From: Devosia sp. 66-14
GTDB lineage: Bacteria; Pseudomonadota; Alphaproteobacteria; Rhizobiales; Devosiaceae
Length of the DNA stretch: 57,647 nt
NCBI GenBank assembly: GCA_001899085.1
Contig: MKVB01000002.1
Location: 1-57,647, forward strand
Reading direction: 5' to 3'
Of this stretch, positions 1 to 57,647 are shown piece after piece. Each line of letters opens with the position of its first letter. Positions within the stretch are counted from its first letter, which is position 1. The position numbers and the translations under genes were made by a program. The notes beneath the pieces are model-generated. The model saw nothing but the letters and a program-made list of their open reading frames with translations. It did no database searches and was not told where the DNA came from.

Positions 1-891
1 TTCCACCACCAGCTCGGCACGCAACGGCTCATAATGCTCGGTCCGCTCCGTCGACCAGCGGCTCGGACCGCCAGGCGAACGGCCGGTGAAACCGCCGCCA
101 CCCGCCAAGGCTTCCAGCCGAACCGTAAGCCCGGCCTTATCCTCAGCCGAAAGGGCCGAAGTGAAGCCGACATGGTGCAGCTTGCCGTCGTCGTCATAGA
201 GGCCGAGCAGCAACGAGCCGACCAGCTTGCTGCCCGTGCCGTAGCGGAAGCCGCCGACCACGCAGTCGGCCGTGCGGATGCGCTTGATCTTCAGCATCTG
301 CCGCTCTCCGCCGGCATATGGCGCGTCGAGGCGCTTCGCGATCACCCCGTCGAGGTCGCCACCGCCGCCGGCGAGCCAGGACGAGGCCTCGTCGCGATCG
401 GTGGTGGCCGGCGACAGCCGCAGTCCCGGTCGCTCGATCGTCATAAAGAACTGCTCGAGTTCGTGGCGTCGCTCGCCGAGAGGCCGCGCCGCGAGTGGTT
501 TATCGCCCGGCGCCAGCAGCAGGTCGAATAGCACGTAGACCGCCGGATGCTCGGCGGCGAGCTTGTTCACCCGGCTTGCCGCTGGATGAAGCCGCTGCTG
601 CAAGGCGTCAAAACTCAAGCGGCCGTCGATGGGAATGGTCAGCTCGCCATCGAGCACAAAGTCACCGGCCGGCAAGGTTTGAAGCACCTGAACCATATCG
701 GGGAAGTAACGTCCCAGCGGCTTGCCGGACTTGGCGAACAACGCGACGGCGGCACCCTGCCTGACCGCGATGCAGCGAAAACCATCCCATTTCGGCTCGA
801 ACTGCCAGCCTGCCTCGTCGGGCAGGTGGTCGACCGAGCGAGCCTCCATCGCCGCGAACGGCATCTGAGGCGGAGCGGCAGCGGCGGACAT
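1..891 (-). CDS. ATP-dependent DNA ligase, C-terminus cut by window edge
   Basis: This gene seals DNA nicks using ATP and probably acts in repair. The 297 codons present read continuously from an ATG at 891 to base 1, so the stop lies outside the window. The adenylated-lysine motif KWDGFR is at residues 34-39, followed by DGEL, then VIAKR and the LKIKRIR segment, which are nucleotidyltransferase motifs. The part nearest base 1 looks like an OB-fold domain (VGGFRYGTGSKLVG). An AGGAGG ribosome site lies just upstream of the start. No primase or nuclease domain precedes the ligase, so it resembles stand-alone LigC-type enzymes or a LigD ligase domain encoded separately. Ligase activity is confident; the subclass is inferred. 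Confidence 0.88.
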   Translation of the reverse strand, partial: MSAAAAPPQMPFAAMEARSVDHLPDEAGWQFEPKWDGFRCIAVRQGAAVALFAKSGKPLGRYFPDMVQVLQTLPAGDFVLDGELTIPIDGRLSFDALQQRLHPAASRVNKLAAEHPAVYVLFDLLLAPGDKPLAARPLGERRHELEQFFMTIERPGLRLSPATTDRDEASSWLAGGGGDLDGVIAKRLDAPYAGGERQMLKIKRIRTADCVVGGFRYGTGSKLVGSLLLGLYDDDGKLHHVGFTSALSAEDKAGLTVRLEALAGGGGFTGRSPGGPSRWSTERTEHYEPLRAELVVE

Positions 892-1058
892 CTCGTTCCT
901 CCTGGTCAGGCAAGGTTAGCCGAGCAGGCCGGCGCTGTCTCGCCCGCGCAGCGAGGGTCGCCTGCCCATAAGGGCAGGTCGAAGTTTACCTCACAGTTCG
1001 TTGAACTCGCGGCCCGGCCACCGCATATGGGGAACTCACGGAGTTCGGGAGGGCGAAC

Positions 1059-1988
1059 ATGCCGGATGCAGTCATTGCCATTGACGACCTGTCCAAGACC
1101 TACGCGTCGGGGTTCGAGGCGCTGAAGCATGTCAGCCTCGAGATCGAGCGCGGCGAGATCCTGGCGCTGCTCGGGCCGAACGGGGCGGGCAAGACCACCT
1201 TGATCTCGATCGTCTGCGGGATCGTGACGCCATCTGATGGCACGGTGACGGTGGGCGGCCACGATATCGTTCGCGATTACCGGGAGTCCCGGAAGATGAT
1301 CGGCCTGGTGCCGCAGGAGCTGACCACCGACGCGTTCGAGACGGTGTGGGCCACGGTCAGCCACAGCCGCGGTCTGTTCGGCAAGAAGCCCGATCCCGGT
1401 CACCTCGAAAAGGTGCTGCGCGAGCTCAGCCTGTGGGACAAGAAGGACAGCAAGATCATGCAGCTCAGCGGCGGGATGAAGCGCCGGGTGATGATCGCCA
1501 AGGCGCTGAGCCACGAGCCCGAGGTGCTGTTCCTCGACGAGCCGACCGCCGGTGTCGATGTCGAGCTGCGCAAGGACATGTGGGCGATGATCCGCCGGCT
1601 GAGAGCGGCCGGCACCACGATCATCCTCACCACGCACTATATTGCCGAAGCCGAGGAGATGGCCGATCGCATCGGCATCATCCAGCACGGCGAACTGGTG
1701 CTGGTCGAGGACAAGGCCGAGCTGATGCGCAAGCTGGGCAAGAAGCAACTGACCCTGACGCTGCAGGAGAGGCTCGACACTCTGCCCGAGCTGCTGCAGC
1801 CCTACGCGCTGGAACTGGCGCCGGATGGCGAGAGTCTCGTCTACACCTATGACGCGCAGGGCGAACGAAGCGGCATCAGCGGCTTGCTCGCCGACCTCGG
1901 CAGCGCCGGTGTCCGTTTCCGCGATCTCAGGACCAGCGAAAGTTCGCTCGAGGACATCTTCGTCAGCCTGGTGAGGGATGCATCATGA
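1059..1988 (+). CDS. ABC-2 type exporter ATPase, YadG/CcmA-like
   Basis: This is the ATP-hydrolysing subunit of a two-gene ABC exporter. The 309 residues show Walker A (GPNGAGKTT), the signature LSGGMKRR and Walker B ([11 protein letters not shown]), followed by a DExD/H-type switch region ([11 protein letters not shown]) and a C-terminal extension of about 90 residues. Length and sequence resemble E. coli YadG and the NodI/DrrA group. Its TGA stop overlaps the ATG of the permease gene (ATGA), so the two are translationally coupled. The substrate is not evident; relatives export drugs, lipids or oligosaccharides. No regulator is adjacent. Confidence 0.9.
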
Positions 1989-2746
1989 ACGTCGAGGCGA
2001 TCAAGGCCATCTACAGGTTCGAGATGGCGCGCACCTTCCGTACGCCATTGCAGTCGCTGATCTCGCCGGTGATCTCGACATCGCTGTATTTCGTGGTGTT
2101 CGGCGCCGCCATCGGTTCACGCATCACCGAGATCGAGGGGGTGAGTTACGGCGCCTTCATTCTGCCCGGGCTGATCATGCTGATGATCCTGACCCAGTCG
2201 GTCGCCAACGGCTCGTTCGGCATCTACTTCCCGAAGTTCCTCGGCACCATCTACGAGCTGCTGTCGGCGCCGGTGTCGTCGTTCGAAACGGTGGTCGGCT
2301 ATGTCGGCGCGGCCGCGACGAAATCGCTGATCCTGGGCATCCTGGTGTTGGTGACGGCGTGGTTCTTCGTCCCGATCCGCATCGATCATCCGGTCTGGAT
2401 GCTGGCGTTCCTGGTGCTGACCGCCATCACCTTCAGCCTTGTCGGCTTCATCATCGGCATCTGGGCCAAGGGGATGGAGCAGCTGCAGACGGTGCCGCTG
2501 CTGATCATCACGCCACTGACCTTTCTCGGCGGCACGTTCTACTCGCTCAGCGTCTTGCCGCCGTTCTGGCAGGCGGTGTCGCTGTTCAATCCGGTGGTCT
2601 ACCTGATCAGCGGCTTTCGCTGGGCCTTCTACGGCATCGCCGATGTCGACATCTCCATCAGCGTCGCCGCGACGCTGGGCTTTCTCGCCATCTGCCTCGC
2701 CATCGTCAGCTGGATGTTCCGGACCGGGTATCGATTGAAGTCTTAA
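1985..2746 (+). CDS. ABC-2 type permease, YadH/NodJ-like
   Basis: This is the integral membrane partner of the preceding ATPase. Its 253 residues hold about six hydrophobic segments, beginning around residues 25-45, with a characteristic [11 protein letters not shown] region near the C-terminus that is typical of ABC-2 permeases of the NodJ/YadH group. The start ATG overlaps the ATPase stop by four bases. A half-size permease paired with one ATPase suggests a homodimeric channel exporting an unknown compound. A large inverted repeat follows the gene and may end the transcript. Confidence 0.88.
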
Positions 2747-2770
2747 GGTTCTGGCATCGAGTTTGTGGCC

Positions 2771-2904
2771 CACCCCCACCCTAGCTCCGCTACGGCTTCG
2801 CCTAGCTGCGCTACCCTCCCCACAAGGGGGAGGGAGAGGCGGAAGCCGGCGCCTCAGTCGCCGTCTCCTTCACCCTTGTGGGGAGGGGACCAAGGGTGGG
2901 GGTG
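2771..2904. repeat. Large intergenic inverted repeat
   Basis: An imperfect palindrome with outer arms CACCCCCACCC / GGGTGGGGGTG and inner arms CCCTCCCCACAAGGG / CCCTTGTGGGGAGGG encloses a GC-rich centre. It could fold into a long hairpin and act as transcription end or mRNA-stabilising element. It belongs to the group of GC-rich palindromes seen elsewhere between genes in this window, although the arm sequence is its own variant. Confidence 0.75.
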
Positions 2905-3019
2905 CCACACGCTCCGGCAGATGTGTTTCGGCCGTGACGCCATCCATAAAACTGGTCACAAAATCTTCAGGTTCCTCGGCCATCAGTCGGCCTGACTCCG
3001 GAACTGACCAGGCCCCCGA

Positions 3020-4024
3020 ATGACCAGGATCTTCAGCACCGCTCTGCGGTTCGCCCTCATTTTGTCGCTGCTCGTCGCCTCGGTGCTGCCGACGCTGGCG
3101 CAGGTGACGATCTTCTCGCCGTTCAACATCGCCGAGGCGATGGACCAGGGCGTCAAGAAGGTTGCCGACATCCCCTATGCCGACGGGCAGCGCAAGAAGC
3201 TCGACATCTATCGCCCGGAAAAGATCGACGGCACGGCGCCCGTGGTGATGTTCATCTATGGCGGCAGCTGGCGCGCCGGCGACAAGTTCGAATACGAGTT
3301 CGCGGGCCGGGCGCTGGCGGCGGCGGGGTTCGTCGCGGTGATCGCCGACTATCGGCTGTGGCCGGAGGTCAAGTACCCGGATTTCCTCGAGGACTGTGCG
3401 CAGGCGATGCGCTGGATCCAGGACAATATCGCGCTCTATGACGGCGATCCGGACCGCTTCTTCGTCGCCGGGCACTCGGCGGGCGCCTATAACGCGGTGA
3501 TGCTGGGGCTCGATGGCTCGTTCCGGCGCGACTACGGCGTCACCATGCCGATCCGCGCGATTGCCGGTATTTCCGGGCCGTATAATTTCTACCCCTTCGA
3601 GTATGATCAGGTGCGCGATACCTTCGGCCCGGCGCCGAGCCCGGAAGGCACGCAGCCGGTCAACCTCGTGACCAGCGACGCGCCGCCGATCTTTCTCGCC
3701 AGCGGCACCTCCGATCCGATCGTGCGCGTGCAGAACTCCGAGGCCCTGGCCAAGAAGCTGCGCGAGCAGGGCATCTGGGTCACCGAGAAGTACTATCCCG
3801 GTTTCGGCCACCTCGAGCCGGTGATCGCGCTCGGCGCGATGATGCGGTTCCGCATGCCGATCCTCAGCGACATGGTGGAGTTCTTCCAGACGTTCGGGGC
3901 TTTCCCCTCCGGCACGCCGCGGCCGGTGTTCACTCCCGATCCGCCCGAAAGCAACATGACGGCGGTGATCAAGAAGATGGACGACGTGCTGGCGCCGATC
4001 GACGGCGGCCGGCGGAATGAATGA
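3020..4024 (+). CDS. Exported alpha/beta-hydrolase (carboxylesterase-like)
   Basis: This is a probable esterase of the BD-FAE/HSL-like alpha/beta-hydrolase group. It has 334 residues with a hydrophobic N-terminus (about residues 9-28) ending near an ALAQ-like site, so it is probably secreted or periplasmic. The oxyanion motif YGGSW is at 80-84, the nucleophile elbow GHSAG puts Ser at 153, and Asp232 and His264 complete the triad. A close paralog lies at 9319-10173; both share RKKLDIY/RRKLDLY, the AYNAVML stretch and GPYNFYPF. The substrate is unknown. No strong ribosome site precedes the ATG. Confidence 0.85.
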   Translation: MTRIFSTALRFALILSLLVASVLPTLAQVTIFSPFNIAEAMDQGVKKVADIPYADGQRKKLDIYRPEKIDGTAPVVMFIYGGSWRAGDKFEYEFAGRALAAAGFVAVIADYRLWPEVKYPDFLEDCAQAMRWIQDNIALYDGDPDRFFVAGHSAGAYNAVMLGLDGSFRRDYGVTMPIRAIAGISGPYNFYPFEYDQVRDTFGPAPSPEGTQPVNLVTSDAPPIFLASGTSDPIVRVQNSEALAKKLREQGIWVTEKYYPGFGHLEPVIALGAMMRFRMPILSDMVEFFQTFGAFPSGTPRPVFTPDPPESNMTAVIKKMDDVLAPIDGGRRNE

Positions 4025-4030
4025 GCGCGT

Positions 4031-4062
4031 AGCGAGCAGGGACGTGAGTGTCCCTACTCGCT
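4031..4062. terminator. Bidirectional hairpin between convergent genes
   Basis: Arms AGCGAGcAGGGAC and GTCCCTaCTCGCT form a stem with one mismatched position between the convergent hydrolase and DUF2059 genes. It is well placed as a shared terminator, although no long T-tract is present on the plus strand. Confidence 0.6.
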
Positions 4063-4066
4063 TCTC

Positions 4067-4912
4067 TCACACGTTGACGCTCTGCATGCGCGCGGCGAAC
4101 GCCTCGCCGAAAGCCGACATGCCATCGGCGACGATGCGGCCGACGGCGTAGGCGGCGACGGCGTAGAACTTCTGCGCCGCCGGGGTGCGCAGGAACGCGA
4201 TATACTCATCGAGATCGGCATTGCTGAGGTCGCGGTAGACATAAGCCATCATGGCGCGTTGCGTGCGCGAGACATCGGCGAGCAGGCCGGGCATCATCGC
4301 CTCGACCTGGGTATCGATCTCCTGCCAGGGGACGGTCACTTCGCCCTGCTGGTGCGACACCGAAAGTCCGAGCAGCAGCGCCCGCACCGACTGGCCGACC
4401 ATGGCGGCCGAGATTTCGGCCGAAACCAGTTCCATCAGGGCATCGATCTGGGTCTGGCGGATCACCGAGGCGTGGGTGACGAGACGCTGCCCTTCGGCGA
4501 TCGCGGCGACCTGGGCGGCGGGCTCCAGCCGTGCCGCATCACGCTCGAGCACGGTCATGCGCTTGCCGAACTCGGAGTGAAAGAAGGCCCCCAGCACCGC
4601 CTGCTCGTCGGCGGAGAACTTGCCTTCGAGCGCCTGGCGCAGCCGGCGATGCAGGTCGCCGGCGTTGAACACCGCCTTGGCGGTCGCTTCCCAATGCTTC
4701 AGGAAGATCTCGTCGCTGGAGATTTCCTCGGTCCGCGCCGAGGCAGCAATGGTGGCGCCGAACTGGCTGAACACCTCGTCGAGCGCAGTGGCGCGCATCA
4801 GTTCGGCGATGGCGATCTGCTGGCTCTGCGCCTTGGCCGGAGAAACGACATGGAGCGGCGATCCGACGGGCGTCAGCAGCAGCGCAAGCAACGCGAGCGA
4901 TCGGATCAGCAT
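4067..4912 (-). CDS. DUF2059-type exported protein
   Basis: A 281-residue protein with a clear signal peptide (MLIRSLALLALLLTPVG) and a Sec-type cleavage region near AKAQ. The mature part is helical and looks like a DUF2059 domain (LLLGLSVSHQQGEVTVPW, then FLRTPAAQKFYAVAA), a family of periplasmic proteins of unknown function common in proteobacteria. The start at 4912 is chosen because GGGGAGGA lies upstream and the signal peptide begins there; the longer open frame to 5074 has no signal. It is convergent with the hydrolase and divergent from the aldo/keto reductase. Confidence 0.78.
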   Translation of the reverse strand: MLIRSLALLALLLTPVGSPLHVVSPAKAQSQQIAIAELMRATALDEVFSQFGATIAASARTEEISSDEIFLKHWEATAKAVFNAGDLHRRLRQALEGKFSADEQAVLGAFFHSEFGKRMTVLERDAARLEPAAQVAAIAEGQRLVTHASVIRQTQIDALMELVSAEISAAMVGQSVRALLLGLSVSHQQGEVTVPWQEIDTQVEAMMPGLLADVSRTQRAMMAYVYRDLSNADLDEYIAFLRTPAAQKFYAVAAYAVGRIVADGMSAFGEAFAARMQSVNV

Positions 4913-5088
4913 CTGATGCGTCCTCCCCAGCATTTTCGAGACTAGCGCAGCCGGGCCGTCGCCGCCAACACGGCGCCCTGTTTCACACAGGACTTGGTGT
5001 CGGGCAGGAATCCGATTGTGCACGGGACTTGCCCCCGCTCCGCTCCAGCCTGTTAAACTCGCGCGTACGAACACCGGGAGTGCCTCTC

Positions 5089-6069
5089 ATGCAGTATACG
5101 CGCCTGGGCCATAGCGGCCTCGAAGTCAGCCGGATCTGCCTCGGCTGCATGTCGTTCGGCGAGCCGGGGCGCGGCTCGCACGAGTGGACGCTGGACGAAG
5201 CCGCCAGCCGGCCGATCCTCACCGCGGCTTGGGAAGCGGGGATCAATTTCTATGACACCGCCAACGTCTACTCGCTCGGCTCGAGCGAGGAGATCGTGGG
5301 CAAGGTGCTCAAGGAGCTGGCGCCGCGCGACGAGCTGGTGATCGCCACCAAGGTCAATGGCGAGATGCGCAAGGGACCGAATGGCGCAGGGCTGAGCCGC
5401 AAGGCGATCCTGAGCGAAATCGACAACTCGCTGCGCCGGCTCGGCACCGACTACGTCGACCTCTACCAGATCCACCGTTTCGACCCGGCGACCCCGATCG
5501 AGGAGACGCTGGAGGCGCTCAACGATGTCGTGCGGGCGGGCAAGGCGCGCTATATCGGAGCGTCGTCGATGGCGGCGTGGCAGTTCCTGAAGCTGCTGAT
5601 GACCTCCGACAAGCATGGCTGGGCCCGCTTCGTTTCGATGCAGGACCAGCTCAACCTGATCGAGCGGGAAGAGGAGCGTGAGATGCTGCCGCTCTGCATC
5701 GACCAGGGGATCGGGGTCATTCCGTGGTCGCCGCTGGCGCGCGGCCGGCTGGCCCGGCCATGGGGCGAAAGCACCGAGCGGATGCAAACCGACATCTATG
5801 GCAAGACGCTGTATCTTCGGGATGAAGCGGCAAACCAGGCGATCAACGCCGTGGTCGCCGAGCTCGCCGCGGCGCGTGGGGTGAAGATGGCGCAGGTGGC
5901 GCTCGCCTGGGTGCTGCAGAAGCAGCCGGTGACCGCGCCGATCGTCGGGGTCACCAAGCTCGGGCAGCTCGAAGATGCCATCGGGGCGCTCGAGGTGACG
6001 CTGAGCGCCGAGGAGGTGGCCCGGCTCGAAGCGCCGTATCGCTCGACGAGCGCAGCGAGCTTCCGCTAG
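5089..6069 (+). CDS. Aldo/keto reductase
   Basis: An NAD(P)H-dependent oxidoreductase of the AKR superfamily, 326 residues, that reduces aldehydes or ketones. The catalytic tetrad is visible as Asp56 and Tyr61 (FYDTANVY), Lys88 (ATK) and His129 (YQIHR). The C-terminal cofactor-binding segment runs through VTAPIVGVTKLGQLEDA. The ATG at 5089 is preceded by GGGAG; the upstream extension in frame is not conserved-looking. It may be co-transcribed with the Sel1-repeat gene 16 bases downstream. The physiological substrate cannot be read from the sequence. Confidence 0.88.
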   Translation: MQYTRLGHSGLEVSRICLGCMSFGEPGRGSHEWTLDEAASRPILTAAWEAGINFYDTANVYSLGSSEEIVGKVLKELAPRDELVIATKVNGEMRKGPNGAGLSRKAILSEIDNSLRRLGTDYVDLYQIHRFDPATPIEETLEALNDVVRAGKARYIGASSMAAWQFLKLLMTSDKHGWARFVSMQDQLNLIEREEEREMLPLCIDQGIGVIPWSPLARGRLARPWGESTERMQTDIYGKTLYLRDEAANQAINAVVAELAAARGVKMAQVALAWVLQKQPVTAPIVGVTKLGQLEDAIGALEVTLSAEEVARLEAPYRSTSAASFR

Positions 6070-6085
6070 GGCACGCAGGCAGAGG

Positions 6086-7885
6086 ATGCGAGGGCAGGGG
6101 ATGGTCGTGGTTTCGCGCAGCAAGGGGACATTCTGGGGGTACGGGGTTCTGCCGGTGCTGGCGGTCATGGCGCTGCCGACGGGCGGCCTGGCCGAGGAGG
6201 CGCCGACGCCGACTGCGTCGATCTGCGCGATGGCCGCGGCCTCGCAGTACGAACCCGGTTATGCGGGGTTTGGCCGCGCGTTCGGACGAATCGACGCGGC
6301 GATCGCCATCCCGGCCTGCGAGGAAGCCGTGCAGGCGGCGCCCGACCTGGTCGCCAACCAGGCGTGGCTGGCGCGGGCGCTGCTGGCCGACGGGCAGACC
6401 GAGGCGGCGTTGCCGCTGTTGGAGACGGCGTCCAAGGCTGGCAGCGCGTTGGCGCAGCAACTGCTCGGCGACATCTATATGGGGGATCTGGGCGACGGTT
6501 CGTTGACCGATTACGACGCCGGGCTCGAGCAGTTGCGGCCGGCCGCCGATGCCGGGTTTGCACCGGCGCAGCTCAGCGTCGGCTTTGCCTACGACACCGG
6601 ACGCGGCGTGGCGGAGGACAAGACGATCGCCGCCTCCTGGTACATGCGCGCCGCCCAGCAGGGCGAGCCACGGGCTGCCAGCAACCTCGGCTATCTCTAC
6701 CATGGTGGCGGCGGGGTCGAGCTCGACTATGCGCAGGCGATGTTCTGGTACCAGAAGGGCGCCGACCAGGGGGACGTCGTCGGCATTTACGGTGTCGGCC
6801 AGCTCTACGAGTTCGGGCAGGGCGTCGAAGTGGATTTCGTCAAGGCGGCGGAGCAGTTCCAGCGTGGCGCCGAGATGGGCGACAGCTACTCGCAGAACGA
6901 TCTCGGCTATCTCTACGAGACGGGGCAGGGCGTCACCGCCGACATGGCGGAAGCGGCTCGCTACTACCAGATGGCCTCGGACCGCGGTTATGCGCTGGCG
7001 AGCGCCAACCTCGCGCAGCTCTACAGCACCGGTCGCGGCGTGGAGCGGGATTTCGACCGCGCGCTCGCGCTCTATTCCTACGCGCATGATCAGGGCGAAA
7101 TCGGCGGGACGGTCGGGCTGGCACAGGCCTATCTCTACGGCGAGGGCGTGGCCACCGACTACGAGATGGCGCGCAGCCTCGCGCAGCAGGCCACCGATGC
7201 CGGCGCCAGCTATGGGCAATCGACGCTTGGCGCCATCTACGCCGACGGCATGGGCGTGCCGCGGGACTTCGCCCGCGCCATCGAGCTGTTCGACCTGGCG
7301 GCGGCGCAGGGCAATGACTACGCCGCCGGCCGGCTGGCGGAGGTTCGGGCCGAGCAGACCTGCGGGCTGATCGCGGCGACCCGTTACGAGACCGGCTTCG
7401 AGGTCTCGGGAGTGGAGCTCGAGCAGATCGACGCCGACACTGCCATCCCGGTCTGCGAGAAGGCCGCGGCGCTCGACAGCAATTCGCTCGAGAACAAGGC
7501 CTGGTACGCGCGCACTCTGATGGCGGGGGGACGGCAGGCCGAGGCGGTGCCGTTGCTTGAGACTGCCGCCGCCGGGGCTTTCGCGCCGGCCGAAGTGCTG
7601 CTCGCCGACCTGCTGCTGTGGGGCCATGGCATCGACGAGGACCCGGCCCGCGCCGTGGCGCTCTACAAGGCTGCGGCGGCCAGCGACTTTCCGCCCGCCG
7701 AGTTCGGGCTCGGAGTGGCTTACCAGAACGGCCGCGGCGTGCCGGCCGACCCGGCCCTCGCGGCCAAGTGGTATCGGATGGCCGCCGAACACGACATGCC
7801 GGCGGCAACGGACAGATTGGCCGATCTGGAACGCGGCGACCTCGACCCGCAGACTGGGGCGCAGCGGGCGGCGCCGCGGAGCTGA
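6086..7885 (+). CDS. Exported Sel1-like repeat protein (large paralog)
   Basis: A 599-residue protein with an N-terminal hydrophobic segment (VLPVLAVMALPTGGLA) and at least ten Sel1/TPR-like repeats of about 36 residues, each with the A-x4-G-Y/F-x2-Y-x-G-x-G-V pattern. Such repeats are protein-protein scaffolds, here probably periplasmic. A spacer near residues 415-470 repeats the N-terminal domain theme (CGLIAATRYETGF, against CAMAAASQYEPGY), so the protein seems to contain two tandem halves. It is paralogous to the 425-residue protein at 10170. The ATG at 6101 is an alternative start. The partner is unknown. Confidence 0.85.
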   Translation: MRGQGMVVVSRSKGTFWGYGVLPVLAVMALPTGGLAEEAPTPTASICAMAAASQYEPGYAGFGRAFGRIDAAIAIPACEEAVQAAPDLVANQAWLARALLADGQTEAALPLLETASKAGSALAQQLLGDIYMGDLGDGSLTDYDAGLEQLRPAADAGFAPAQLSVGFAYDTGRGVAEDKTIAASWYMRAAQQGEPRAASNLGYLYHGGGGVELDYAQAMFWYQKGADQGDVVGIYGVGQLYEFGQGVEVDFVKAAEQFQRGAEMGDSYSQNDLGYLYETGQGVTADMAEAARYYQMASDRGYALASANLAQLYSTGRGVERDFDRALALYSYAHDQGEIGGTVGLAQAYLYGEGVATDYEMARSLAQQATDAGASYGQSTLGAIYADGMGVPRDFARAIELFDLAAAQGNDYAAGRLAEVRAEQTCGLIAATRYETGFEVSGVELEQIDADTAIPVCEKAAALDSNSLENKAWYARTLMAGGRQAEAVPLLETAAAGAFAPAEVLLADLLLWGHGIDEDPARAVALYKAAAASDFPPAEFGLGVAYQNGRGVPADPALAAKWYRMAAEHDMPAATDRLADLERGDLDPQTGAQRAAPRS

Positions 7886-7893
7886 CGGAACCG

Positions 7894-8307
7894 CTAGGCT
7901 GCCGGCTCGCGGATCACCGACGGGGCGGAGCGGGTTTCCTTGCCGTGGGTGACGGCTTCGATGTTGTTGCCGTCGGGGTCGAAGACGAAGGCCGCGTAGT
8001 AGCCCGGGTGGTAGGAGCGCTCGCCGGGGCCGCCATTGTCGGTGCCGCCGGCCCGCAGCGCGGCCTGGTAGAAGCGCTGCACCATGGCCTCGTCACGCGC
8101 CTGGAAGGCCAGGTGCACTTTCGAGATGTGCTGGCCGGGCCCGGGGCGGCTGATATAGAGCTCGTCGGCCTGAAAGGCGTGGTCGGAGCGGTTGCCGGGG
8201 GGAAGGTCCAGCGCTTCCAGCACAGCCGAGTAGAACGTGGCGGCTTTATCGAGGTCGGCGACGTTGAGGTGCACGTGATCGATCAGGCGTCCGGCATGAA
8301 ACTGCAT
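7894..8307 (-). CDS. VOC (glyoxalase/bleomycin-resistance fold) protein
   Basis: A 137-residue single VOC domain protein beginning IDHVHLNVADLDKAATFYSAVL and ending with FVFDPDGNNIEAVTHG, which are the two beta-alpha-beta modules of the family. Members are metal-dependent lyases, dioxygenases or binding proteins; the exact reaction is not evident. The start at 8307 has GAGGAGAC upstream, whereas the longer frame to 8349 runs through the bfr terminator. The gene is convergent with the Sel1 gene, with only eight bases between them. Confidence 0.85.
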   Translation of the reverse strand: MQFHAGRLIDHVHLNVADLDKAATFYSAVLEALDLPPGNRSDHAFQADELYISRPGPGQHISKVHLAFQARDEAMVQRFYQAALRAGGTDNGGPGERSYHPGYYAAFVFDPDGNNIEAVTHGKETRSAPSVIREPAA

Positions 8308-8351
8308 GGGCTGTCTCCTCGAGCAAAAGGTGGACCGGTTGCCGGCCAACG

Positions 8352-8380
8352 AAAAAGCCGGCCGCCACAGGCAGCCGGCT
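8352..8380 (-). terminator. Intrinsic terminator of bfd-bfr
   Basis: On the minus strand the stem AGCCGGC...GCCGGCT is followed by a run of T residues (the A-run at 8352-8355 on the plus strand). It lies just downstream of the bfr stop and fits a rho-independent terminator. Confidence 0.8.
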
Positions 8381-8402
8381 CGAACGTCTCGGCGACAGAG
8401 GC

Positions 8403-8888
8403 TTATTCGGCCTTGTCGGCGCTGTCGGAATTGAGCTGGCCGTACTTCTCAACGCCGATCGAATTGAGCAGTTGCAGCTGGCTCTCGAGGAAATCGATGT
8501 GGCCTTCTTCGTCGGCCAGCAGTTCCTCGAACAGATTCTTGCTGACGTAGTCGCCCAGCGATTCGCAGAGCTCGCGCGAGGCCTTGTAGGCCTTGCGGGC
8601 GTCATACTCGCCGGCGAGGTCGCACTCGAGCACTTCCTTGATGGTCTGGCCGATGCGCAGCGGCGCCACGCGCTGCAGGTTCGGATGGCCTTCGAGGAAA
8701 ATGATGCGCTCGATCAGCTTGTCGGCGTGGTGCATCTCTTCGATGGATTCGGCACGTTCCTTGGCCGCCAGCTTGGTGTAGCCCCAGTCGGAGAGGATGC
8801 GAAAATGCACCCAGTACTGGTTCACGGCCCCGAGTTCGAGGAACAAGGCCTCGTTAAGCCGCTCGATGACCTGTGCTTCGCCTTTCAT
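8403..8888 (-). CDS. bfr: Bacterioferritin
   Basis: A haem-containing iron-storage protein of 161 residues that assembles as a 24-mer, oxidises Fe(II) and stores it as mineral. All ferroxidase ligands are visible at their canonical positions: Glu18, Glu51, His54, Glu94, Glu127 and His130. The haem axial ligand Met52 is retained, which separates it from plain ferritins. The ATG at 8888 follows a strong AAGGAGGT site. It overlaps the end of bfd by 35 bases, so both are on one transcript, which ends in a hairpin plus T-tract. Confidence 0.97.
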
Positions 8889-9165
8889 TACGACCTCCTT
8901 GGCGCTTACGACGCATGGCCGAAAGCCGCGCGTGCACCACAGGTGCATCGGCGGGTTTCTCGGCCAGTTGGAGGTGGTACTCTTCCGTCACAGTGATGAT
9001 AATGTCCACCACATTCGGAACGCAGCCGGCGCATTTGCAGCGCTTCTGCAGCTCCCGGTAAACCATCGCAGGCACGATGATCTGCCAGGGATCCTCACGC
9101 AAAAGCCCAACGACGATCTGCTTGATCTCCCTGTCGGTGATCACATTGCACTGGCAGACAAGCAT
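8854..9165 (-). CDS. bfd: Bacterioferritin-associated ferredoxin
   Basis: A [2Fe-2S] protein that reduces the mineral core of bacterioferritin to release iron. From the ATG at 9165 it is 103 residues, with cluster ligands Cys4, Cys6, Cys45 and Cys48 (CQC...CAGC) as in known Bfd. The C-terminal tail of about 40 residues is longer than in E. coli Bfd (64 residues) and runs into the bfr ribosome site and start, giving a 35-base gene overlap. A candidate iron-responsive operator lies 58 bases upstream of the start. Confidence 0.92.
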
Positions 9166-9222
9166 GGGCAGAGAAACGGCGTCGGCTGTGAGGTTCTGCT
9201 GGCATAGAGCGCCCAAGAAACC

Positions 9223-9237
9223 TGATTGTCAATGTCA
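9223..9237. promoter_or_regulatory. Candidate RirA-type iron-responsive operator
   Basis: TGATTGTCAATGTCA matches the TGA-N9-TCA pattern of the rhizobial iron-responsive operator bound by RirA. It sits upstream of bfd-bfr, an iron-regulated pair in many bacteria. The pattern is short, so the call rests on the position as much as the sequence. Confidence 0.4.
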
Positions 9238-9318
9238 GATAATGGCGCACACCGAATCGCGAAACCATTGCCGACCCCGACCGTATCTGTTCGGGCACTC
9301 CTCAAAGGTCTTTCCGTC

Positions 9319-10173
9319 ATGTCGTTTTCGCTCGTCGGCCTGCTCAACTTCGCCAGCCCGAAGGCGCCTCGATCGCGCCGGCTCGCCTCGGGCCTCAGCT
9401 ACGGCGAGGGGCCGCGGCGGAAGCTCGACCTCTACGGCCCGCGCGCCGCGGCAGCTTCGGCGCCGGTGGTGATCTACATCTATGGCGGGGCCTGGAACGA
9501 GGGCGACCGGCGCGATTTCGCCTTCGTCGCGCGCTGGCTCGCCGCACTCGGCTATCTCGTCGTGGTACCGGATTACCGGGTGTTGCCCGAGGTCGAGTAT
9601 CCGGTGTTTCTCGAGGACTGTGCCGAGGCGGTGCGCTGGACGCTGCGGCACGCCGCCGAGAATGGCGGCGACGCCTCGCGGCTGGCGCTGGTCGGGCACT
9701 CTGCCGGCGCCTATAACGCGGTGATGCTGGCGCTGCAGCCGGCCTATGGAGTGGCCGACGCCATCGACGCGGTGGTCGGGCTGTCGGGGCCCTACAATTT
9801 CTATCCGTTCGATGTGCCGATCAGCATCCGCACCTTCAGCGGCGCTGCCGACCCGTTGGCGACGCAGCCGGTGAACCTCGTCAGCAGCGCCGCGCCGCCG
9901 ATGTTCCTCGCCAGCGCCGATGACGACACGGTGGTGGGCCCGCAGAACACCGTGGCGCTGGCCCGCCGGCTGCGCGAGCAGGGCGTTGCGGTCACCGAGC
10001 GGCATTTCCCGCGCTTCACCCATCCCTCGACGCTGCTCGAGCTCGGCAGCCTGCTCAGCCGCCACTCCAGCCTTGCCGGTGAGGTTGCGGCGTTCCTCGC
10101 CCGCACATTGCGGCTGGCGCCCTCGAACGGCAACGCTATGATCGGGCCGGGCGAACAGGGAGCAGGGCGATGA
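9319..10173 (+). CDS. Alpha/beta-hydrolase (carboxylesterase-like), second paralog
   Basis: A 284-residue esterase-like hydrolase closely related to the one at 3020. The oxyanion motif YGGAW is near 55-59, GHSAG gives Ser128, and Asp near 201-203 and His235 complete the triad. The frame is open back to a TTG at 9226, but that start overlaps the iron-box candidate. The ATG at 9319 has AAAGG upstream and begins a short hydrophobic stretch as in the paralog, so it is preferred. The stop overlaps the ATG of the Sel1-repeat gene (ATGA), fixing an operon of the two. The substrate is unknown. Confidence 0.83.
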   Translation: MSFSLVGLLNFASPKAPRSRRLASGLSYGEGPRRKLDLYGPRAAAASAPVVIYIYGGAWNEGDRRDFAFVARWLAALGYLVVVPDYRVLPEVEYPVFLEDCAEAVRWTLRHAAENGGDASRLALVGHSAGAYNAVMLALQPAYGVADAIDAVVGLSGPYNFYPFDVPISIRTFSGAADPLATQPVNLVSSAAPPMFLASADDDTVVGPQNTVALARRLREQGVAVTERHFPRFTHPSTLLELGSLLSRHSSLAGEVAAFLARTLRLAPSNGNAMIGPGEQGAGR

Positions 10174-11447
10174 GTGTGCGACAGAGGCTGGCGGCGAGCG
10201 CCGTGCTGGCGCTTGGTCTGGGCGCCGTTCCGGTCTCGGCCAGCGAATTGTTCGACGCCTGCGCCGCCAAGGCGGCGAGCTCCTATGAGCAGGGCTATGC
10301 CGCAACCGGCCTCGACAGCGGCGCCATCGATACGGCGGCGGCGATCGAGGCGTGCACTGCGGCGCTGGCGGAAGCCCCCGACTCGCCGGCGCTCAAGGCC
10401 TGGCTTGGCCGGGCCTATGACGTTTCGGGGGATTCGGCGCAGGCGGCGAGCTATCTGGAGCCCGCCGCGAGCGCCGGTAACGTCCTGGCGCAGACGGTGC
10501 TCGGCGATATCCTGATCGTCGGCCAGGACGTGCCGCAGGACATGACGCGCGGCGCGGAACTGCTGAAGCTCGCCGCCGATGCCGGGTTCGCTCCGGCCGA
10601 GGACAGCCTCGGGCTCTCCTACGATTATGGCGAGGGTGTTGCGCAGGACTATGTCGAGGCGGCGCGCTGGTATCGGCGGGCGGCCGAACAGGGGCTGCCG
10701 CGGGCCATGGCCAATCTGGGCTCGATGTATGCCGAAGGCCTGGGGCTCGATCGCGACCTGGTGGCCGCAGCTGCCTGGTACCAGCGCGCGGCGGATCGCG
10801 GCGACAGCCGGGCGCAGTTCAACCTGGGCAAGCTGTACGAGACCGGCGCCCTGGGCGAGGCCGATTATGCCAAGGCGGCCGAACTCTACCAGGCTTCAGC
10901 CGACCAGAACTATGGGCTGGCGCTGAATGCCCTGGGCTATCTGAAGCAGTATGGCTATGGGGTCGCCCCCAGTCCGGAAGGCGCCGCAGCGCTTTATCAG
11001 CAGGCGGCCGACCAGGGGGTTGCCCAGGCGCAGGGGAACCTGGCGCTGCTCTACGAGGACGGGATCGGCGTAACGCAGGATTTCGCGATGGCGCGCCAGC
11101 TTTACCGGCAGGCGCTGCAAAGCGGCAACGGCGACGCGGCGGTCAATCTGGGGCTGATGTATCTCAACGGCGCCGGCGGGGTGCGCGACCTCGACAAGGC
11201 GTTGAACTTCACCCAGCAGGCGGCCGACCAGAGCAACCCGATCGGCCTCAACAATCTGGGCCATCTCTACGAGAACGGCCTGGCGGTGACGCTCGACACA
11301 GACAGGGCGCTGGAGCTGTACGCCGAAGCCGCCGGCCTCGGCTACCAACCGGCCGCCGACAACCGCAAGCGGCTGCAAGCGGCGCTGCAGGCGCCCACCG
11401 AAACGCCCAGGGTGAAGACCTACCCGAGGAGCAAGATCGACAACTGA
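10170..11447 (+). CDS. Exported Sel1-like repeat protein (small paralog)
   Basis: A 425-residue protein with a signal peptide (VLALGLGAVPVSASE) and about eight Sel1-like repeats of 36 residues (for example LGLSYDYGEGVAQDYVEAARWY and following units). It is a predicted periplasmic scaffold. Start and stop are fixed by the four-base overlap with the hydrolase and a GGAGCAGGG site. The N-terminal capping region (CAAKAASSYEQGYAATGLDS) matches the corresponding region of the 599-residue protein at 6086, showing gene duplication. The basic tail (VKTYPRSKIDN) has no obvious role. Confidence 0.87.
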   Translation: MSVRQRLAASAVLALGLGAVPVSASELFDACAAKAASSYEQGYAATGLDSGAIDTAAAIEACTAALAEAPDSPALKAWLGRAYDVSGDSAQAASYLEPAASAGNVLAQTVLGDILIVGQDVPQDMTRGAELLKLAADAGFAPAEDSLGLSYDYGEGVAQDYVEAARWYRRAAEQGLPRAMANLGSMYAEGLGLDRDLVAAAAWYQRAADRGDSRAQFNLGKLYETGALGEADYAKAAELYQASADQNYGLALNALGYLKQYGYGVAPSPEGAAALYQQAADQGVAQAQGNLALLYEDGIGVTQDFAMARQLYRQALQSGNGDAAVNLGLMYLNGAGGVRDLDKALNFTQQAADQSNPIGLNNLGHLYENGLAVTLDTDRALELYAEAAGLGYQPAADNRKRLQAALQAPTETPRVKTYPRSKIDN

Positions 11448-11487
11448 GACCGCGGCTCGACCGGTCCCCGCGAGGCGGTGTGCGCCG

Positions 11488-12147
11488 TCAGGTCCGCGCG
11501 GGTTCACCTATGGCACTGTTGGCCGGGCGGCGTTCGGATCTGGCCGTGACCAGGGTGTCCCAGGCAGCCATGGCGCAGGTGATCACCACCTCCAACTCGG
11601 CGCGGCTGGCGCCGTCCCGCGCCTCGATCGACAGGCCATGCATGACGGTGGTGTAGTAGCGGGCGATGCCGGTCAGCTGAACGTTGTCGATGGCAAGATC
11701 GCCGTCGCTGACCCCGCGGACCAGCCGATCGCGGATCTCGTTGTACTGGGCCTGGCGGACGCCGGCGAGGAACTCGCGAACGGGGTGGTTCTCCACGGCA
11801 CCGGTGGGCGCGGCGAGCACCAGCATGCAGCCGCGCGGCGAATCCGGGATGGTGATGGTGTCAGCCACCGCGCTCAGCATGGCCTCGATGGCTTTCCGGG
11901 CGGTTGGTTGCTGGCGCAGCGCCAGCCTCGGCGGCTGTCCCTGCGTCGCGGCGTTCAGCGCCACGGCCTCGCGAAACAGCGCCTCCTTGCTGCCGAAGGA
12001 GGCGTAGATGCTGGCCGACGCGATGCCCATGGCCCCGGTCAGATCCTGCATCGAGGTTCCCTCGTAGCCGCGCTCCCAGAACAGATCCATCGCGCTGCGG
12101 AGCGCGACGTCCCGGTCGAAGGTGCGCGGCCTGCCGCGAGCTGCCAT
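11488..12147 (-). CDS. TetR/AcrR-family transcriptional regulator
   Basis: A 219-residue repressor with an N-terminal TetR helix-turn-helix (residues about 10-57, containing [27 protein letters not shown]) and a ligand-binding C-terminal domain. It is divergent from a quinone oxidoreductase gene. Two related palindromic sites lie in the shared 119-base region, one directly after a TATAAT-like -10 reading toward the regulator. This suggests it represses itself and the oxidoreductase until an electrophile or quinone is bound. The inducer is inferred from the neighbour only. Confidence 0.9.
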
Positions 12148-12164
12148 GTCGTTCCCATTTCTTG

Positions 12165-12182
12165 GTCGATTGACAAATTATA
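12165..12182. promoter_or_regulatory. TetR operator 1 overlapping the regulator promoter
   Basis: GTCGATTGACAAA at 12165-12177 shares 11 of 13 bases with the core of the second site at 12221-12233. On the minus strand a TATAAT hexamer (12177-12182) abuts it, so a protein bound here would block the regulator's own promoter. Confidence 0.55.
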
Positions 12183-12212
12183 GCTTGACGAAGCGTCGAG
12201 CGCCATGCAGTT

Positions 12213-12238
12213 ATTTGTTTGTCGATCAACAAACAAAT
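12213..12238. promoter_or_regulatory. TetR operator 2, near-perfect palindrome
   Basis: Ten-base arms ATTTGTTTGT and ACAAACAAAT are perfect inverted repeats around a six-base centre (CGATCA). The site lies 28 bases before the oxidoreductase start and overlaps the alternative TTG start at 12219, which supports the ATG at 12267 as the real start. Confidence 0.7.
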
Positions 12239-12266
12239 GGTCGTCGTTCCAGCAAGGACCAGTACC

Positions 12267-13259
12267 ATGAGCATTCCCGTCATCATGCGCGCCCTGCAGC
12301 AGGCATCTCTGAACGGTCCGCAGGACCTCAGCATGATCACCGACGCGACGGTGCCGACTCCGGGGCCCGGGCAGGTTCTGGTCAAGGTTACCGCAGCCGG
12401 GGTCAATATCGCCGACCTTTCCCAGGCGCGTGGTACGTTTCGCGGCGGCCCCCAGCCGCCATATCTGGCCGGGTTCGAAGCGACGGGCGAGGTGGTCGCG
12501 CTAGGCGAGGGGGTGACCAATATTGGCCTTGGCGCCGAGGTCATCGGCGTAGGATATGGCGCCTTTGCCGAGTATATGGTGCTTGCTGCGGCTGCCGCGA
12601 TGCCGATCCCCTCGGGGTGGACGGGCGAACAGGCGCTGGGACTGCCGGTCAACCTGCCGACGGCGGTGGCAGTACTCAAGCCGCTGGGGCAACTCGCGGC
12701 CGGCCAGGCGGTGCTGATCCACGCCGCTGCCGGCGCGACCGGCCAGGCCGCGGTGAAGATCGCCAAGCACTACGGCGCCGTGGTGATTGGCACAGCCTCG
12801 CCGGAAAAGCACGAGGTGGTGCGATCACTGGGCGCCGACCATGTGCTCGATTCCCGCAGCGACGATCTCGCCACTCAGGTGCTGGCGCTGACCGGGGGCG
12901 AAGGCGCCGACCTGGTGATCGAGTCGGTTGGGGGCGATACCTTTGGCGCCAGCCTCGCAGCCACGCGTCGGGTCACTGGCCGGGTGGTAGTGACCGGGCT
13001 TCCCGCTGGCATGGCCTCGCTCAGCAACTGGGATCTCGTCTACGAGCACCAGGTGCAGATCATCGGCTTCAACATGGGCAAGCTCATTCAGGTCGCGCCG
13101 CGGATCTTTGGCGACGTCATGAGCGAGCTGTTCAAGCTCATTGGCGCCGGTGTCCTCACCCCGGTGCAGCCGACAATCTACGAACTGGCCGATGGACCAC
13201 GAGCCCTCGCCATCCTCGAGGGTCGCGCCAGCATCGGCAAGCTGGCGCTGCGGGTCTGA
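12267..13259 (+). CDS. Zinc-independent MDR-family quinone oxidoreductase
   Basis: An NADPH-dependent quinone/enone reductase of the medium-chain dehydrogenase family, 330 residues. The N-terminal GroES-like domain (VTAAGVNIADLSQARG) is followed by a Rossmann domain with AAAGATGQAAVKIAKHYGA as the nucleotide-binding loop and the family segment YEHQVQIIGFNMGK. The cysteines that bind catalytic zinc in alcohol dehydrogenases are absent, as expected for QOR-type enzymes. AAGGA precedes the ATG at 12267. Control by the divergent TetR protein is likely, suggesting a role in electrophile or quinone detoxification. Confidence 0.88.
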   Translation: MSIPVIMRALQQASLNGPQDLSMITDATVPTPGPGQVLVKVTAAGVNIADLSQARGTFRGGPQPPYLAGFEATGEVVALGEGVTNIGLGAEVIGVGYGAFAEYMVLAAAAAMPIPSGWTGEQALGLPVNLPTAVAVLKPLGQLAAGQAVLIHAAAGATGQAAVKIAKHYGAVVIGTASPEKHEVVRSLGADHVLDSRSDDLATQVLALTGGEGADLVIESVGGDTFGASLAATRRVTGRVVVTGLPAGMASLSNWDLVYEHQVQIIGFNMGKLIQVAPRIFGDVMSELFKLIGAGVLTPVQPTIYELADGPRALAILEGRASIGKLALRV

Positions 13260-13269
13260 TGCTGCCTGC

Positions 13270-13956
13270 TCAGCCGTGCTCCTTCTCGCGCCGGCTGGCG
13301 AGCACGGCGATCGAGGCCGCGACGCGGTGGGCGGTGGAGAAGAACTCGCGATGGATCATGAAGCCAACGGTGACGAGGCTGGCGGCGACGGCCAGCCACT
13401 CATTGGCGAACCAGGCGACCATCGGCACGGCGAAGTAGTAGGCGCGGATACCGTTGTTGAAGTTCTTGGCAGCCAGCGTGTTGAGCTGGGCGATGCCGTC
13501 GATCTCGTCGCGGGCGACATGCTCGGAGTGCTCGATGGCGCCAAGCAGGATGCAGAAGTGGTTGAACTGGCGCAGCGCCAGGGTGAATGAGAAGAAGCTC
13601 AGAACAAAGATCGCCAGGGTCGCGAACAGATGGATCTGCACGTCCTGGGCCGTGTAGCTGGCCTTCAGCCCGACAGTGGTGAGCGTATCGGTCAAGGCGG
13701 TGAGGTTGCCGAAGGCGGTGAACACCGCCAGCACCAGCAGCACCGAGGTCGAGGCGAGAAAGCTCACCGAGCCCATCAGGTTGCCGGCGAGGATGGCGTC
13801 GAGCGGAGTGTCGCGCTTCACCGCGTTCGCCACCCAGCGGCGGCGCTGCATCGACATGATCACCGACAGCGATGGCCGGTGCCGCTCCAGCAGCGGCACA
13901 CCGTAATTGTAGGCGAACCAGCAGATCAGCGGGAAAAGTGTCGCGAACAGCGTCAT
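13270..13956 (-). CDS. DUF599 membrane protein
   Basis: A 228-residue membrane protein with about four transmembrane segments (residues about 2-20, 55-85, 108-130 and 180-202). The segment RRRWVANAVKRDTPLDAILAGNLMGSVSFL is characteristic of DUF599, a family of unknown function found widely in alphaproteobacteria. The stop is 10 bases from the convergent oxidoreductase stop. No pathway can be assigned. Confidence 0.8.
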   Translation of the reverse strand: MTLFATLFPLICWFAYNYGVPLLERHRPSLSVIMSMQRRRWVANAVKRDTPLDAILAGNLMGSVSFLASTSVLLVLAVFTAFGNLTALTDTLTTVGLKASYTAQDVQIHLFATLAIFVLSFFSFTLALRQFNHFCILLGAIEHSEHVARDEIDGIAQLNTLAAKNFNNGIRAYYFAVPMVAWFANEWLAVAASLVTVGFMIHREFFSTAHRVAASIAVLASRREKEHG

Positions 13957-14048
13957 GGCGCCGGAGCCCTCGAGGGGAATCGATGCTCCTTTATAGCGCG
14001 CCTGGCGATGCCCGGAATCGGGAGCGTAGTGCTTCCGAACGAAACCGT

Positions 14049-14261
14049 TCAGATGAACGGCGGTGACAGCAGGGAAACGAAGCGCATGCCTTCAGCGGGA
14101 TCGCGCGGTTCTTCGGCCGGCGCCGGCCACTTGCCGTCGAGCACCGCCGCATCGCGTTCGGTGCGGGTCAGCCGCCACTCGGGTCCGAAGAACGGCTTCT
14201 GCCGGTCGTCGCCCGGCGGCAGGTCGTCACGCGGGGTCAGGATTCCAACAAAGTGCAGCAC
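14049..14261 (-). CDS. Small hypothetical protein
   Basis: A 70-residue protein starting at GTG 14261 (VLHFVGILTPRDDLPPGDDR) and ending in SLLSPPFI. GAGGAG lies six bases before the GTG, which favours this start over the longer frame to 14405; that frame passes through proline/glycine-rich, non-gene-like sequence. No domain is recognised and there is no signal peptide. It could be a small cytoplasmic protein. Confidence 0.5.
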   Translation of the reverse strand: MLHFVGILTPRDDLPPGDDRQKPFFGPEWRLTRTERDAAVLDGKWPAPAEEPRDPAEGMRFVSLLSPPFI

Positions 14262-14508
14262 GGCAAACTCCTCGGTTGGGTCGGCCCCGCCACCTACAGG
14301 GGGAAGCAGCGGGGCCGCATTGCCGCCGGGAAGGGAGGAGGGAACCCGGCGTATGAGGAGTACAATGACAAAGACTATCGGATTGGTCGAGAATTGAGAT
14401 GCCAAATCGCGCCCGGCAGGGGGAAGCGATTTGCGCTGGCGATCAGCGTGGTGAAACAGGGCAAGCGCCGGGGGCTATGGAGCCCGCCGGCCTTGCCACT
14501 CCTGGGCC

Positions 14509-15546
14509 CTACAGGGTGCGCGCGTAGCGCATGAAGATCTGCTGGATCTCATCCAGCACCACCTGCGAGAGCTGGATGTCGGCAGCGGCGATGTTGGTCT
14601 TGAGCTGCTCCATCGTCGTCGCGCCGATGATCACCGAGGTCATGAACGGCTTGGTGAGGCAGAAGGCGATGGCCATCTGGCAGACGTCGAGGCCATGTTT
14701 GTCGGCCAGCGCCATATAGGCGCGGATCGCCGGCTCGGTGTACTGGTTGTTGCGGTAGGCGGAGCCGGCCACGGCGCCGCGCGTCCCCTCGGGCAGCGCC
14801 CCGCCCAGATATTTCCCCGAGATGGCGCCGGCGGCCAGCGGCGAATAGGCGAGCAGCCCGACATCCTCGTGGAAGGCCAGCTCGGCCAGGTCCATGTCGT
14901 AATAGCGGCGCAGGAAATTGTACTCGTTCTGGATGGTCTGCACCCTGGGCAGGCCGAGCTCCATGGAGAGCTTGAGATACTGCATGGTGCCCCAGGCGCT
15001 CTCGTTGGAGAGCCCGAAATGGAGGATCTTGCCCTCCCGCACCAGCTCGCCCATCACCTGCAGCACCTCGAGCATGTTGGGCAGCACGCTCTGCTTGTCC
15101 TGCAGATACGGGTTGTAGTCCCACGAGCCTTCGAAGTGGTAGTGGCCGCGGCGCGGCCAGTGGATCTGGTAGAGGTCGATGCGGTCGGTCTGGAGGCGAC
15201 GCAGGCTGCCTTCCACCGCTTCGCGGACGCTCGGGCCGTCGATGCCGCGACCGCCCCGTACCCAGGGCCGGCCACCACCGGCGACCTTGGAGGCCAACAC
15301 AATGTCGTTACGGCGACCGGTGTTCTTGAACCAGGTGCCGATGATTTCCTCGGTCTTGCCATAGGTCGAGGCGTCGGGCGGCACCGCGTACATTTCGGCG
15401 GTATCGAAGAAATTGACGCCCTGCGCGACCGCGTAGTCCATCTGCTGATGGCCCTCGGCTTCGGTGTTCTGCTTGCCCCAGGTCATGGTGCCCAGGCAGA
15501 TTTCGGAGACCGAGATATCGGTGCGGCCAAGCGTCTTCATCTTCAT
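14509..15546 (-). CDS. tas: Tas-like aldo/keto reductase
   Basis: A 345-residue AKR closely resembling E. coli Tas (similar length; shared GTMTWGKQNTEAEGHQQMDYA-type N-terminus). Catalytic residues are Asp48 and Tyr53 (FFDTAEMY), Lys87 and His129 (YQIHW). Tas binds NADPH; its natural substrate is unclear, and in E. coli it can restore tyrosine auxotrophs. The ATG at 15546 lies after GAGGGG; the codon at 15540 is an alternative. The gene is divergent from the secreted protein at 15681. Confidence 0.88.
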   Translation of the reverse strand: MKMKTLGRTDISVSEICLGTMTWGKQNTEAEGHQQMDYAVAQGVNFFDTAEMYAVPPDASTYGKTEEIIGTWFKNTGRRNDIVLASKVAGGGRPWVRGGRGIDGPSVREAVEGSLRRLQTDRIDLYQIHWPRRGHYHFEGSWDYNPYLQDKQSVLPNMLEVLQVMGELVREGKILHFGLSNESAWGTMQYLKLSMELGLPRVQTIQNEYNFLRRYYDMDLAELAFHEDVGLLAYSPLAAGAISGKYLGGALPEGTRGAVAGSAYRNNQYTEPAIRAYMALADKHGLDVCQMAIAFCLTKPFMTSVIIGATTMEQLKTNIAAADIQLSQVVLDEIQQIFMRYARTL

Positions 15547-15680
15547 AGGTAATGCCCCTCGCGTTCGGCGCGCACCGTATGGGCACGGGCTGTTCGAGAC
15601 AATCCCTTCCGAGGGGCGCGGAGGTTGCGCAGACCGAGCGGATCGGAGAGATTGCGCGCGTACTTTCAAGGATATCGCCT

Positions 15681-16478
15681 TTGCTCAGATCCCTGCAGCC
15701 ACTCGCCGCCTTCGGTCTTGCCATTGCCGTGCTGCTGAGCGGCCCGGCGCAGGCGCAGGACGAGGCGGAGATCGCCAGGATCGGCAAGATGGACGCCAAG
15801 GAACTGGCCGGGTTCATCGGCGCCGTCACCCAGTCGGTGGCACAGGATACGCTGAAGCTGCAGCCGGCGGCGCAGCGACGCGACTGCGTCGAGCTGGTCC
15901 GGGCATCCAACGCCTTTACCCTGGGCTACAGGCTGCTGGCCGAAGCCGATGCCGCGCTTGGCGGCAAGCCGGAAAACGATGCGGTGGTGCTGAAGACGCG
16001 CATCGTGCAGTCGCGGGTCATCACCTTTGCGGCACGGGTGCGGGCGGATGAATGGCTGAGCCGAATCTGCGTCAATTTCGCGATGCCCGCCGACAAGGCC
16101 GATGAGGCGCGCTACGCCATGCCGGTCAAGCTGCAGACCAACGAGTTCACGCAGGCGGTGATCGAGGCCCGGCAGGCGGCCGATGCGAACCTCACCATCG
16201 CGGTGGCGGCAGGCATCAGCAAGAAATGCCCGGACGTGATCACCGCGATCCAGTCGATCCAGCTGTTCGTGCCGTATCTGGAAAAGCTCTCGAAAGATGT
16301 GGCGAAGAGGCCGGAGGCCCTGGGCCCGCGGGCCAGCCGCCGTGGCCTCGAGGTGGCGCGGGGGCAGCTGATCAACGCCGGCAACAAGCTCTATCGCGAA
16401 CTGGGCGCCGGCTGTCGCGCCACGCCGCCGGTCGCGGCGGAAGCCCCGGAAAACGAGGCGCCGCCGGCTGCCCAGTAA
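15681..16478 (+). CDS. Secreted hypothetical protein
   Basis: A 265-residue protein whose likely start is TTG 15681, preceded by AAGGA with eight bases spacing. From there it begins with a signal peptide (LAAFGLAIAVLLSGPAQAQ). The mature part is alpha-helical with four cysteines (near DCVEL, ICVNF, KKCPD and GCRA) that could form two disulfides, and the C-terminal tail is Pro/Ala/Glu-rich. No family is recognised. The frame is open back to 15552, but that part lacks a ribosome site and overlaps the divergent tas promoter. Confidence 0.65.
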   Translation: MLRSLQPLAAFGLAIAVLLSGPAQAQDEAEIARIGKMDAKELAGFIGAVTQSVAQDTLKLQPAAQRRDCVELVRASNAFTLGYRLLAEADAALGGKPENDAVVLKTRIVQSRVITFAARVRADEWLSRICVNFAMPADKADEARYAMPVKLQTNEFTQAVIEARQAADANLTIAVAAGISKKCPDVITAIQSIQLFVPYLEKLSKDVAKRPEALGPRASRRGLEVARGQLINAGNKLYRELGAGCRATPPVAAEAPENEAPPAAQ

Positions 16479-16528
16479 GGGCCGGCGGACCGCAGGTCAA
16501 AAAACTGTCACGCGGCGCGCTTTTTGCC

Positions 16529-16557
16529 TTGAGGTGGCGGAGATCACCCCCTATATA
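16529..16557 (+). promoter_or_regulatory. Sigma70-type promoter of the initiator tRNA
   Basis: TTGAGG (16529-16534) and TATATA (16552-16557) are separated by exactly 17 bases and lie about 64 bases before the mature tRNA 5' end. This is a good housekeeping promoter arrangement. Confidence 0.65.
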
Positions 16558-16620
16558 CGCCCTGCGTCGACGGCGATGGCCGCACAAGAAGACGCAAAAA
16601 GCCAAGGCTTTGATATCTGA

Positions 16621-16697
<77 letters not shown>

Positions 16698-16712
16698 AAG
16701 CTTGGCACAAGG

Positions 16713-16736
16713 AAAACCCCGCGAAAGCGGGGTTTT
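16713..16736 (+). terminator. Intrinsic terminator after tRNA-fMet
   Basis: Perfect arms AAAACCCCGC and GCGGGGTTTT around a GAAA tetraloop, followed by CTGTTTTC, sit 15 bases after the tRNA CCA. Confidence 0.9.
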
Positions 16737-16834
16737 CTGTTTTCAGTTCCGGTTTCCGGTCACCAGACAGTCCTCGGCCAAGTCCGCGAAAGCCTATTGG
16801 CTTGAAGGTGGGACATTCGGCAATCACGGCACGA

Positions 16835-17731
16835 TTACCTCGCATTGACCCTCAGGAAGTGGTTGACACCGGTTTCTTCGGTGTCGACGCTGATGCGAGC
16901 GGCAGCAAAGCCGGCAGCGACCGCAAGATCGTGTAATCGTGCCTCATCCCGATAAGTAAGGCGCCACTCGCCAAACTCCATATACGCCCGCGAACGCAGC
17001 GCCGGCCCGAAGTTGCCCACGATCAGCTCGCCCTTGGGGGCGACCGAGCTCTCCAGGCGCCTTAGCAGCCTGACGAACATGCTGTCCGGCAGATAGTCGA
17101 ACAGGCCGGCACTCCACACGAGATCGTATTTCTGGTCAAACTGAGCGCGGAGAACATTCTGGACGCCAAAGCTAACGCTGGATGAATGCTCGGCCAGCAA
17201 CTGCCTGCCGTAGGCCACGGCGTTTTCGTCGAGATCTACGCAGTGGACATGGCATGACGAGGCCTCCCTCAGCTGTTTGAACTCGAACACGTCGCGGCAT
17301 GGGCCGCTGGCGATGTTGAGGATCGAGGCGAATGGTCTCGAGGCTGCGTCGCTGAAGCGTTCTATGCAGTAGGCTTTGCGTCCACGAACGGCTCTAACAG
17401 CCTCACCCCAATGGAAAAACTCGTCCCAGCGGGCATGCTCCGGCTTTGCCGTGACGTGCCGGCGGTAAATCCTGTCGATGATCTCGAAGTCGCCGGGATA
17501 GCCACGAGGGCGGCAGCAGACATGTCCGTGCATCGTGTCGGTCGACGAGAAACTTGAGTGCCGCCGCCGAAACAGCGCGATCGCTGCATCGTCCTCGGCG
17601 GAGACGCGGAGTGCCGCGATCTCGATAAACAGCTCCTCGGTCTCGGCAAACTGTGCCGGCAGGGGACCTCTGGCGTGTTCGATCTCGCCCAGCTTGGACA
17701 GCAGTGCGTCGAGGGTCGGCTGGTTCTTCAT
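16835..17731 (-). CDS. Class I SAM-dependent methyltransferase paired with desaturase
   Basis: A 298-residue methyltransferase. The N-terminal third carries CCRPRGYPGDFEII, a motif I associate with methyltransferases annotated in 3-hydroxypalmitate methyl-ester (extracellular factor) biosynthesis. The SAM site follows as ILNIASGPCRDVFEF (motif I), then HCVDLDENAV and the DLVWSAGLFDYLPD motif. Its ATG overlaps the desaturase stop (ATGA), so the enzymes are co-translated and probably act on one lipid or fatty acid. Base composition looks lower in GC than the neighbours. The methyl acceptor is inferred, not shown. Confidence 0.8.
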   Translation of the reverse strand: MKNQPTLDALLSKLGEIEHARGPLPAQFAETEELFIEIAALRVSAEDDAAIALFRRRHSSFSSTDTMHGHVCCRPRGYPGDFEIIDRIYRRHVTAKPEHARWDEFFHWGEAVRAVRGRKAYCIERFSDAASRPFASILNIASGPCRDVFEFKQLREASSCHVHCVDLDENAVAYGRQLLAEHSSSVSFGVQNVLRAQFDQKYDLVWSAGLFDYLPDSMFVRLLRRLESSVAPKGELIVGNFGPALRSRAYMEFGEWRLTYRDEARLHDLAVAAGFAAARISVDTEETGVNHFLRVNAR

Positions 17732-18657
17732 TGGCCACCAACCGGGCTTCGAGCAGCTGCAACACGCTGCTGAGGTACGCGGACGACATCCCAGACCAGG
17801 CCGGCTCGTTCCAGCGTAGCGATGATCCAGCCGTTGACGTCGATCTCGCCCGGCTTGAGGCCGTGGAAAGCGGAGCGGGGAAAGCGATGGTGGTTGTTGT
17901 GCCAGCCGTCACCGAAAGTCAGCAGGGCCAGGACGAGGTTGTTCTTCGAACGGTTGGCCTGCGGAAAGTCTTCGTCTCCGTGGCTATGGCCGATGGAGTT
18001 CACCGCCCAGACAACGTTATGAAGCACGGAGATTCGCAGGCAGCCGCCAATCAGCATCGCCGACCAGGCGGCTTCGGCACCACCAAGCGCATAGCCGTAC
18101 GCGAAGGGCAGCCCAAGTGAGGCCGCAAGCCAAAGCCAGTGAGTTCTCACGAAGAACATCACCAGCCGATCCTGCTGCAGATCCTTACCGAATACCTCTA
18201 GGTCCGTTGCCGTACCGTCGAACATCCAGCCGACGTGAGCATACCAGAGGCCGCCCAATCCTTTGACATCGCGACCCCACGGATCGACATGTGGCGAGTG
18301 GACATCGCCTTGCTGGTCCGAATGCGAGTGATGTCTTCGGTGATCGGCGACCCAGCGCAGGATCGTCCCTTGGAAGCACATCGTTGCAGATGCGCCGAGC
18401 ACCAGGCGCAGCGGAAGGACCGCCTCAAAGCTCTTGTGCGTGAAATAGCGATGCATGCCGAGGGCAACCCCAAGTCCAGTGAGCGCGTAGAAGATCGCGA
18501 ACGCCGAGACGTCGATCAGCGTGATGCCGTGGTTGGCGATCCAGACAGCCGCAAGGATGCTCCCGGCTAAAGGGATGCCAATCAGATACGTGTTCTCAAG
18601 GCGCTTCTGAAGGATTGCCGGACCGGCCCAGTGAATGCCCGCAGCGGAATTGGTCAT
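17728..18657 (-). CDS. Membrane fatty-acid desaturase (delta-9/stearoyl-CoA type)
   Basis: A 309-residue di-iron membrane desaturase that introduces a cis double bond into an acyl chain. Three histidine boxes are intact: HRYFTH (69-74), HRRHH (106-110) and HNNHH (253-257). Hydrophobic spans occur at about 24-65 and 163-195. The order and spacing fit the acyl-CoA/acyl-lipid delta-9 family. It is the first gene of a two-gene operon with the methyltransferase. Two palindromes lie in the upstream region and may be operators. The ATG at 18657 begins the conserved frame. Confidence 0.92.
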   Translation of the reverse strand: MTNSAAGIHWAGPAILQKRLENTYLIGIPLAGSILAAVWIANHGITLIDVSAFAIFYALTGLGVALGMHRYFTHKSFEAVLPLRLVLGASATMCFQGTILRWVADHRRHHSHSDQQGDVHSPHVDPWGRDVKGLGGLWYAHVGWMFDGTATDLEVFGKDLQQDRLVMFFVRTHWLWLAASLGLPFAYGYALGGAEAAWSAMLIGGCLRISVLHNVVWAVNSIGHSHGDEDFPQANRSKNNLVLALLTFGDGWHNNHHRFPRSAFHGLKPGEIDVNGWIIATLERAGLVWDVVRVPQQRVAAARSPVGGQ

Positions 18658-18755
18658 CTGGCTTTCCGGCGGGCTCCCGTGCGACCGATGGGCTGGCGAC
18701 CGAAAGGTGTGTCGATCGTTGGGTCCGTTTCAGTCCAAGCACATGCCGGCTGGGA

Positions 18756-18781
18756 TCGCATGATACATTTTCGTCATGCGA
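18756..18781. promoter_or_regulatory. Inverted repeat upstream of desaturase
   Basis: Perfect eight-base arms TCGCATGA and TCATGCGA are separated by 10 bases, about 100 bases upstream of the desaturase start. This suits an operator for a dimeric regulator of lipid desaturation; the regulator is not in this locus. Confidence 0.5.
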
Positions 18782-18818
18782 CACGACGGCTGAGGTTGCC
18801 TGCGGGCGTCCCCATTCC

Positions 18819-18834
18819 GACCGTTCAAACGGTC
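18819..18834. promoter_or_regulatory. Palindrome GACCGTTCAAACGGTC upstream of desaturase
   Basis: Seven-base arms GACCGTT / AACGGTC surround two bases. It lies 162 bases upstream of the desaturase and just beyond the stop of the RsmC-like gene, so it could be an operator or part of a short hairpin. Confidence 0.45.
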
Positions 18835-18887
18835 AGAGATAGGCGGCCGCGGTCCCACATCATGCAGGCCAAGCCGTTCCGTGGCGG

Positions 18888-19898
18888 CTATTTCCGCGCC
18901 AGCAGCACCTTGAAGCCGCGATTCTCCGCCAGCACCGAAACGTCGGAGAAGGCGGTGCGCAGCGTCCGCTCGTAGGGAAGGTGGCGGTTGGCGACGCAGA
19001 CCAGCCTGCCGCCGCCGCGCAGGGCCTCGGCGGCGACGGTGAGGAAGGTCACGCCCAGATCGATGTCCTGCTCGCCTTCCTTGTGGAAGGGCGGGTTGGT
19101 GATGACCCAGTCATATTTGCTGCGCCCGATGCCCGCCCGCACGTCGGACCAGTGGTAGCCAACCGAGCGTCCTGATGGCGCGAGGTTCGCCTGGGCGAGG
19201 TCGAGCGCGAGCTTTTCGGCCTCGAACAGATCGAGCTGGCGGATGCGGTCATAGCGCTGCAACAGCGATGCGGCGAGAAAGCCCCAGCCGGCGCCAAGGT
19301 CGGCGACGGCGCCGTCGATCCCTGGCGGCAGGCTGTCGACGAGGAACTGCGAGCCCGGGTCGATGCGGTTCCAGCTGAAGATGCCGGGCCGCGTGCTGAA
19401 CGGCGTGCCGGCGATCGGCTGCGGATCGCCCAGCGACAGCCATTCCCGCCATCTGGCGCTGTCGGCTTCGGCGGAGCCGCGTCGCAGCCAGAACACCCGG
19501 CACTTGGCCTTCGATATCCGACCTTCGAGCGGGGCGATGGCGCCGACGGCTTTCTCGTAGGTGGCGGCGCCGACGGCGTTCTGGCCGGCGCAGACCAGTG
19601 TGCCGCCCGGTGCCAGCAGGCGATAGGCGCGCGCCAGGTTGGCGTAGTTCTCCTGCCGGTGCGGCGTGAGCACGCAAAGCCCGACATCATAGCTGCCCTC
19701 GAGCTGCGTCGTGACCTGCACGCCGCCTGCCGCGAGGCGCTCGTAGGCAGGGCGATAGGTCTGCTCGGCGACGAGGTGGCCGCCAAAGCTGTCGCGCAGA
19801 GCGGGGCTGAAATCGCCGCGCAGCAGGAAGGCATTCCGCGCCTCGAGCAGTCCTTCCTCGAAGGGGAGGGCGATCACGTCGTAAACAGTCTGCGGCAT
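18888..19898 (-). CDS. RsmC/RlmG-like rRNA guanine-N2 methyltransferase
   Basis: A 336-residue class I methyltransferase with two tandem Rossmann-like halves as in RsmC. The C-terminal catalytic half has motif I DLGAGWGFLAASLL and the base-methylating motif NPPFHK, which in this family marks guanine N2 methylation of 16S (G1207) or 23S rRNA. The N-terminal half carries degenerate motifs (SYDVGLCVLTPHRQENYANL). The gene is transcribed on its own; the next small gene upstream has its own terminator. The exact rRNA position is inferred from family. Confidence 0.85.
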   Translation of the reverse strand: MPQTVYDVIALPFEEGLLEARNAFLLRGDFSPALRDSFGGHLVAEQTYRPAYERLAAGGVQVTTQLEGSYDVGLCVLTPHRQENYANLARAYRLLAPGGTLVCAGQNAVGAATYEKAVGAIAPLEGRISKAKCRVFWLRRGSAEADSARWREWLSLGDPQPIAGTPFSTRPGIFSWNRIDPGSQFLVDSLPPGIDGAVADLGAGWGFLAASLLQRYDRIRQLDLFEAEKLALDLAQANLAPSGRSVGYHWSDVRAGIGRSKYDWVITNPPFHKEGEQDIDLGVTFLTVAAEALRGGGRLVCVANRHLPYERTLRTAFSDVSVLAENRGFKVLLARK

Positions 19899-20010
19899 GC
19901 TGGTTCCTTGCGGTTGCTCCCGGCGCCCGCGGCAGCGTGGTGCAGCCTGCTATTGAGCGAAACCGCAGCGGTGGAGCAAGTGTTCTTCCCGGGCAGCCGC
20001 CGAAAACGAA

Positions 20011-20043
20011 GAACCCCGCCAACTCCGAGGTTGTGCGGGGTTC
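20011..20043 (-). terminator. Terminator of the small exported-protein gene
   Basis: Arms GAACCCCGC and GCGGGGTTC form a strong stem about 50 bases after the stop at 20093. On the minus strand it is followed by TTCGTTTTC. Confidence 0.75.
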
Positions 20044-20092
20044 GAGTGCGACCTCACCGCAGTGAGGGGCGGTTGGACCGCGACAGACCGTC

Positions 20093-20401
20093 TTACTTGA
20101 CGAAGCCGGCCGTCTTGCACGCGTCGAGCGTAATCGTCGCGAGATCGATCTTGCTGGTGCCCTGGTCGAGCACAGCCGGGGTATCGGGCTCATCGCTGGC
20201 GTCGTCGCCGTCGCTCGTTTCGGTATTGGTGGCGCCGTCGGCCTTGGCGGCTTCTGCCGCGAGAGTTGCGCACTGCTCCTGCACCTTGGGCAGATCCTCG
20301 GCGGAGATCTCGACGCCGTTGATGCTGGTCTGGGCGATGGCGCCCGATGCGAACATGGCAACCGAAAGTGCCGCTGCGGAAATAAGGCTGCGGATCATCA
20401 T
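20093..20401 (-). CDS. Small exported hypothetical protein
   Basis: A 102-residue protein with a signal peptide (ISAAALSVAMFASGAIAQ) and a short acidic mature part rich in Asp, Glu, Thr and Ser. Two cysteines (EQCATL and DACKTAG) could form one disulfide. The central segment (about residues 55-75) is low-complexity. No family is recognised. It is a monocistronic unit with its own terminator. ATG at 20398 is an equally good start. Confidence 0.65.
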   Translation of the reverse strand: MMIRSLISAAALSVAMFASGAIAQTSINGVEISAEDLPKVQEQCATLAAEAAKADGATNTETSDGDDASDEPDTPAVLDQGTSKIDLATITLDACKTAGFVK

Positions 20402-20532
20402 GACTTCTCTCCGTATTGTTCTCGTTGAGGCTTGCCGGGCCTGGCGGTCAAACGTGAGAGAGCTGAAATGGTTGCCGCGGCGCCGTCTCCAACCGGCGCG
20501 CGATGCGCCGGAAGAACGACGGCGGCCGATGG

Positions 20533-20787
20533 TCAGGCTGCGGCGGCCTGCCGGCGTTCCAGCGGATAGCCGTCCGCCTCGTAAAGGGTCCGGATGGCGG
20601 CGCCGTCGAAGCGACGTCCATCGACCTCGAGGAAGGTACCGATCAGCCAGGCAGCCGGACGGTCCTCGACGATGTACTGGATGGCCTCGGCGGCCGTCTT
20701 GAAGCGGCGGTACTGCTCGCGGGCCGATTTGGCGTAGCGGCGGCTGGGGTAAAGCTCGGCGGAGGCGGTGTAGTTGAAGGTCTCCAC
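20533..20787 (-). CDS. Small protein, paralog of the next upstream gene
   Basis: An 84-residue protein starting at GTG 20787 after GAAAGGA. It reads NYTASAELYPSRRYAKSAR... and ends with LYEADGYPLERRQ, matching the upstream neighbour (NYQARAELYLGRDWQTAT...LYQSGDYPLQRK) over its whole length. Both have the layout NY-x-A-x-AELY, a central AA-x-A-x-x-hydrophobic helix and a DG-x-R/GDRIYxG strand. The family is not one I can name; context next to a cold-shock gene suggests a general stress or growth-phase role at most. Confidence 0.65.
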   Translation of the reverse strand: METFNYTASAELYPSRRYAKSAREQYRRFKTAAEAIQYIVEDRPAAWLIGTFLEVDGRRFDGAAIRTLYEADGYPLERRQAAAA

Positions 20788-21068
20788 GTTGTATCCTTTC
20801 GGGCGCTGGGGCCGCGGGCGCGGCTGGTCGGTTTGCGTTGCAGCGGATAGTCGCCGCTCTGGTAGAGGCGCTTCAGGGCACTGCCGGCATAGATGCGGTC
20901 ACCCACCCGAAGGCGGGCGCCGCGCAGGCTGACCGGTGCAACTTCCTCGAAGGCGAAGCGCAAGGCGTGTGCCGCGACCCGGAAAGCTCGAGGGCCCTGG
21001 GCGGTGGCGGTTTGCCAGTCGCGACCGAGATAGAGCTCGGCGCGAGCCTGGTAGTTCAGATGTGTCAT
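20643..21068 (-). CDS. Small paralogous protein with long overlapping tail
   Basis: The first 85 or so residues are homologous to the following gene (NYQARAELYLGRDWQ ... SGDYPLQRK). After that point the frame continues for about 55 residues of Pro/Ser/Arg-rich sequence that overlaps the start of the paralog in another frame by 145 bases. The tail has no protein-like composition and is probably a by-product of a lost stop or a frameshift near 20815-20830, or simply a read-through extension. No domain name is known. Confidence 0.55.
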   Translation of the reverse strand: MTHLNYQARAELYLGRDWQTATAQGPRAFRVAAHALRFAFEEVAPVSLRGARLRVGDRIYAGSALKRLYQSGDYPLQRKPTSRARGPSARKDTTWRPSTTPPPPSFTPAAATPNRPASSTAASRRPPRPSSTSSRTVRLPG

Positions 21069-21182
21069 GTGTTCTCTTGTGGGCCCGTCATCGGAAGATG
21101 CGGAGCCTCTCGTTGAAACGCCTCGACCGCGACGCGGGAGGCGGAGGCCGGGTCTGCCTGATCGGCGGGCCCGGCAGATCGA

Positions 21183-21389
21183 TCAGGCGAGCTGCAGGTT
21201 GGTCGCCGACAGCTTGCCGTCGCGGCCGCTCTGGAGGTCGTAGGTGACCTGCTGGCCTTCGGCCAGGCCGGAGATGCCGGCTGCTTCCAGCGCGGTGGCA
21301 TGGACAAACGCGTCCTTGCTGCCGTCGGCGGGGGCGATGAAGCCAAAGCCCTTGGTGGCGTTATAGAATTTCACGGTGCCGTTGATCAT
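21183..21389 (-). CDS. CspA-family cold-shock protein
   Basis: A 68-residue single cold-shock domain that binds single-stranded RNA/DNA and melts mRNA secondary structure. RNP1 is present as KGFGFI (13-18) and RNP2 as FVHATAL. Its promoter at 21549-21577 implies a transcript leader of about 150 bases, long for so small a gene and like the regulatory leaders of known cold-shock mRNAs. The two small paralogous genes lie downstream on the same strand. Confidence 0.93.
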   Translation of the reverse strand: MINGTVKFYNATKGFGFIAPADGSKDAFVHATALEAAGISGLAEGQQVTYDLQSGRDGKLSATNLQLA

Positions 21390-21548
21390 GACGAGCTACT
21401 TTCGATTGTGAGGGGACGCCCAGCGGCGAACGCACTCGTTCCTCCGGCGCAACACGCGGCGGGGGTCTAGACGTTCGCAATTCAGGGGAACCAAACAACC
21501 GGCAAGCCGGCAGATCAGAAGCCAAAGATGGCCGTAACGTATGAGCGC

Positions 21549-21577
21549 TATATAGGGACGAAATGCGCCGACAACAA
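21549..21577 (-). promoter_or_regulatory. Promoter and long 5' leader of the cold-shock gene
   Basis: Read on the minus strand, TTGTTG (21577-21572) and TATATA (21554-21549) are 17 bases apart. Transcription would start near 21541, leaving about 150 bases before the csp ATG at 21389. Confidence 0.6.
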
Positions 21578-21645
21578 GGTCGGGCCCCGAGAACCGGCAG
21601 TTTCGCTCCCCTCAAGGGGAGGGAAGCGACGACTGCGGGCCGGAA

Positions 21646-22359
21646 CTAGAAGGTCACGGCACGCAGGCGCGCATTGTGGATGTGGGTTTCCATGGCGAGT
21701 TCGGCCTTGGCCCGGTCGCGCGCCAGCAGTGCATCGATGATCTCGAGGTGGTCGGCCAGGGCCGGGGCGAGCACGACCGGGTTCAGCCGGATGCGGTCGA
21801 GCTGGATCATGCGCACGCGGATGGCGTTGATCGAATAGGCCTGGATCAGCACCTCGTTGCCGGTGGCGCCGATGAGGAAGTCGTGAAAGTCGGAATCGAT
21901 CTTCTGCGCTTCGTCGAGCAGGGCGCCGCTGATGCCAGTACTGCTGGCGCGCTCGAGGATCGAGGCGTGCAGCGCCCGCTGCTGCTGCAGCGCCGCGTCG
22001 CTCACATGCTCGATAGCATAGATGGTCGCCTCGCGCTCGTAGGCGAGGCGCATCTGGTAGGATTCGCGGATCATCCTGAGATCGACGGTGGTGATCTGGA
22101 TGCCGCGCTGCGGCAGCACCGCGAGCAGGCTCTCCGCCTCGAGCCGCGGCAGCAGTTCGCGCAGCGCGCCCAACGAGATGCCGAGTTTGCTGACGAGGTC
22201 GCGCTGCGACAGGTTCTGGCCGGGCTGGATCTGGCCGGCCAGCAGCAGGCGCTGGAAGCGCTGGTAGGCGGTCTGGCGGTTGAGCGTGTCGGTGCCGGCC
22301 GTGGTCCGCGGTCGGCGCGTCGCGCGCCGGGTCGGGGCGGTCAGGGCCTTGGTCGACAT
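21646..22359 (-). CDS. GntR-family regulator, FCD type
   Basis: A 237-residue regulator with an N-terminal winged helix (residues about 27-95: AYQRFQRLLLAGQIQPGQNLSQRDLVSKLGISLGALRELLPRLEAESLL) and an all-helical FCD effector domain. In the FCD part DFHDFLIGATGN, HLEIIDALLARD and METHIHNA supply the Asp/His residues that usually bind metal and the carboxylate ligand. It begins 37 bases after the aldolase stop and follows a strong AAGGAGG, so it is co-transcribed with the aldolase. It probably senses a sugar acid and controls the divergent importer. Confidence 0.88.
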   Translation of the reverse strand: MSTKALTAPTRRATRRPRTTAGTDTLNRQTAYQRFQRLLLAGQIQPGQNLSQRDLVSKLGISLGALRELLPRLEAESLLAVLPQRGIQITTVDLRMIRESYQMRLAYEREATIYAIEHVSDAALQQQRALHASILERASSTGISGALLDEAQKIDSDFHDFLIGATGNEVLIQAYSINAIRVRMIQLDRIRLNPVVLAPALADHLEIIDALLARDRAKAELAMETHIHNARLRAVTF

Positions 22360-22396
22360 ACGCGTTTGCCTCCTTCGCGCTTGCCTGAGCGTTAAC

Positions 22397-23362
22397 TCAA
22401 TCCTCTTCGCCTGGGAATTGGTATTGGCTCTGCCGGAAGCTGTCGATCAGCGCGGTGACGCCGGCGGCCGACAGCGGCAGCAGCGGCTCGAGCGGGCGCA
22501 TCCAGGCGGCGTCGCCGGCGATCCGCGCCTTCACCGCTTTGAGTGCGATGATGCCGCCGTGATCGTCGATGGCGGCGATCCGCTGCGCGGCGCGCTCGCA
22601 GATGCCCGCTGCTTCGGGGCCGGTGGGGCTGGCAAAGAAGCGGCAGAGTTCGATGGCGTTGACGTTGGGCAGGCCGCCGATCATGCCGGCGCCGCCGGCA
22701 GCGAGCAGGTCCGGCAGCACCCGATCGTCGCCGGTGAAGATCCTGAGGTTGGGGAAGGTCCGGGCCAGCATCAGGGTATGGGCGCGATCGCCGGTCGAGT
22801 CCTTGATGCCGACAATGCGCCTGCCGTGCCGGGCAACCAGGGCCTGCACCAGCTCGACGCCATAGCCGACCTTGGTCATGGCGGGGATGTGGTAGAGCAC
22901 GACATCGAGCGGGAACATGCCGCCGAAGCGGTTGGCGGCGGCCTCGAAGAAGGCGGCGATGCCGTCCTGACCGGCGGCGCCGTAATAGAAGGGCGGGGCA
23001 ATCAGCACGGCGCGGCAGCCCAGATCGGTCGCCGCGGCGATGGTGGCCACGGCATCGTCGAGCGCGGCGCTCATCGAGGCCGGGATCAGCCGGTCCATCG
23101 GCACGCCGGCCTGCTGCAGCGCCGCCAGCGCCGCCCGTTTCTCGCGCACCGAGAATGAGGCCCCCTCACCGGTCGAGCCGAAGGGCGAAACATAGCTGCA
23201 GCCGGCCGCAAACAGCCAGTCGAGATGCGACTTCAGTCGCACGATATCGATGCTTCCGGTGTCGGTGACGGGGGTCAGGGAGGCAGCGACGATACCGCCG
23301 AGAGCCTTGGAATTGCTGGCCTCATGGGCAGCTGCGAGTTCTTGTGTCACTGATACAATCAC
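22397..23362 (-). CDS. Dihydrodipicolinate synthase-family aldolase, probable N-acetylneuraminate lyase
   Basis: A 321-residue class I aldolase of the DapA/NanA superfamily. The GSTGE loop (62-66), catalytic Tyr157 (YHIP) and Schiff-base Lys187 (GIKDSTGD) are intact. DapA itself is a housekeeping enzyme; here the setting (sugar importer, sialidase-like protein, NanE and a NanK-like kinase) favours cleavage of sialic acid or a similar 2-keto-3-deoxy sugar acid to pyruvate plus amino sugar. The start is GTG 23362, with GTG 23350 as an alternative. Substrate specificity is inferred from context. Confidence 0.78.
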   Translation of the reverse strand: MIVSVTQELAAAHEASNSKALGGIVAASLTPVTDTGSIDIVRLKSHLDWLFAAGCSYVSPFGSTGEGASFSVREKRAALAALQQAGVPMDRLIPASMSAALDDAVATIAAATDLGCRAVLIAPPFYYGAAGQDGIAAFFEAAANRFGGMFPLDVVLYHIPAMTKVGYGVELVQALVARHGRRIVGIKDSTGDRAHTLMLARTFPNLRIFTGDDRVLPDLLAAGGAGMIGGLPNVNAIELCRFFASPTGPEAAGICERAAQRIAAIDDHGGIIALKAVKARIAGDAAWMRPLEPLLPLSAAGVTALIDSFRQSQYQFPGEED

Positions 23363-23495
23363 CAGATGGAGTAGTTGTTCAATCTATGTGTTTACACGAG
23401 CCGGATTCTGTTGCAAGGTCAATCCATCGCGATGGCGTGACGGCGGGTAAACGCTGCTGCCGGAGCGGTAGGACGTGCATGCTGGGAGGGCGCCG

Positions 23496-24590
23496 TTGGC
23501 CGAACTGCAACTTCAGAATGTCTCCAAGACCTACGGGACGTTCGAGGCGGTAAAGGATGTGTCGCTGGCGATCGAGGACGGCGAGTTCGCCGTGTTCGTC
23601 GGCCCCTCGGGTTGCGGCAAGTCGACCTTGCTGCGGCTGATCGCCGGGCTCGATCCGGTCAGCGCCGGCACGGTCGCCATCGGCGACAAGGACATGACGG
23701 CGCGGCAGGCGGGCGAGCGGCCTGTCGCCATGGTGTTCCAGTCCTACGCGCTCTACCCGCATATGAGCGTGTTCGAGAACATCGCTTTCCCGCTGCAGAT
23801 GGAGAAGCGCTCCAAGACCGAGATCCGCGAGGAGGTGGCGAAAGCCGCGGCCACGGTGCAGCTGACGACGCGGCTGCAGGACAAGCCGGCGAAACTCTCC
23901 GGCGGGCAGCGGCAGCGCGTGGCGATTGCCCGCGCCATCGTGCGCAAACCCGAGATTTTCCTGATGGACGAACCGTTGTCGAACCTCGACGCGGCCCTGC
24001 GCATGGAAATGCGCTCGGAACTCACCCGGCTGCACCAGCGGCTGGGCTCCACCATGGTTTATGTGACGCACGACCAGCTTGAAGCCATGACCATGGCCGA
24101 TCGCATCGTGGTGCTGAACGCCGGCAAGGTCGAGCAGGTCGGCAAGCCAATGGACCTCTATCACCGCCCGGCGAACCTGTTCGTCGCCGGCTTCATCGGC
24201 AGCCCGCCGATGAACTTTCTGGCTGGAAAGGTGGCGGGGCTGGAGGGCGGCAACGTGCTGCTCGAGGTGCCAGAGGTCGGGCGAGTGGCGTTGTCGGGCG
24301 ACGCCTCCGGCTTCAGTCTCGGCGGCGAGGCGACGATCGGCATCCGGCCCGAGGCCATCACCACCGTGGCACCGGCCGAGCCGGCTTTGGCGCTGACGCT
24401 GACGCCGCGCACGGTCGAGCGGCTGGGCCTTCACACCATCGTCTATGGCGAACTGGGCAGCCGGAAGTTGACCGCATTGTTCAACGGCGATCCGGCGATA
24501 GCAGCCGATGCGCCGCTCGCCATCCACGTGCCGCTCACTGAGATCCACCTGTTCGATGCCGCCGGCCAGGCCCGCGGGCGCCGCCACTGA
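23496..24590 (+). CDS. CUT1 sugar importer ATPase (MalK/UgpC type), system 1
   Basis: A 364-residue ATPase energising a carbohydrate importer. Walker A is GPSGCGKST, the signature LSGGQRQRV, Walker B IFLMDEPLSNLD, and the C-terminal TOBE/MalK regulatory domain follows FVAGFIGSPPMNF. GGGAGG just before TTG 23496 decides the start over the GTG at 23475. It is the first gene of a five-gene operon with binding protein, two permeases and a sialidase-like protein. As the only ATPase in the Nan region it may also serve system 2, which has none. Confidence 0.9.
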   Translation: MAELQLQNVSKTYGTFEAVKDVSLAIEDGEFAVFVGPSGCGKSTLLRLIAGLDPVSAGTVAIGDKDMTARQAGERPVAMVFQSYALYPHMSVFENIAFPLQMEKRSKTEIREEVAKAAATVQLTTRLQDKPAKLSGGQRQRVAIARAIVRKPEIFLMDEPLSNLDAALRMEMRSELTRLHQRLGSTMVYVTHDQLEAMTMADRIVVLNAGKVEQVGKPMDLYHRPANLFVAGFIGSPPMNFLAGKVAGLEGGNVLLEVPEVGRVALSGDASGFSLGGEATIGIRPEAITTVAPAEPALALTLTPRTVERLGLHTIVYGELGSRKLTALFNGDPAIAADAPLAIHVPLTEIHLFDAAGQARGRRH

Positions 24591-24662
24591 CGCGTTTCAT
24601 CGCCCGCGACCGAGGGGAGGAGGACCATGCCTCCGGTCGCGCGCTCAAAAGGGAGTAACGAG

Positions 24663-25940
24663 ATGACCTTCACCTCCAACCGCCGGCAGTTCCTGTTCGG
24701 CGCCGCCGCCAGCACACTGGCCATTACTGCCGCCGGCGGCCTGGGCCGGGCCTTCGCCCAGGATCAGCAACTGGTGTTCTGGTCGCAGCTGGCCGGCAGC
24801 AAGAAGGCGGCGGGCGAAGCGCTCGAGGCGGCCTTCAAGACGGCGCATCCGGGCATCGCGCTCAACTCGAGCCTGTTCGCCGAACCGAGCCAGCTGAACG
24901 AGAAAATCCTCACCGCCATCAACGGCAATACCGCGCCGGACCTGTTCATCCAGCACTGGGATTACACGCTGACCTATTCGACCGGCGACAAGCTGGCCGA
25001 CCTCAAGGCCGGCCTCGCCAATGTCGATTTCGCCGGCCTCGACGCCTCGCTCCTTGCCTATGGCAATATCGGCGGCCAGCAGGTCTCGGTGCCGCTCTAT
25101 GGCACGTCGCGTGGCCTCGGCATCAACCGCAAATACGTCACCGAAGCCGGGCTCGATGCCGACAAGGGACCGCAGGATTGGGCGGAGCTGCGCGAATGGG
25201 CCAAGGCGCTCACCAAGCGGCAGGACAATGGCCTGCTCGAAGTGGCCGGTCTCAGCATGTTCCACAACGATCTCGAGACCTGGGAAATCTTCACCCTGCT
25301 GCTGCAGGGGGCCGGCGGCACGCTGTTCAATGACGAGTTGACGGCGCCGGCTTTCGGCGGTGCCGAAGGGCTCGCGGCGATCAACTTCATGTTCGAGCTC
25401 CTGCACACCGACAAGGTCACCGATCTCGGTTTTGGCCTCGGGCCTGGCGGTTCGGCGAGCCCGATCAACCAGGGCCGCGCGGCGATGATCATCGCCGGCA
25501 ACTACTCGACCAATAACGCGCTGAAGGCCGGTATCGAGTTCGACGTGCTGCCCATCCCGATGGAGAAGGGTGGCTTCACCTCGCTGGTCGACCCGTTCAG
25601 CTTCGCGGTGACCAAGGCGTCGCCGAACCAGGCGGCAGCGCTGAGCTTCGTCGAATTCGCTCTGTCGCAGGAGCAGCAGGTGGCGTTCGCCCTGGCGTCG
25701 AAGAATGTGCCGGTGCTGAAATCGGCGCAGCAGGATCCGACCGTGCAGGCCGATCCCTTCCTATCGAAGTTCATCAAGACGGCGAGCTTCGCGCCGCCCA
25801 AGGCCGCGGCCATCCCGGCGTTCTCGCGCATGGTGACGATCATCGCCCGCGCCGTGCAGGAGACGCTGTTCAAGCGCGTTACCGCCGAGGAAGCACTGAA
25901 GGCCGCCGAGGCCGAGGTGATCGCGGTGCTGGGCCGCTAA
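24663..25940 (+). CDS. Extracellular sugar-binding protein, system 1
   Basis: A 425-residue periplasmic binding protein (family 1, MalE-like). The N-terminus SNRRQFLFGAAASTLAI is a twin-arginine motif followed by a hydrophobic stretch ending in AFAQ, so Tat export is likely. The mature part has the family pattern ending with aromatic-rich sugar-contact segments (VSVPLYGTSRGLGINRKYV). The ATG at 24663 follows GGGAG. It would capture the substrate, probably a sialylated or amino-sugar saccharide, for the permeases immediately downstream. Confidence 0.9.
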   Translation: MTFTSNRRQFLFGAAASTLAITAAGGLGRAFAQDQQLVFWSQLAGSKKAAGEALEAAFKTAHPGIALNSSLFAEPSQLNEKILTAINGNTAPDLFIQHWDYTLTYSTGDKLADLKAGLANVDFAGLDASLLAYGNIGGQQVSVPLYGTSRGLGINRKYVTEAGLDADKGPQDWAELREWAKALTKRQDNGLLEVAGLSMFHNDLETWEIFTLLLQGAGGTLFNDELTAPAFGGAEGLAAINFMFELLHTDKVTDLGFGLGPGGSASPINQGRAAMIIAGNYSTNNALKAGIEFDVLPIPMEKGGFTSLVDPFSFAVTKASPNQAAALSFVEFALSQEQQVAFALASKNVPVLKSAQQDPTVQADPFLSKFIKTASFAPPKAAAIPAFSRMVTIIARAVQETLFKRVTAEEALKAAEAEVIAVLGR

Positions 25941-25944
25941 GCCT

Positions 25945-26847
25945 ATGGCGCTCCAATCAAGCACAGCTCTGGCACGACGGCCGCAAAGCTTCACGCAGAA
26001 CTGGAGCGCCTACGCCTTCCTGACGCCGGCCCTGATCATCCTGTTCCTGTCGCTGCTGCTTCCGGCAGCAGCGACAGTGGTGATGAGCCTCACCGATATC
26101 TCGTTCCTCAGGCCGACCAATTTCGTCTGGTTCGACAACTACATCAAACTGGTGTCGGACAGCCGCTTCCGGCAGGCAGTGGGCAATACCGCCTATTACA
26201 CCGTCGGTGTGACGCTGCCGACCATGGCGCTGGGGCTGCTCGCGGCGGTGGCGCTCAATGGCAAGCTCCGCGGCCGCATCGTCTTCCGCACCATTTTCTA
26301 CCTGCCGGTGCTGACCTCGCTGATCGCCGCGGCGGTGGTCTGGATGTATGTCTACGAGCCCTATTCGGGGCCGATAAACGGCACGCTGGCGCAACTCGGG
26401 CTACCGCCGCAGCCCTGGCTGCAGAGCCCCAACCTCGCCATGACCTCACTGATCGTCATGGCGATCTGGCGCGATTTCGGCACCGCGATGATCATCTATC
26501 TCGCGGGCCTGCAGGATATTCCCAGGGACATCTACGAGGCGGCGCGGCTCGATGGGGCCAAGACCAAGGACGTCTTCTTCCGCATCACCGTGCCGATGCT
26601 CAGCAACGTCACCTTCTACCTGATGATCATCCTGATCGTGCAGACCTTCCAGGTGTTCGGCGCGATCTATGTGATGACCAATGGCGGGCCGCTCGGCTCC
26701 ACCGAAACCATCGTGTTCCAGATGTACCAGACCGCCTTCGGCTATACCGAGTTCGGCTATGCGGCGGCGATGTCGACCGTGCTGTTCCTCGCCATCCTGC
26801 TGTTCTCGATCATCGGCACCAAGATCATGCGCCGGGGTGAGTCATGA
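25945..26847 (+). CDS. CUT1 importer permease (MalF type), system 1
   Basis: A 300-residue inner-membrane permease with six predicted spans, the first at about 24-45. The EAA loop that contacts the ATPase reads YEAARLDGAKTKDVFFRITVP. It starts four bases after the binding-protein stop and overlaps the next permease by four bases (ATGA). Confidence 0.92.
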   Translation: MALQSSTALARRPQSFTQNWSAYAFLTPALIILFLSLLLPAAATVVMSLTDISFLRPTNFVWFDNYIKLVSDSRFRQAVGNTAYYTVGVTLPTMALGLLAAVALNGKLRGRIVFRTIFYLPVLTSLIAAAVVWMYVYEPYSGPINGTLAQLGLPPQPWLQSPNLAMTSLIVMAIWRDFGTAMIIYLAGLQDIPRDIYEAARLDGAKTKDVFFRITVPMLSNVTFYLMIILIVQTFQVFGAIYVMTNGGPLGSTETIVFQMYQTAFGYTEFGYAAAMSTVLFLAILLFSIIGTKIMRRGES

Positions 26848-27767
26848 GCGACATCGCGCAGGCCTCCGCCCCGGCCGTCCAGACGGTATCGTTCCAGCAG
26901 CGCTGGTGGCCGCTGGCCGAGCGGGCGATCGGCTACGGGCTGCTGATCTTTGCGGCGCTGGCAACGATCACGCCGTTCCTGTGGATGGTGTCAACCTCGT
27001 TCAAGACCGACGCCGAGACCTTCCAGTTTCCGCCCAACTTCATCCCGAGCAGCCTCGTCTGGCAGAACTATATCGACGCCATTGCCGGGCCCGATACCGG
27101 GCGGCAGTTGATCAACAGCCTGGTGTTCGCGCTCGGCTCGACCGTCTCCAACATGGTGTTCTGCGCGCTGGCCGGTTACGCCCTGGCGCGGATGCAGTTC
27201 AAGGGCAAGAACCTGATCTTCGCGCTGGTGGTCGGCCTCCTGATGGTCCCGGCGCAGAGCCAGATCGTGCCGGTGTTCCTGATCGTGCAGCGCATCCCGT
27301 TCGCCGGCGGCAATGACTGGCTGGGCAATGGCGGCACGGGTCTGCTCAATACCTATTGGGGAATGATCCTGCCCACCGCGGCGACGCCGTTCGGCATTTT
27401 CATGATGCGGCAGTTCTTCTCGCGCATCCCGATCGAGTACGAGGAATCGGCGCGGCTCGATGGGGCCAAGACCTTCACCATCTTCTGGCGCATCCTGCTG
27501 CCGCTGGCGAGGCCGGCGATGGCGGTACTGGGGGTGCTGAGCTTCCAGAGCGCCTGGAACGATTTCATCTGGCCGCTGATCCTCACCTCGCAGCGCGAAA
27601 TGGCGACGCTGCAGATCGGCCTGCAACTGTTGCAGAGCGGGCCTGATGCGCGCTGGAACGTGGTGATGGCGATGGCGACACTGATCACCCTGCCGGTGAT
27701 CATCGTGTTCCTGTTCGCGCAGCGCTACGTCATCGACGGCGCGGTCACCAGCGGCGTCAAGGGCTGA
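26844..27767 (+). CDS. CUT1 importer permease (MalG type), system 1
   Basis: A 307-residue MalG-type permease. Six spans are visible, and the EAA loop is YEESARLDGAKTFTIFWRIL, matching the partner's loop. The C-terminus SGVKG is the usual MalG ending that contacts the ATPase. It forms the transmembrane heterodimer with the preceding permease. Confidence 0.92.
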   Translation: MSDIAQASAPAVQTVSFQQRWWPLAERAIGYGLLIFAALATITPFLWMVSTSFKTDAETFQFPPNFIPSSLVWQNYIDAIAGPDTGRQLINSLVFALGSTVSNMVFCALAGYALARMQFKGKNLIFALVVGLLMVPAQSQIVPVFLIVQRIPFAGGNDWLGNGGTGLLNTYWGMILPTAATPFGIFMMRQFFSRIPIEYEESARLDGAKTFTIFWRILLPLARPAMAVLGVLSFQSAWNDFIWPLILTSQREMATLQIGLQLLQSGPDARWNVVMAMATLITLPVIIVFLFAQRYVIDGAVTSGVKG

Positions 27768-27823
27768 CGCCTTCCACCCCGAATTACGACCCGGCCCTCC
27801 CTGGGCCCGACGGAGATTTGACC

Positions 27824-28912
27824 ATGATCCAGAACCTCGAAATCTACCGCAAGGAGGGTGAGTTCGTCGCCTGGCCGGCCAATTACGGCATGTGGATCTG
27901 GGGCGATGAAGTGGTGGTGGTGTTTTCGCAGGGGTTTCGCGGCGAACAGGAGAGCCTGCACGCCCGCGACAAGACGCGGCCGTTCATCGGCCGGCAGGCG
28001 CGCAGTCTCGATGGCGGGCTGAGCTGGAGCGACGAGCTGTTGACCGGCACGATCCCTGGCGGCACCTCGCTGTCGGGCGACGAGCACGTGATCGAGGCGC
28101 TGCAGAGCCAGCCCAATATCGTGGTCGAACGCGATATCCCGGGGCTCGACCAGCCGATCGATTTCACCGATCCCGAGACCATCGTGATGTGCGCGCGCAC
28201 CGGGCTCGATGCGGGTTCGATCAGCTGGTTCTATGTCAGCCGCGATCGGGCGAAGAGCTGGCAGGGGCCATACCGGCTGGGCGACTTCGGACTGCCGGGC
28301 GTTTCGGCGCGCACCGATATCGTGCCGCTCGGCCAGCATGACGCGCTGTTCCTGCTCACGGCAGTGAAGGCCAATGGCGACGAGGGTCGGATCTTTGCGG
28401 CGCGGACCCGTGATGGCGGCAAGAGCTTCAGCTTCGAGAGCTTTGTCGGTGACGAGCCGGAAGGGTTCGCCATCATGCCGGCGTCGCTGCGGCTGCCCGA
28501 CGGGGACATTCTCACCTTCGTGCGCTGCGCTGCGCCGCGCGGTCCGGGGCGCCGGGCCTGGATCGACCTCTATCGCTCGGGCGATGAGGGCAAGAGCTGG
28601 CGGCATGTCGGGGTGCCGGTGCCGCAGGTCGGGCACAATGGCAACCCGCCGACCATCAACCAGCTGGCCGATGGACGGCTGGTGCTGGTCTACGGCTACC
28701 GCGATGCGCCCTATGGCATGCGCGCCCGGGTCAGCAGCGACGAGGGCGCAAGCTGGAGCGACGATATCGTGCTGCGCGACGATGGCGGCGTGGCGGATCT
28801 CGGTTACCCGCGCACGGTGCTGCGCGCGGATGGGAAGCTCTTGACGGCGTACTATTACAACTACGGTGCGGATACCGATCGCTTCATCGGGGCGACGTTG
28901 TTCTCGGTGTAA
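27824..28912 (+). CDS. Sialidase-superfamily (BNR/Asp-box) protein, cytoplasmic
   Basis: A 362-residue six-bladed propeller protein of the sialidase superfamily. Five Asp-box motifs are visible (SLDGGLSW, SRDRAKSW, TRDGGKSF, SGDEGKSW and SSDEGASW). There is no signal peptide, so it should act in the cytoplasm on an imported glycoside. ATG 27824 has GGAG eight bases upstream; TTG 27818 is less likely. Gene order after the importer suggests it removes terminal sialic acid or a related sugar, but the superfamily also includes other glycosidases and lyases, so the reaction is not certain. Confidence 0.75.
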   Translation: MIQNLEIYRKEGEFVAWPANYGMWIWGDEVVVVFSQGFRGEQESLHARDKTRPFIGRQARSLDGGLSWSDELLTGTIPGGTSLSGDEHVIEALQSQPNIVVERDIPGLDQPIDFTDPETIVMCARTGLDAGSISWFYVSRDRAKSWQGPYRLGDFGLPGVSARTDIVPLGQHDALFLLTAVKANGDEGRIFAARTRDGGKSFSFESFVGDEPEGFAIMPASLRLPDGDILTFVRCAAPRGPGRRAWIDLYRSGDEGKSWRHVGVPVPQVGHNGNPPTINQLADGRLVLVYGYRDAPYGMRARVSSDEGASWSDDIVLRDDGGVADLGYPRTVLRADGKLLTAYYYNYGADTDRFIGATLFSV

Positions 28913-28938
28913 CGATCGCTGAGCTGGCGGTCCTGGTC

Positions 28939-29052
28939 ACCTCTCCCTTGGGGGAGAGGTCGGCGCGCAGCGCCGGGTGAGGGGGCCTTCCCGCGCTCAG
29001 TGCTTGCTGCAAGGCCCCCTCACCCTGACCCTCTCCCCCAGAGGGAGAGGGG
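28939..29052. repeat. Intergenic palindrome, ACCTCTCCC...GGGAGAGG family
   Basis: The unit begins ACCTCTCCCTTGGGGGAGAG, passes GCGCGCAGCGC and GGTGAGGGGGCCTT, and returns as AAGGCCCCCTCACC then CCTCTCCCCCAGAGGGAGAG. It separates the convergent sialidase and nanE genes and may end both transcripts. The same family recurs at 36250 and, inverted, at 42978. Confidence 0.85.
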
Positions 29053-29121
29053 ACGCACTTTGCACCGGCATTGCCTCAATGCGGGGTGAGCGGCGCCAAG
29101 CGCCCGATGGCATGAGGCCAG

Positions 29122-29811
29122 TCAGCGCCCCGGAATCGCCGCCACCAGCCGCTCGGTGATGATGTCGGGCGCGGTGATGGCAGAGCCGCAGACCACGGCG
29201 AAGGCGCCGCGTTCGAACGAGGCGGCGACGTGTTCGGGGGTCCAGATGCCGCCTTCGACCACCAGCGGCACGCCGAGTGTGCCGACGATCTCGGATACCA
29301 GGTCGAGCGGCGGGCGGGCCTGGCCCTCGGTCAGTGCGGTGTGGCCGACCATGGTGGTGGCGATCAGGTCGGCGCCTTCGGCGGCGGCCTGCCGCGCTTC
29401 ATCGAGCGTCGCGATATCGGCCATCACGAGCTTGCCGAGCCGGTGGGCGGTCTCCGCAATCTCGGCAAAGCTCTCGCTCGGCCGGGTCCCCGTAGTCGCC
29501 TGAATGGCGACGATGTCGGCGCCGGCCGCGCACAACGCTTCGGCGTCGGCGCTGGAGGTGGTGATGTAGTTGTCAAAGCCCTCGCGGGTGTCCTTGACGA
29601 TACCGATGATCGGCAGGCCGGTGCGTGGTCGCAGCAGGCCGACGACCTCGGCGCCGTTGAGGCGGAAGCCGCCGGCGCCGCCGAGTTCGGCCGCTTCGGC
29701 GAGCAGCGCCAGGATGTCGGGGCGCTGGCGCAGCGGGCTCAGGGGGTTCATCGCCTGCGAGGAAACGATCAGCTGGCGCTCGAGGCGCTTGAGCAGGGTA
29801 GGGCTAGTCAC
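29122..29811 (-). CDS. nanE: N-acetylmannosamine-6-phosphate 2-epimerase
   Basis: A 229-residue TIM-barrel epimerase that converts ManNAc-6-P to GlcNAc-6-P. The NanE-like pattern is clear: GFRLNGAEVVGLLR, GIVKDTREG, ADIATLDEARQAAAEGADLIATTMVGHT and VVEGGIWTPEHVAASFERGA, with GSAITAPDIIT as the phosphate-binding end. The GTG start overlaps the DUF4127 stop (GTGA), so the two are co-translated. Together with the NanK-like kinase and the lyase it makes the Nan route; nagA and nagB must lie elsewhere. Confidence 0.93.
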   Translation of the reverse strand: MTSPTLLKRLERQLIVSSQAMNPLSPLRQRPDILALLAEAAELGGAGGFRLNGAEVVGLLRPRTGLPIIGIVKDTREGFDNYITTSSADAEALCAAGADIVAIQATTGTRPSESFAEIAETAHRLGKLVMADIATLDEARQAAAEGADLIATTMVGHTALTEGQARPPLDLVSEIVGTLGVPLVVEGGIWTPEHVAASFERGAFAVVCGSAITAPDIITERLVAAIPGR

Positions 29812-31352
29812 GAGAGATCCCCGGCGATGGTGAAGTCGACTTCAAAACTGCGGTGCCAGGGGAAGCGGACGGCAGTGATGCCGAGATCGTTCCGCCCGGT
29901 GAGGCGCTTGAGGGTGGCGTCGAGGCCGGCGCCGATGCTGGTTTCGGCCGCTGCCTCCTCGGTGCGGTCGGGGAAGGTGTAGACGCCGGCGTTCAACGGC
30001 CGACGCACGTCGGTCATGTAGGCGAAATCCTCGATCAACCGGTGCAGCAGCACCCGGCGGGCGGCGGCGGCATCGAGGGTGCCGGCAGCGCGACCGATCT
30101 GGATCGCGGCGGCCGCGGCGACCACTGAACCCAGCGCATTGCCGGCGGTGTTCCAGCCGCCATAGGCGACGAGCTCGAGCAGGATGCCACGCCGGTGCAG
30201 CTCTTCGATCAAGAGCGGGTCGGCGCCGTTGGAATAGCGGAGGTCGGCGAGGGCCACTTCGCGGCCGGCGGCCAGCAGGCGGGCGATGAGATCGGCGGTC
30301 CTGTTGGCCTCGGCGGCATCATCGGTATCGAAGATCGACTCGGCGCCGGATTTTTCGACCACCATGCCGCAATGGTCGCGACGCCTCGGGTCTGGCGCAT
30401 GGACGACGAGGGCCATGGCCTCGGGGTCGGTGACGGTCACCGAGCCCGAGGCGCGGAGCTGGCGGTCGACCGCCTCGTGCATCGGGCTGTTCTCATATTT
30501 GGCGATGCGCTGCATGCCCGGCGGATCGGCGCATTCGACGGTAAAGCGGGGGGTGACGCCGAAGCGGGCGCCGAGCTGACGCGCCACCAGCACCGCGGCC
30601 ACCTCGTCGGCGCCGGGATACATCAGCACCTCGCCCGATATCGGCAGCACGTGGCTCCACTGCTTCAGCCAGACCTGCTCGACCGAGCCGGCCGAGTGTT
30701 CGGCGGTATCGTCGGCGGTGATCAGCAGCGGGTCGATGGCGCCTTCGGACGCGAGCGCGATGGCTTCGAGATTGACGTGATGGTTGCGCAGCCGCCGGCG
30801 CTCGAAATCGGCGACGATCTCACCGGGGAGCGCCGCGCGCAACGCGGCGAGCGCCTCGGCATTGCCGGCATGGCTGGCGCCAAGGGTTTCGAGCAGGTCG
30901 CGATGGTGCAGCGCGCCGAGCTTATGCAGCTCCATGCCGTGCCGGGCCCAGTAATCGGGCTCTTCCTGCGGGTTGTAGGAGTTGGAGGCGCGCATCACCA
31001 GCGACACGGCGCAGAGCAGCAGCGCCGGATGCGCGGCATGGAGGCGGCGCAGCACATCGAGCCGGGTGAGGGCGTCGAGCGTCGTATCGGCGGTGGTGCG
31101 TGCGGCGATCAGGCCGCCATAGCAGAGCATGTCGAGCGAGGCGATCACCGCATCGGTCGTCGGCGCCGTGCTTTCGAGCCAGCGGCCGAGGCCGTCGGCA
31201 TCGCCGGGCTGGCGCAGCCGGGGCAGCAGTTCGGGCGGCGGCAACACCAGGCTGGCGCCCGCGATGGCGGCGATACCGGCGGGCAGGCCGATATTGACCG
31301 GGCGCTCATCGAGGGGAAGGAAGGCAAGCGAAAGGGCACGTTTGGACGTCAA
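29808..31352 (-). CDS. DUF4127 family protein
   Basis: A 514-residue cytoplasmic protein of the DUF4127 family, function unknown. It opens with LAFLPLDERPVNIGLP and contains SLDMLCYGGLIAARTT, MRASNSYNPQEEPDYWARHG, LLITADDTAEHSAGSVEQ and YGGWNTAGNALGSVVA, all family-typical. Asp, Glu, Asn and His-rich patches suggest an enzyme, perhaps a hydrolase, but no named fold is obvious. TTG 31352 overlaps the UTRA regulator stop and its own stop overlaps nanE, so it is locked into the amino-sugar operon. Confidence 0.85.
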   Translation of the reverse strand: MTSKRALSLAFLPLDERPVNIGLPAGIAAIAGASLVLPPPELLPRLRQPGDADGLGRWLESTAPTTDAVIASLDMLCYGGLIAARTTADTTLDALTRLDVLRRLHAAHPALLLCAVSLVMRASNSYNPQEEPDYWARHGMELHKLGALHHRDLLETLGASHAGNAEALAALRAALPGEIVADFERRRLRNHHVNLEAIALASEGAIDPLLITADDTAEHSAGSVEQVWLKQWSHVLPISGEVLMYPGADEVAAVLVARQLGARFGVTPRFTVECADPPGMQRIAKYENSPMHEAVDRQLRASGSVTVTDPEAMALVVHAPDPRRRDHCGMVVEKSGAESIFDTDDAAEANRTADLIARLLAAGREVALADLRYSNGADPLLIEELHRRGILLELVAYGGWNTAGNALGSVVAAAAAIQIGRAAGTLDAAAARRVLLHRLIEDFAYMTDVRRPLNAGVYTFPDRTEEAAAETSIGAGLDATLKRLTGRNDLGITAVRFPWHRSFEVDFTIAGDLS

Positions 31353-32095
31353 TTCGTGTTGTCTCGGCTCGTGCGGAAAATGACGAAATCGTAGGAATAG
31401 CGGTCGGCGCGGTAGACGCTCTCGGCATATTCGATGCGCTGGTTCCTCGCGTCATAGGCGACGCGCAGCACTTTGAAGGCCGGTGAGAATTCCGGGACGC
31501 CGAGGAGTTTTGCCAAGGGCGGATCGAGCACCGTGGCGTGGATCGACTGTTCGGCCTTCTCGATCTTCAGGTGATAGGTTTCGGTCAGCATCTGGTAGAG
31601 CGAACCGGTGATGCCGCGCGCCGCGAGGCCTGGCGCGAGCTTCGAAGGCACATAGGTGTTCTCGATGCACATCGGCTCGCCGTCGGCGGTGCGGACGCGC
31701 GAGATATGGGCGACCAGGTCACGCGGGCTGAGCGCCAGGCGGGCGCCGATCTCGGCGCCGGCGGGAATCTCTTCCACTACCGTATCGAGCGAACCCGGGA
31801 CCAGGCCACGCGCCCGCATGTCCTGGGTGAACGAGGTCAGTTCCACCGATTTGGCGATGCGCGGTTCGGAGACGAAGGTGCCGGCCCCCTGCGTGCGGTA
31901 GACGCGGCCTTCGTAACCCAACTGGTCGAGGGCGCGGCGCACGGTGAGGCGGGTGACGCCGAAGGTTTCGGCGAGGTCGCGCTCGGTGGGCAGCTTTTCG
32001 TGCGGCTTCAGTTCGCCCTCGATAAGGCCGAGCAGATAGCTCCGCAACTGGGCGCCCTTGGTGCCCGCGCGACCGTTTCCAGCGGCCTCAGCCAT
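31349..32095 (-). CDS. GntR-family regulator, HutC/UTRA type
   Basis: A 248-residue repressor with a GntR winged helix (LPTERDLAETFGVTRLTVRRALDQL, about residues 31-65) and a C-terminal UTRA sugar-sensing domain (residues about 95-245). UTRA regulators such as DasR and NagR bind phosphorylated amino sugars, which fits a NanE product. GGAGGAAATCCGATC precedes ATG 32095. It leads the regulator-DUF4127-nanE operon and is divergent from the system 2 importer. A dre-like site lies in the shared region. Confidence 0.9.
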   Translation of the reverse strand: MAEAAGNGRAGTKGAQLRSYLLGLIEGELKPHEKLPTERDLAETFGVTRLTVRRALDQLGYEGRVYRTQGAGTFVSEPRIAKSVELTSFTQDMRARGLVPGSLDTVVEEIPAGAEIGARLALSPRDLVAHISRVRTADGEPMCIENTYVPSKLAPGLAARGITGSLYQMLTETYHLKIEKAEQSIHATVLDPPLAKLLGVPEFSPAFKVLRVAYDARNQRIEYAESVYRADRYSYDFVIFRTSRDNTN

Positions 32096-32155
32096 GATCG
32101 GATTTCCTCCACTCGCGCATATCAAAGCACAGTTCGTTCATGCCGGGCAAGTGAG

Positions 32156-32167
32156 TGGTATACTCCA
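32156..32167. promoter_or_regulatory. Candidate dre-like UTRA regulator operator
   Basis: TGGTATACTCCA keeps the TGG...CCA frame and central TA of the DasR/NagR consensus TGGTCTAGACCA. It lies between the divergent UTRA regulator and the binding protein it probably controls. Confidence 0.5.
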
Positions 32168-32211
32168 ATTGCACCGATATCCGCCTGTTTCATGCTGAAT
32201 GTGACGCCATG

Positions 32212-32241
32212 TTGACGGGCTTCGAAAAATTGGGCTACACC
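32212..32241 (+). promoter_or_regulatory. Possible promoter of the system 2 operon
   Basis: TTGACG (32212-32217) and TACACC (32236-32241) are 18 bases apart, 34 bases before the binding-protein ATG. The -10 hexamer is only a partial match. Confidence 0.35.
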
Positions 32242-32274
32242 ATTTGACGGCATGTAGCCAAGGGAGAATTCAGG

Positions 32275-33534
32275 ATGGAGCGGAAAGCTCAAGCTCGTGC
32301 GGCGCATGCCGCGATGTCGACCGCGCTGGGCGCGGTCATGCTGCTGGGCGGGGCGCTCGGCGCCTCCGCGCAGGACAAGACCGAGATCACCTTCTCGTAT
32401 CTGTGGGGCGGCGCGGAGGGCGCGGCGCTCGAGCAGATCATCAGCGACTTCAACGCCAGCCAGGACAAGATCGTGGTCAAGGGCGTGTCGAGCCCCGACA
32501 TGACCAAGCAGCTGGCTTCGATGTCGAGCGCCAAGGGCGCCTTCGACATCTCGGACAACTTCGCCTCCAACATTGCCTCGTGGTCGAACCAGGGCATCCT
32601 GCTGCCGCTGGACGAATTCGGCCTCGATACCTCGGATTTCCCCGAGAGCATCATGAAGCAGTTGGTGGTCGACGGCGTGCTCTATTCGGTGCCGATCGCG
32701 ACCCACAATTTCCAGCTGGTCTACAACAAGAAGCTGCTCGATGAAGCCGGCGTCACGCCGCCGACCTCGATGGCCGAACTCGCCGAGGCCATCAAGAAGC
32801 TGACCAAGGTGGATGCCGAGGGCAACGTCACCCAGCTCGGCCTCGGGCTCACCGACATCTCGGCTGGTTTGAAGACGCTCGGCTATGCGCATGGCGGCGA
32901 CTGGAACCGTGACGGCAAGCCCACGCCGACCGATCCGGGGTTCGTCGAAGGCGTGCAGTTCTACTACGACAACGTGGTGGCGCCGGTGACCCCCGCGGCC
33001 TACAACAAGTTCGTCGCTGGCTTCGGCCCCTATATGTCGGACCAGGACTCGTTCAAGCAGGGCAAGATTGCCATGGTGTTCGAGGGCGAATGGCGCGCCA
33101 AGTTCAATACCGAAGCCGGTATGGATTGGGGCGTGGTGCAGGTGCCGGGCAAGACGCCCGAGCTCAACGGCTCGACCTGGGCTGACGTGTCGACGATCTT
33201 CATTCCGACCAACACGCAGAACAAGGAAGCGGCAGGCGAGTTCCTCAAGTACCTGATCAGCCCGCCGGCGATGGAAAAGTTCAGCCACGTGCTGGCCAAC
33301 CTGCCGGGCCGCCTGTCGCTGGTCGACAGCGCCACCTATGACGACCTGCCGAACTTCAAGGTCTGGCTCGACGCGCTGAAGAACCCCAACACGCACGGCC
33401 TGCCGCCGGCGCTGTACATGGCCGAATACAATGCCGACCTGGCGTCCGCATTCGACTCGGTGCTGCAGGGCGCCCAGACTCCGGAAGCGGCCCTCAAGGC
33501 CGTTGCCGACCGCACTGGCTCGTACTCGCAGTAA
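32275..33534 (+). CDS. Extracellular sugar-binding protein, system 2
   Basis: A 419-residue periplasmic binding protein with a Sec-type signal (TALGAVMLLGGALGASAQ). The mature domain has the MalE-like pattern, including VPIATHNFQLVYNKKLLDEAGV and AMVFEGEWRAKFN. It begins the plus-strand operon of the Nan island and is followed directly by the permease. It probably binds an amino-sugar or sialic-acid-containing ligand different from that of system 1. Confidence 0.9.
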   Translation: MERKAQARAAHAAMSTALGAVMLLGGALGASAQDKTEITFSYLWGGAEGAALEQIISDFNASQDKIVVKGVSSPDMTKQLASMSSAKGAFDISDNFASNIASWSNQGILLPLDEFGLDTSDFPESIMKQLVVDGVLYSVPIATHNFQLVYNKKLLDEAGVTPPTSMAELAEAIKKLTKVDAEGNVTQLGLGLTDISAGLKTLGYAHGGDWNRDGKPTPTDPGFVEGVQFYYDNVVAPVTPAAYNKFVAGFGPYMSDQDSFKQGKIAMVFEGEWRAKFNTEAGMDWGVVQVPGKTPELNGSTWADVSTIFIPTNTQNKEAAGEFLKYLISPPAMEKFSHVLANLPGRLSLVDSATYDDLPNFKVWLDALKNPNTHGLPPALYMAEYNADLASAFDSVLQGAQTPEAALKAVADRTGSYSQ

Positions 33535-33538
33535 GCTG

Positions 33539-34468
33539 TTGCAGAGCGCGCGTCTCAGACAGAGCGAACCGACCGGCCGGGCCCTTCTCAAGGGCCTGGC
33601 CTTCGCTTCGCCATTCATCATCGGCTTTTTGGTGCTCTACCTGTGGCCGATCCTCGCTTCGGGTTATTACAGCCTCACCGATTTCAGCCTGTTCAAGGCG
33701 CCCAAATGGGTTGGGCTGGCCAATTACGAGCGGATGATCTCGGACGCCAAATTCTGGAAGAGCCTCTACAACACGCTGTTCTTCACTTTCGTCGGTGTGC
33801 CGGTGGATATCGCGATCTCGATCGCCGGCGCCCACATCCTCAACCAGAAGCTCAAGGGCCAGCCGCTCTGGCGCGCCCTGGTCTACCTGCCCTCGATCGT
33901 GCCGGCGGTGGCGGCGGGCTTTCTGTGGCGCTGGTTGCTCAATGCGCAATACGGCTTCGTCAACGAGATCCTGCGCTGGTTCCGCATTCCGCAGCCGAAC
34001 TGGCTGCTCGATGCCAGCTGGGGCGGCATCTCGGTGATCGTGCTCATGCTGTGGACGGTGGGCGGCACCATGCTGATCTACCTCGCGGCGCTGAAGAACG
34101 TCCCGCAGGAGCTCTACGAGGCCGCCGAACTCGACGGCGCCGGGCCGCTGCGCCGCTTCTGGCACATCACCTGGCCGATGATCTCACCGGTGACGCTGTT
34201 CCAGGTGATCGTCCTGATCATTGCGTTCCTGCAGGTGTTCACGCAGCCCTTCGTGCTGTCCAAGGACCCGGGGCTCGGCACGCAGACCGCGACCGGGCCG
34301 GGCGACTCGATGCTGAGCTACTCGATCTACCTGTTCCAGAACGGCTTCACCTTCCTGAAAATGGGCTACGCCTCGGCGATGGCCTGGGTGCTGCTGTTCG
34401 TGACGCTGGCCATCACCTTGCTGATCCTGTGGTCGGCCAAGAAGTGGGTGTTCTATGACAACCGCTGA
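33539..34468 (+). CDS. CUT1 importer permease (MalF type), system 2
   Basis: A 309-residue permease with six spans starting near residue 21 (ASPFIIGFLVLYLWPILASGYY). The EAA loop is YEAAELDGAGPLRRFWHITWP. There is no ATG near the N-terminus; TTG 33539, four bases after the binding-protein stop, gives the expected length, and CTG 33536 is possible. Weak ribosome binding suggests translational coupling to the binding protein. Confidence 0.87.
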   Translation: MQSARLRQSEPTGRALLKGLAFASPFIIGFLVLYLWPILASGYYSLTDFSLFKAPKWVGLANYERMISDAKFWKSLYNTLFFTFVGVPVDIAISIAGAHILNQKLKGQPLWRALVYLPSIVPAVAAGFLWRWLLNAQYGFVNEILRWFRIPQPNWLLDASWGGISVIVLMLWTVGGTMLIYLAALKNVPQELYEAAELDGAGPLRRFWHITWPMISPVTLFQVIVLIIAFLQVFTQPFVLSKDPGLGTQTATGPGDSMLSYSIYLFQNGFTFLKMGYASAMAWVLLFVTLAITLLILWSAKKWVFYDNR

Positions 34469-35333
34469 GTATCAGGGCACGACGCTGGGCGAGCGCGTGC
34501 CGGTGGGCGGCCGCTTCGGCTGGCTGATGACCATCTACCGTTACGCCCTGGTGATCCTTCTCGCCGGGGTATTCGTGTTCCCGTTCGTCGTCATGCTGAC
34601 GACGGCGTTCAAGGTCTCGGACGAGATCTTCATGGCGCCGCCGGAGCTGTTGCCGCGCACCTGGACGCTCGACCATTTCGTCGGCGCGCTGACGCAGATC
34701 CCGTTCTTCCGGTTTCTGCTCAATACGGTGGTGATTGCCGGCCTGAGCGTCCTCGGTACCGTGCTGGTTTCGCCGCTGGTCGCCTACTCGTTGTCGAAGC
34801 TGCGCTGGAAGGGTCGGAACCTGCTCTTCATCATGGTGCTCGCCACCATGATGCTGCCGCCGCAGGTGACGCTCATTCCGATCTACATGATGTGGAACAA
34901 GGTCGGCGCCACCGGCACCATCCTGCCGCTGGTGATCCCGGCTTTCCTCGGCACGCCGTTCTTCATCTTCCTGATCCGGCAGTTCCTCTTGAGTGTGCCC
35001 GACGAGCTGATCGAGGCGGCGAAGGTCGATGGCGCGTCGGAGTTCCGCATCTACTGGTCGATCGTCCTGCCGGTCGCCCGGCCGGCGCTGATCACCTCGG
35101 CGGTGTTCCAGTTCGTCTGGGCGTGGACGGATTTCCTCTATCCGCTGATCTACCTCAACGACGAGGAGAGCTACACGCTGTCGATCGGGCTCTACTCGTT
35201 CCTCGGCCAGCACGGGGTGCAGTGGGGACCGCTGATGGCAGCCTGCGTGCTGTTCACGCTGCCGGCCTTCCTGATCTTTTTGGTGTTCCAGCGCTACTTC
35301 ATCGGCGGCATCGCCACGGGTGCGCTGAAGTGA
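34455..35333 (+). CDS. CUT1 importer permease (MalG type), system 2
   Basis: A 292-residue permease with six spans and EAA loop IEAAKVDGASEFRIYWSIVLP. It overlaps the upstream permease by 14 bases and its TGA overlaps the GTG of the kinase gene. No ATPase gene follows, so this importer must borrow an ATPase, most likely that at 23496. Confidence 0.91.
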   Translation: MTTAEYQGTTLGERVPVGGRFGWLMTIYRYALVILLAGVFVFPFVVMLTTAFKVSDEIFMAPPELLPRTWTLDHFVGALTQIPFFRFLLNTVVIAGLSVLGTVLVSPLVAYSLSKLRWKGRNLLFIMVLATMMLPPQVTLIPIYMMWNKVGATGTILPLVIPAFLGTPFFIFLIRQFLLSVPDELIEAAKVDGASEFRIYWSIVLPVARPALITSAVFQFVWAWTDFLYPLIYLNDEESYTLSIGLYSFLGQHGVQWGPLMAACVLFTLPAFLIFLVFQRYFIGGIATGALK

Positions 35334-36238
35334 GCGAGCTTGCCCTCGCCGTCGATATCGGCGGCACCAAGATCCTCGTCGGGCTGATCGATGCCCGGGG
35401 CACCATCGTGGTCAGCCGGCAAGTCGCGACGCCGGCGCGCGAGGGGGCGGAAGCGATCATCGCCGCTGTCGCCGGATTGGCGCGTCAGGTGCTGGCCGAT
35501 GCGCCGTCAGGGGTCAGCCGCTGCGGCGTCGGCACGGCCGGCGTGGTCGGCGAGCAGGGCGAGATCACCTCGGCGACCGATCACCTGAGCGGCTGGGCCG
35601 GCACCAGGCTGCAGCAGCGGCTCGGCGAAGAACTCGGCATACCGGTGATCGTGCTCAACGACGTGCAGGCCTCGGGGCTCTGCGAAGGCGTGCTCGGCGC
35701 CGCGGGCGGCAGACGCTCGGCACTGATCGTGGCGCTCGGCACCGGGGTCGGCGGTTCGCTGGTGCGCAACGGCAAGGTCGAGCGCGGTGCCTATGGCATT
35801 GCCGGCAGTGTCGGGCATCACCTCTCGCCGCTGCGTCAGGGGCGTCGGTGCCCATGCGGCGGCACCGACCATCTCGAGGCCTATGCCAGCGGCACGGCAA
35901 TGGAACTGGAATATGCGCGGCGCACCGGCGAGGCGCGCAGCCTGCGCGAGATCGCGACGCTGGCCGAGGCCGACGATGCCGAGGCGCAGTCGGTGATCGC
36001 CGAGGCCGCGGAAGTGCTGGGCGCGGTGCTGGGCAGCGCCAACAACGTGGTCGATGCCGAGATCATCGTGGTGGCCGGCGGCGTGCTGGCGCTGGGTGAG
36101 CGGCTGCTCGAGCCGGCCCGCACCGCGGCCGGGCGCGAGGCGCTGGGGCTGTCGAAAGCCGTCGAGATCGTGCCGGCCAAGTTCGGGCCAACGGCGTGTT
36201 TGATCGGCGCGGCACTCGCGGCGTTCGGGGCGGTTTGA
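35330..36238 (+). CDS. nanK: ROK-family sugar kinase, probable N-acetylmannosamine kinase
   Basis: A 302-residue ROK kinase. The ATP site is DIGGTK (9-14), the catalytic base Asp111 sits in VLNDVQA, and the second phosphate motif is ALGTGVGGSLV. The usual GExGH motif reads GSVGHH (159-164), and the zinc motif CxCGxxGCxE reads CPCGGTDHLE, with one Cys replaced by His. E. coli NanK also lacks the Glu of GExGH, which supports a ManNAc role. GTG 35330 overlaps the permease stop. nanE lies 5.5 kb away in the divergent operon. Confidence 0.82.
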   Translation: MSELALAVDIGGTKILVGLIDARGTIVVSRQVATPAREGAEAIIAAVAGLARQVLADAPSGVSRCGVGTAGVVGEQGEITSATDHLSGWAGTRLQQRLGEELGIPVIVLNDVQASGLCEGVLGAAGGRRSALIVALGTGVGGSLVRNGKVERGAYGIAGSVGHHLSPLRQGRRCPCGGTDHLEAYASGTAMELEYARRTGEARSLREIATLAEADDAEAQSVIAEAAEVLGAVLGSANNVVDAEIIVVAGGVLALGERLLEPARTAAGREALGLSKAVEIVPAKFGPTACLIGAALAAFGAV

Positions 36239-36249
36239 GCGAGGGCGCC

Positions 36250-36364
36250 ACCTCTCCCTTGGGGGAGAGGTCGACGCGAAGCGTCGGGTGAGGGGGCCTT
36301 CCTCGTGCTCGGTGTCTGCGGTAAGGCCCCCTCACCCCAACCCTCTCCCCCAAGGGAGAGGGGG
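36250..36364. repeat. Intergenic palindrome, second copy of the ACCTCTCCC family
   Basis: This copy follows the same layout as that at 28939: ACCTCTCCCTTGGGGGAGAG, a small GACGCGAAGCGTC hairpin, GGTGAGGGGGCCTT, then the complementary half. Together with the next repeat it fills the 400-base gene-free stretch 36239-36639, in which I see no coding potential. Confidence 0.88.
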
Positions 36365-36412
36365 CGCATGCCCCGAGGCCCTAGGAGCGACTCCCTGATG
36401 GGAGAGTAGGTG

Positions 36413-36576
36413 CCCCCACCCCTCATCCGGCGCTACGCGCCACCTTCTCCCCGACGGGGAGAAGAATCCGGAGGGCGCTGTGGTCACCCCTGTTCCCACG
36501 GTGAAGGCCAGTAGGCCTTCACCAGACCCCGTCGGGGAGAGGGTGGATCGGCCGACGGCCCAGACGGGTGAGGGGG
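36413..36576. repeat. Second, different palindrome in the same gap
   Basis: Outer arms CCCCCACCCCTCA and the approximate complement TGAGGGGG flank inner arms CTTCTCCCCGACGGGG and CCCCGTCGGGGAGAG, with a further short hairpin GGTGAAGGCC / GGCCTTCACC in the centre. It lies before the convergent crotonase end. Confidence 0.78.
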
Positions 36577-36639
36577 TTGGCCCTTACTGGTGGAGTCAGC
36601 ACCGCTCGATGTGCAGTTAGAGGGCAAGGGGAGTAGAAA

Positions 36640-37410
36640 CTACCGCCGCTTGAACACCGGCGACCGCTTTTCCTTGAACGCCGCGCGCCCCTCATGCGCA
36701 TCTTCCGTCGCAAAGCAGATCGCCTGCAGGTCGCGCTCGTAGCTGATGGCGTTGGCGATCGAGAGTTCCCACGCTGCGCGCAGGTTCAGCTTCGCCGTCT
36801 CTGCGGCGATCGGGGCGCGGGAGGCGATGGTGGCGGCGAGGCGCTTGGCCTCAGTCAGCAGTTCGGCGCGCGGCACGATGCGGGAGACGAGGCCCCAGCG
36901 CTCCGCGGTTGCAGCGTCAACGGCATCGCCGGTCATGATCATCAGCGCGGCATTGGACGGGCCGACGGCATGGGCGAGGTTCACCGCCATGCCGCCGCCG
37001 CCGATCCAGCCGAGCTTGATTTCCGGCGCGGCGAAGCTGGCATTGTCGGAGGCGATGCGGATGTCGCAGGCCATGGCCGTCTCGAGCCCGCCGCCGAAGG
37101 CGTAGCCGTTGATGGCGGCAATCGATGGCTTCAGCAGCGCGCGGATGGCGTCGCAATAGTCGGGCCGGTTCCGAAAATTCCAGGCGCTGTCATAGTCGTC
37201 GAGCGTCCTGATATCGGAGCCGGCCGAGAACGCCTTCTCACCGGCGCCGGTCAGCACGACGGCCCGAATGGCGTCGTCGCTATTGAACTCGGTGACCGCG
37301 GCCACCAGCGCCGCCGCCATTTCCGGCGTCATGGCGTTGAGCTTTTCCGGCCGATTGATGGTGATGACGCCGACGAAGCCGTCGCGCTCGACGAGGATGT
37401 TGTCGCTCAT
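36640..37410 (-). CDS. Enoyl-CoA hydratase/isomerase (crotonase) family
   Basis: A 256-residue crotonase-fold enzyme acting on a CoA thioester. The oxyanion-hole loops are FSAGSDI (61-67) and GGGLE. Both catalytic acids of hydratases are retained: Glu110 (GGGLETAM) and Glu130 (APEIKLGWIGGGG). It therefore can hydrate a double bond, or perform the reverse reaction. The ATG overlaps the CoA-transferase stop by four bases, so the two work together: acid to CoA thioester, then hydration. The substrate is unknown but may come from the sugar-acid genes upstream on the same strand. Confidence 0.88.
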   Translation of the reverse strand: MSDNILVERDGFVGVITINRPEKLNAMTPEMAAALVAAVTEFNSDDAIRAVVLTGAGEKAFSAGSDIRTLDDYDSAWNFRNRPDYCDAIRALLKPSIAAINGYAFGGGLETAMACDIRIASDNASFAAPEIKLGWIGGGGMAVNLAHAVGPSNAALMIMTGDAVDAATAERWGLVSRIVPRAELLTEAKRLAATIASRAPIAAETAKLNLRAAWELSIANAISYERDLQAICFATEDAHEGRAAFKEKRSPVFKRR

Positions 37411-38600
37411 ATGCCGTTCTCCGCCACTGCGCCCTTGGCCAGCAATTGTTCGATCGCCGCATCGTCGAAGCCGGCTTCGCGCAGCACGTCGCGGCTGTGC
37501 TGGCCGACGACGGGCGCGCCGCGCTCGACCGTCGATGGGGTCTTGGAAAACCTGATCGGGAAGCCCGGCGTCTTCACATGACCCTCGGTCGGGTGCTCGT
37601 ACTCGACGAAGGTGCCGTTGTGCTTGATCTGCTCGTCTTCGACAAGGTCGGCATAGCCATAGACCGGGCCGCACCAGATATCGGCGGCGCGCAGCAGCTC
37701 GAGCCACTCGGCAGTGGTCTTGGTCTTCAGCCGGTCACGGGTTTTGGCGAAGATTTCGTCGCGCTTGGTCCAGGTGTCGACCTCGTCGTCCATGTCGAGG
37801 AAGCTCGGCTCGCCGATGGTCTGGCCGAGATTGGCGAGCTTGGGGAAGGCGACGATGATGAAGCCGTCCGAGGTGGCGAAGGCGCCGTAGGGGGCGCGGA
37901 TATAGACATGGGCGTGCGGCTCGGCCGAGCGCACCTGCGGCTTATGGCCGACGGTGAACACCGAGAGTTCCTGCATCTGGATGGTGGTGATGGCGTCGAG
38001 CATGTTGACCTGCACCAGCTGGCCCTCGCCGGTGCGCTCGCGATGCAACAGCGCCGCCAGCGCGCCCTCGAAGGCAGTGTAAGCGGTGATGCCGTCGACC
38101 AGGTACTGGCCCGCCGCGTTGGGCGGCTCGCCCTCGCGCCCGGCCGACAGCATGGCGCCGGACATGCCCTGCAGCACCAGGTCCTGGCCGGGGCGGTTGA
38201 GATAGGGGCCGTCCTCGCCATAGCCGGAGATCGACACGTAAACGAGGCGCGGGTTGATCTTCGACAGGGTTTCGTAGTCGACGCCGAGGCGCTTCGCCAC
38301 GCCCGGACGGTAGTTCTGCAGGAACACGTCGGCGGTCTTCACCAGTTCGAGCAGCACGGCCTTGCCGTCGGGATCCTTGAGGTCGACGGCGAGCGAGCGC
38401 TTGTTGCGGTTGAGCGACAGGAAGGAGACGTTGACCTTGTTGCCGCGCGCGCCGCCGGCCGCGGTGTGGCGTTGCCACTCGCCGGTCACCGGTTCGACCT
38501 TAACCACATCGGCGCCGAGATCACCCAGCCGCTGCGCCGCGAACGGGCCCGCCATGGCGATGGAGCAATCGAGGACGCGGTAGCCGGAGAGGATGCCCAT
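37407..38600 (-). CDS. CaiB/BaiF class III CoA-transferase
   Basis: A 397-residue family III CoA-transferase that moves CoA between carboxylates via a mixed anhydride on the conserved Asp, here Asp169 (YLVDGITAY). Family segments LDCSIAMAGPFAAQRLGDLGADVVKVE, NRNKRSLAVDLKDPDG and NYRPGVAKRLGVDYE are all intact. It is preceded by a repeat-filled gap after the SDR gene, so it may have its own transcript. Pairing with the crotonase is firm; linkage to sugar metabolism is an inference from position. Confidence 0.9.
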   Translation of the reverse strand: MGILSGYRVLDCSIAMAGPFAAQRLGDLGADVVKVEPVTGEWQRHTAAGGARGNKVNVSFLSLNRNKRSLAVDLKDPDGKAVLLELVKTADVFLQNYRPGVAKRLGVDYETLSKINPRLVYVSISGYGEDGPYLNRPGQDLVLQGMSGAMLSAGREGEPPNAAGQYLVDGITAYTAFEGALAALLHRERTGEGQLVQVNMLDAITTIQMQELSVFTVGHKPQVRSAEPHAHVYIRAPYGAFATSDGFIIVAFPKLANLGQTIGEPSFLDMDDEVDTWTKRDEIFAKTRDRLKTKTTAEWLELLRAADIWCGPVYGYADLVEDEQIKHNGTFVEYEHPTEGHVKTPGFPIRFSKTPSTVERGAPVVGQHSRDVLREAGFDDAAIEQLLAKGAVAENGI

Positions 38601-38644
38601 GGGTCAGGATTCCGAAGAGATCAAAGTTGGTGGGAAACTGAAGC

Positions 38645-38769
38645 AGACGGCCCCCTCCCATCCTCCCCCATAGAGGGGGAGGTGCCATGCCGGTGTGCTA
38701 TGCACGATCGAGCCACAAACTCGACCCTGCACCTCCCCCTTTATGGGGGAGGCCGGGAGGGGGCCGTCT
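38645..38769. repeat. Palindrome with AGACGGCCCCCTCCC arms
   Basis: Perfect 15-base arms AGACGGCCCCCTCCC and GGGAGGGGGCCGTCT bracket inner arms CTCCCCCATA / TATGGGGGAG. It occupies most of the 194-base gap between the SDR stop and the CoA-transferase start, both minus strand, and could form a transcript-processing hairpin. Confidence 0.85.
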
Positions 38770-38794
38770 CTCTCAGTCAGGATTTGCACGGGCA

Positions 38795-39559
38795 TCAGTG
38801 CATGTACCAGCCGCCATCCACATGGATGGTCTGCCCGGTAATGAACGAGGCCGCGTCGGAGGCGAGGAACATCAGGATGTTGGCGATGTCGCCAGGGGCG
38901 CCGCGGCGCTGCAGCGCCTGCGCTTCGTAGATGCGCTTCTCGTAGGCAGCGAGGTCGGGGTGGATCTTTTCGGCATCGGTGGGGAAGGCGCCCGGTGCCA
39001 CCGCGTTGACGGTGATGCCGTGCTTGCCGAATTCGCGCGCCCAGGAGCGGGTGAGGCCGACAAGCGCCATCTTTGACTGCACATAGGGCGTCAGGTCCGA
39101 CCAGCCGCCCGAGATGGTCACCGAGGAGATGTTGATGATCCGCCCGCGCTTTGTCGTCTTCATGTGGGGCAGCGCCACCTGCACGCAGACGATGCCGGCA
39201 TCGACATTGATGCGCTGCACCAGCTGCATCTCTTCGATGCTGTAATCCTCGAACGGCTTTGACGGGTAGATCGCCGCGTTGTTGATGACGATGTCGAAGC
39301 CGCCGACTTCGGCAGAGAGTTTCTGCAGCCCGGCGCGCAGCCCGGTGAGATCGGCGAGATCGAGCTTGGCCACGGTCAGCCCACCGAGGCCCTCTGCGGC
39401 GGCGAGCAGCGCCGCAACCTTGTTGGCATCATTGTCGATGGCGACGACCCTGGCGCCGGAACGCAGCAATTCGAGCGTCGTCTCGAGCCCCAGCCCGCCG
39501 GCGGCGCCGGTATAGAGGATGGTCCTGTTCTCGAGCGAGCCGAAGCGATCCGCGCCCAT
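38795..39559 (-). CDS. Short-chain dehydrogenase/reductase
   Basis: A 254-residue classical SDR with the cofactor loop TGAAGGLG (residues 17-24), the NNAAIYP segment, and the catalytic Ser-Tyr-Lys set (ISSVTISGGWSDLTPYVQSK). Aspartate in AIDNDANK suggests NAD(H) preference. In this operon it could oxidise a sugar to its lactone/acid or a 2-keto-3-deoxy acid. The ATG overlaps the epimerase stop by one base (TGATG). Confidence 0.9.
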   Translation of the reverse strand: MGADRFGSLENRTILYTGAAGGLGLETTLELLRSGARVVAIDNDANKVAALLAAAEGLGGLTVAKLDLADLTGLRAGLQKLSAEVGGFDIVINNAAIYPSKPFEDYSIEEMQLVQRINVDAGIVCVQVALPHMKTTKRGRIINISSVTISGGWSDLTPYVQSKMALVGLTRSWAREFGKHGITVNAVAPGAFPTDAEKIHPDLAAYEKRIYEAQALQRRGAPGDIANILMFLASDAASFITGQTIHVDGGWYMH

Positions 39560-40737
39560 CAGCGGCCACCGATCTTCAGGTGATTGCCTGACGGAGCCGG
39601 GTACTCGTCCGCGGGCTGGCCGGAGATGGCGCGGATGCGCGCCTCGCTGGCGGCGATCTCGGCGGCGCCGTCGAGGATACGGAAGGTGCTGTCGTAGCGG
39701 CGCTCCTCGCCATGCTGCAGCCAGATCATCTCGCCGCGCTCGCGTGCGGCATTGTTGCCGAGCACGTGGTTGGTGGAGGGCTCGATGCCGAGCGCATACT
39801 GCCCGGCCTGCAGGTTCTGCCACTCATAGAGGCAGGGGAACTGCGCCTTCTCAGTGGCAACCTCGAAACCCAGCCCGAGGCGATCGTTGACCAGGGCAAC
39901 GAATTGCTTGCCCTCGGCATCGGCGCCGAGTTCGTGCTGCCAGACCTGCTCGTGGAAATCGAGCTTGGGGGCGCTCAGCGTGCGATAGCCGACGCCCTGC
40001 TTCTCGTAGTTGCCGCCGGCATGGGCCGCCCACACCACGTCGCGGATCGGCGCGAGATAGCGCGAGCCTTGGTCGAGCACCGGGTGGCCGACATTGATGT
40101 GGTAGCAGTACATGTGCGGCGTCTTGTAGAAGCCGTGGTTGACGACCCGGTCGCTGATGCGGATTTCCTTGCCGCCGACATCGGCTTCGATGCGGCGGAT
40201 CAAATGCAGGTCTTCGCCGAACACCGCCGATTGCTGCACGATGCCTTCGGCCCACAGCACGCACTCGTCGCCGCGCCACTCTTCGCCATAGCCAGTGAGT
40301 TTTGCCGGAATGGTGCCGACGCGGCCGTGCAGCGAGTGGCTGACGGTCGGCTTGGGGCTATAGACATAGGTGTCGGCCGGCACCTCGTTCATGAACAGGA
40401 TGTGGTCGAGCCCGCAGGTGACGAGCAGGCCGGAGAACGAACGGGCCCAGGCGAGGCCACCTTCGCCTTCGTATTCATGCAGGCCCGGGTGGCGGAAACC
40501 GGCCGGCGAGTTCCAGCCGATCGCCTGACCCCTGAACTCGCAATCGGCGATGTCGAGGGCGCGATCGACCAGGGCGGTGAAGCGGAGGCCCGAGCCGGTG
40601 CGGAATTCGAGCATGCGGATGCCGCGCTCGACCCCGTCCGAAAGCTCCATCAGCCGGACGCCGGCGAACTGGCTCAGCATGCCGGAGCGTTCGGCAATCT
40701 CGCGACGGGTATAGGTCCGGCCGTTGAGCTCAACCAT
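39559..40737 (-). CDS. DUF4432 (aldose-1-epimerase-like) protein
   Basis: A 392-residue protein of the galactose mutarotase-like superfamily, DUF4432 group. It has GIRMLEFRTGSGLRFTALVDRALDIADCEFRG at the N-terminus and the paired histidine-containing segment HMYCYHINVGHPVLDQG typical of this fold. DUF4432 members are thought to act on sugars but none is well characterised. GAGGAGAC precedes ATG 40737. It lies 11 bases after the RhaM-type mutarotase gene, suggesting that both shape the anomer or epimer of the imported sugar. Confidence 0.82.
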   Translation of the reverse strand: MVELNGRTYTRREIAERSGMLSQFAGVRLMELSDGVERGIRMLEFRTGSGLRFTALVDRALDIADCEFRGQAIGWNSPAGFRHPGLHEYEGEGGLAWARSFSGLLVTCGLDHILFMNEVPADTYVYSPKPTVSHSLHGRVGTIPAKLTGYGEEWRGDECVLWAEGIVQQSAVFGEDLHLIRRIEADVGGKEIRISDRVVNHGFYKTPHMYCYHINVGHPVLDQGSRYLAPIRDVVWAAHAGGNYEKQGVGYRTLSAPKLDFHEQVWQHELGADAEGKQFVALVNDRLGLGFEVATEKAQFPCLYEWQNLQAGQYALGIEPSTNHVLGNNAARERGEMIWLQHGEERRYDSTFRILDGAAEIAASEARIRAISGQPADEYPAPSGNHLKIGGR

Positions 40738-40748
40738 CGGGCGTCTCC

Positions 40749-41081
40749 TCAGTCGAGATGGTAGATTTCGGGGATCATGCTCCACCACTCGCCGGGGGCG
40801 GCGGTCTTGAGCGGCGCCTGGCACGGGTCGGTCAGCGCCAGCCACTGTTTGGTGATGGCCACCTCGCCCAGCGCCCGCATGTCGGCTTCGTAATCCGACC
40901 CGGTATATTCCCAGTAGCCGAACAGCAGCATTTCGGGCTCGCGCAGGTAGATCGAGTAGTTGCGGATGTTGGCGGCCGACAGCGCGGCGTTCATTTCCGG
41001 CCACGGCTCGGCATGCAGCCGCTTGTACTCGGCGAGCTTTTCCGGCTTCACGCCGATCACCATGCCGATGCGCTGGACCAT
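40749..41081 (-). CDS. L-rhamnose mutarotase-family protein
   Basis: A 110-residue RhaM-family protein that interconverts alpha and beta anomers of a sugar, classically L-rhamnose. The signature MVIGVKPEKLAEYKRLHAEPWPEM places the catalytic His near residue 23, and the C-terminus W(W)SMIPEIYHLD is typical. It suggests the operon takes up a 6-deoxyhexose such as L-rhamnose or L-fucose. It lies four bases after the permease stop. Confidence 0.87.
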   Translation of the reverse strand: MVQRIGMVIGVKPEKLAEYKRLHAEPWPEMNAALSAANIRNYSIYLREPEMLLFGYWEYTGSDYEADMRALGEVAITKQWLALTDPCQAPLKTAAPGEWWSMIPEIYHLD

Positions 41082-41084
41082 GAC

Positions 41085-41999
41085 CTACTCCTTGGTGCCG
41101 CCGGCGGTCATGCCGGACACGAGGTAGCGCTGCGCGAACAGGAAGACGAGCAGCACCGGGGCGATGGCGAGCAGCGTCGCCAGCGCAAGCGCCGACAGCG
41201 TAATGGTGGTCGACGCTGCATTGGTCGGGTTGAAGGCCGGCACGTTCGACAGGAGTTCAGCGAGGCCGACCTGGATCGGCGCCTTGCGGCCGGGCAGCGT
41301 CACATAGGGCAGGAAGTAGTTGTTCCAGTTGCCGGTGAAGCTGAAGAAGCCGACCAGCGCGATCACCGGGGTCGACAGCGGCATGGCGATCTTCATGAAC
41401 ACCTGCCACTCGCTCGCCCCATCGAGGCGCGCCGCCGACAACAGGTCGCGCGATACCGCGGTCGAGAAGTAGATGTAGGTGAGGTAGACGCCGAACGGGT
41501 AGAACGAGAAGGGCAGGATGGCCGACAGCGGATTGCCGATCAGCCGCACCGCGCTCAGCTCGAGAAAGATCGGCAGCACCAAAGCGGTGGACGGGATCAG
41601 CATGACGATCAGCGTCACCACCAGGAGGAGCTTCCGGCCGCGAAACTCGGTCATCGCCAGGGCGTAGCCGGCGGGGATCGAGATACCGAGCGTGATCACC
41701 AGCGCGGCGACGCAGTAGAACACCGAGTTGCCGATCCAGGTCCAGATCAGCCCGCCCTGGAAGGTCATCAGACTCTGCCAGTTGCTGATGAGCGTGCCGA
41801 TATCGCCGAGTGCGAACGGCGCTTCGAGCAGCAGCTGGCGATCGGTCTTGGTCGGGGCGATCAGCAGCCAGATCAGCGGCACGACGAAGAACAGCGCAAA
41901 GACGATGAGGATCAGCACGCCGACGGCGCGGCCGAGCCAGGCTGCCGGCGTCAGGTCCTTGGAACGGGTGCCGACGATTTCGGAATTATGCGCGCTCAA
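41085..41999 (-). CDS. CUT1 importer permease (MalG type), system 3
   Basis: A 304-residue permease with six spans and EAA loop LLSAARLDGASEWQVFMKIAMP, ending SGMTAGGTKE. TTG 41999 is the probable start, overlapping the upstream permease by 14 bases with GGTGG seven bases before; GTG 42008 is an alternative. It closely resembles the system 4 MalG protein at 50859 (shared PAGYALA, GRKL, STA.VLPIFLEL, FPFGVYLTY.YFST). Confidence 0.87.
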   Translation of the reverse strand: MSAHNSEIVGTRSKDLTPAAWLGRAVGVLILIVFALFFVVPLIWLLIAPTKTDRQLLLEAPFALGDIGTLISNWQSLMTFQGGLIWTWIGNSVFYCVAALVITLGISIPAGYALAMTEFRGRKLLLVVTLIVMLIPSTALVLPIFLELSAVRLIGNPLSAILPFSFYPFGVYLTYIYFSTAVSRDLLSAARLDGASEWQVFMKIAMPLSTPVIALVGFFSFTGNWNNYFLPYVTLPGRKAPIQVGLAELLSNVPAFNPTNAASTTITLSALALATLLAIAPVLLVFLFAQRYLVSGMTAGGTKE

Positions 42000-42945
42000 A
42001 CAGGCCACCCTTGAAGACGAAATAGATGGAGAGGGTGACTGCGACGGCCAGCAGCACCAGCGAGATCGCCGCCGAGCCGTTGAAATCGTTCTGCTTGAAG
42101 GCATAGAGGAAGGCGAGCTGGTTCAGCGAATAGTCCTGCCCGACCACGCCGCGGCTGGCCTGCGCCAGGACGCGCGGCTCGACGAAGAGCTGGGTGCCGC
42201 CGGCAAAGCTCATGATCACCATATAGGCGATCCATTTGCGCATCAGCGGGATCTGGATCGACCAGGCGATCCGCACCGGCCCGGCGCCATCGACGCGGGC
42301 GGCTTCGATCACGTCCTTCGAAATGTTGTTGAGCGCGCCATACATGATGACGATCCAGCCGCCGGCGCCGGTCCAGAAGGCGATCACCGCGAGGACGATC
42401 GGCAGGCGGCTGGCGTCGACGGCGCCGACGAAGCTCTCGATGCCCAGGGCCTGCAGCAGCCAGGAGACCGGGCTGACCGTGGGGTCGAGCACGAACAGCC
42501 ACAGCATGACGCTCGAGGCGCCGGCTAGCGCTCCGGGGATGTAATAGACAAAGCGCATCGTGCCGGAGAACCAGCGCAGGCCGATCGAGTGGACGAGGAT
42601 GGCGAGGGTCACCACCAGCACCACCAGCAGCACCAGCCAGACGACGATGAAGATGCCGACATGCTCGACCGCCGGCCAGAAGCGGTAGTCCTTGAACACC
42701 TTGAGGAAGTTGTCGAAGCCGACAAAGGCGCCCTTCTTGGTGAAGGCGAGATAGATGGCGTAGAGCGCCGGCAGGATGCCGAAAGCGATGAGGAACAGCG
42801 TATAGGGGGTGGCGAACAGCACGCCGATGCGGCCCTGCGCGCGCTCGACGCTCATGCCCTTTCTGGGGCGCTCGAGGGCGACAGCAGCAGTGGCAGCGCT
42901 ATGGTCGATCGTGCTCACTTGGCGGCTCCAGGCACTGACATTCAT
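41986..42945 (-). CDS. CUT1 importer permease (MalF type), system 3
   Basis: A 319-residue permease with a 35-residue cytoplasmic N-terminus and six spans. The EAA loop is IEAARVDGAGPVRIAWSIQIP. It shares LWLFVLDPTVSP, SFAGGTQLFVEP and SLNQLAFLYAF with the system 4 partner at 49916, so the two importers are recent duplicates. ATG 42945 is followed by an alternative at 42855 (MSVERAQG). Confidence 0.9.
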   Translation of the reverse strand: MNVSAWSRQVSTIDHSAATAAVALERPRKGMSVERAQGRIGVLFATPYTLFLIAFGILPALYAIYLAFTKKGAFVGFDNFLKVFKDYRFWPAVEHVGIFIVVWLVLLVVLVVTLAILVHSIGLRWFSGTMRFVYYIPGALAGASSVMLWLFVLDPTVSPVSWLLQALGIESFVGAVDASRLPIVLAVIAFWTGAGGWIVIMYGALNNISKDVIEAARVDGAGPVRIAWSIQIPLMRKWIAYMVIMSFAGGTQLFVEPRVLAQASRGVVGQDYSLNQLAFLYAFKQNDFNGSAAISLVLLAVAVTLSIYFVFKGGLFERA

Positions 42946-42977
42946 CCTTGGGGCAACGCGCGTCGCCCAAACGCTGA

Positions 42978-43056
42978 GGTGAGGGGGCCTTGCTGCGCGT
43001 TCCGCAAGGCCCCCTCACCCGACGCTTCGCGTCGACCTCTCCCCCTAGGGAGAGGT
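42978..43056. repeat. Inverted copy of the ACCTCTCCC palindrome inside an operon
   Basis: GGTGAGGGGGCCTT, AAGGCCCCCTCACC, GACGCTTCGCGTC and ACCTCTCCCCCTAGGGAGAGG follow in order, a shortened reverse-oriented member of the family at 28939 and 36250. It fills the gap between the binding-protein stop and the permease start and may reduce permease expression relative to the binding protein. Confidence 0.85.
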
Positions 43057-43063
43057 GAAAAGA

Positions 43064-44335
43064 TCACTCGACGGTGTAGCCGACGACCTGGGCTTCGTTC
43101 TTCATTTCCTGCTGCCAGTCGGCGGCGAGATCGGTCATGGTCTTGCCGGCGGCGAGGCCGGGGGTGACGACCTTGGCCCAGGCGGTTTCAGGCGAGAAGT
43201 TCGGGTAGCCCCAGCCGTTCCAGACACTCGAGGCAGCCGCCTGGATGGCGGCCTTGAAGTCGCCGGCGTAGAAGCCGCTCGCTGCCTGCGCGTCGAGCCA
43301 GGCGTCGGCCGCTGCCTTGTAGGCCGGCAAGCCACCGGTGCCGGCGACCTTGGTGTCGGACGTGACGAACCTGAGGAAGGTCTTCACCGCCTCGGGGTTC
43401 TGGGTGTGGCTTGAAGCGTACCAGACGCCGCCACCGACATTGCCGGTGACCGCGGCGCCATCAGCCCATTTCAGCGGCGGGGCGGCGACCCAGTCGCCGG
43501 CCTTGGCATTGACGCCGCCCGGGTTCTGGAACAGCGCACCGGCATACCAGGCGGCGCCCGGGATGGCGACGAGCTTGTCGGCGGTCGCGACGAAGTTGGC
43601 GCCGAACAGGCTGTCGAGCGTCAGGGTCTTGTTGGCCACCATGTGATCGATGAGGTTCGAAACCTTCACCGAGTTCGGCGCCGAGGTGTCGGATTTGAAG
43701 GTCTCGCCCTCGACCTGGAAGATCGGCGCTTCGCCGCTCCAGTAGTAGACATAGGGGCCGGGGAAGGCGTCACCGATGGCGCCGAGGAAATAGCCCGGAT
43801 GGTCGGCGGCGAGCTTGTCGCCCAGTGCCTGGTACTCTTCCCAGGTGGTCGGGGCGGCATAGCCGAACTGATCGAGCAGGGTCTTGTTGTACCAGAACAG
43901 CACCGGCGCGAGGTCGTTGCGCAGGCCGTAGACCTTGCCGTCGACGGTTACCGGATCGAGCGCGCCGGGCGTGAAGCCATCGAGGAAGGCCTGGTCGAGG
44001 AAGCCCTCGTTCAGCACCTGGGCGAAGGCCTGCGCGCCGTTGTTCTCGCGGGCGGCCCAGGCGGCATCGTTGTTCTGGGTGGAGAACACCACGTCCGGCC
44101 AGCCTTCATTGGCCTGGTCGGCAAGGCTGATCTTGGTCTGGAAGGTGCCCGAGGCGCCGGACGAGCCATCGTCGAGCACCAGATTGACCGGCACTTCCGG
44201 ATGCGCGGCGATGAACGCTTCGACCGCCGGCTGGCGGGTGGCGTCGGCCCAGACGGTGATGGCACCGTCCTGAGCAAGGGCGGCGCCGGCGACGAGGATC
44301 GCCGAGAGCGCCACGGTGGTGCGCAGAAGATTCAT
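43064..44335 (-). CDS. Extracellular sugar-binding protein, system 3
   Basis: A 423-residue periplasmic binding protein with signal peptide TTVALSAILVAGAALAQ. Family-typical parts are VYGLRNDLAPVLFWYNKTLLDQFGY and TTWEEYQALGDKLA. It shares the TTWEEYQ/TTWEEFQ stretch, the PLKW segment and the GYxVE terminus with the system 4 protein at 48584. It lies 45 bases after the enolase-superfamily gene in the same operon. No ATPase is encoded in this operon. Confidence 0.9.
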   Translation of the reverse strand: MNLLRTTVALSAILVAGAALAQDGAITVWADATRQPAVEAFIAAHPEVPVNLVLDDGSSGASGTFQTKISLADQANEGWPDVVFSTQNNDAAWAARENNGAQAFAQVLNEGFLDQAFLDGFTPGALDPVTVDGKVYGLRNDLAPVLFWYNKTLLDQFGYAAPTTWEEYQALGDKLAADHPGYFLGAIGDAFPGPYVYYWSGEAPIFQVEGETFKSDTSAPNSVKVSNLIDHMVANKTLTLDSLFGANFVATADKLVAIPGAAWYAGALFQNPGGVNAKAGDWVAAPPLKWADGAAVTGNVGGGVWYASSHTQNPEAVKTFLRFVTSDTKVAGTGGLPAYKAAADAWLDAQAASGFYAGDFKAAIQAAASSVWNGWGYPNFSPETAWAKVVTPGLAAGKTMTDLAADWQQEMKNEAQVVGYTVE

Positions 44336-44380
44336 TTCGATGTCTCCTCCCTGGATGACAGAAGTCGTAGACGGTTGGCT

Positions 44381-45532
44381 TCAGGCCGCGCGCAGCGCCG
44401 AGGCGACGCGCGGATTGAACGGGGCTTCGCCGAGCTCGGAGCGCGGCAACAGGTTGGGGCGGACCCACTCGCGGCGGGCGGTTTCGTTCAGCACCAGGCC
44501 GTGGCCGGGGCGATCGGGGGCATAGGCCCAGCCGTCGCGAATCTCGACCGGCTGGTCGACGAGATGGTCGAAGTTCTGGAACGAGTATTCGAGCCACTGC
44601 ACTTCGGGCAGCGCGCAGGCGGCATGAATGCCGACTTCGAGGAAGGTATTGCCGAGGCTGACCGGAATACCGCGATCGGCGGCGAGCCAGCCGATGCGCA
44701 TCACATCGGTGACCTGGCCATGGACGTTGAGGATATCGGTGGCGTCAGCTTCCATCAGCAGCCGCTTGCCGCTGGCATCGAGATACTCACCCGAGTTGAT
44801 CAGCGTCCAGTTGGCCGCGTCCTTCAGCATCCTGAGCCCGGCATAATCGGTGCGCAGGATCGGATCCTCGACCCAGAGCAGGTCGTGGCCGGCGTCGCGG
44901 ATGGCGGTGAGCTTCACCAAAGCTTCCTTGGCGCCCCAGGCCTCGTTGCTGTCGATCATCACCAGCGCATCCTTGCGGACCACCTCTTTGAGGATCTTCA
45001 GGCGGTTGAGGTCCCAGTCGAAATCCGGGCTGCCGACCTTGATCTTGAAGGCGCGGTAGCCGATCGCATCGGCATGGGCGAAGAAGCGGGCGAACTCATC
45101 GTCCGAAAGATGGAAATCGAGGCCCGAGGCATAAGCCTCGACCTTGTCGCGGCGGCTGCCGAGCAGCTTGTGCAGCGGCAGGTTCACCTGTTTGGCGGCG
45201 AGATCCCACAGCGCCACCTGCAACGCTTCATGGAAGGGCAGGGTGTAGGCACGCTGGTTGCCGCCGCGCGGCCGGCCGACGCGGTGCACCAGCCCAGCCG
45301 GCGGCTGGCCCTCGAGACCAGGCCAGACTTCGGAGCGGAACACCCGCTCGATCTCGGCCTGATCGGGCAGCGGGAAAAACAAAGTCTGGATAAACCCCAG
45401 CCCGACCGCGCCGGTATCGGCAATCAGTTCGAGCGCCGCTATGTTCACATCGTCGGCGCGGACCTGGCTGTCGCCGATGACGCGGTCGCGGGCAAACTGG
45501 AAACGGGTGATGCGGAATTCGGAAATGCGCAT
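44381..45532 (-). CDS. Enolase-superfamily sugar-acid dehydratase (MR/MLE type)
   Basis: A 383-residue mandelate-racemase-like enzyme that likely dehydrates a sugar acid. The KxK base motif is FKIKVG, and metal ligands fall in MIDSNEAW, WVEDPIL and NSGEYL. The His of the usual His-Asp dyad seems replaced: the PHG-type position reads SLGNTF. It therefore uses Lys as the main base, or has altered chemistry. The operon suggests a 6-deoxy sugar acid such as rhamnonate or fuconate, unproven. The 14-base palindrome upstream is the probable FCD operator. Confidence 0.82.
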   Translation of the reverse strand: MRISEFRITRFQFARDRVIGDSQVRADDVNIAALELIADTGAVGLGFIQTLFFPLPDQAEIERVFRSEVWPGLEGQPPAGLVHRVGRPRGGNQRAYTLPFHEALQVALWDLAAKQVNLPLHKLLGSRRDKVEAYASGLDFHLSDDEFARFFAHADAIGYRAFKIKVGSPDFDWDLNRLKILKEVVRKDALVMIDSNEAWGAKEALVKLTAIRDAGHDLLWVEDPILRTDYAGLRMLKDAANWTLINSGEYLDASGKRLLMEADATDILNVHGQVTDVMRIGWLAADRGIPVSLGNTFLEVGIHAACALPEVQWLEYSFQNFDHLVDQPVEIRDGWAYAPDRPGHGLVLNETARREWVRPNLLPRSELGEAPFNPRVASALRAA

Positions 45533-45565
45533 AGGCTGGCGATCTCTGATCGACTAACGTGGATA

Positions 45566-45579
45566 TCTGATATATCAGA
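45566..45579. promoter_or_regulatory. Palindromic operator TCTGATATATCAGA
   Basis: A perfect 14-base palindrome lies midway between the dehydratase operon (minus) and the FCD regulator (plus). Its 12-base core recurs at 52968. It is the best operator candidate for the regulator at 45617. Confidence 0.72.
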
Positions 45580-45616
45580 CGATGACGCTAATAGACCAAG
45601 GAAAGCGGGCGCACAA

Positions 45617-46312
45617 GTGGCTGTGAATGAGGGTGCCGATATCGGCCTGGCCGAGGCGCAGCCGGGCGGCCGGCTGAGCGATCTGGCCTATACGCGGATT
45701 TTGGAGAACCTGTTCGACCGGCGGCTGCCGGCCGGTGCCTTCGTGTCGCAGAACGATCTGGTGAAGCTGCTCGGCATCCCGGTGGCGCCGCTGCGCGATG
45801 CGCTGAGGACGCTCGAGGTCGAGGGGATCCTCACCATCCATCCGCGCTCCGGCATCCAGTTCGTCAAGCCCGGGCTTGAGCTGACCAAATCGACCTACCA
45901 GTTCCGCACCATCATCGAGCGGGCGGCAGTGCGGGCCTTCGCCGAGCAGGGCGACGAGGACCTGATCGGCGAGCTGGGCGACCGGCATCGCGCCGTGTCG
46001 CGCCACATCGAGGCGTCGGGGCTCACCGCCGGCACGATGGAGGAGCTCGAAGTGCTGGAGAGCCTGCTGCACAACTCGATCATCGCGATCCTGAGGAACG
46101 CGCTGATCGAGACCAGCTACCGGCGCATGCACACCTATCTCAGGCTGGTGCGGCTCGACCGCAAACTCACGGCGCCCCTGGCGCAGCGCTCGATCCGCGA
46201 GCACCTCGAAATCATCGAAGCCTGCGAGGCCCGCGACCCCGATCGCGCCGAAGCGGCGCTGGTGGCGCATTTCAACGCGGCATTGCAGCGGCATCTGGGG
46301 ATGTTTGTTTAG
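45617..46312 (+). CDS. GntR-family regulator, FCD type, for the dehydratase operon
   Basis: A 231-residue regulator. The winged helix (about residues 18-80) includes RILENLFDRRLPAGAFVSQNDLVKLLGIPVAPLRDALRTLEVEGIL, and the FCD domain carries ESLLHNSIIAIL and REHLEIIEACEARDPDRAE. GTG 45617 or GTG 45623 is the start; AAGGA lies upstream but at long spacing. The open frame continues far upstream antisense to two genes and that part is not coding. Its neighbours and palindrome point to a sugar-acid-responsive repressor. Confidence 0.83.
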   Translation: MAVNEGADIGLAEAQPGGRLSDLAYTRILENLFDRRLPAGAFVSQNDLVKLLGIPVAPLRDALRTLEVEGILTIHPRSGIQFVKPGLELTKSTYQFRTIIERAAVRAFAEQGDEDLIGELGDRHRAVSRHIEASGLTAGTMEELEVLESLLHNSIIAILRNALIETSYRRMHTYLRLVRLDRKLTAPLAQRSIREHLEIIEACEARDPDRAEAALVAHFNAALQRHLGMFV

Positions 46313-46360
46313 GGAGGGCTGACCGCTCTCTTAAGTTGGAAGGCGGCAGAGGTCGGTGTG

Positions 46361-46479
46361 CTTGGCGCCCCTCACCCTGACCCTCTCCCCAGAGGGGCGA
46401 GGGGACGCGAGTGGCACCGCCGGTGAGCCCATCGCCCCCTCGCCCCTCTGGGGAGAGGGCTGGGGTGAGGGGCGCCAAG
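46361..46479. repeat. Palindrome between two convergent FCD regulators
   Basis: Arms CTTGGCGCCCCTCACC / GGTGAGGGGCGCCAAG enclose inner arms CCTCTCCCCAGAGGGGCGAGG / CGCCCCTCTGGGGAGAGG. It sits between two convergent stops and is probably a bidirectional terminator. Confidence 0.87.
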
Positions 46480-46517
46480 CGCGTGGAGCTGGCTGTAATC
46501 GGTAGCCCGCAGCGACC

Positions 46518-47171
46518 TCACGCCGCAAACGTCCGGTGCGTCGAGCCCTGGAAGTGGGCTTCCATCGCCGCAATCGCCCCGGCGACGTCGCGCTGTTCCA
46601 GCGCTGCGATGACCCGCATGTGCTCGTCGACGGTGTCGACCAGGTAGCCGCGGAAGCCGGGGCGGCGGTGGACGCGTTGCGCCATGCGGATATTTTCCTG
46701 CAGGCGCTCGTGTGTATCGAGGATGGCGCGGTTGCCGAGCGAGGCGACGATCTCGCGGTGCATCCGGCCATCGAGTTCGAGGAACGGGGTATGCGCCGTC
46801 TCGAAAGGGCTGCCGTCGGTGAGGCTGATGCGGCACTTCTCGTGGTTCGTCCGCATGTCGGCCAGCCAGGCGTCCGAGACGGTGTCACCGAAGCTCTTGA
46901 GCGAAAAGATCTCGATCATGATGCGGAACTGGTAGTTCTCGCGGATGAACGCCACCTCCGGGTAGACGATCTTGATGCCGGCGCGCGGCTTGATCTCGAC
47001 CAGCCCGAACTCCTCCAGCAGCACCAGCGTTTCGCGCAGCGGCGACAGCGACAGGCCGAGCAGGTCGCAGAGCTCGGATTGGGTCACCACCATGCCGGCT
47101 TCCAGCGTGCCGTCGTTCATCGCCTTGCGGAAGCGGCGGTACCCTTCGTTGTCGTTGCGGACGTCAGACAT
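46518..47171 (-). CDS. GntR-family regulator, FCD type, next to system 4
   Basis: A 217-residue regulator with a winged helix (about residues 10-70: TQSELCDLLGLSLSPLRETLVLLEEFGLVEI) and an FCD domain with LDGRMHREIVASLGN and DEHMRVIAALEQRD. ATG 47171 is close to GGTGAAA. It resembles the FCD protein at 45617 in layout. It is divergent from the ATPase operon, and an inverted repeat lies in between. Confidence 0.88.
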   Translation of the reverse strand: MSDVRNDNEGYRRFRKAMNDGTLEAGMVVTQSELCDLLGLSLSPLRETLVLLEEFGLVEIKPRAGIKIVYPEVAFIRENYQFRIMIEIFSLKSFGDTVSDAWLADMRTNHEKCRISLTDGSPFETAHTPFLELDGRMHREIVASLGNRAILDTHERLQENIRMAQRVHRRPGFRGYLVDTVDEHMRVIAALEQRDVAGAIAAMEAHFQGSTHRTFAA

Positions 47172-47341
47172 TTTCACCGGTGAATTGGTCGAGAGGCATG
47201 TTCGGACTTTAGTATATCAACAGGCGTTTTGAAAATCTCAGCAAAATGCCAGAGAACACAGGATTCTGCGGAATCCGCGAGCGACCAGATCCACTCGAAG
47301 GAGGGCGGTTGGGAGGTGTCGAGGGAAGTCGGTGCCTTGAC

Positions 47342-47374
47342 TTGAGATATCATTGGCCTTCAATAATATCTCAA
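47342..47374. promoter_or_regulatory. Inverted repeat TTGAGATAT/ATATCTCAA before system 4
   Basis: Perfect nine-base arms separated by 15 bases end 11 bases before the leader ORF start. They could be an operator pair for the FCD regulator at 46518 or a leader hairpin; each arm resembles half of the CTGATATATCAG palindrome. Confidence 0.55.
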
Positions 47375-47385
47375 CGGAGGGGCGC

Positions 47386-47430
47386 ATGAAGCTGGTGATG
47401 GTGTCGCGGTCAGCGGGCAGGGGCTGCTAG
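47386..47430 (+). CDS. 14-codon leader ORF abutting the ATPase gene
   Basis: ATG at 47386 is preceded by the strong site CGGAGGGG and reads MKLVMVSRSAGRGC to a TAG at 47428-47430. The ATPase GTG begins at the next base. The ATPase itself has only a weak ribosome site, so its translation may depend on ribosomes finishing this short ORF. It could also be the stub of a deleted first gene. Confidence 0.5.
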   Translation: MKLVMVSRSAGRGC

Positions 47431-48546
<1,116 letters not shown>

Positions 48547-48583
48547 ATCCGGCGCGCAAGCCGGATACAGAGGAGGAAAGACT

Positions 48584-49861
48584 ATGCTTCGCAAAAGGAC
48601 CGCCGCGCTCGCCGGCGGCATGGCCGCAAGCGTTGCCCTCGGCCTGATGGCCGGCGCTGCGATGGCCCAGGACGCAGTGACGCTGAACGTCTGGTCGGAC
48701 ACGCCGCGTCTCAGCATGTTCGATCTCTACGACAAGACGCATGACAATGTGACGCTCAACGTCACCACAGTCGCGCCGGCCGACCTGATCGCCAAGATCC
48801 AGCTGGCTTTGCAGGCGAAGAGCGAAATCCCCGATGTGATCTTCATGTCGGATATCGGCTATACCGCGCAGCTCTCGACCCGCCGCTCGAACTACCTGCT
48901 CGACCTCACCGACAAGGTGCCGCAGGCGCTGCAGGACGAGTTCTACCCCAACGGCAACTCGCCCTGCCATGTGAACGGCAAGCTGCTCTGCATGCGCAAC
49001 GACCTGGCGCACATGATCGTCTGGTACGACAAGCCGGCGATGGAAGCGCTCGGCAAGGCCGTCCCGACCACCTGGGAAGAGTTCCAGAAGCTCGGCGAAG
49101 AGCTGGCGCCGCAGGGTCTCAGCCTCGGCACCGGCGTTGAAGCCTTCCCGCTCTACGCCATGCTGGTCTCCGACGGCTGCGACATGGTGATGCCGGTCGA
49201 AGGCAAGGAAGACACGGTCAAGATCGACCTCACCACCGAGAAGTGCCTGAAGCCGGCCCGCATGGTGGATGCCATGCTGAAGAATGGCAGCCTGACCAAG
49301 GTCGGGCCGTTCGAGCCGGATTTCGTGGCGCTCGCCAAGGGCGGCAAGATCCCGCTGATGATCGGGCCGACCTGGTTCGGCGAATACGTGATCAAGCCGA
49401 CTTATGAGTGGCCGGCCGGCAAGCTCGCCGCGGCGCTGCCGCTGAAGTGGGACGACCAGAGCCAGCCGCTGACCTGGAGCTGGGGCGGCGGCACCTATGG
49501 CGCCTGGAAGGACACGGCGCATCCCGCCGAGGCAGTCGACCTCGTGACCTGGATGTCGACCGACGTCGCCAACCAGACCGCCGCCGTGACGTTGCCGGGC
49601 CACCGGCCGTCGGCCGAGGCCTGGGGCGCGCGCCTCGCCAGCGATGCCTATTACGCCGATCCGAACGTCTTCAAGGTGGAAGCCGATGCGGCGGCGTTCA
49701 GCCATCCCGGTTACGTGAGCCTCCGCTTCTCGGTCAGCGACGCGATCGCCAAGGTGGTGGTGCAGCCGCTGGCCAGTGGCGGCACGGTGGAAGGCGCTCT
49801 GCCGGCGCTGCAGACCGAGCTCGTCAACCTCGCCAAGCTCAACGGCTACCAGGTCGAGTAA
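48584..49861 (+). CDS. Extracellular sugar-binding protein, system 4
   Basis: A 425-residue periplasmic binding protein with signal peptide (AGGMAASVALGLMAGAAMAQ). AGGAGGAAAG gives a strong start at ATG 48584. Two cysteine pairs (SPCHVNGKLLCMR; GCDMVM with KCLKPA) suggest disulfides, unusual among the other binding proteins here. A small stem TCCGGC/GCCGGA (48548-48565) precedes it and a strong hairpin follows it. Confidence 0.9.
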   Translation: MLRKRTAALAGGMAASVALGLMAGAAMAQDAVTLNVWSDTPRLSMFDLYDKTHDNVTLNVTTVAPADLIAKIQLALQAKSEIPDVIFMSDIGYTAQLSTRRSNYLLDLTDKVPQALQDEFYPNGNSPCHVNGKLLCMRNDLAHMIVWYDKPAMEALGKAVPTTWEEFQKLGEELAPQGLSLGTGVEAFPLYAMLVSDGCDMVMPVEGKEDTVKIDLTTEKCLKPARMVDAMLKNGSLTKVGPFEPDFVALAKGGKIPLMIGPTWFGEYVIKPTYEWPAGKLAAALPLKWDDQSQPLTWSWGGGTYGAWKDTAHPAEAVDLVTWMSTDVANQTAAVTLPGHRPSAEAWGARLASDAYYADPNVFKVEADAAAFSHPGYVSLRFSVSDAIAKVVVQPLASGGTVEGALPALQTELVNLAKLNGYQVE

Positions 49862-49870
49862 CCGACCGAC

Positions 49871-49897
49871 CGGCCGGACGCTCCACGCGTCCGGCCG
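49871..49897 (+). terminator. Hairpin after binding protein of system 4
   Basis: Perfect 10-base arms CGGCCGGACG / CGTCCGGCCG with a seven-base loop and no T-tract. Such stems after binding-protein genes usually protect the upstream mRNA and lower downstream expression. Confidence 0.75.
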
Positions 49898-49915
49898 ACC
49901 AGTTCAGGGGCAGTG

Positions 49916-50851
49916 ATGAGCGCGACGGCGATGGCATCGGATATGAGAGCGGTGGCGATCGATCGCGCCCGCAAGGCGAAGCAGAAGGGGCGGCGCGATA
50001 CGCGCATGTCGTATCTGCTGCTGGCGCCCTATCTGTTGCTGCTGCTGATGTTCGGGCTGTTTCCGATCGCCTATGCCTTCGGGCTCAGCTTCTTCGACAC
50101 CATCGAAATGGTGTTCTGGGGCGTCACCAACTACCAGTTCGTGTTCGATGATTTCCGCGTCCCGGCGAGCGTGGTCAACGTCCTGGCCTTCGTTGCCATC
50201 TGGGTGACGCTGACGATGATCGGCGTGGCGGTGCTGTCGCTGATGCTGGACAGCATCAATCGCAAGACCGCCAATACGCTCAGGACCATCTACTTCCTCC
50301 CCGGCGCCGTCACCTCGTCGGCCATCGTGGTGCTGTGGCTGTTCGTGCTCGACCCCTCGGTCAGCCCGTTCCAGCCGGTGCTGCACACGCTGGGCTGGGG
50401 CACCCGCGCCGACGTGATCGCCAGTATCGGGCTCGCCGGGGTGTTCGCCATCATGGCGTATTTCTCGGCCTCGGGCGGCTGGATCGTGGTGTTCGGCGGA
50501 GCGCTGGCGAGCCTGCCCACCGAGGTGATGGAGGCGGCGCGCATCGATGGCGCCAACCGGTTCCAGCTCGCCACCCGGATCAAGCTGCCGATGATCTGGC
50601 GCTCCCTGGTGCTGATGGGAATCCTGAGCTTTGCCGGCGGGCTGCAGCTTTTCGTCGAGCCGCAGCTGATGGGGCTGGCCGGACCGCAATTCGCGCAGAA
50701 CGACTGGTCGCTGAACCAGATGGCGTTCCAGTACGCCTTCCGGATGGGCGACTTCGGCGCCTCGGCGGCGCTCAGTACGCTCCTGGTCGGGGCCTCGATC
50801 ATCATCGCGCTGGTGATCGTCTTCGCCACCAAGTTCTACAAGATCGATTGA
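49916..50851 (+). CDS. CUT1 importer permease (MalF type), system 4
   Basis: A 311-residue permease whose first span starts near residue 33 (LLLAPYLLLLLMFGLFPIAYAF). The EAA loop is MEAARIDGANRFQLATRIKLP. AGGGG five bases before favours ATG 49916 over GTG 49913. It is the paralog of the system 3 protein at 41986, sharing LWLFVLDP, LSFAGG.QLFVEP and SLNQ.AF.YAF. Confidence 0.91.
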   Translation: MSATAMASDMRAVAIDRARKAKQKGRRDTRMSYLLLAPYLLLLLMFGLFPIAYAFGLSFFDTIEMVFWGVTNYQFVFDDFRVPASVVNVLAFVAIWVTLTMIGVAVLSLMLDSINRKTANTLRTIYFLPGAVTSSAIVVLWLFVLDPSVSPFQPVLHTLGWGTRADVIASIGLAGVFAIMAYFSASGGWIVVFGGALASLPTEVMEAARIDGANRFQLATRIKLPMIWRSLVLMGILSFAGGLQLFVEPQLMGLAGPQFAQNDWSLNQMAFQYAFRMGDFGASAALSTLLVGASIIIALVIVFATKFYKID

Positions 50852-50858
50852 GGGCCAG

Positions 50859-51746
50859 ATGAGCACCAGACAGGCCCCGCTGCGCCTCAACCCCGGCCGC
50901 TTCCTCGTCTTCGCGACGCTGGCTTTCGCAGTGTGCTTTTACGGCATTCCGCTGCTCTGGCTGTTCGTCGCAGGCACGCGCTCGGAAGCCTCGCTGCTGA
51001 CGCAGTCGCCCTTCGCCCTGGGCGACTGGGACTCGTTCGTCCGCACCTGGAACAACCTCACGACCTACAACAACTTCCAGATCCTGACCTGGACGATGAA
51101 CTCGCTGATCTACGTGGTGGGCGGCGTGCTGCTGTCGCTCATCGCCTGCATTCCGGCAGGCTACGCGCTGGCCGCATCGGAATTTCCGGGGCGCAAGCTG
51201 GTGCTGATCTTCACGCTGATTGCGATGATCACGCCCTCCACCGCGGTGGTGCTGCCGATCTTCCTCGAGCTCAACATGCTGGGGCTCAGCAACACCTATG
51301 CCGGGCTGATCCTCGCCTCGGGGTTCTTCCCGTTCGGCGTCTACCTCACCTATGTGTATTTCTCGACCTCGCTGCCCAAGGGGGTGATGGATTCCGCCCG
51401 GGTGGACGGCGCCAACCGCTTCCAGCTGTTCAGCCGCATCGCGCTGCCGCTGGCCCGGCCGATCATCGCGCTGGTGGCGTTCTTCAGCTTCCTCGGCATC
51501 TGGTCGAACTACTTCCTCGCCTTCGTGCTGCTCAGCGACGACAAGCTCTACAACCTGCCTGTAGGGCTGACGGCGCTGGTGAGCGGCTCAGGGGCGCTGA
51601 GCAACCTGCCGTCCAACGATGTGCCGATCAAGAAACCCGAGGTGGTGCTCGCCGCCATCCTCGTGGTGCTGCCGGTGCTGCTGATTTTCATGGCCGCGCA
51701 GCGGTTCGTGCGTTCCGGCACGCTGTCGGGCGCGGAAAAGGGTTAG
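50859..51746 (+). CDS. CUT1 importer permease (MalG type), system 4
   Basis: A 295-residue permease with EAA loop MDSARVDGANRFQLFSRIALP and C-terminal SGTLSGAEKG. It begins seven bases after the partner's stop. The loops of both permeases share RVDGANRFQL/RIDGANRFQL, confirming that they are a matched pair for one ATPase. Confidence 0.91.
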   Translation: MSTRQAPLRLNPGRFLVFATLAFAVCFYGIPLLWLFVAGTRSEASLLTQSPFALGDWDSFVRTWNNLTTYNNFQILTWTMNSLIYVVGGVLLSLIACIPAGYALAASEFPGRKLVLIFTLIAMITPSTAVVLPIFLELNMLGLSNTYAGLILASGFFPFGVYLTYVYFSTSLPKGVMDSARVDGANRFQLFSRIALPLARPIIALVAFFSFLGIWSNYFLAFVLLSDDKLYNLPVGLTALVSGSGALSNLPSNDVPIKKPEVVLAAILVVLPVLLIFMAAQRFVRSGTLSGAEKG

Positions 51747-51816
51747 CGGCGGCGGGCAAACTTGGCAAAGCCAAGTCTCCCTGAGGCCGCCAAAGCAATA
51801 GTCTATGGAGGATTGA

Positions 51817-52971
51817 ATGAAGATCACCGGGTTCACGGCATGGCTGGTCGAGCACGAGCCGGGGCCGAAATTCATCTGGCGTGACGGCATTCCCGGCTCG
51901 CACGGTGACATCCCGCGCGGGTCGAGGCCGCACAAGGCAGTGATCCGCATGGAGACCGACGCCGGCATCAACGGCGTCATCGAGATGGGGCGCGGCGAGG
52001 CGGTGATCGACCTGGTGCGCCGGCGCTACCACGAGTTCATCGGCGAGAACCCGCTGCTGACCGAACGGATGTGGCGGCTGATCTGGGAACTCGACCGGAT
52101 CGAGGAGTTCCACATGCGCTCGCTCGGCATGCTCGACATGCTGTGCTGGGACGTCAAATCGCAGCACGCCAGGATGCCGATCTACCAGATGCTGGGCGGC
52201 GATAACCGGGTGGTGCCGGCCTACGCCTCGACGGTCACCTGGCCGACGATGGATGAGTATGAACGCTACATCAAGATGAGCCGCGACGTCGGCTTCAAGG
52301 CGTTCAAGCTGCATGCCTGGGGCGGCCCGGTGAAGCGCGACATCGAGCTGTGCAAGAACCTGCGCAAGTGGGTCGGGCCCGACGCGGACCTGATGTTCGA
52401 CGGCTCGGCCGGCTGGGACTATGTGAACGCGCTGGAGTTCGGCAAGGCGATCCAGGACCTCGGCTTCCTCTGGTACGAGGAGCCGATGCGCGAGTTCCAC
52501 CTCGGCAGCTACACCAAGCTCTGCGAGAAGCTCGACATCCCGATCCTCGCCGCCGAAACCTCGGATGGCGTGCATGGCAACATGGCGACCTGGATCGAGA
52601 ACAAGGCGCTCGACATGACGCGCGTCTCGACCTTCTACAAGGGTGGCTTCACCGGCTCGATGAAGGTGGCGCACCTCTCGGAAAGCCACGGCATGCGGGC
52701 CCAGGTGCACGGCATGGGGCTCGAGAACGCGCAGATCTGCGCCGCCATCTCGAACAACGACTATTACGAGCAGCTCGTGATGAACGAGGAGCAGATCAAG
52801 AGCCTCGACAAGCTGGGGCCGCTGTCGATCGTCGACGGCAACCTGACGGTCAGCGACGAGCCGGGCATCGGCTACGAGTTCGACGAGAAGAAACTCGACG
52901 AGACGGCCCTGACGAAGGTCTCAGTCACCGAGCGGTTGACGCCGCGTGGCGCTGAGGTACCATGGCACTGA
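51817..52971 (+). CDS. Enolase-superfamily enzyme, second type
   Basis: A 384-residue mandelate-racemase-family protein. The base motif is K-x-H (FKLHAWGG), metal ligands are in MFDGSAGW, WYEEPM and AAETSDG, and a catalytic His occurs in QVHGMGLENAQ, so unlike the enzyme at 44381 it keeps the His. It probably dehydrates a different sugar acid delivered by system 4. GGAGG precedes ATG 51817. Its stop overlaps the palindrome that may control the next importer. Confidence 0.85.
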   Translation: MKITGFTAWLVEHEPGPKFIWRDGIPGSHGDIPRGSRPHKAVIRMETDAGINGVIEMGRGEAVIDLVRRRYHEFIGENPLLTERMWRLIWELDRIEEFHMRSLGMLDMLCWDVKSQHARMPIYQMLGGDNRVVPAYASTVTWPTMDEYERYIKMSRDVGFKAFKLHAWGGPVKRDIELCKNLRKWVGPDADLMFDGSAGWDYVNALEFGKAIQDLGFLWYEEPMREFHLGSYTKLCEKLDIPILAAETSDGVHGNMATWIENKALDMTRVSTFYKGGFTGSMKVAHLSESHGMRAQVHGMGLENAQICAAISNNDYYEQLVMNEEQIKSLDKLGPLSIVDGNLTVSDEPGIGYEFDEKKLDETALTKVSVTERLTPRGAEVPWH

Positions 52972-52979
52972 TATATCAG
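52968..52979. promoter_or_regulatory. Palindromic operator CTGATATATCAG, second copy
   Basis: This is identical to the 12-base core at 45567-45578 and overlaps the dehydratase stop codon, 37 bases before the system 5 binding-protein ATG. It links system 5 to the same regulator as the minus-strand operon. Confidence 0.7.
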
Positions 52980-53015
52980 ATTGTGTAACTGAGCTATCAT
53001 TGGGAGGAGAGACAA

Positions 53016-54269
53016 ATGACGGCCAAGTTCGATAGACGATCGGTCCTGAAGCTGGGCGGCGGCATGCTGGCGGCTTCGGCACTGCTGCCGCACCAGGCAT
53101 TCGCCCAGCAGACGGCGATCAACTACTGGCACACCTTCACCAGCCAGTCCGAGTTCGCCGGGCTGGAAGACGTGATGAAGCTGTTCGCCGCGGCGCACCC
53201 CGATATCGCGGTGACGCAGGAGAACATCCCGAACCCCGAGTTCATGGCCAAGATCACCGCCGCAGTGGTGTCGGGCAGCCGCCCGGATTCGACCATGGTG
53301 TCGTCGGAACGCGTCGCCGATCTCGTCGCCATGGGCGGGCTCACCGACCTGACCGACCGGATCGCGGCCTGGGAGCGGCGCGGCGATTTCGACGACTCGC
53401 GCTTCGCCTCGATCACCAAGGACGGCAAGGTCTACGGCATCCCGGCGTTCACCTTCGTCGACTGGATGTACTACCGCAAGGACTGGTTCGACGAAGCCGG
53501 TCTCGCGCCGCCGACCACTTATGCCGAGTTCCGTGACGCCGCCATCAAGCTGACCGATCCGGCCAAGGGCCGCTTCGGCTTCGGCATGCGCGGCGGCGCC
53601 GGCGGGCAGGCCTACGTGATCAACATCATGGAAGGTTTCGGCGCCAAGCTGATGCACGAGGATGGCTCGATCAGCCTCGACCGCGACAAGGCGATCGAAG
53701 CCATCGACTGGTGGGCCGGCCTGCTGATCAAGGACGGCGTGGTGCCGCCCAGCGCGCCGAATGACGGCTTCCGCCAGATCATGGAAGCGTTCCAGACCGG
53801 CCAGACGGCGATGCTGTGGCATCATACCGGCTCGTTCCAGGACAATTCCAAGCTGCTGAAGGCCGGCGTGGAGTTTGCTACCGCGGCGATCCCGGCCGGT
53901 CCGGTCAACCGGGTGTCGCGCCTCGGCTATGCCTACAACACGGTGACCAAGCCCGAGACGATCGACGCCAGCTGGGAGTGGATCAAGTTCTGGGGCGAGC
54001 CCGATGCGGCCGTCGCCTTCCTCGAAAAGACCGGCTACTTCCCGGCCTCGACGGTGGCGGCGCAGGACGAACGCATCTCCGGCAACCCGCTCTACAAGCC
54101 CGCCGCCGATACGCTCGGTTTCGGCATTCCGGCGCCGAGCTTTGCCGGCTTCGCCGGCTGGTCGGAAAGCGTGGTGCTGCCCGCCTTCCAGCGCGTGCTG
54201 ATCAAGGAAGCGACGCCGGAGCAGGCGGTCGACGAAATGATCGACGGGCTGGCCCAGGCCATCGCCTGA
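53016..54269 (+). CDS. Extracellular sugar-binding protein, system 5
   Basis: A 417-residue binding protein. FDRRSVLKLGGGMLAASALL is a good twin-arginine signal ending in AFAQ, so Tat export is likely. Family segments are VYGIPAFTFVDWMYYRKDWFDEAGL and AMLWHHTGSFQ. GGGAGGAGAG precedes the ATG. It differs clearly from systems 3 and 4, so it brings a different ligand. A perfect hairpin follows. Confidence 0.9.
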   Translation: MTAKFDRRSVLKLGGGMLAASALLPHQAFAQQTAINYWHTFTSQSEFAGLEDVMKLFAAAHPDIAVTQENIPNPEFMAKITAAVVSGSRPDSTMVSSERVADLVAMGGLTDLTDRIAAWERRGDFDDSRFASITKDGKVYGIPAFTFVDWMYYRKDWFDEAGLAPPTTYAEFRDAAIKLTDPAKGRFGFGMRGGAGGQAYVINIMEGFGAKLMHEDGSISLDRDKAIEAIDWWAGLLIKDGVVPPSAPNDGFRQIMEAFQTGQTAMLWHHTGSFQDNSKLLKAGVEFATAAIPAGPVNRVSRLGYAYNTVTKPETIDASWEWIKFWGEPDAAVAFLEKTGYFPASTVAAQDERISGNPLYKPAADTLGFGIPAPSFAGFAGWSESVVLPAFQRVLIKEATPEQAVDEMIDGLAQAIA

Positions 54270-54282
54270 GTTCTTGCACGAT

Positions 54283-54306
54283 GGCGGCCGGATCGATCCG
54301 GCCGCC
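54283..54306 (+). terminator. Hairpin after binding protein of system 5
   Basis: A perfect palindrome with 12-base arms GGCGGCCGGATC / GATCCGGCCGCC lies 14 bases after the stop. There is no T-tract, so it is more likely an mRNA stabiliser or attenuator than a full terminator. Confidence 0.75.
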
Positions 54307-54358
54307 GACAGTGCCAGCTGTGGCGACGGTAGAGCGCTGAACGCCTTACAAACTCGGT

Positions 54359-54436
54359 GTCATCCCTGCGAAAGCAGGGATCCATCTCTCGGCCCGCGCT
54401 TGCGGAAGCTTGGGTCCCTGCTTTCGCAGGGATGAC
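54359..54436. repeat. REP-like repeat GTCATCCCTGCGAAAGCAGGGA
   Basis: A 78-base inverted repeat begins GTCATCCCTGCGAAAGCAGG and ends CCTGCTTTCGCAGGGATGAC. Units of this type (CCCTGCGAAAGCAGGG) are common dispersed repeats in many proteobacterial chromosomes and often serve as substrates for REP-associated transposases. It splits the binding protein from the permeases of system 5. Confidence 0.85.
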
Positions 54437-54510
54437 AGCCGGTGGTTGGGGACAATCGGGGGGCGCCAACTACCCTCGTCCGCCGCCGCAAAACAATCCA
54501 GGAGTAACGC

Positions 54511-55464
54511 ATGGCCGAGGCGAGGATCAGCTACCCACCACCCCGCACCACCTGGGATCGCATCAATCCGGTTCGGATGATCGGCGAGCTCAGTGAGACG
54601 CGATACTGGATGTACCTGCTGCTGATCCCGAGCGCGCTGTTGATCACTGCCGTGGTGATCTATCCGACGCTTTACGGCATGCAGATGAGCTTTCGCGAGA
54701 TGCGGCTCAACCGGCCCGACCTCGGCACCGACTGGGTCGGCTTCAAGCATTACGTGCGGATGTTCTCCGACCCGATCTTCTGGGTGTCGCTGCGGAACAC
54801 CGCAGTGTGGGTGACCTCGGCCATCGCGCTCGAATTCCTGATCGGACTGATCGCGGCGCTGGCGCTGAACCGGAACCTGCCGGGTTCGAAAGTGCTGGCC
54901 GTACTGATCCTCCTCCCCTATTTCCTGCCCAATGTGGTTGCCGGCCACATGTGGGCGCTGATGCTCGACCCGCGGCTCGGGGTGATCAACGACCTGCTGG
55001 TCAAGATCGGGCTGCTCGAGGGCTACAAGGCCTGGTTCGCCGATCCCTCGACCGCCATGGCGGCGGCGATCGTGGTCGAAGCCTGGCACAGTTTTCCGTT
55101 CTTCACGCTGCTGATCCTGGCGGGGCTGAAGGGCATTCCCGGCGATCTCTACAAGGCCGCCGATATCGACGGGGCCGGAGCGTTCTCGCAGCTCAGGCTG
55201 ATCACCCTGCCGATGCTGAAGACCATCATCGCCGCGGCGGTGATCCTGCGCGTCATCGGACTGGTGAACTCGCCGGATCTCCTGCTGATCCTCACCAGCG
55301 GCGGACCGGGGCGGTCGACCCAGGTGCTGAGCCTTTATGCCTTCCAGACCGCCTACAAGGATTTCAACTTCGGCTATGCCGGCGCCCTCTCGGTGATCAT
55401 GTTCATCCTCTTGATGGGCTTTGCCTGGGCCTATGTCCGGCTTTCCAAAGTGAACGAGGACTGA
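54511..55464 (+). CDS. CUT1 importer permease (MalF type), system 5
   Basis: A 317-residue permease with six spans (first near 33-55) and EAA loop YKAADIDGAGAFSQLRLITLP. The motif FNFGYAGALSVIMFILLMGFAW marks the last spans. AGGAGTAACGC precedes ATG 54511. It starts a tight block with the MalG partner (four bases) and the ATPase. Confidence 0.91.
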   Translation: MAEARISYPPPRTTWDRINPVRMIGELSETRYWMYLLLIPSALLITAVVIYPTLYGMQMSFREMRLNRPDLGTDWVGFKHYVRMFSDPIFWVSLRNTAVWVTSAIALEFLIGLIAALALNRNLPGSKVLAVLILLPYFLPNVVAGHMWALMLDPRLGVINDLLVKIGLLEGYKAWFADPSTAMAAAIVVEAWHSFPFFTLLILAGLKGIPGDLYKAADIDGAGAFSQLRLITLPMLKTIIAAAVILRVIGLVNSPDLLLILTSGGPGRSTQVLSLYAFQTAYKDFNFGYAGALSVIMFILLMGFAWAYVRLSKVNED

Positions 55465-55468
55465 CGCC

Positions 55469-56314
55469 ATGGCCGCCACCCGCTCGCGTTCGAAACTCAT
55501 CTGGGATGTCGTCAGCTATATCGTGCTGCTCGGCCTCGCCTTCCTCGCCATCGCGCCGATCCTGTGGACCTTCCTCACCTCGCTGAAGTTCGAGGAGGAC
55601 ATCGTCACCCGGACGATGCACTACATCCCGCCGCGCATCACCTTCGAGAACTACGTCAAGCTCTGGAACCAGTCGGGCTATCCGGTGCTGGTGGTCAACA
55701 GCCTGATCGTCACCTCGGTGACGGTGCTGCTGTGCCTGCTTACCGGCACGGTCGCCGCCTATGCGTTCAGCCGCTTCCAGTTCAAGGGCCGCACCCAGCT
55801 GATGCTGGGCTATCTGGTGGTCCGCATGTTCCCGGCGGTGCTGATGATCATCCCGCTGTTCATCATCATGCGGCAGGTGGGGCTGCTCGACAGCACCATC
55901 GGCCTCGCCGTCGCTTACACCAGCTTCCTATTGCCGCTGTTCGTCTGGATGCTGAAGGGCTTCTTCGACGCGGCGCCCAAGGAGCTGGAAAGCGCGGCCC
56001 GCATCGACGGCACGACGCGGCTTGGCGCCATGTTCATGGTGGTGATCCCGATCGCCCGCAACGGGCTGCTCGCCACCTGCGTGTTCGTTGCCATCGCGGC
56101 ATGGAACGAGTTCCTGTTCGCGCTGATGCTGACCACCAGCCAGGGCTCGCGCACCTGGCCGGTCGGGCTGCAGCTGATGGTCGGCGAGTTCCAGCTGCCG
56201 TGGGGCATGCTGGCCGCCGGCGGCATGATTTCCATCCTCCCCGTCATCGTGCTGTTCGCCATCGTGCAGCGGGCGATGGTCGCCGGCCTCACCGCCGGCG
56301 CAGTGAAAGGCTAG
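55469..56314 (+). CDS. CUT1 importer permease (MalG type), system 5
   Basis: A 281-residue permease with EAA loop LESAARIDGTTRLGAMFMVVIP and C-terminal GLTAGAVKG. Six spans are predicted. It starts four bases after its partner and ends five bases before the ATPase, so the three proteins form one unit. Confidence 0.92.
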   Translation: MAATRSRSKLIWDVVSYIVLLGLAFLAIAPILWTFLTSLKFEEDIVTRTMHYIPPRITFENYVKLWNQSGYPVLVVNSLIVTSVTVLLCLLTGTVAAYAFSRFQFKGRTQLMLGYLVVRMFPAVLMIIPLFIIMRQVGLLDSTIGLAVAYTSFLLPLFVWMLKGFFDAAPKELESAARIDGTTRLGAMFMVVIPIARNGLLATCVFVAIAAWNEFLFALMLTTSQGSRTWPVGLQLMVGEFQLPWGMLAAGGMISILPVIVLFAIVQRAMVAGLTAGAVKG

Positions 56315-56319
56315 TTGCA

Positions 56320-57396
56320 ATGGCGACGCTGTCGATCAATTCCATCCGCAAGAGCTTTGGCGCCGTCGAGGTGCTGAACAATATCGATATCGAGGTCGAG
56401 GATGGCGGCTTCCTGGTGCTGCTGGGACCATCGGGTTGCGGCAAGTCCACGCTCTTGTCGATCATTGCCGGGCTCGAGAACAGTTCGGGCGGCGACATCC
56501 TGATCGGTGACCGGAACGTCAATGACGTGCACCCCAAGGACCGCAACATCGCCATGGTGTTCCAGTCCTACGCGCTCTACCCGACCATGCCGGTGCGCCG
56601 GAATATCGGTTTCGGGCTCGAGATGCGGAAGGTGGACGCGCGGGAGCGCGAGGCGGCGGTGCAGCGCGCGGCGGAGCTCCTGCAGATCGAGCACCTGCTC
56701 GACCGCAAGCCGGGGCAGCTTTCGGGCGGCCAGCGGCAGCGCGTCGCCATGGGACGGGCGATCGTCCGCAACCCCGACCTGTTCCTGTTCGACGAGCCGC
56801 TGAGCAACCTCGACGCCAAGCTCCGGGTCGAGATGCGCACCGAGATCAAGCGGCTGCACGACCGGCTCGGCACCACCACCGTCTATGTCACGCACGACCA
56901 GGTCGAGGCGCTGACGCTCGGCACCAAGGTGGCGGTGATGAAGGGCGGGGTGATCCAGCAGCTCGCCGACCCCGAAACCATCTACGACCGGCCGGCCAAT
57001 ATGTTCGTCGCCGGTTTCATCGGCTCGCCGACGATGAACTTCCTCAGCGGCACGCTGGAGCAGGGCGCTGGCGGATTGGTGCTGCGGCACAGTGCCGGCG
57101 CGCTGGCGCTCGGCGGCTTGCAGCAGGATGTAGGGGCGTTCGTCGGGCGTGAGGTGACTGCCGGCATTCGGCCGGAAACGCTCGATGTGGGCGAAGGCGG
57201 CGCGGGGCTTTCCGGTATCGTCGACGTGATCGAGCCGACCGGGCCGGACACCATGGTCATCGTCAGCGTCGGCGGCCAGCTGATCACCGCGCGGCTCGGG
57301 CCCAAGGCACGGCCGAAGCCGGGCGATACGCTCAATCTCAGCGTCGACACTGCCGCCATCAACCTTTTCGACCCCACGACGGGCAACCGGATCTAG
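56320..57396 (+). CDS. CUT1 sugar importer ATPase, system 5
   Basis: A 358-residue MalK-type ATPase: Walker A GPSGCGKST, signature LSGGQRQRV, Walker B LFLFDEPLSNLD, C-terminal TOBE domain after FVAGFIGSPTMNFL. ATG 56320 is decided by the N-terminal match (MATLSINSIRKSFG); the frame runs open upstream through the permease. It is the third ATPase in the window. Confidence 0.92.
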   Translation: MATLSINSIRKSFGAVEVLNNIDIEVEDGGFLVLLGPSGCGKSTLLSIIAGLENSSGGDILIGDRNVNDVHPKDRNIAMVFQSYALYPTMPVRRNIGFGLEMRKVDAREREAAVQRAAELLQIEHLLDRKPGQLSGGQRQRVAMGRAIVRNPDLFLFDEPLSNLDAKLRVEMRTEIKRLHDRLGTTTVYVTHDQVEALTLGTKVAVMKGGVIQQLADPETIYDRPANMFVAGFIGSPTMNFLSGTLEQGAGGLVLRHSAGALALGGLQQDVGAFVGREVTAGIRPETLDVGEGGAGLSGIVDVIEPTGPDTMVIVSVGGQLITARLGPKARPKPGDTLNLSVDTAAINLFDPTTGNRI

Positions 57397-57401
57397 CCAT
57401 C

Positions 57402-57647
57402 ATGAGCAGCGCCTCAATCCTGCCGTCGATCGCGGCGGCCGATATCCTCCCCTTGCCCGAATGGGCGCTGCTGCAACGGCAGATCTTCACTGTCCTCGAT
57501 GCAGCGGCGATCGAGTTTGCCGACCGCTACACGCGGGCTGACGGCACGTTGATCTGGCGCGATCGCTGGCCCGGCATGGATGGCTCGGACGACCCCTATG
57601 AGGGGTTCATGAACATGCCGCTGTTCTACGCGCTGGGCGGTTCGGAA
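57402..57647 (+). CDS. Unrecognised gene, C-terminus cut by window edge
   Basis: 82 codons are present from ATG 57402, six bases after the ATPase stop. The translation contains LPEWALLQRQIFTVLDAAAIEF, RADGTLIWRDRWPGMDGSDDPYEGF and ALGGSE. The Trp/Asp-rich segment resembles large hypothetical proteins of sugar importer operons, perhaps (alpha/alpha)6 barrel enzymes, but I cannot name a family. No signal peptide is present in the visible part. Confidence 0.65.
   Translation, partial: MSSASILPSIAAADILPLPEWALLQRQIFTVLDAAAIEFADRYTRADGTLIWRDRWPGMDGSDDPYEGFMNMPLFYALGGSE

Follow-up and report, generated by a model that had tools for sequence, protein, structure and literature searches.

Two divergent operons of Devosia sp. 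66-14 may well form a single NagR/DasR-type regulated cassette for a ManNAc-yielding sugar, from which a DUF4127 protein would free ManNAc; we give this proposal about an even chance. In the window (the whole stretch of DNA analysed, 57,647 bases), the minus strand carries the genes for a GntR/HutC-type regulator with a UTRA sensor domain (31349..32095), a DUF4127 protein of 514 aa (29808..31352, TTG start; PF13552) and NanE, the N-acetylmannosamine-6-phosphate 2-epimerase (29122..29811, GTG start; Pfam NanE, NCBIfam NF002231). The regulator start, an ATG at 32095 with GGAGG upstream, was picked by coding score and upstream sequence. The regulator and DUF4127 genes share the four bases TTGA and the DUF4127 and nanE genes share GTGA; coordinates and Pfam matches both agree with the head-to-tail arrangement that a sequence-only reading of this DNA had described. 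The divergent operon on the plus strand encodes a sugar ABC transporter substrate-binding protein (32275..33534; PF13416, E = 1.1e-31), two ABC transporter permeases (33539..34468, PF00528, ORF 33431-34468, start from coding score; 34455..35333, PF00528) and a ROK-family kinase, a putative N-acetylmannosamine kinase (35330..36238; PF00480, E = 1e-51, ORF 34892-36238), whose gene, with its start taken from coding score, overlaps the preceding permease gene by four bases. The order GntR-DUF4127-NanE was kept in 6/6 of the further Devosia loci that the genome scan turned up (L014-L019), so the arrangement is not due to chance.

The regulator matched the Pfam families UTRA (E = 1.5e-39) and GntR (E = 5.4e-17) (ORF 31349-32125) and, with a dre-type operator adjoining its gene, fits the NagR/DasR type. 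The pattern TGGTNTANNCCA, which we take to be the dre consensus, had only two matches in the 57647 bases against 0.09 expected, namely TGGTATACTCCA (32156..32167, plus strand) and TGGTGTAGCCCA (32231..32242, minus strand), and both lie between the divergent operons. Two dre-type sites were likewise found in each of the six other Devosia loci. NagR/DasR regulons have in common with the window a UTRA-type GntR regulator and TGGTNTANNCCA-type operator matches, whereas the window sites separate the DUF4127-nanE operon from the transporter-kinase operon. The regulator would bind these matches and repress both operons until an amino-sugar phosphate, its presumed effector, appears. PMC4333415 contains TGGTCTAGACCA once and describes dre sites upstream of nagA-nagB-nagR and nagP.

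The nanE product scored 142.7 bits against Pfam NanE (PF04131, E = 1e-41; cut-off 27) and 201.9 bits against NF002231 (cut-off 189), which places it in both the family and the subfamily, and its gene was the sole PF04131 match in the whole genome. For the kinase, which belongs to the ROK family by PF00480, the best NCBIfam family was N-acetylmannosamine kinase at 135.6 bits, under the cut-off of 283, and a further NCBIfam NanK score was 115.3 against 450, also under the cut-off; its specificity for N-acetylmannosamine is thus putative. NagA genes are present elsewhere in the genome. On these assignments, the ABC transporter would import a ManNAc-containing oligosaccharide or glycoside, and the cytoplasmic DUF4127 protein would cleave it, most likely as a glycosidase, to free ManNAc. 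The kinase, to judge from its family, would form ManNAc-6-phosphate, NanE is predicted to convert this into GlcNAc-6-phosphate, and NagA would take on the latter.

The sequence-only reading had put DUF4127 forward as a candidate amino-sugar step, such as the processing of a modified sialic acid or amino-sugar, and had called for a survey of its neighbourhoods. With E. coli nanE as the query, nanE was found near DUF4127 in 47/80 loci of other genomes (Devosia, Actinomycetota, Chloroflexota and Armatimonadota), against approximately 0.3 loci expected by chance (at a density of one nanE per 5.7 Mb in the 1.47 Mb that the loci span), and the amino-sugar part of that proposal survived the refuting condition set with it, a lack of such association elsewhere. 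Of the first 5 plasmid loci, 3 likewise had nanE near DUF4127, and nanE lay in the fetched stretch in 36 of the 52 loci longer than 20 kb. Within seven genes of DUF4127 in the 80 loci, a permease was present in at least 53, a binding protein in at least 46, NanE in at least 46, GntR in at least 41 and ROK in at least 38, which are lower bounds because the counts cover the largest clusters only. Genes in the loci were called by our own codon-score script and no standard gene finder, and starts may be off; one paralogue (L173:11518-13830) was called from within its domain. The loci that use a PTS were expected to do without ROK, and L009 and L012 had no ROK match, but two ROK genes are present in L011, also a PTS locus, and the idea was dropped.

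The description of DUF4127 as "locked" into such an operon was too strong, since nanE was absent from the fetched stretch in 33/80 loci, and in 12 of these 33 genomes, whose completeness was not stated, no NanE was found. These 12 comprise three Chloroploca genomes with another epimerase, L086 with a NanE-like barrel, the contig fragment L027 and seven MAGs of Chloroflexota (L050, L051, L052, L062, L065, L067 and L078) for which we have no explanation. In the three Chloroploca loci a GlcNAc 2-epimerase-family gene (PF07221) adjoins DUF4127, in L087 such a gene lies two genes upstream of it, and a NanE-like barrel was found in five Nonomuraea, Microtetraspora and Jiangella loci (2/5 aligned; hhalign E = 6.8e-6). 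DUF4127 is retained where the epimerase type changes.

A single scan with one genome per species found 438 DUF4127 relatives. The co-location could be a by-product of the horizontal transfer of an actinobacterial cassette, with DUF4127 as a passenger that has no step in the pathway. DUF4127 is indeed sporadic in the genus Devosia (7/19 genomes), only the window's own genome carried it in the phylum sample (1/398), and the Devosia proteins nest within an actinobacterial clade on a tree built without the fragment L027. However, nanE-linked DUF4127 occurred on Bacillota, Armatimonadota, Chloroflexota, Actinomycetota and Pseudomonadota branches, the association extended to Bacillota plasmids, and the linkage showed differing gene orders in Chloroflexota, Armatimonadota and Bacillota. 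Furthermore, the nanE label required 16 changes on the tree compared to 27.0 when shuffled, a difference to which near-copies contribute. We therefore consider a mere passenger very improbable.

The binding protein, permease and regulator of the window recur in Actinomycetota at 47-64% identity, the binding protein at 47-55% in 14/30 loci (L020-L049). In same-order nanE loci without DUF4127, the binding protein had matches in 9/40, at most 28.7% identical. Because it is close in DUF4127 loci and distant in these controls, the substrate of the DUF4127 cassettes probably differs from theirs. Same-order loci that pair NanE with ROK but have no DUF4127 (L103-L134) resemble the window in this pairing and in the GntR and ABC genes that mostly accompany it, and 28/32 likewise lack any nanA-like gene scoring 60 bits. 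In contrast to the window, the control loci have no DUF4127, and the dre-type pattern occurred in only 4/40, anywhere in the stretch.

The sialic acid part of the earlier proposal was not supported. A nanA-like gene was detected at 60 bits or more in 1/80 DUF4127 loci and at 30 bits or more in 2/80, and in the window's own genome 0/12 matches passed the nanA cut-off TIGR00683 (best 223.6 vs 382), the DHDPS gene of the window scoring 64.7; at this cut-off NanA was found neither in the cluster nor in the genome. Mutual exclusion of DUF4127 and NanA was rejected, as most nanE operons that have no DUF4127 are without nanA as well (4/40 with it at 60 bits), and this test gave our reading no support; with 36/40 same-order nanE loci devoid of nanA, its absence is not diagnostic of DUF4127 loci. 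The E. coli nan operon (nanA, nanT, nanE, nanK and nanR) shares with the window NanE, a ROK kinase, a transporter and a GntR-type regulator. The window differs in having no nanA over the cut-off, an ABC transporter in place of NanT, the added DUF4127 and a UTRA-type regulator, whereas NanR of E. coli is FCD-type.

The DUF4127 protein matched PF13552 over profile positions 2-488 of 489 (E = 5.6e-127, 424.7 bits, gathering threshold 27), as the one match in its own genome, and has no evident signal peptide as judged by eye. No mention of DUF4127 or PF13552 was found in the literature searched. The fold search suggested earlier gave a confident AlphaFold2 model (pLDDT 94.8, pTM 0.95) and no confident PDB match. 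PDB sequence relatives were not convincing (best E = 0.16 and 0.56 in separate searches), Foldseek with the whole model gave 0 PDB matches at E ≤0.001 (query-normalised TM ≤0.22 among matches listed), and the first 268 residues gave three matches at E <0.001 with TM 0.24-0.34, none convincing. Neither the whole model nor this fragment matched a known glycosidase fold in the PDB, and we found no kinship in sequence or fold to a characterised glycoside hydrolase family. The structure search is able to find relatives, because the viral protein A0A346TNQ6 matched the whole model (E = 2.3e-28, TM 0.78). A tblastn search of a phage collection with the window protein gave no match, and a viral-contig scan confirmed 0/56 candidates.

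Of the charged or amide residues, only Asp, Arg and Asn were invariant across 13 diverse members; these included arginines R17, R85, R121 and R187 alongside aspartates, and no Ser, His or Cys was invariant. Catalysis may involve carboxylates among D15, D214, D215 and D249 and an arginine-rich pocket of R17, R85, R121 and R187; we found no site for a substrate, metal or cofactor. GH20 hexosaminidases carry a DE pair, to which we compared YPGADEV, but the Glu was not conserved in 4/5 signal-bearing paralogues aligned; GH20 membership, compared by motif and fold, was rejected, with no GH20-type fold among the matches listed. DUF4127 might instead act as a deacylase or phosphohydrolase that takes an acyl, phosphate or similar group off an imported derivative of ManNAc, since acetyl-xylan-esterase or glucuronoyl-esterase-like genes are recurrent neighbours and the weak Foldseek matches of the N-terminal part include alpha/beta hydrolases. 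The lack of an invariant Ser, His or Cys, the redundancy that such esterase neighbours would create and the low TM of the fragment (≤0.42 among matches listed) make this unlikely.

Six paralogues from two actinobacterial genomes, those behind L093 (Georgenia) and L082 (Ruania), were scanned. Signal-like N-termini were seen by eye in 5/6, and 3/6 had F5/8-type C domains above the cut-off, a carbohydrate-binding-module architecture of glycoside hydrolases that the window protein does not have. These three share a C-terminal domain of this type with secreted multi-domain glycosidases, whereas no solved enzyme matched the DUF4127 domain in sequence or, with confidence, in fold. Pfam families were tallied for 69 of 96 unassigned operon partners, after 27 were dropped (near-duplicates, short ones, oligopeptide-transporter genes, NanE-like barrels and four L072 genes), and GH38, in 8/69, was the commonest glycosidase family. 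A Deinococcus copy was near nagZ and a GH20-type gene. These results suggest that DUF4127 represents a carbohydrate-active enzyme family not characterised so far, most likely one of glycosidases.

A glycoside phosphorylase, whose arginines would bind phosphate to yield a sugar 1-phosphate and ManNAc, would suit the four arginines with the invariant aspartates, and a cytoplasmic enzyme beside an ABC transporter is typical of phosphorylases. We nevertheless find it rather improbable, because the signal-like N-termini of the paralogues would be unusual for phosphorylases and a phosphoglucomutase-type family was absent among the 25 listed of 59 Pfam families of the partners. DUF4127 as a non-homologous replacement of NanA, cleaving an imported nonulosonic acid to give ManNAc plus a keto acid in a variant nan operon, also seems unlikely. 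Transporter, DUF4127, ROK and NanE would occupy the slots of a nan operon that misses NanA, the invariant arginines would suit a carboxylate, and the window also contains, further along, a gene of the DHDPS family and a BNR protein. Against this, the paralogues with signal-like N-termini and carbohydrate-binding domains, and the prominence of GH38, better fit a glycan-cutting enzyme. Moreover, among the other Devosia stretches the BNR and left-hand binding-protein genes occurred in L017 only, and a search of L014-L019 for a DHDPS homologue found none; the L015 contig measures 7 kb, and the stretch fetched for L017 stops short of the place expected for that gene.

Returning to the glycosidase reading, we tentatively suggest, with somewhat less than even confidence, that DUF4127 founds a carbohydrate-active family with a fold unlike solved structures, comprising a cytoplasmic N-acetylmannosaminidase-type branch and a secreted, CBM-bearing branch that attacks polysaccharides; the term N-acetylmannosaminidase was not found in the literature searched. 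If true, this would bring a further class of enzymes that act on N-acetylmannosamine-containing glycans, as well as a fold new among solved carbohydrate-active enzymes. The family becomes a testable enzyme, as the cassette points to its product (ManNAc or its phosphate), ligands can be screened with the cassette's binding protein, and residues to mutate follow from the alignment.

Some DUF4127 copies were seen in surroundings that speak against the proposed role. The copy on an Alkaliphilus plasmid (L177) had no sugar genes annotated nearby, and others lay by a uronate isomerase gene (L034) and by polysaccharide synthesis genes (L178).

In the window, the genes for the GntR/UTRA regulator (31349-32095; UTRA E 1.5e-39), DUF4127 (29808-31352; profile positions 2-488 of 489, E 5.6e-127) and NanE (29122-29811; NanE E 1e-41) lie on the minus strand, where four-base overlaps (TTGA and GTGA) join the regulator gene to the DUF4127 gene and the latter to nanE. 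Genes for an ABC binding protein, two permeases and a ROK kinase (32275-36238) diverge from this operon. DUF4127 and nanE each gave a single match in the whole genome. In addition, two genes elsewhere in the genome exceeded the nagA cut-off, and none of the 12 nanA matches genome-wide passed the nanA cut-off. A second sugar cassette (21646-28912) faces the nanE end and contains an FCD-type GntR, a DHDPS-family lyase (best NCBIfam dapA, score below cut-off), a UgpC-type ATPase, a binding protein, two permeases and a BNR_2 protein; among six other Devosia loci (L014-L019), the stretch fetched for L017 was the only one in which the genes for the BNR protein and the left binding protein were found. 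A DUF4432 gene (PF14486, E 5.5e-97) at 39559-40737 adjoins a short-chain dehydrogenase gene, with an ABC permease gene close by.

Scanning one genome per species yielded 438 DUF4127 relatives, and the best 80 of 438 were kept, a choice that skews the sample towards the window's kin; 28 of these 80 loci were not longer than 20 kb. With E. coli nanE as the query, a nanE homologue was found in 47 of the 80 loci (36 of the 52 longer than 20 kb), while ROK genes occurred in 41 and a nanA-like gene at >=60 bits in one. In 28 of the 47 loci, nanE and DUF4127 were one or two genes apart; in another 17, nanE lay upstream at a distance of five or six genes, usually as part of the divergent transporter operon (Microbacterium is an example), and in the last two it was further away. 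Mapped onto a tree of 85 proteins, the presence of nanE required 16 changes compared to 27.0 when shuffled (0 of 500 shuffles as low), a result to which near-copies contribute. Because the Devosia proteins are nested within an actinobacterial clade in the tree, and the gene is present in 7 of 19 genomes of the genus and in 1 of 398 genomes of the phylum sample (the window's own), the data suggest that the cassette was gained horizontally in Devosia.

Among the first five plasmid loci, nanE was present in Carnobacterium, Priestia and Enterococcus and was not found in Deinococcus L010, where DUF4127 is close to nagZ and a GH20-type gene, or in Subdoligranulum L013. No nanE appears in the incomplete annotation of two other plasmid loci, L177 (Alkaliphilus) and L178 (Deinococcus ficus). 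The L177 protein (7821-9476) has a signal-like N-terminus, and its gene neighbours hflK, hflC and hypothetical proteins, with no annotated sugar genes. In L178, a shorter DUF4127 gene adjoins polysaccharide-synthesis genes including wecB, where UDP-ManNAc would be made.

As a control, we used 40 of the 42 nanE matches above 160 bits outside the window's genome (37 genomes), drawn from 297 genomes of its order. DUF4127 was found in none of these 40 loci; ROK was present in 32 and a nanA-like gene in 4. Since nanA is missing in most control loci, its absence does not set DUF4127 loci apart. Counterparts of the window's binding protein in 14 of the 30 scanned loci L020-L049 share 47-55% identity with it, and in the control set it has matches in only 9 of 40 loci (best identity 28.7%). 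This conservation among DUF4127 cassettes and not control loci points to an imported substrate that would differ from that of control nanE operons.

A 12-base pattern, TGGTNTANNCCA, was set after inspecting the inter-operon region with the dre consensus in mind, so that other loci provide the fair test. Its only two matches in the window (32156-32167 and 32231-32242; 0.09 expected, two matches in 0 of 100 shuffles) both fall between the divergent operons and are putative shared control sites of both. Furthermore, of the 35 other loci with a GntR gene next to DUF4127, 22 (Devosia 6/6, others 16/29) had a match, in either orientation, upstream of that regulator gene; including the window, this gives 23 of 36, where resampled sequence gave 0.025 on average and never more than 1. 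Only 4 of the 40 control loci had a match anywhere in the stretch, and their regulators therefore probably use other sites. In B. subtilis, dre sites, which resemble DasR sites, are bound by NagR (PMC4333415).

With transporter, ROK and NanE assigned, the set would leave DUF4127 one slot, freeing ManNAc from the imported compound. Of 33 genomes with nanE-less loci, 21 carry nanE at another place; in the other 12, of unstated completeness, a genome search did not find NanE. Three of these 12 are Chloroploca, and in their loci a GlcNAc 2-epimerase-family gene adjoins DUF4127; this enzyme would epimerise ManNAc before phosphorylation. In L087, such a gene lies two genes upstream of DUF4127, and the genome has four NanE matches. 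A small barrel protein is encoded in five Nonomuraea, Microtetraspora and Jiangella loci, and two of the five aligned to NanE (hhalign probability 84.6%, E 6.8e-6). DUF4127 would fit a slot yielding free ManNAc also where the epimerase is exchanged, and for this reason we give roughly even odds to the reading that it is a carbohydrate-active enzyme and, in all likelihood, a glycosidase; a lyase, deacylase or phosphorylase is less likely. Neither NanE, a GlcNAc 2-epimerase-family gene nor the NanE-like barrel was found in seven Chloroflexota MAGs, and the family therefore extends beyond a single pathway.

A literature search found no paper naming DUF4127 or PF13552, and sequence searches gave no convincing relative of solved structure. 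The AlphaFold2 model (pLDDT 94.8, pTM 0.95) had no PDB match at E <=0.001, with query-normalised TM <=0.22 among matches listed, and residues 1-268 modelled alone (pTM 0.92) gave weak matches to alpha/beta proteins (TM <=0.42 among matches listed), results from one structural aligner, Foldseek, which a distant or permuted match could escape. Foldseek also found a viral relative (E 2.3e-28, TM 0.78). Residues invariant over 13 diverse members include D15, R17, R85, R121, R187, D214, D215, D249, W400 and N401, eight of these ten lying <=5 residues after a predicted strand, where many alpha/beta enzymes have their active-site residues. D215 and D249 are firmer candidates than D214, because the Alkaliphilus protein has an apparent Glu (by eye) at the latter position.

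Of six DUF4127 copies scanned from a Georgenia and a Ruania genome, five had signal-like N-termini (by eye), three had F5/8-type C domains above cut-off and one had an NPCBM-associated match just below its cut-off; such fusion to binding modules is the strongest sign of DUF4127 acting on glycans. A Pfam tally covering 69 of the 96 unassigned operon partners in the 80 loci included Gfo/Idh oxidoreductases (9), GH38 (8), LacI (6) and GlcNAc 2-epimerase (4), and FAD oxidoreductase genes were partners 17 times in the 80 loci. Loci with an FAD-dependent oxidoreductase partner (PF12831 in the two scanned) include L053, L057, L058, L059, L060, L063, L064, L068, L070 and L073, among others. Five DUF4127 matches occur in the Georgenia genome behind L093 and three in the Ruania genome behind L082; among 35 genomes searched, only that behind L047 also had more than one, two pieces of one gene. 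The neighbours of the Georgenia and Ruania paralogues include genes for ABC transporters, LacI and FAD oxidoreductases, and one neighbourhood also encodes a pectate-lyase-like protein. Three stretches of these genomes (L173-L175) carry several paralogues close together and may be polysaccharide utilisation loci with DUF4127 at their core.
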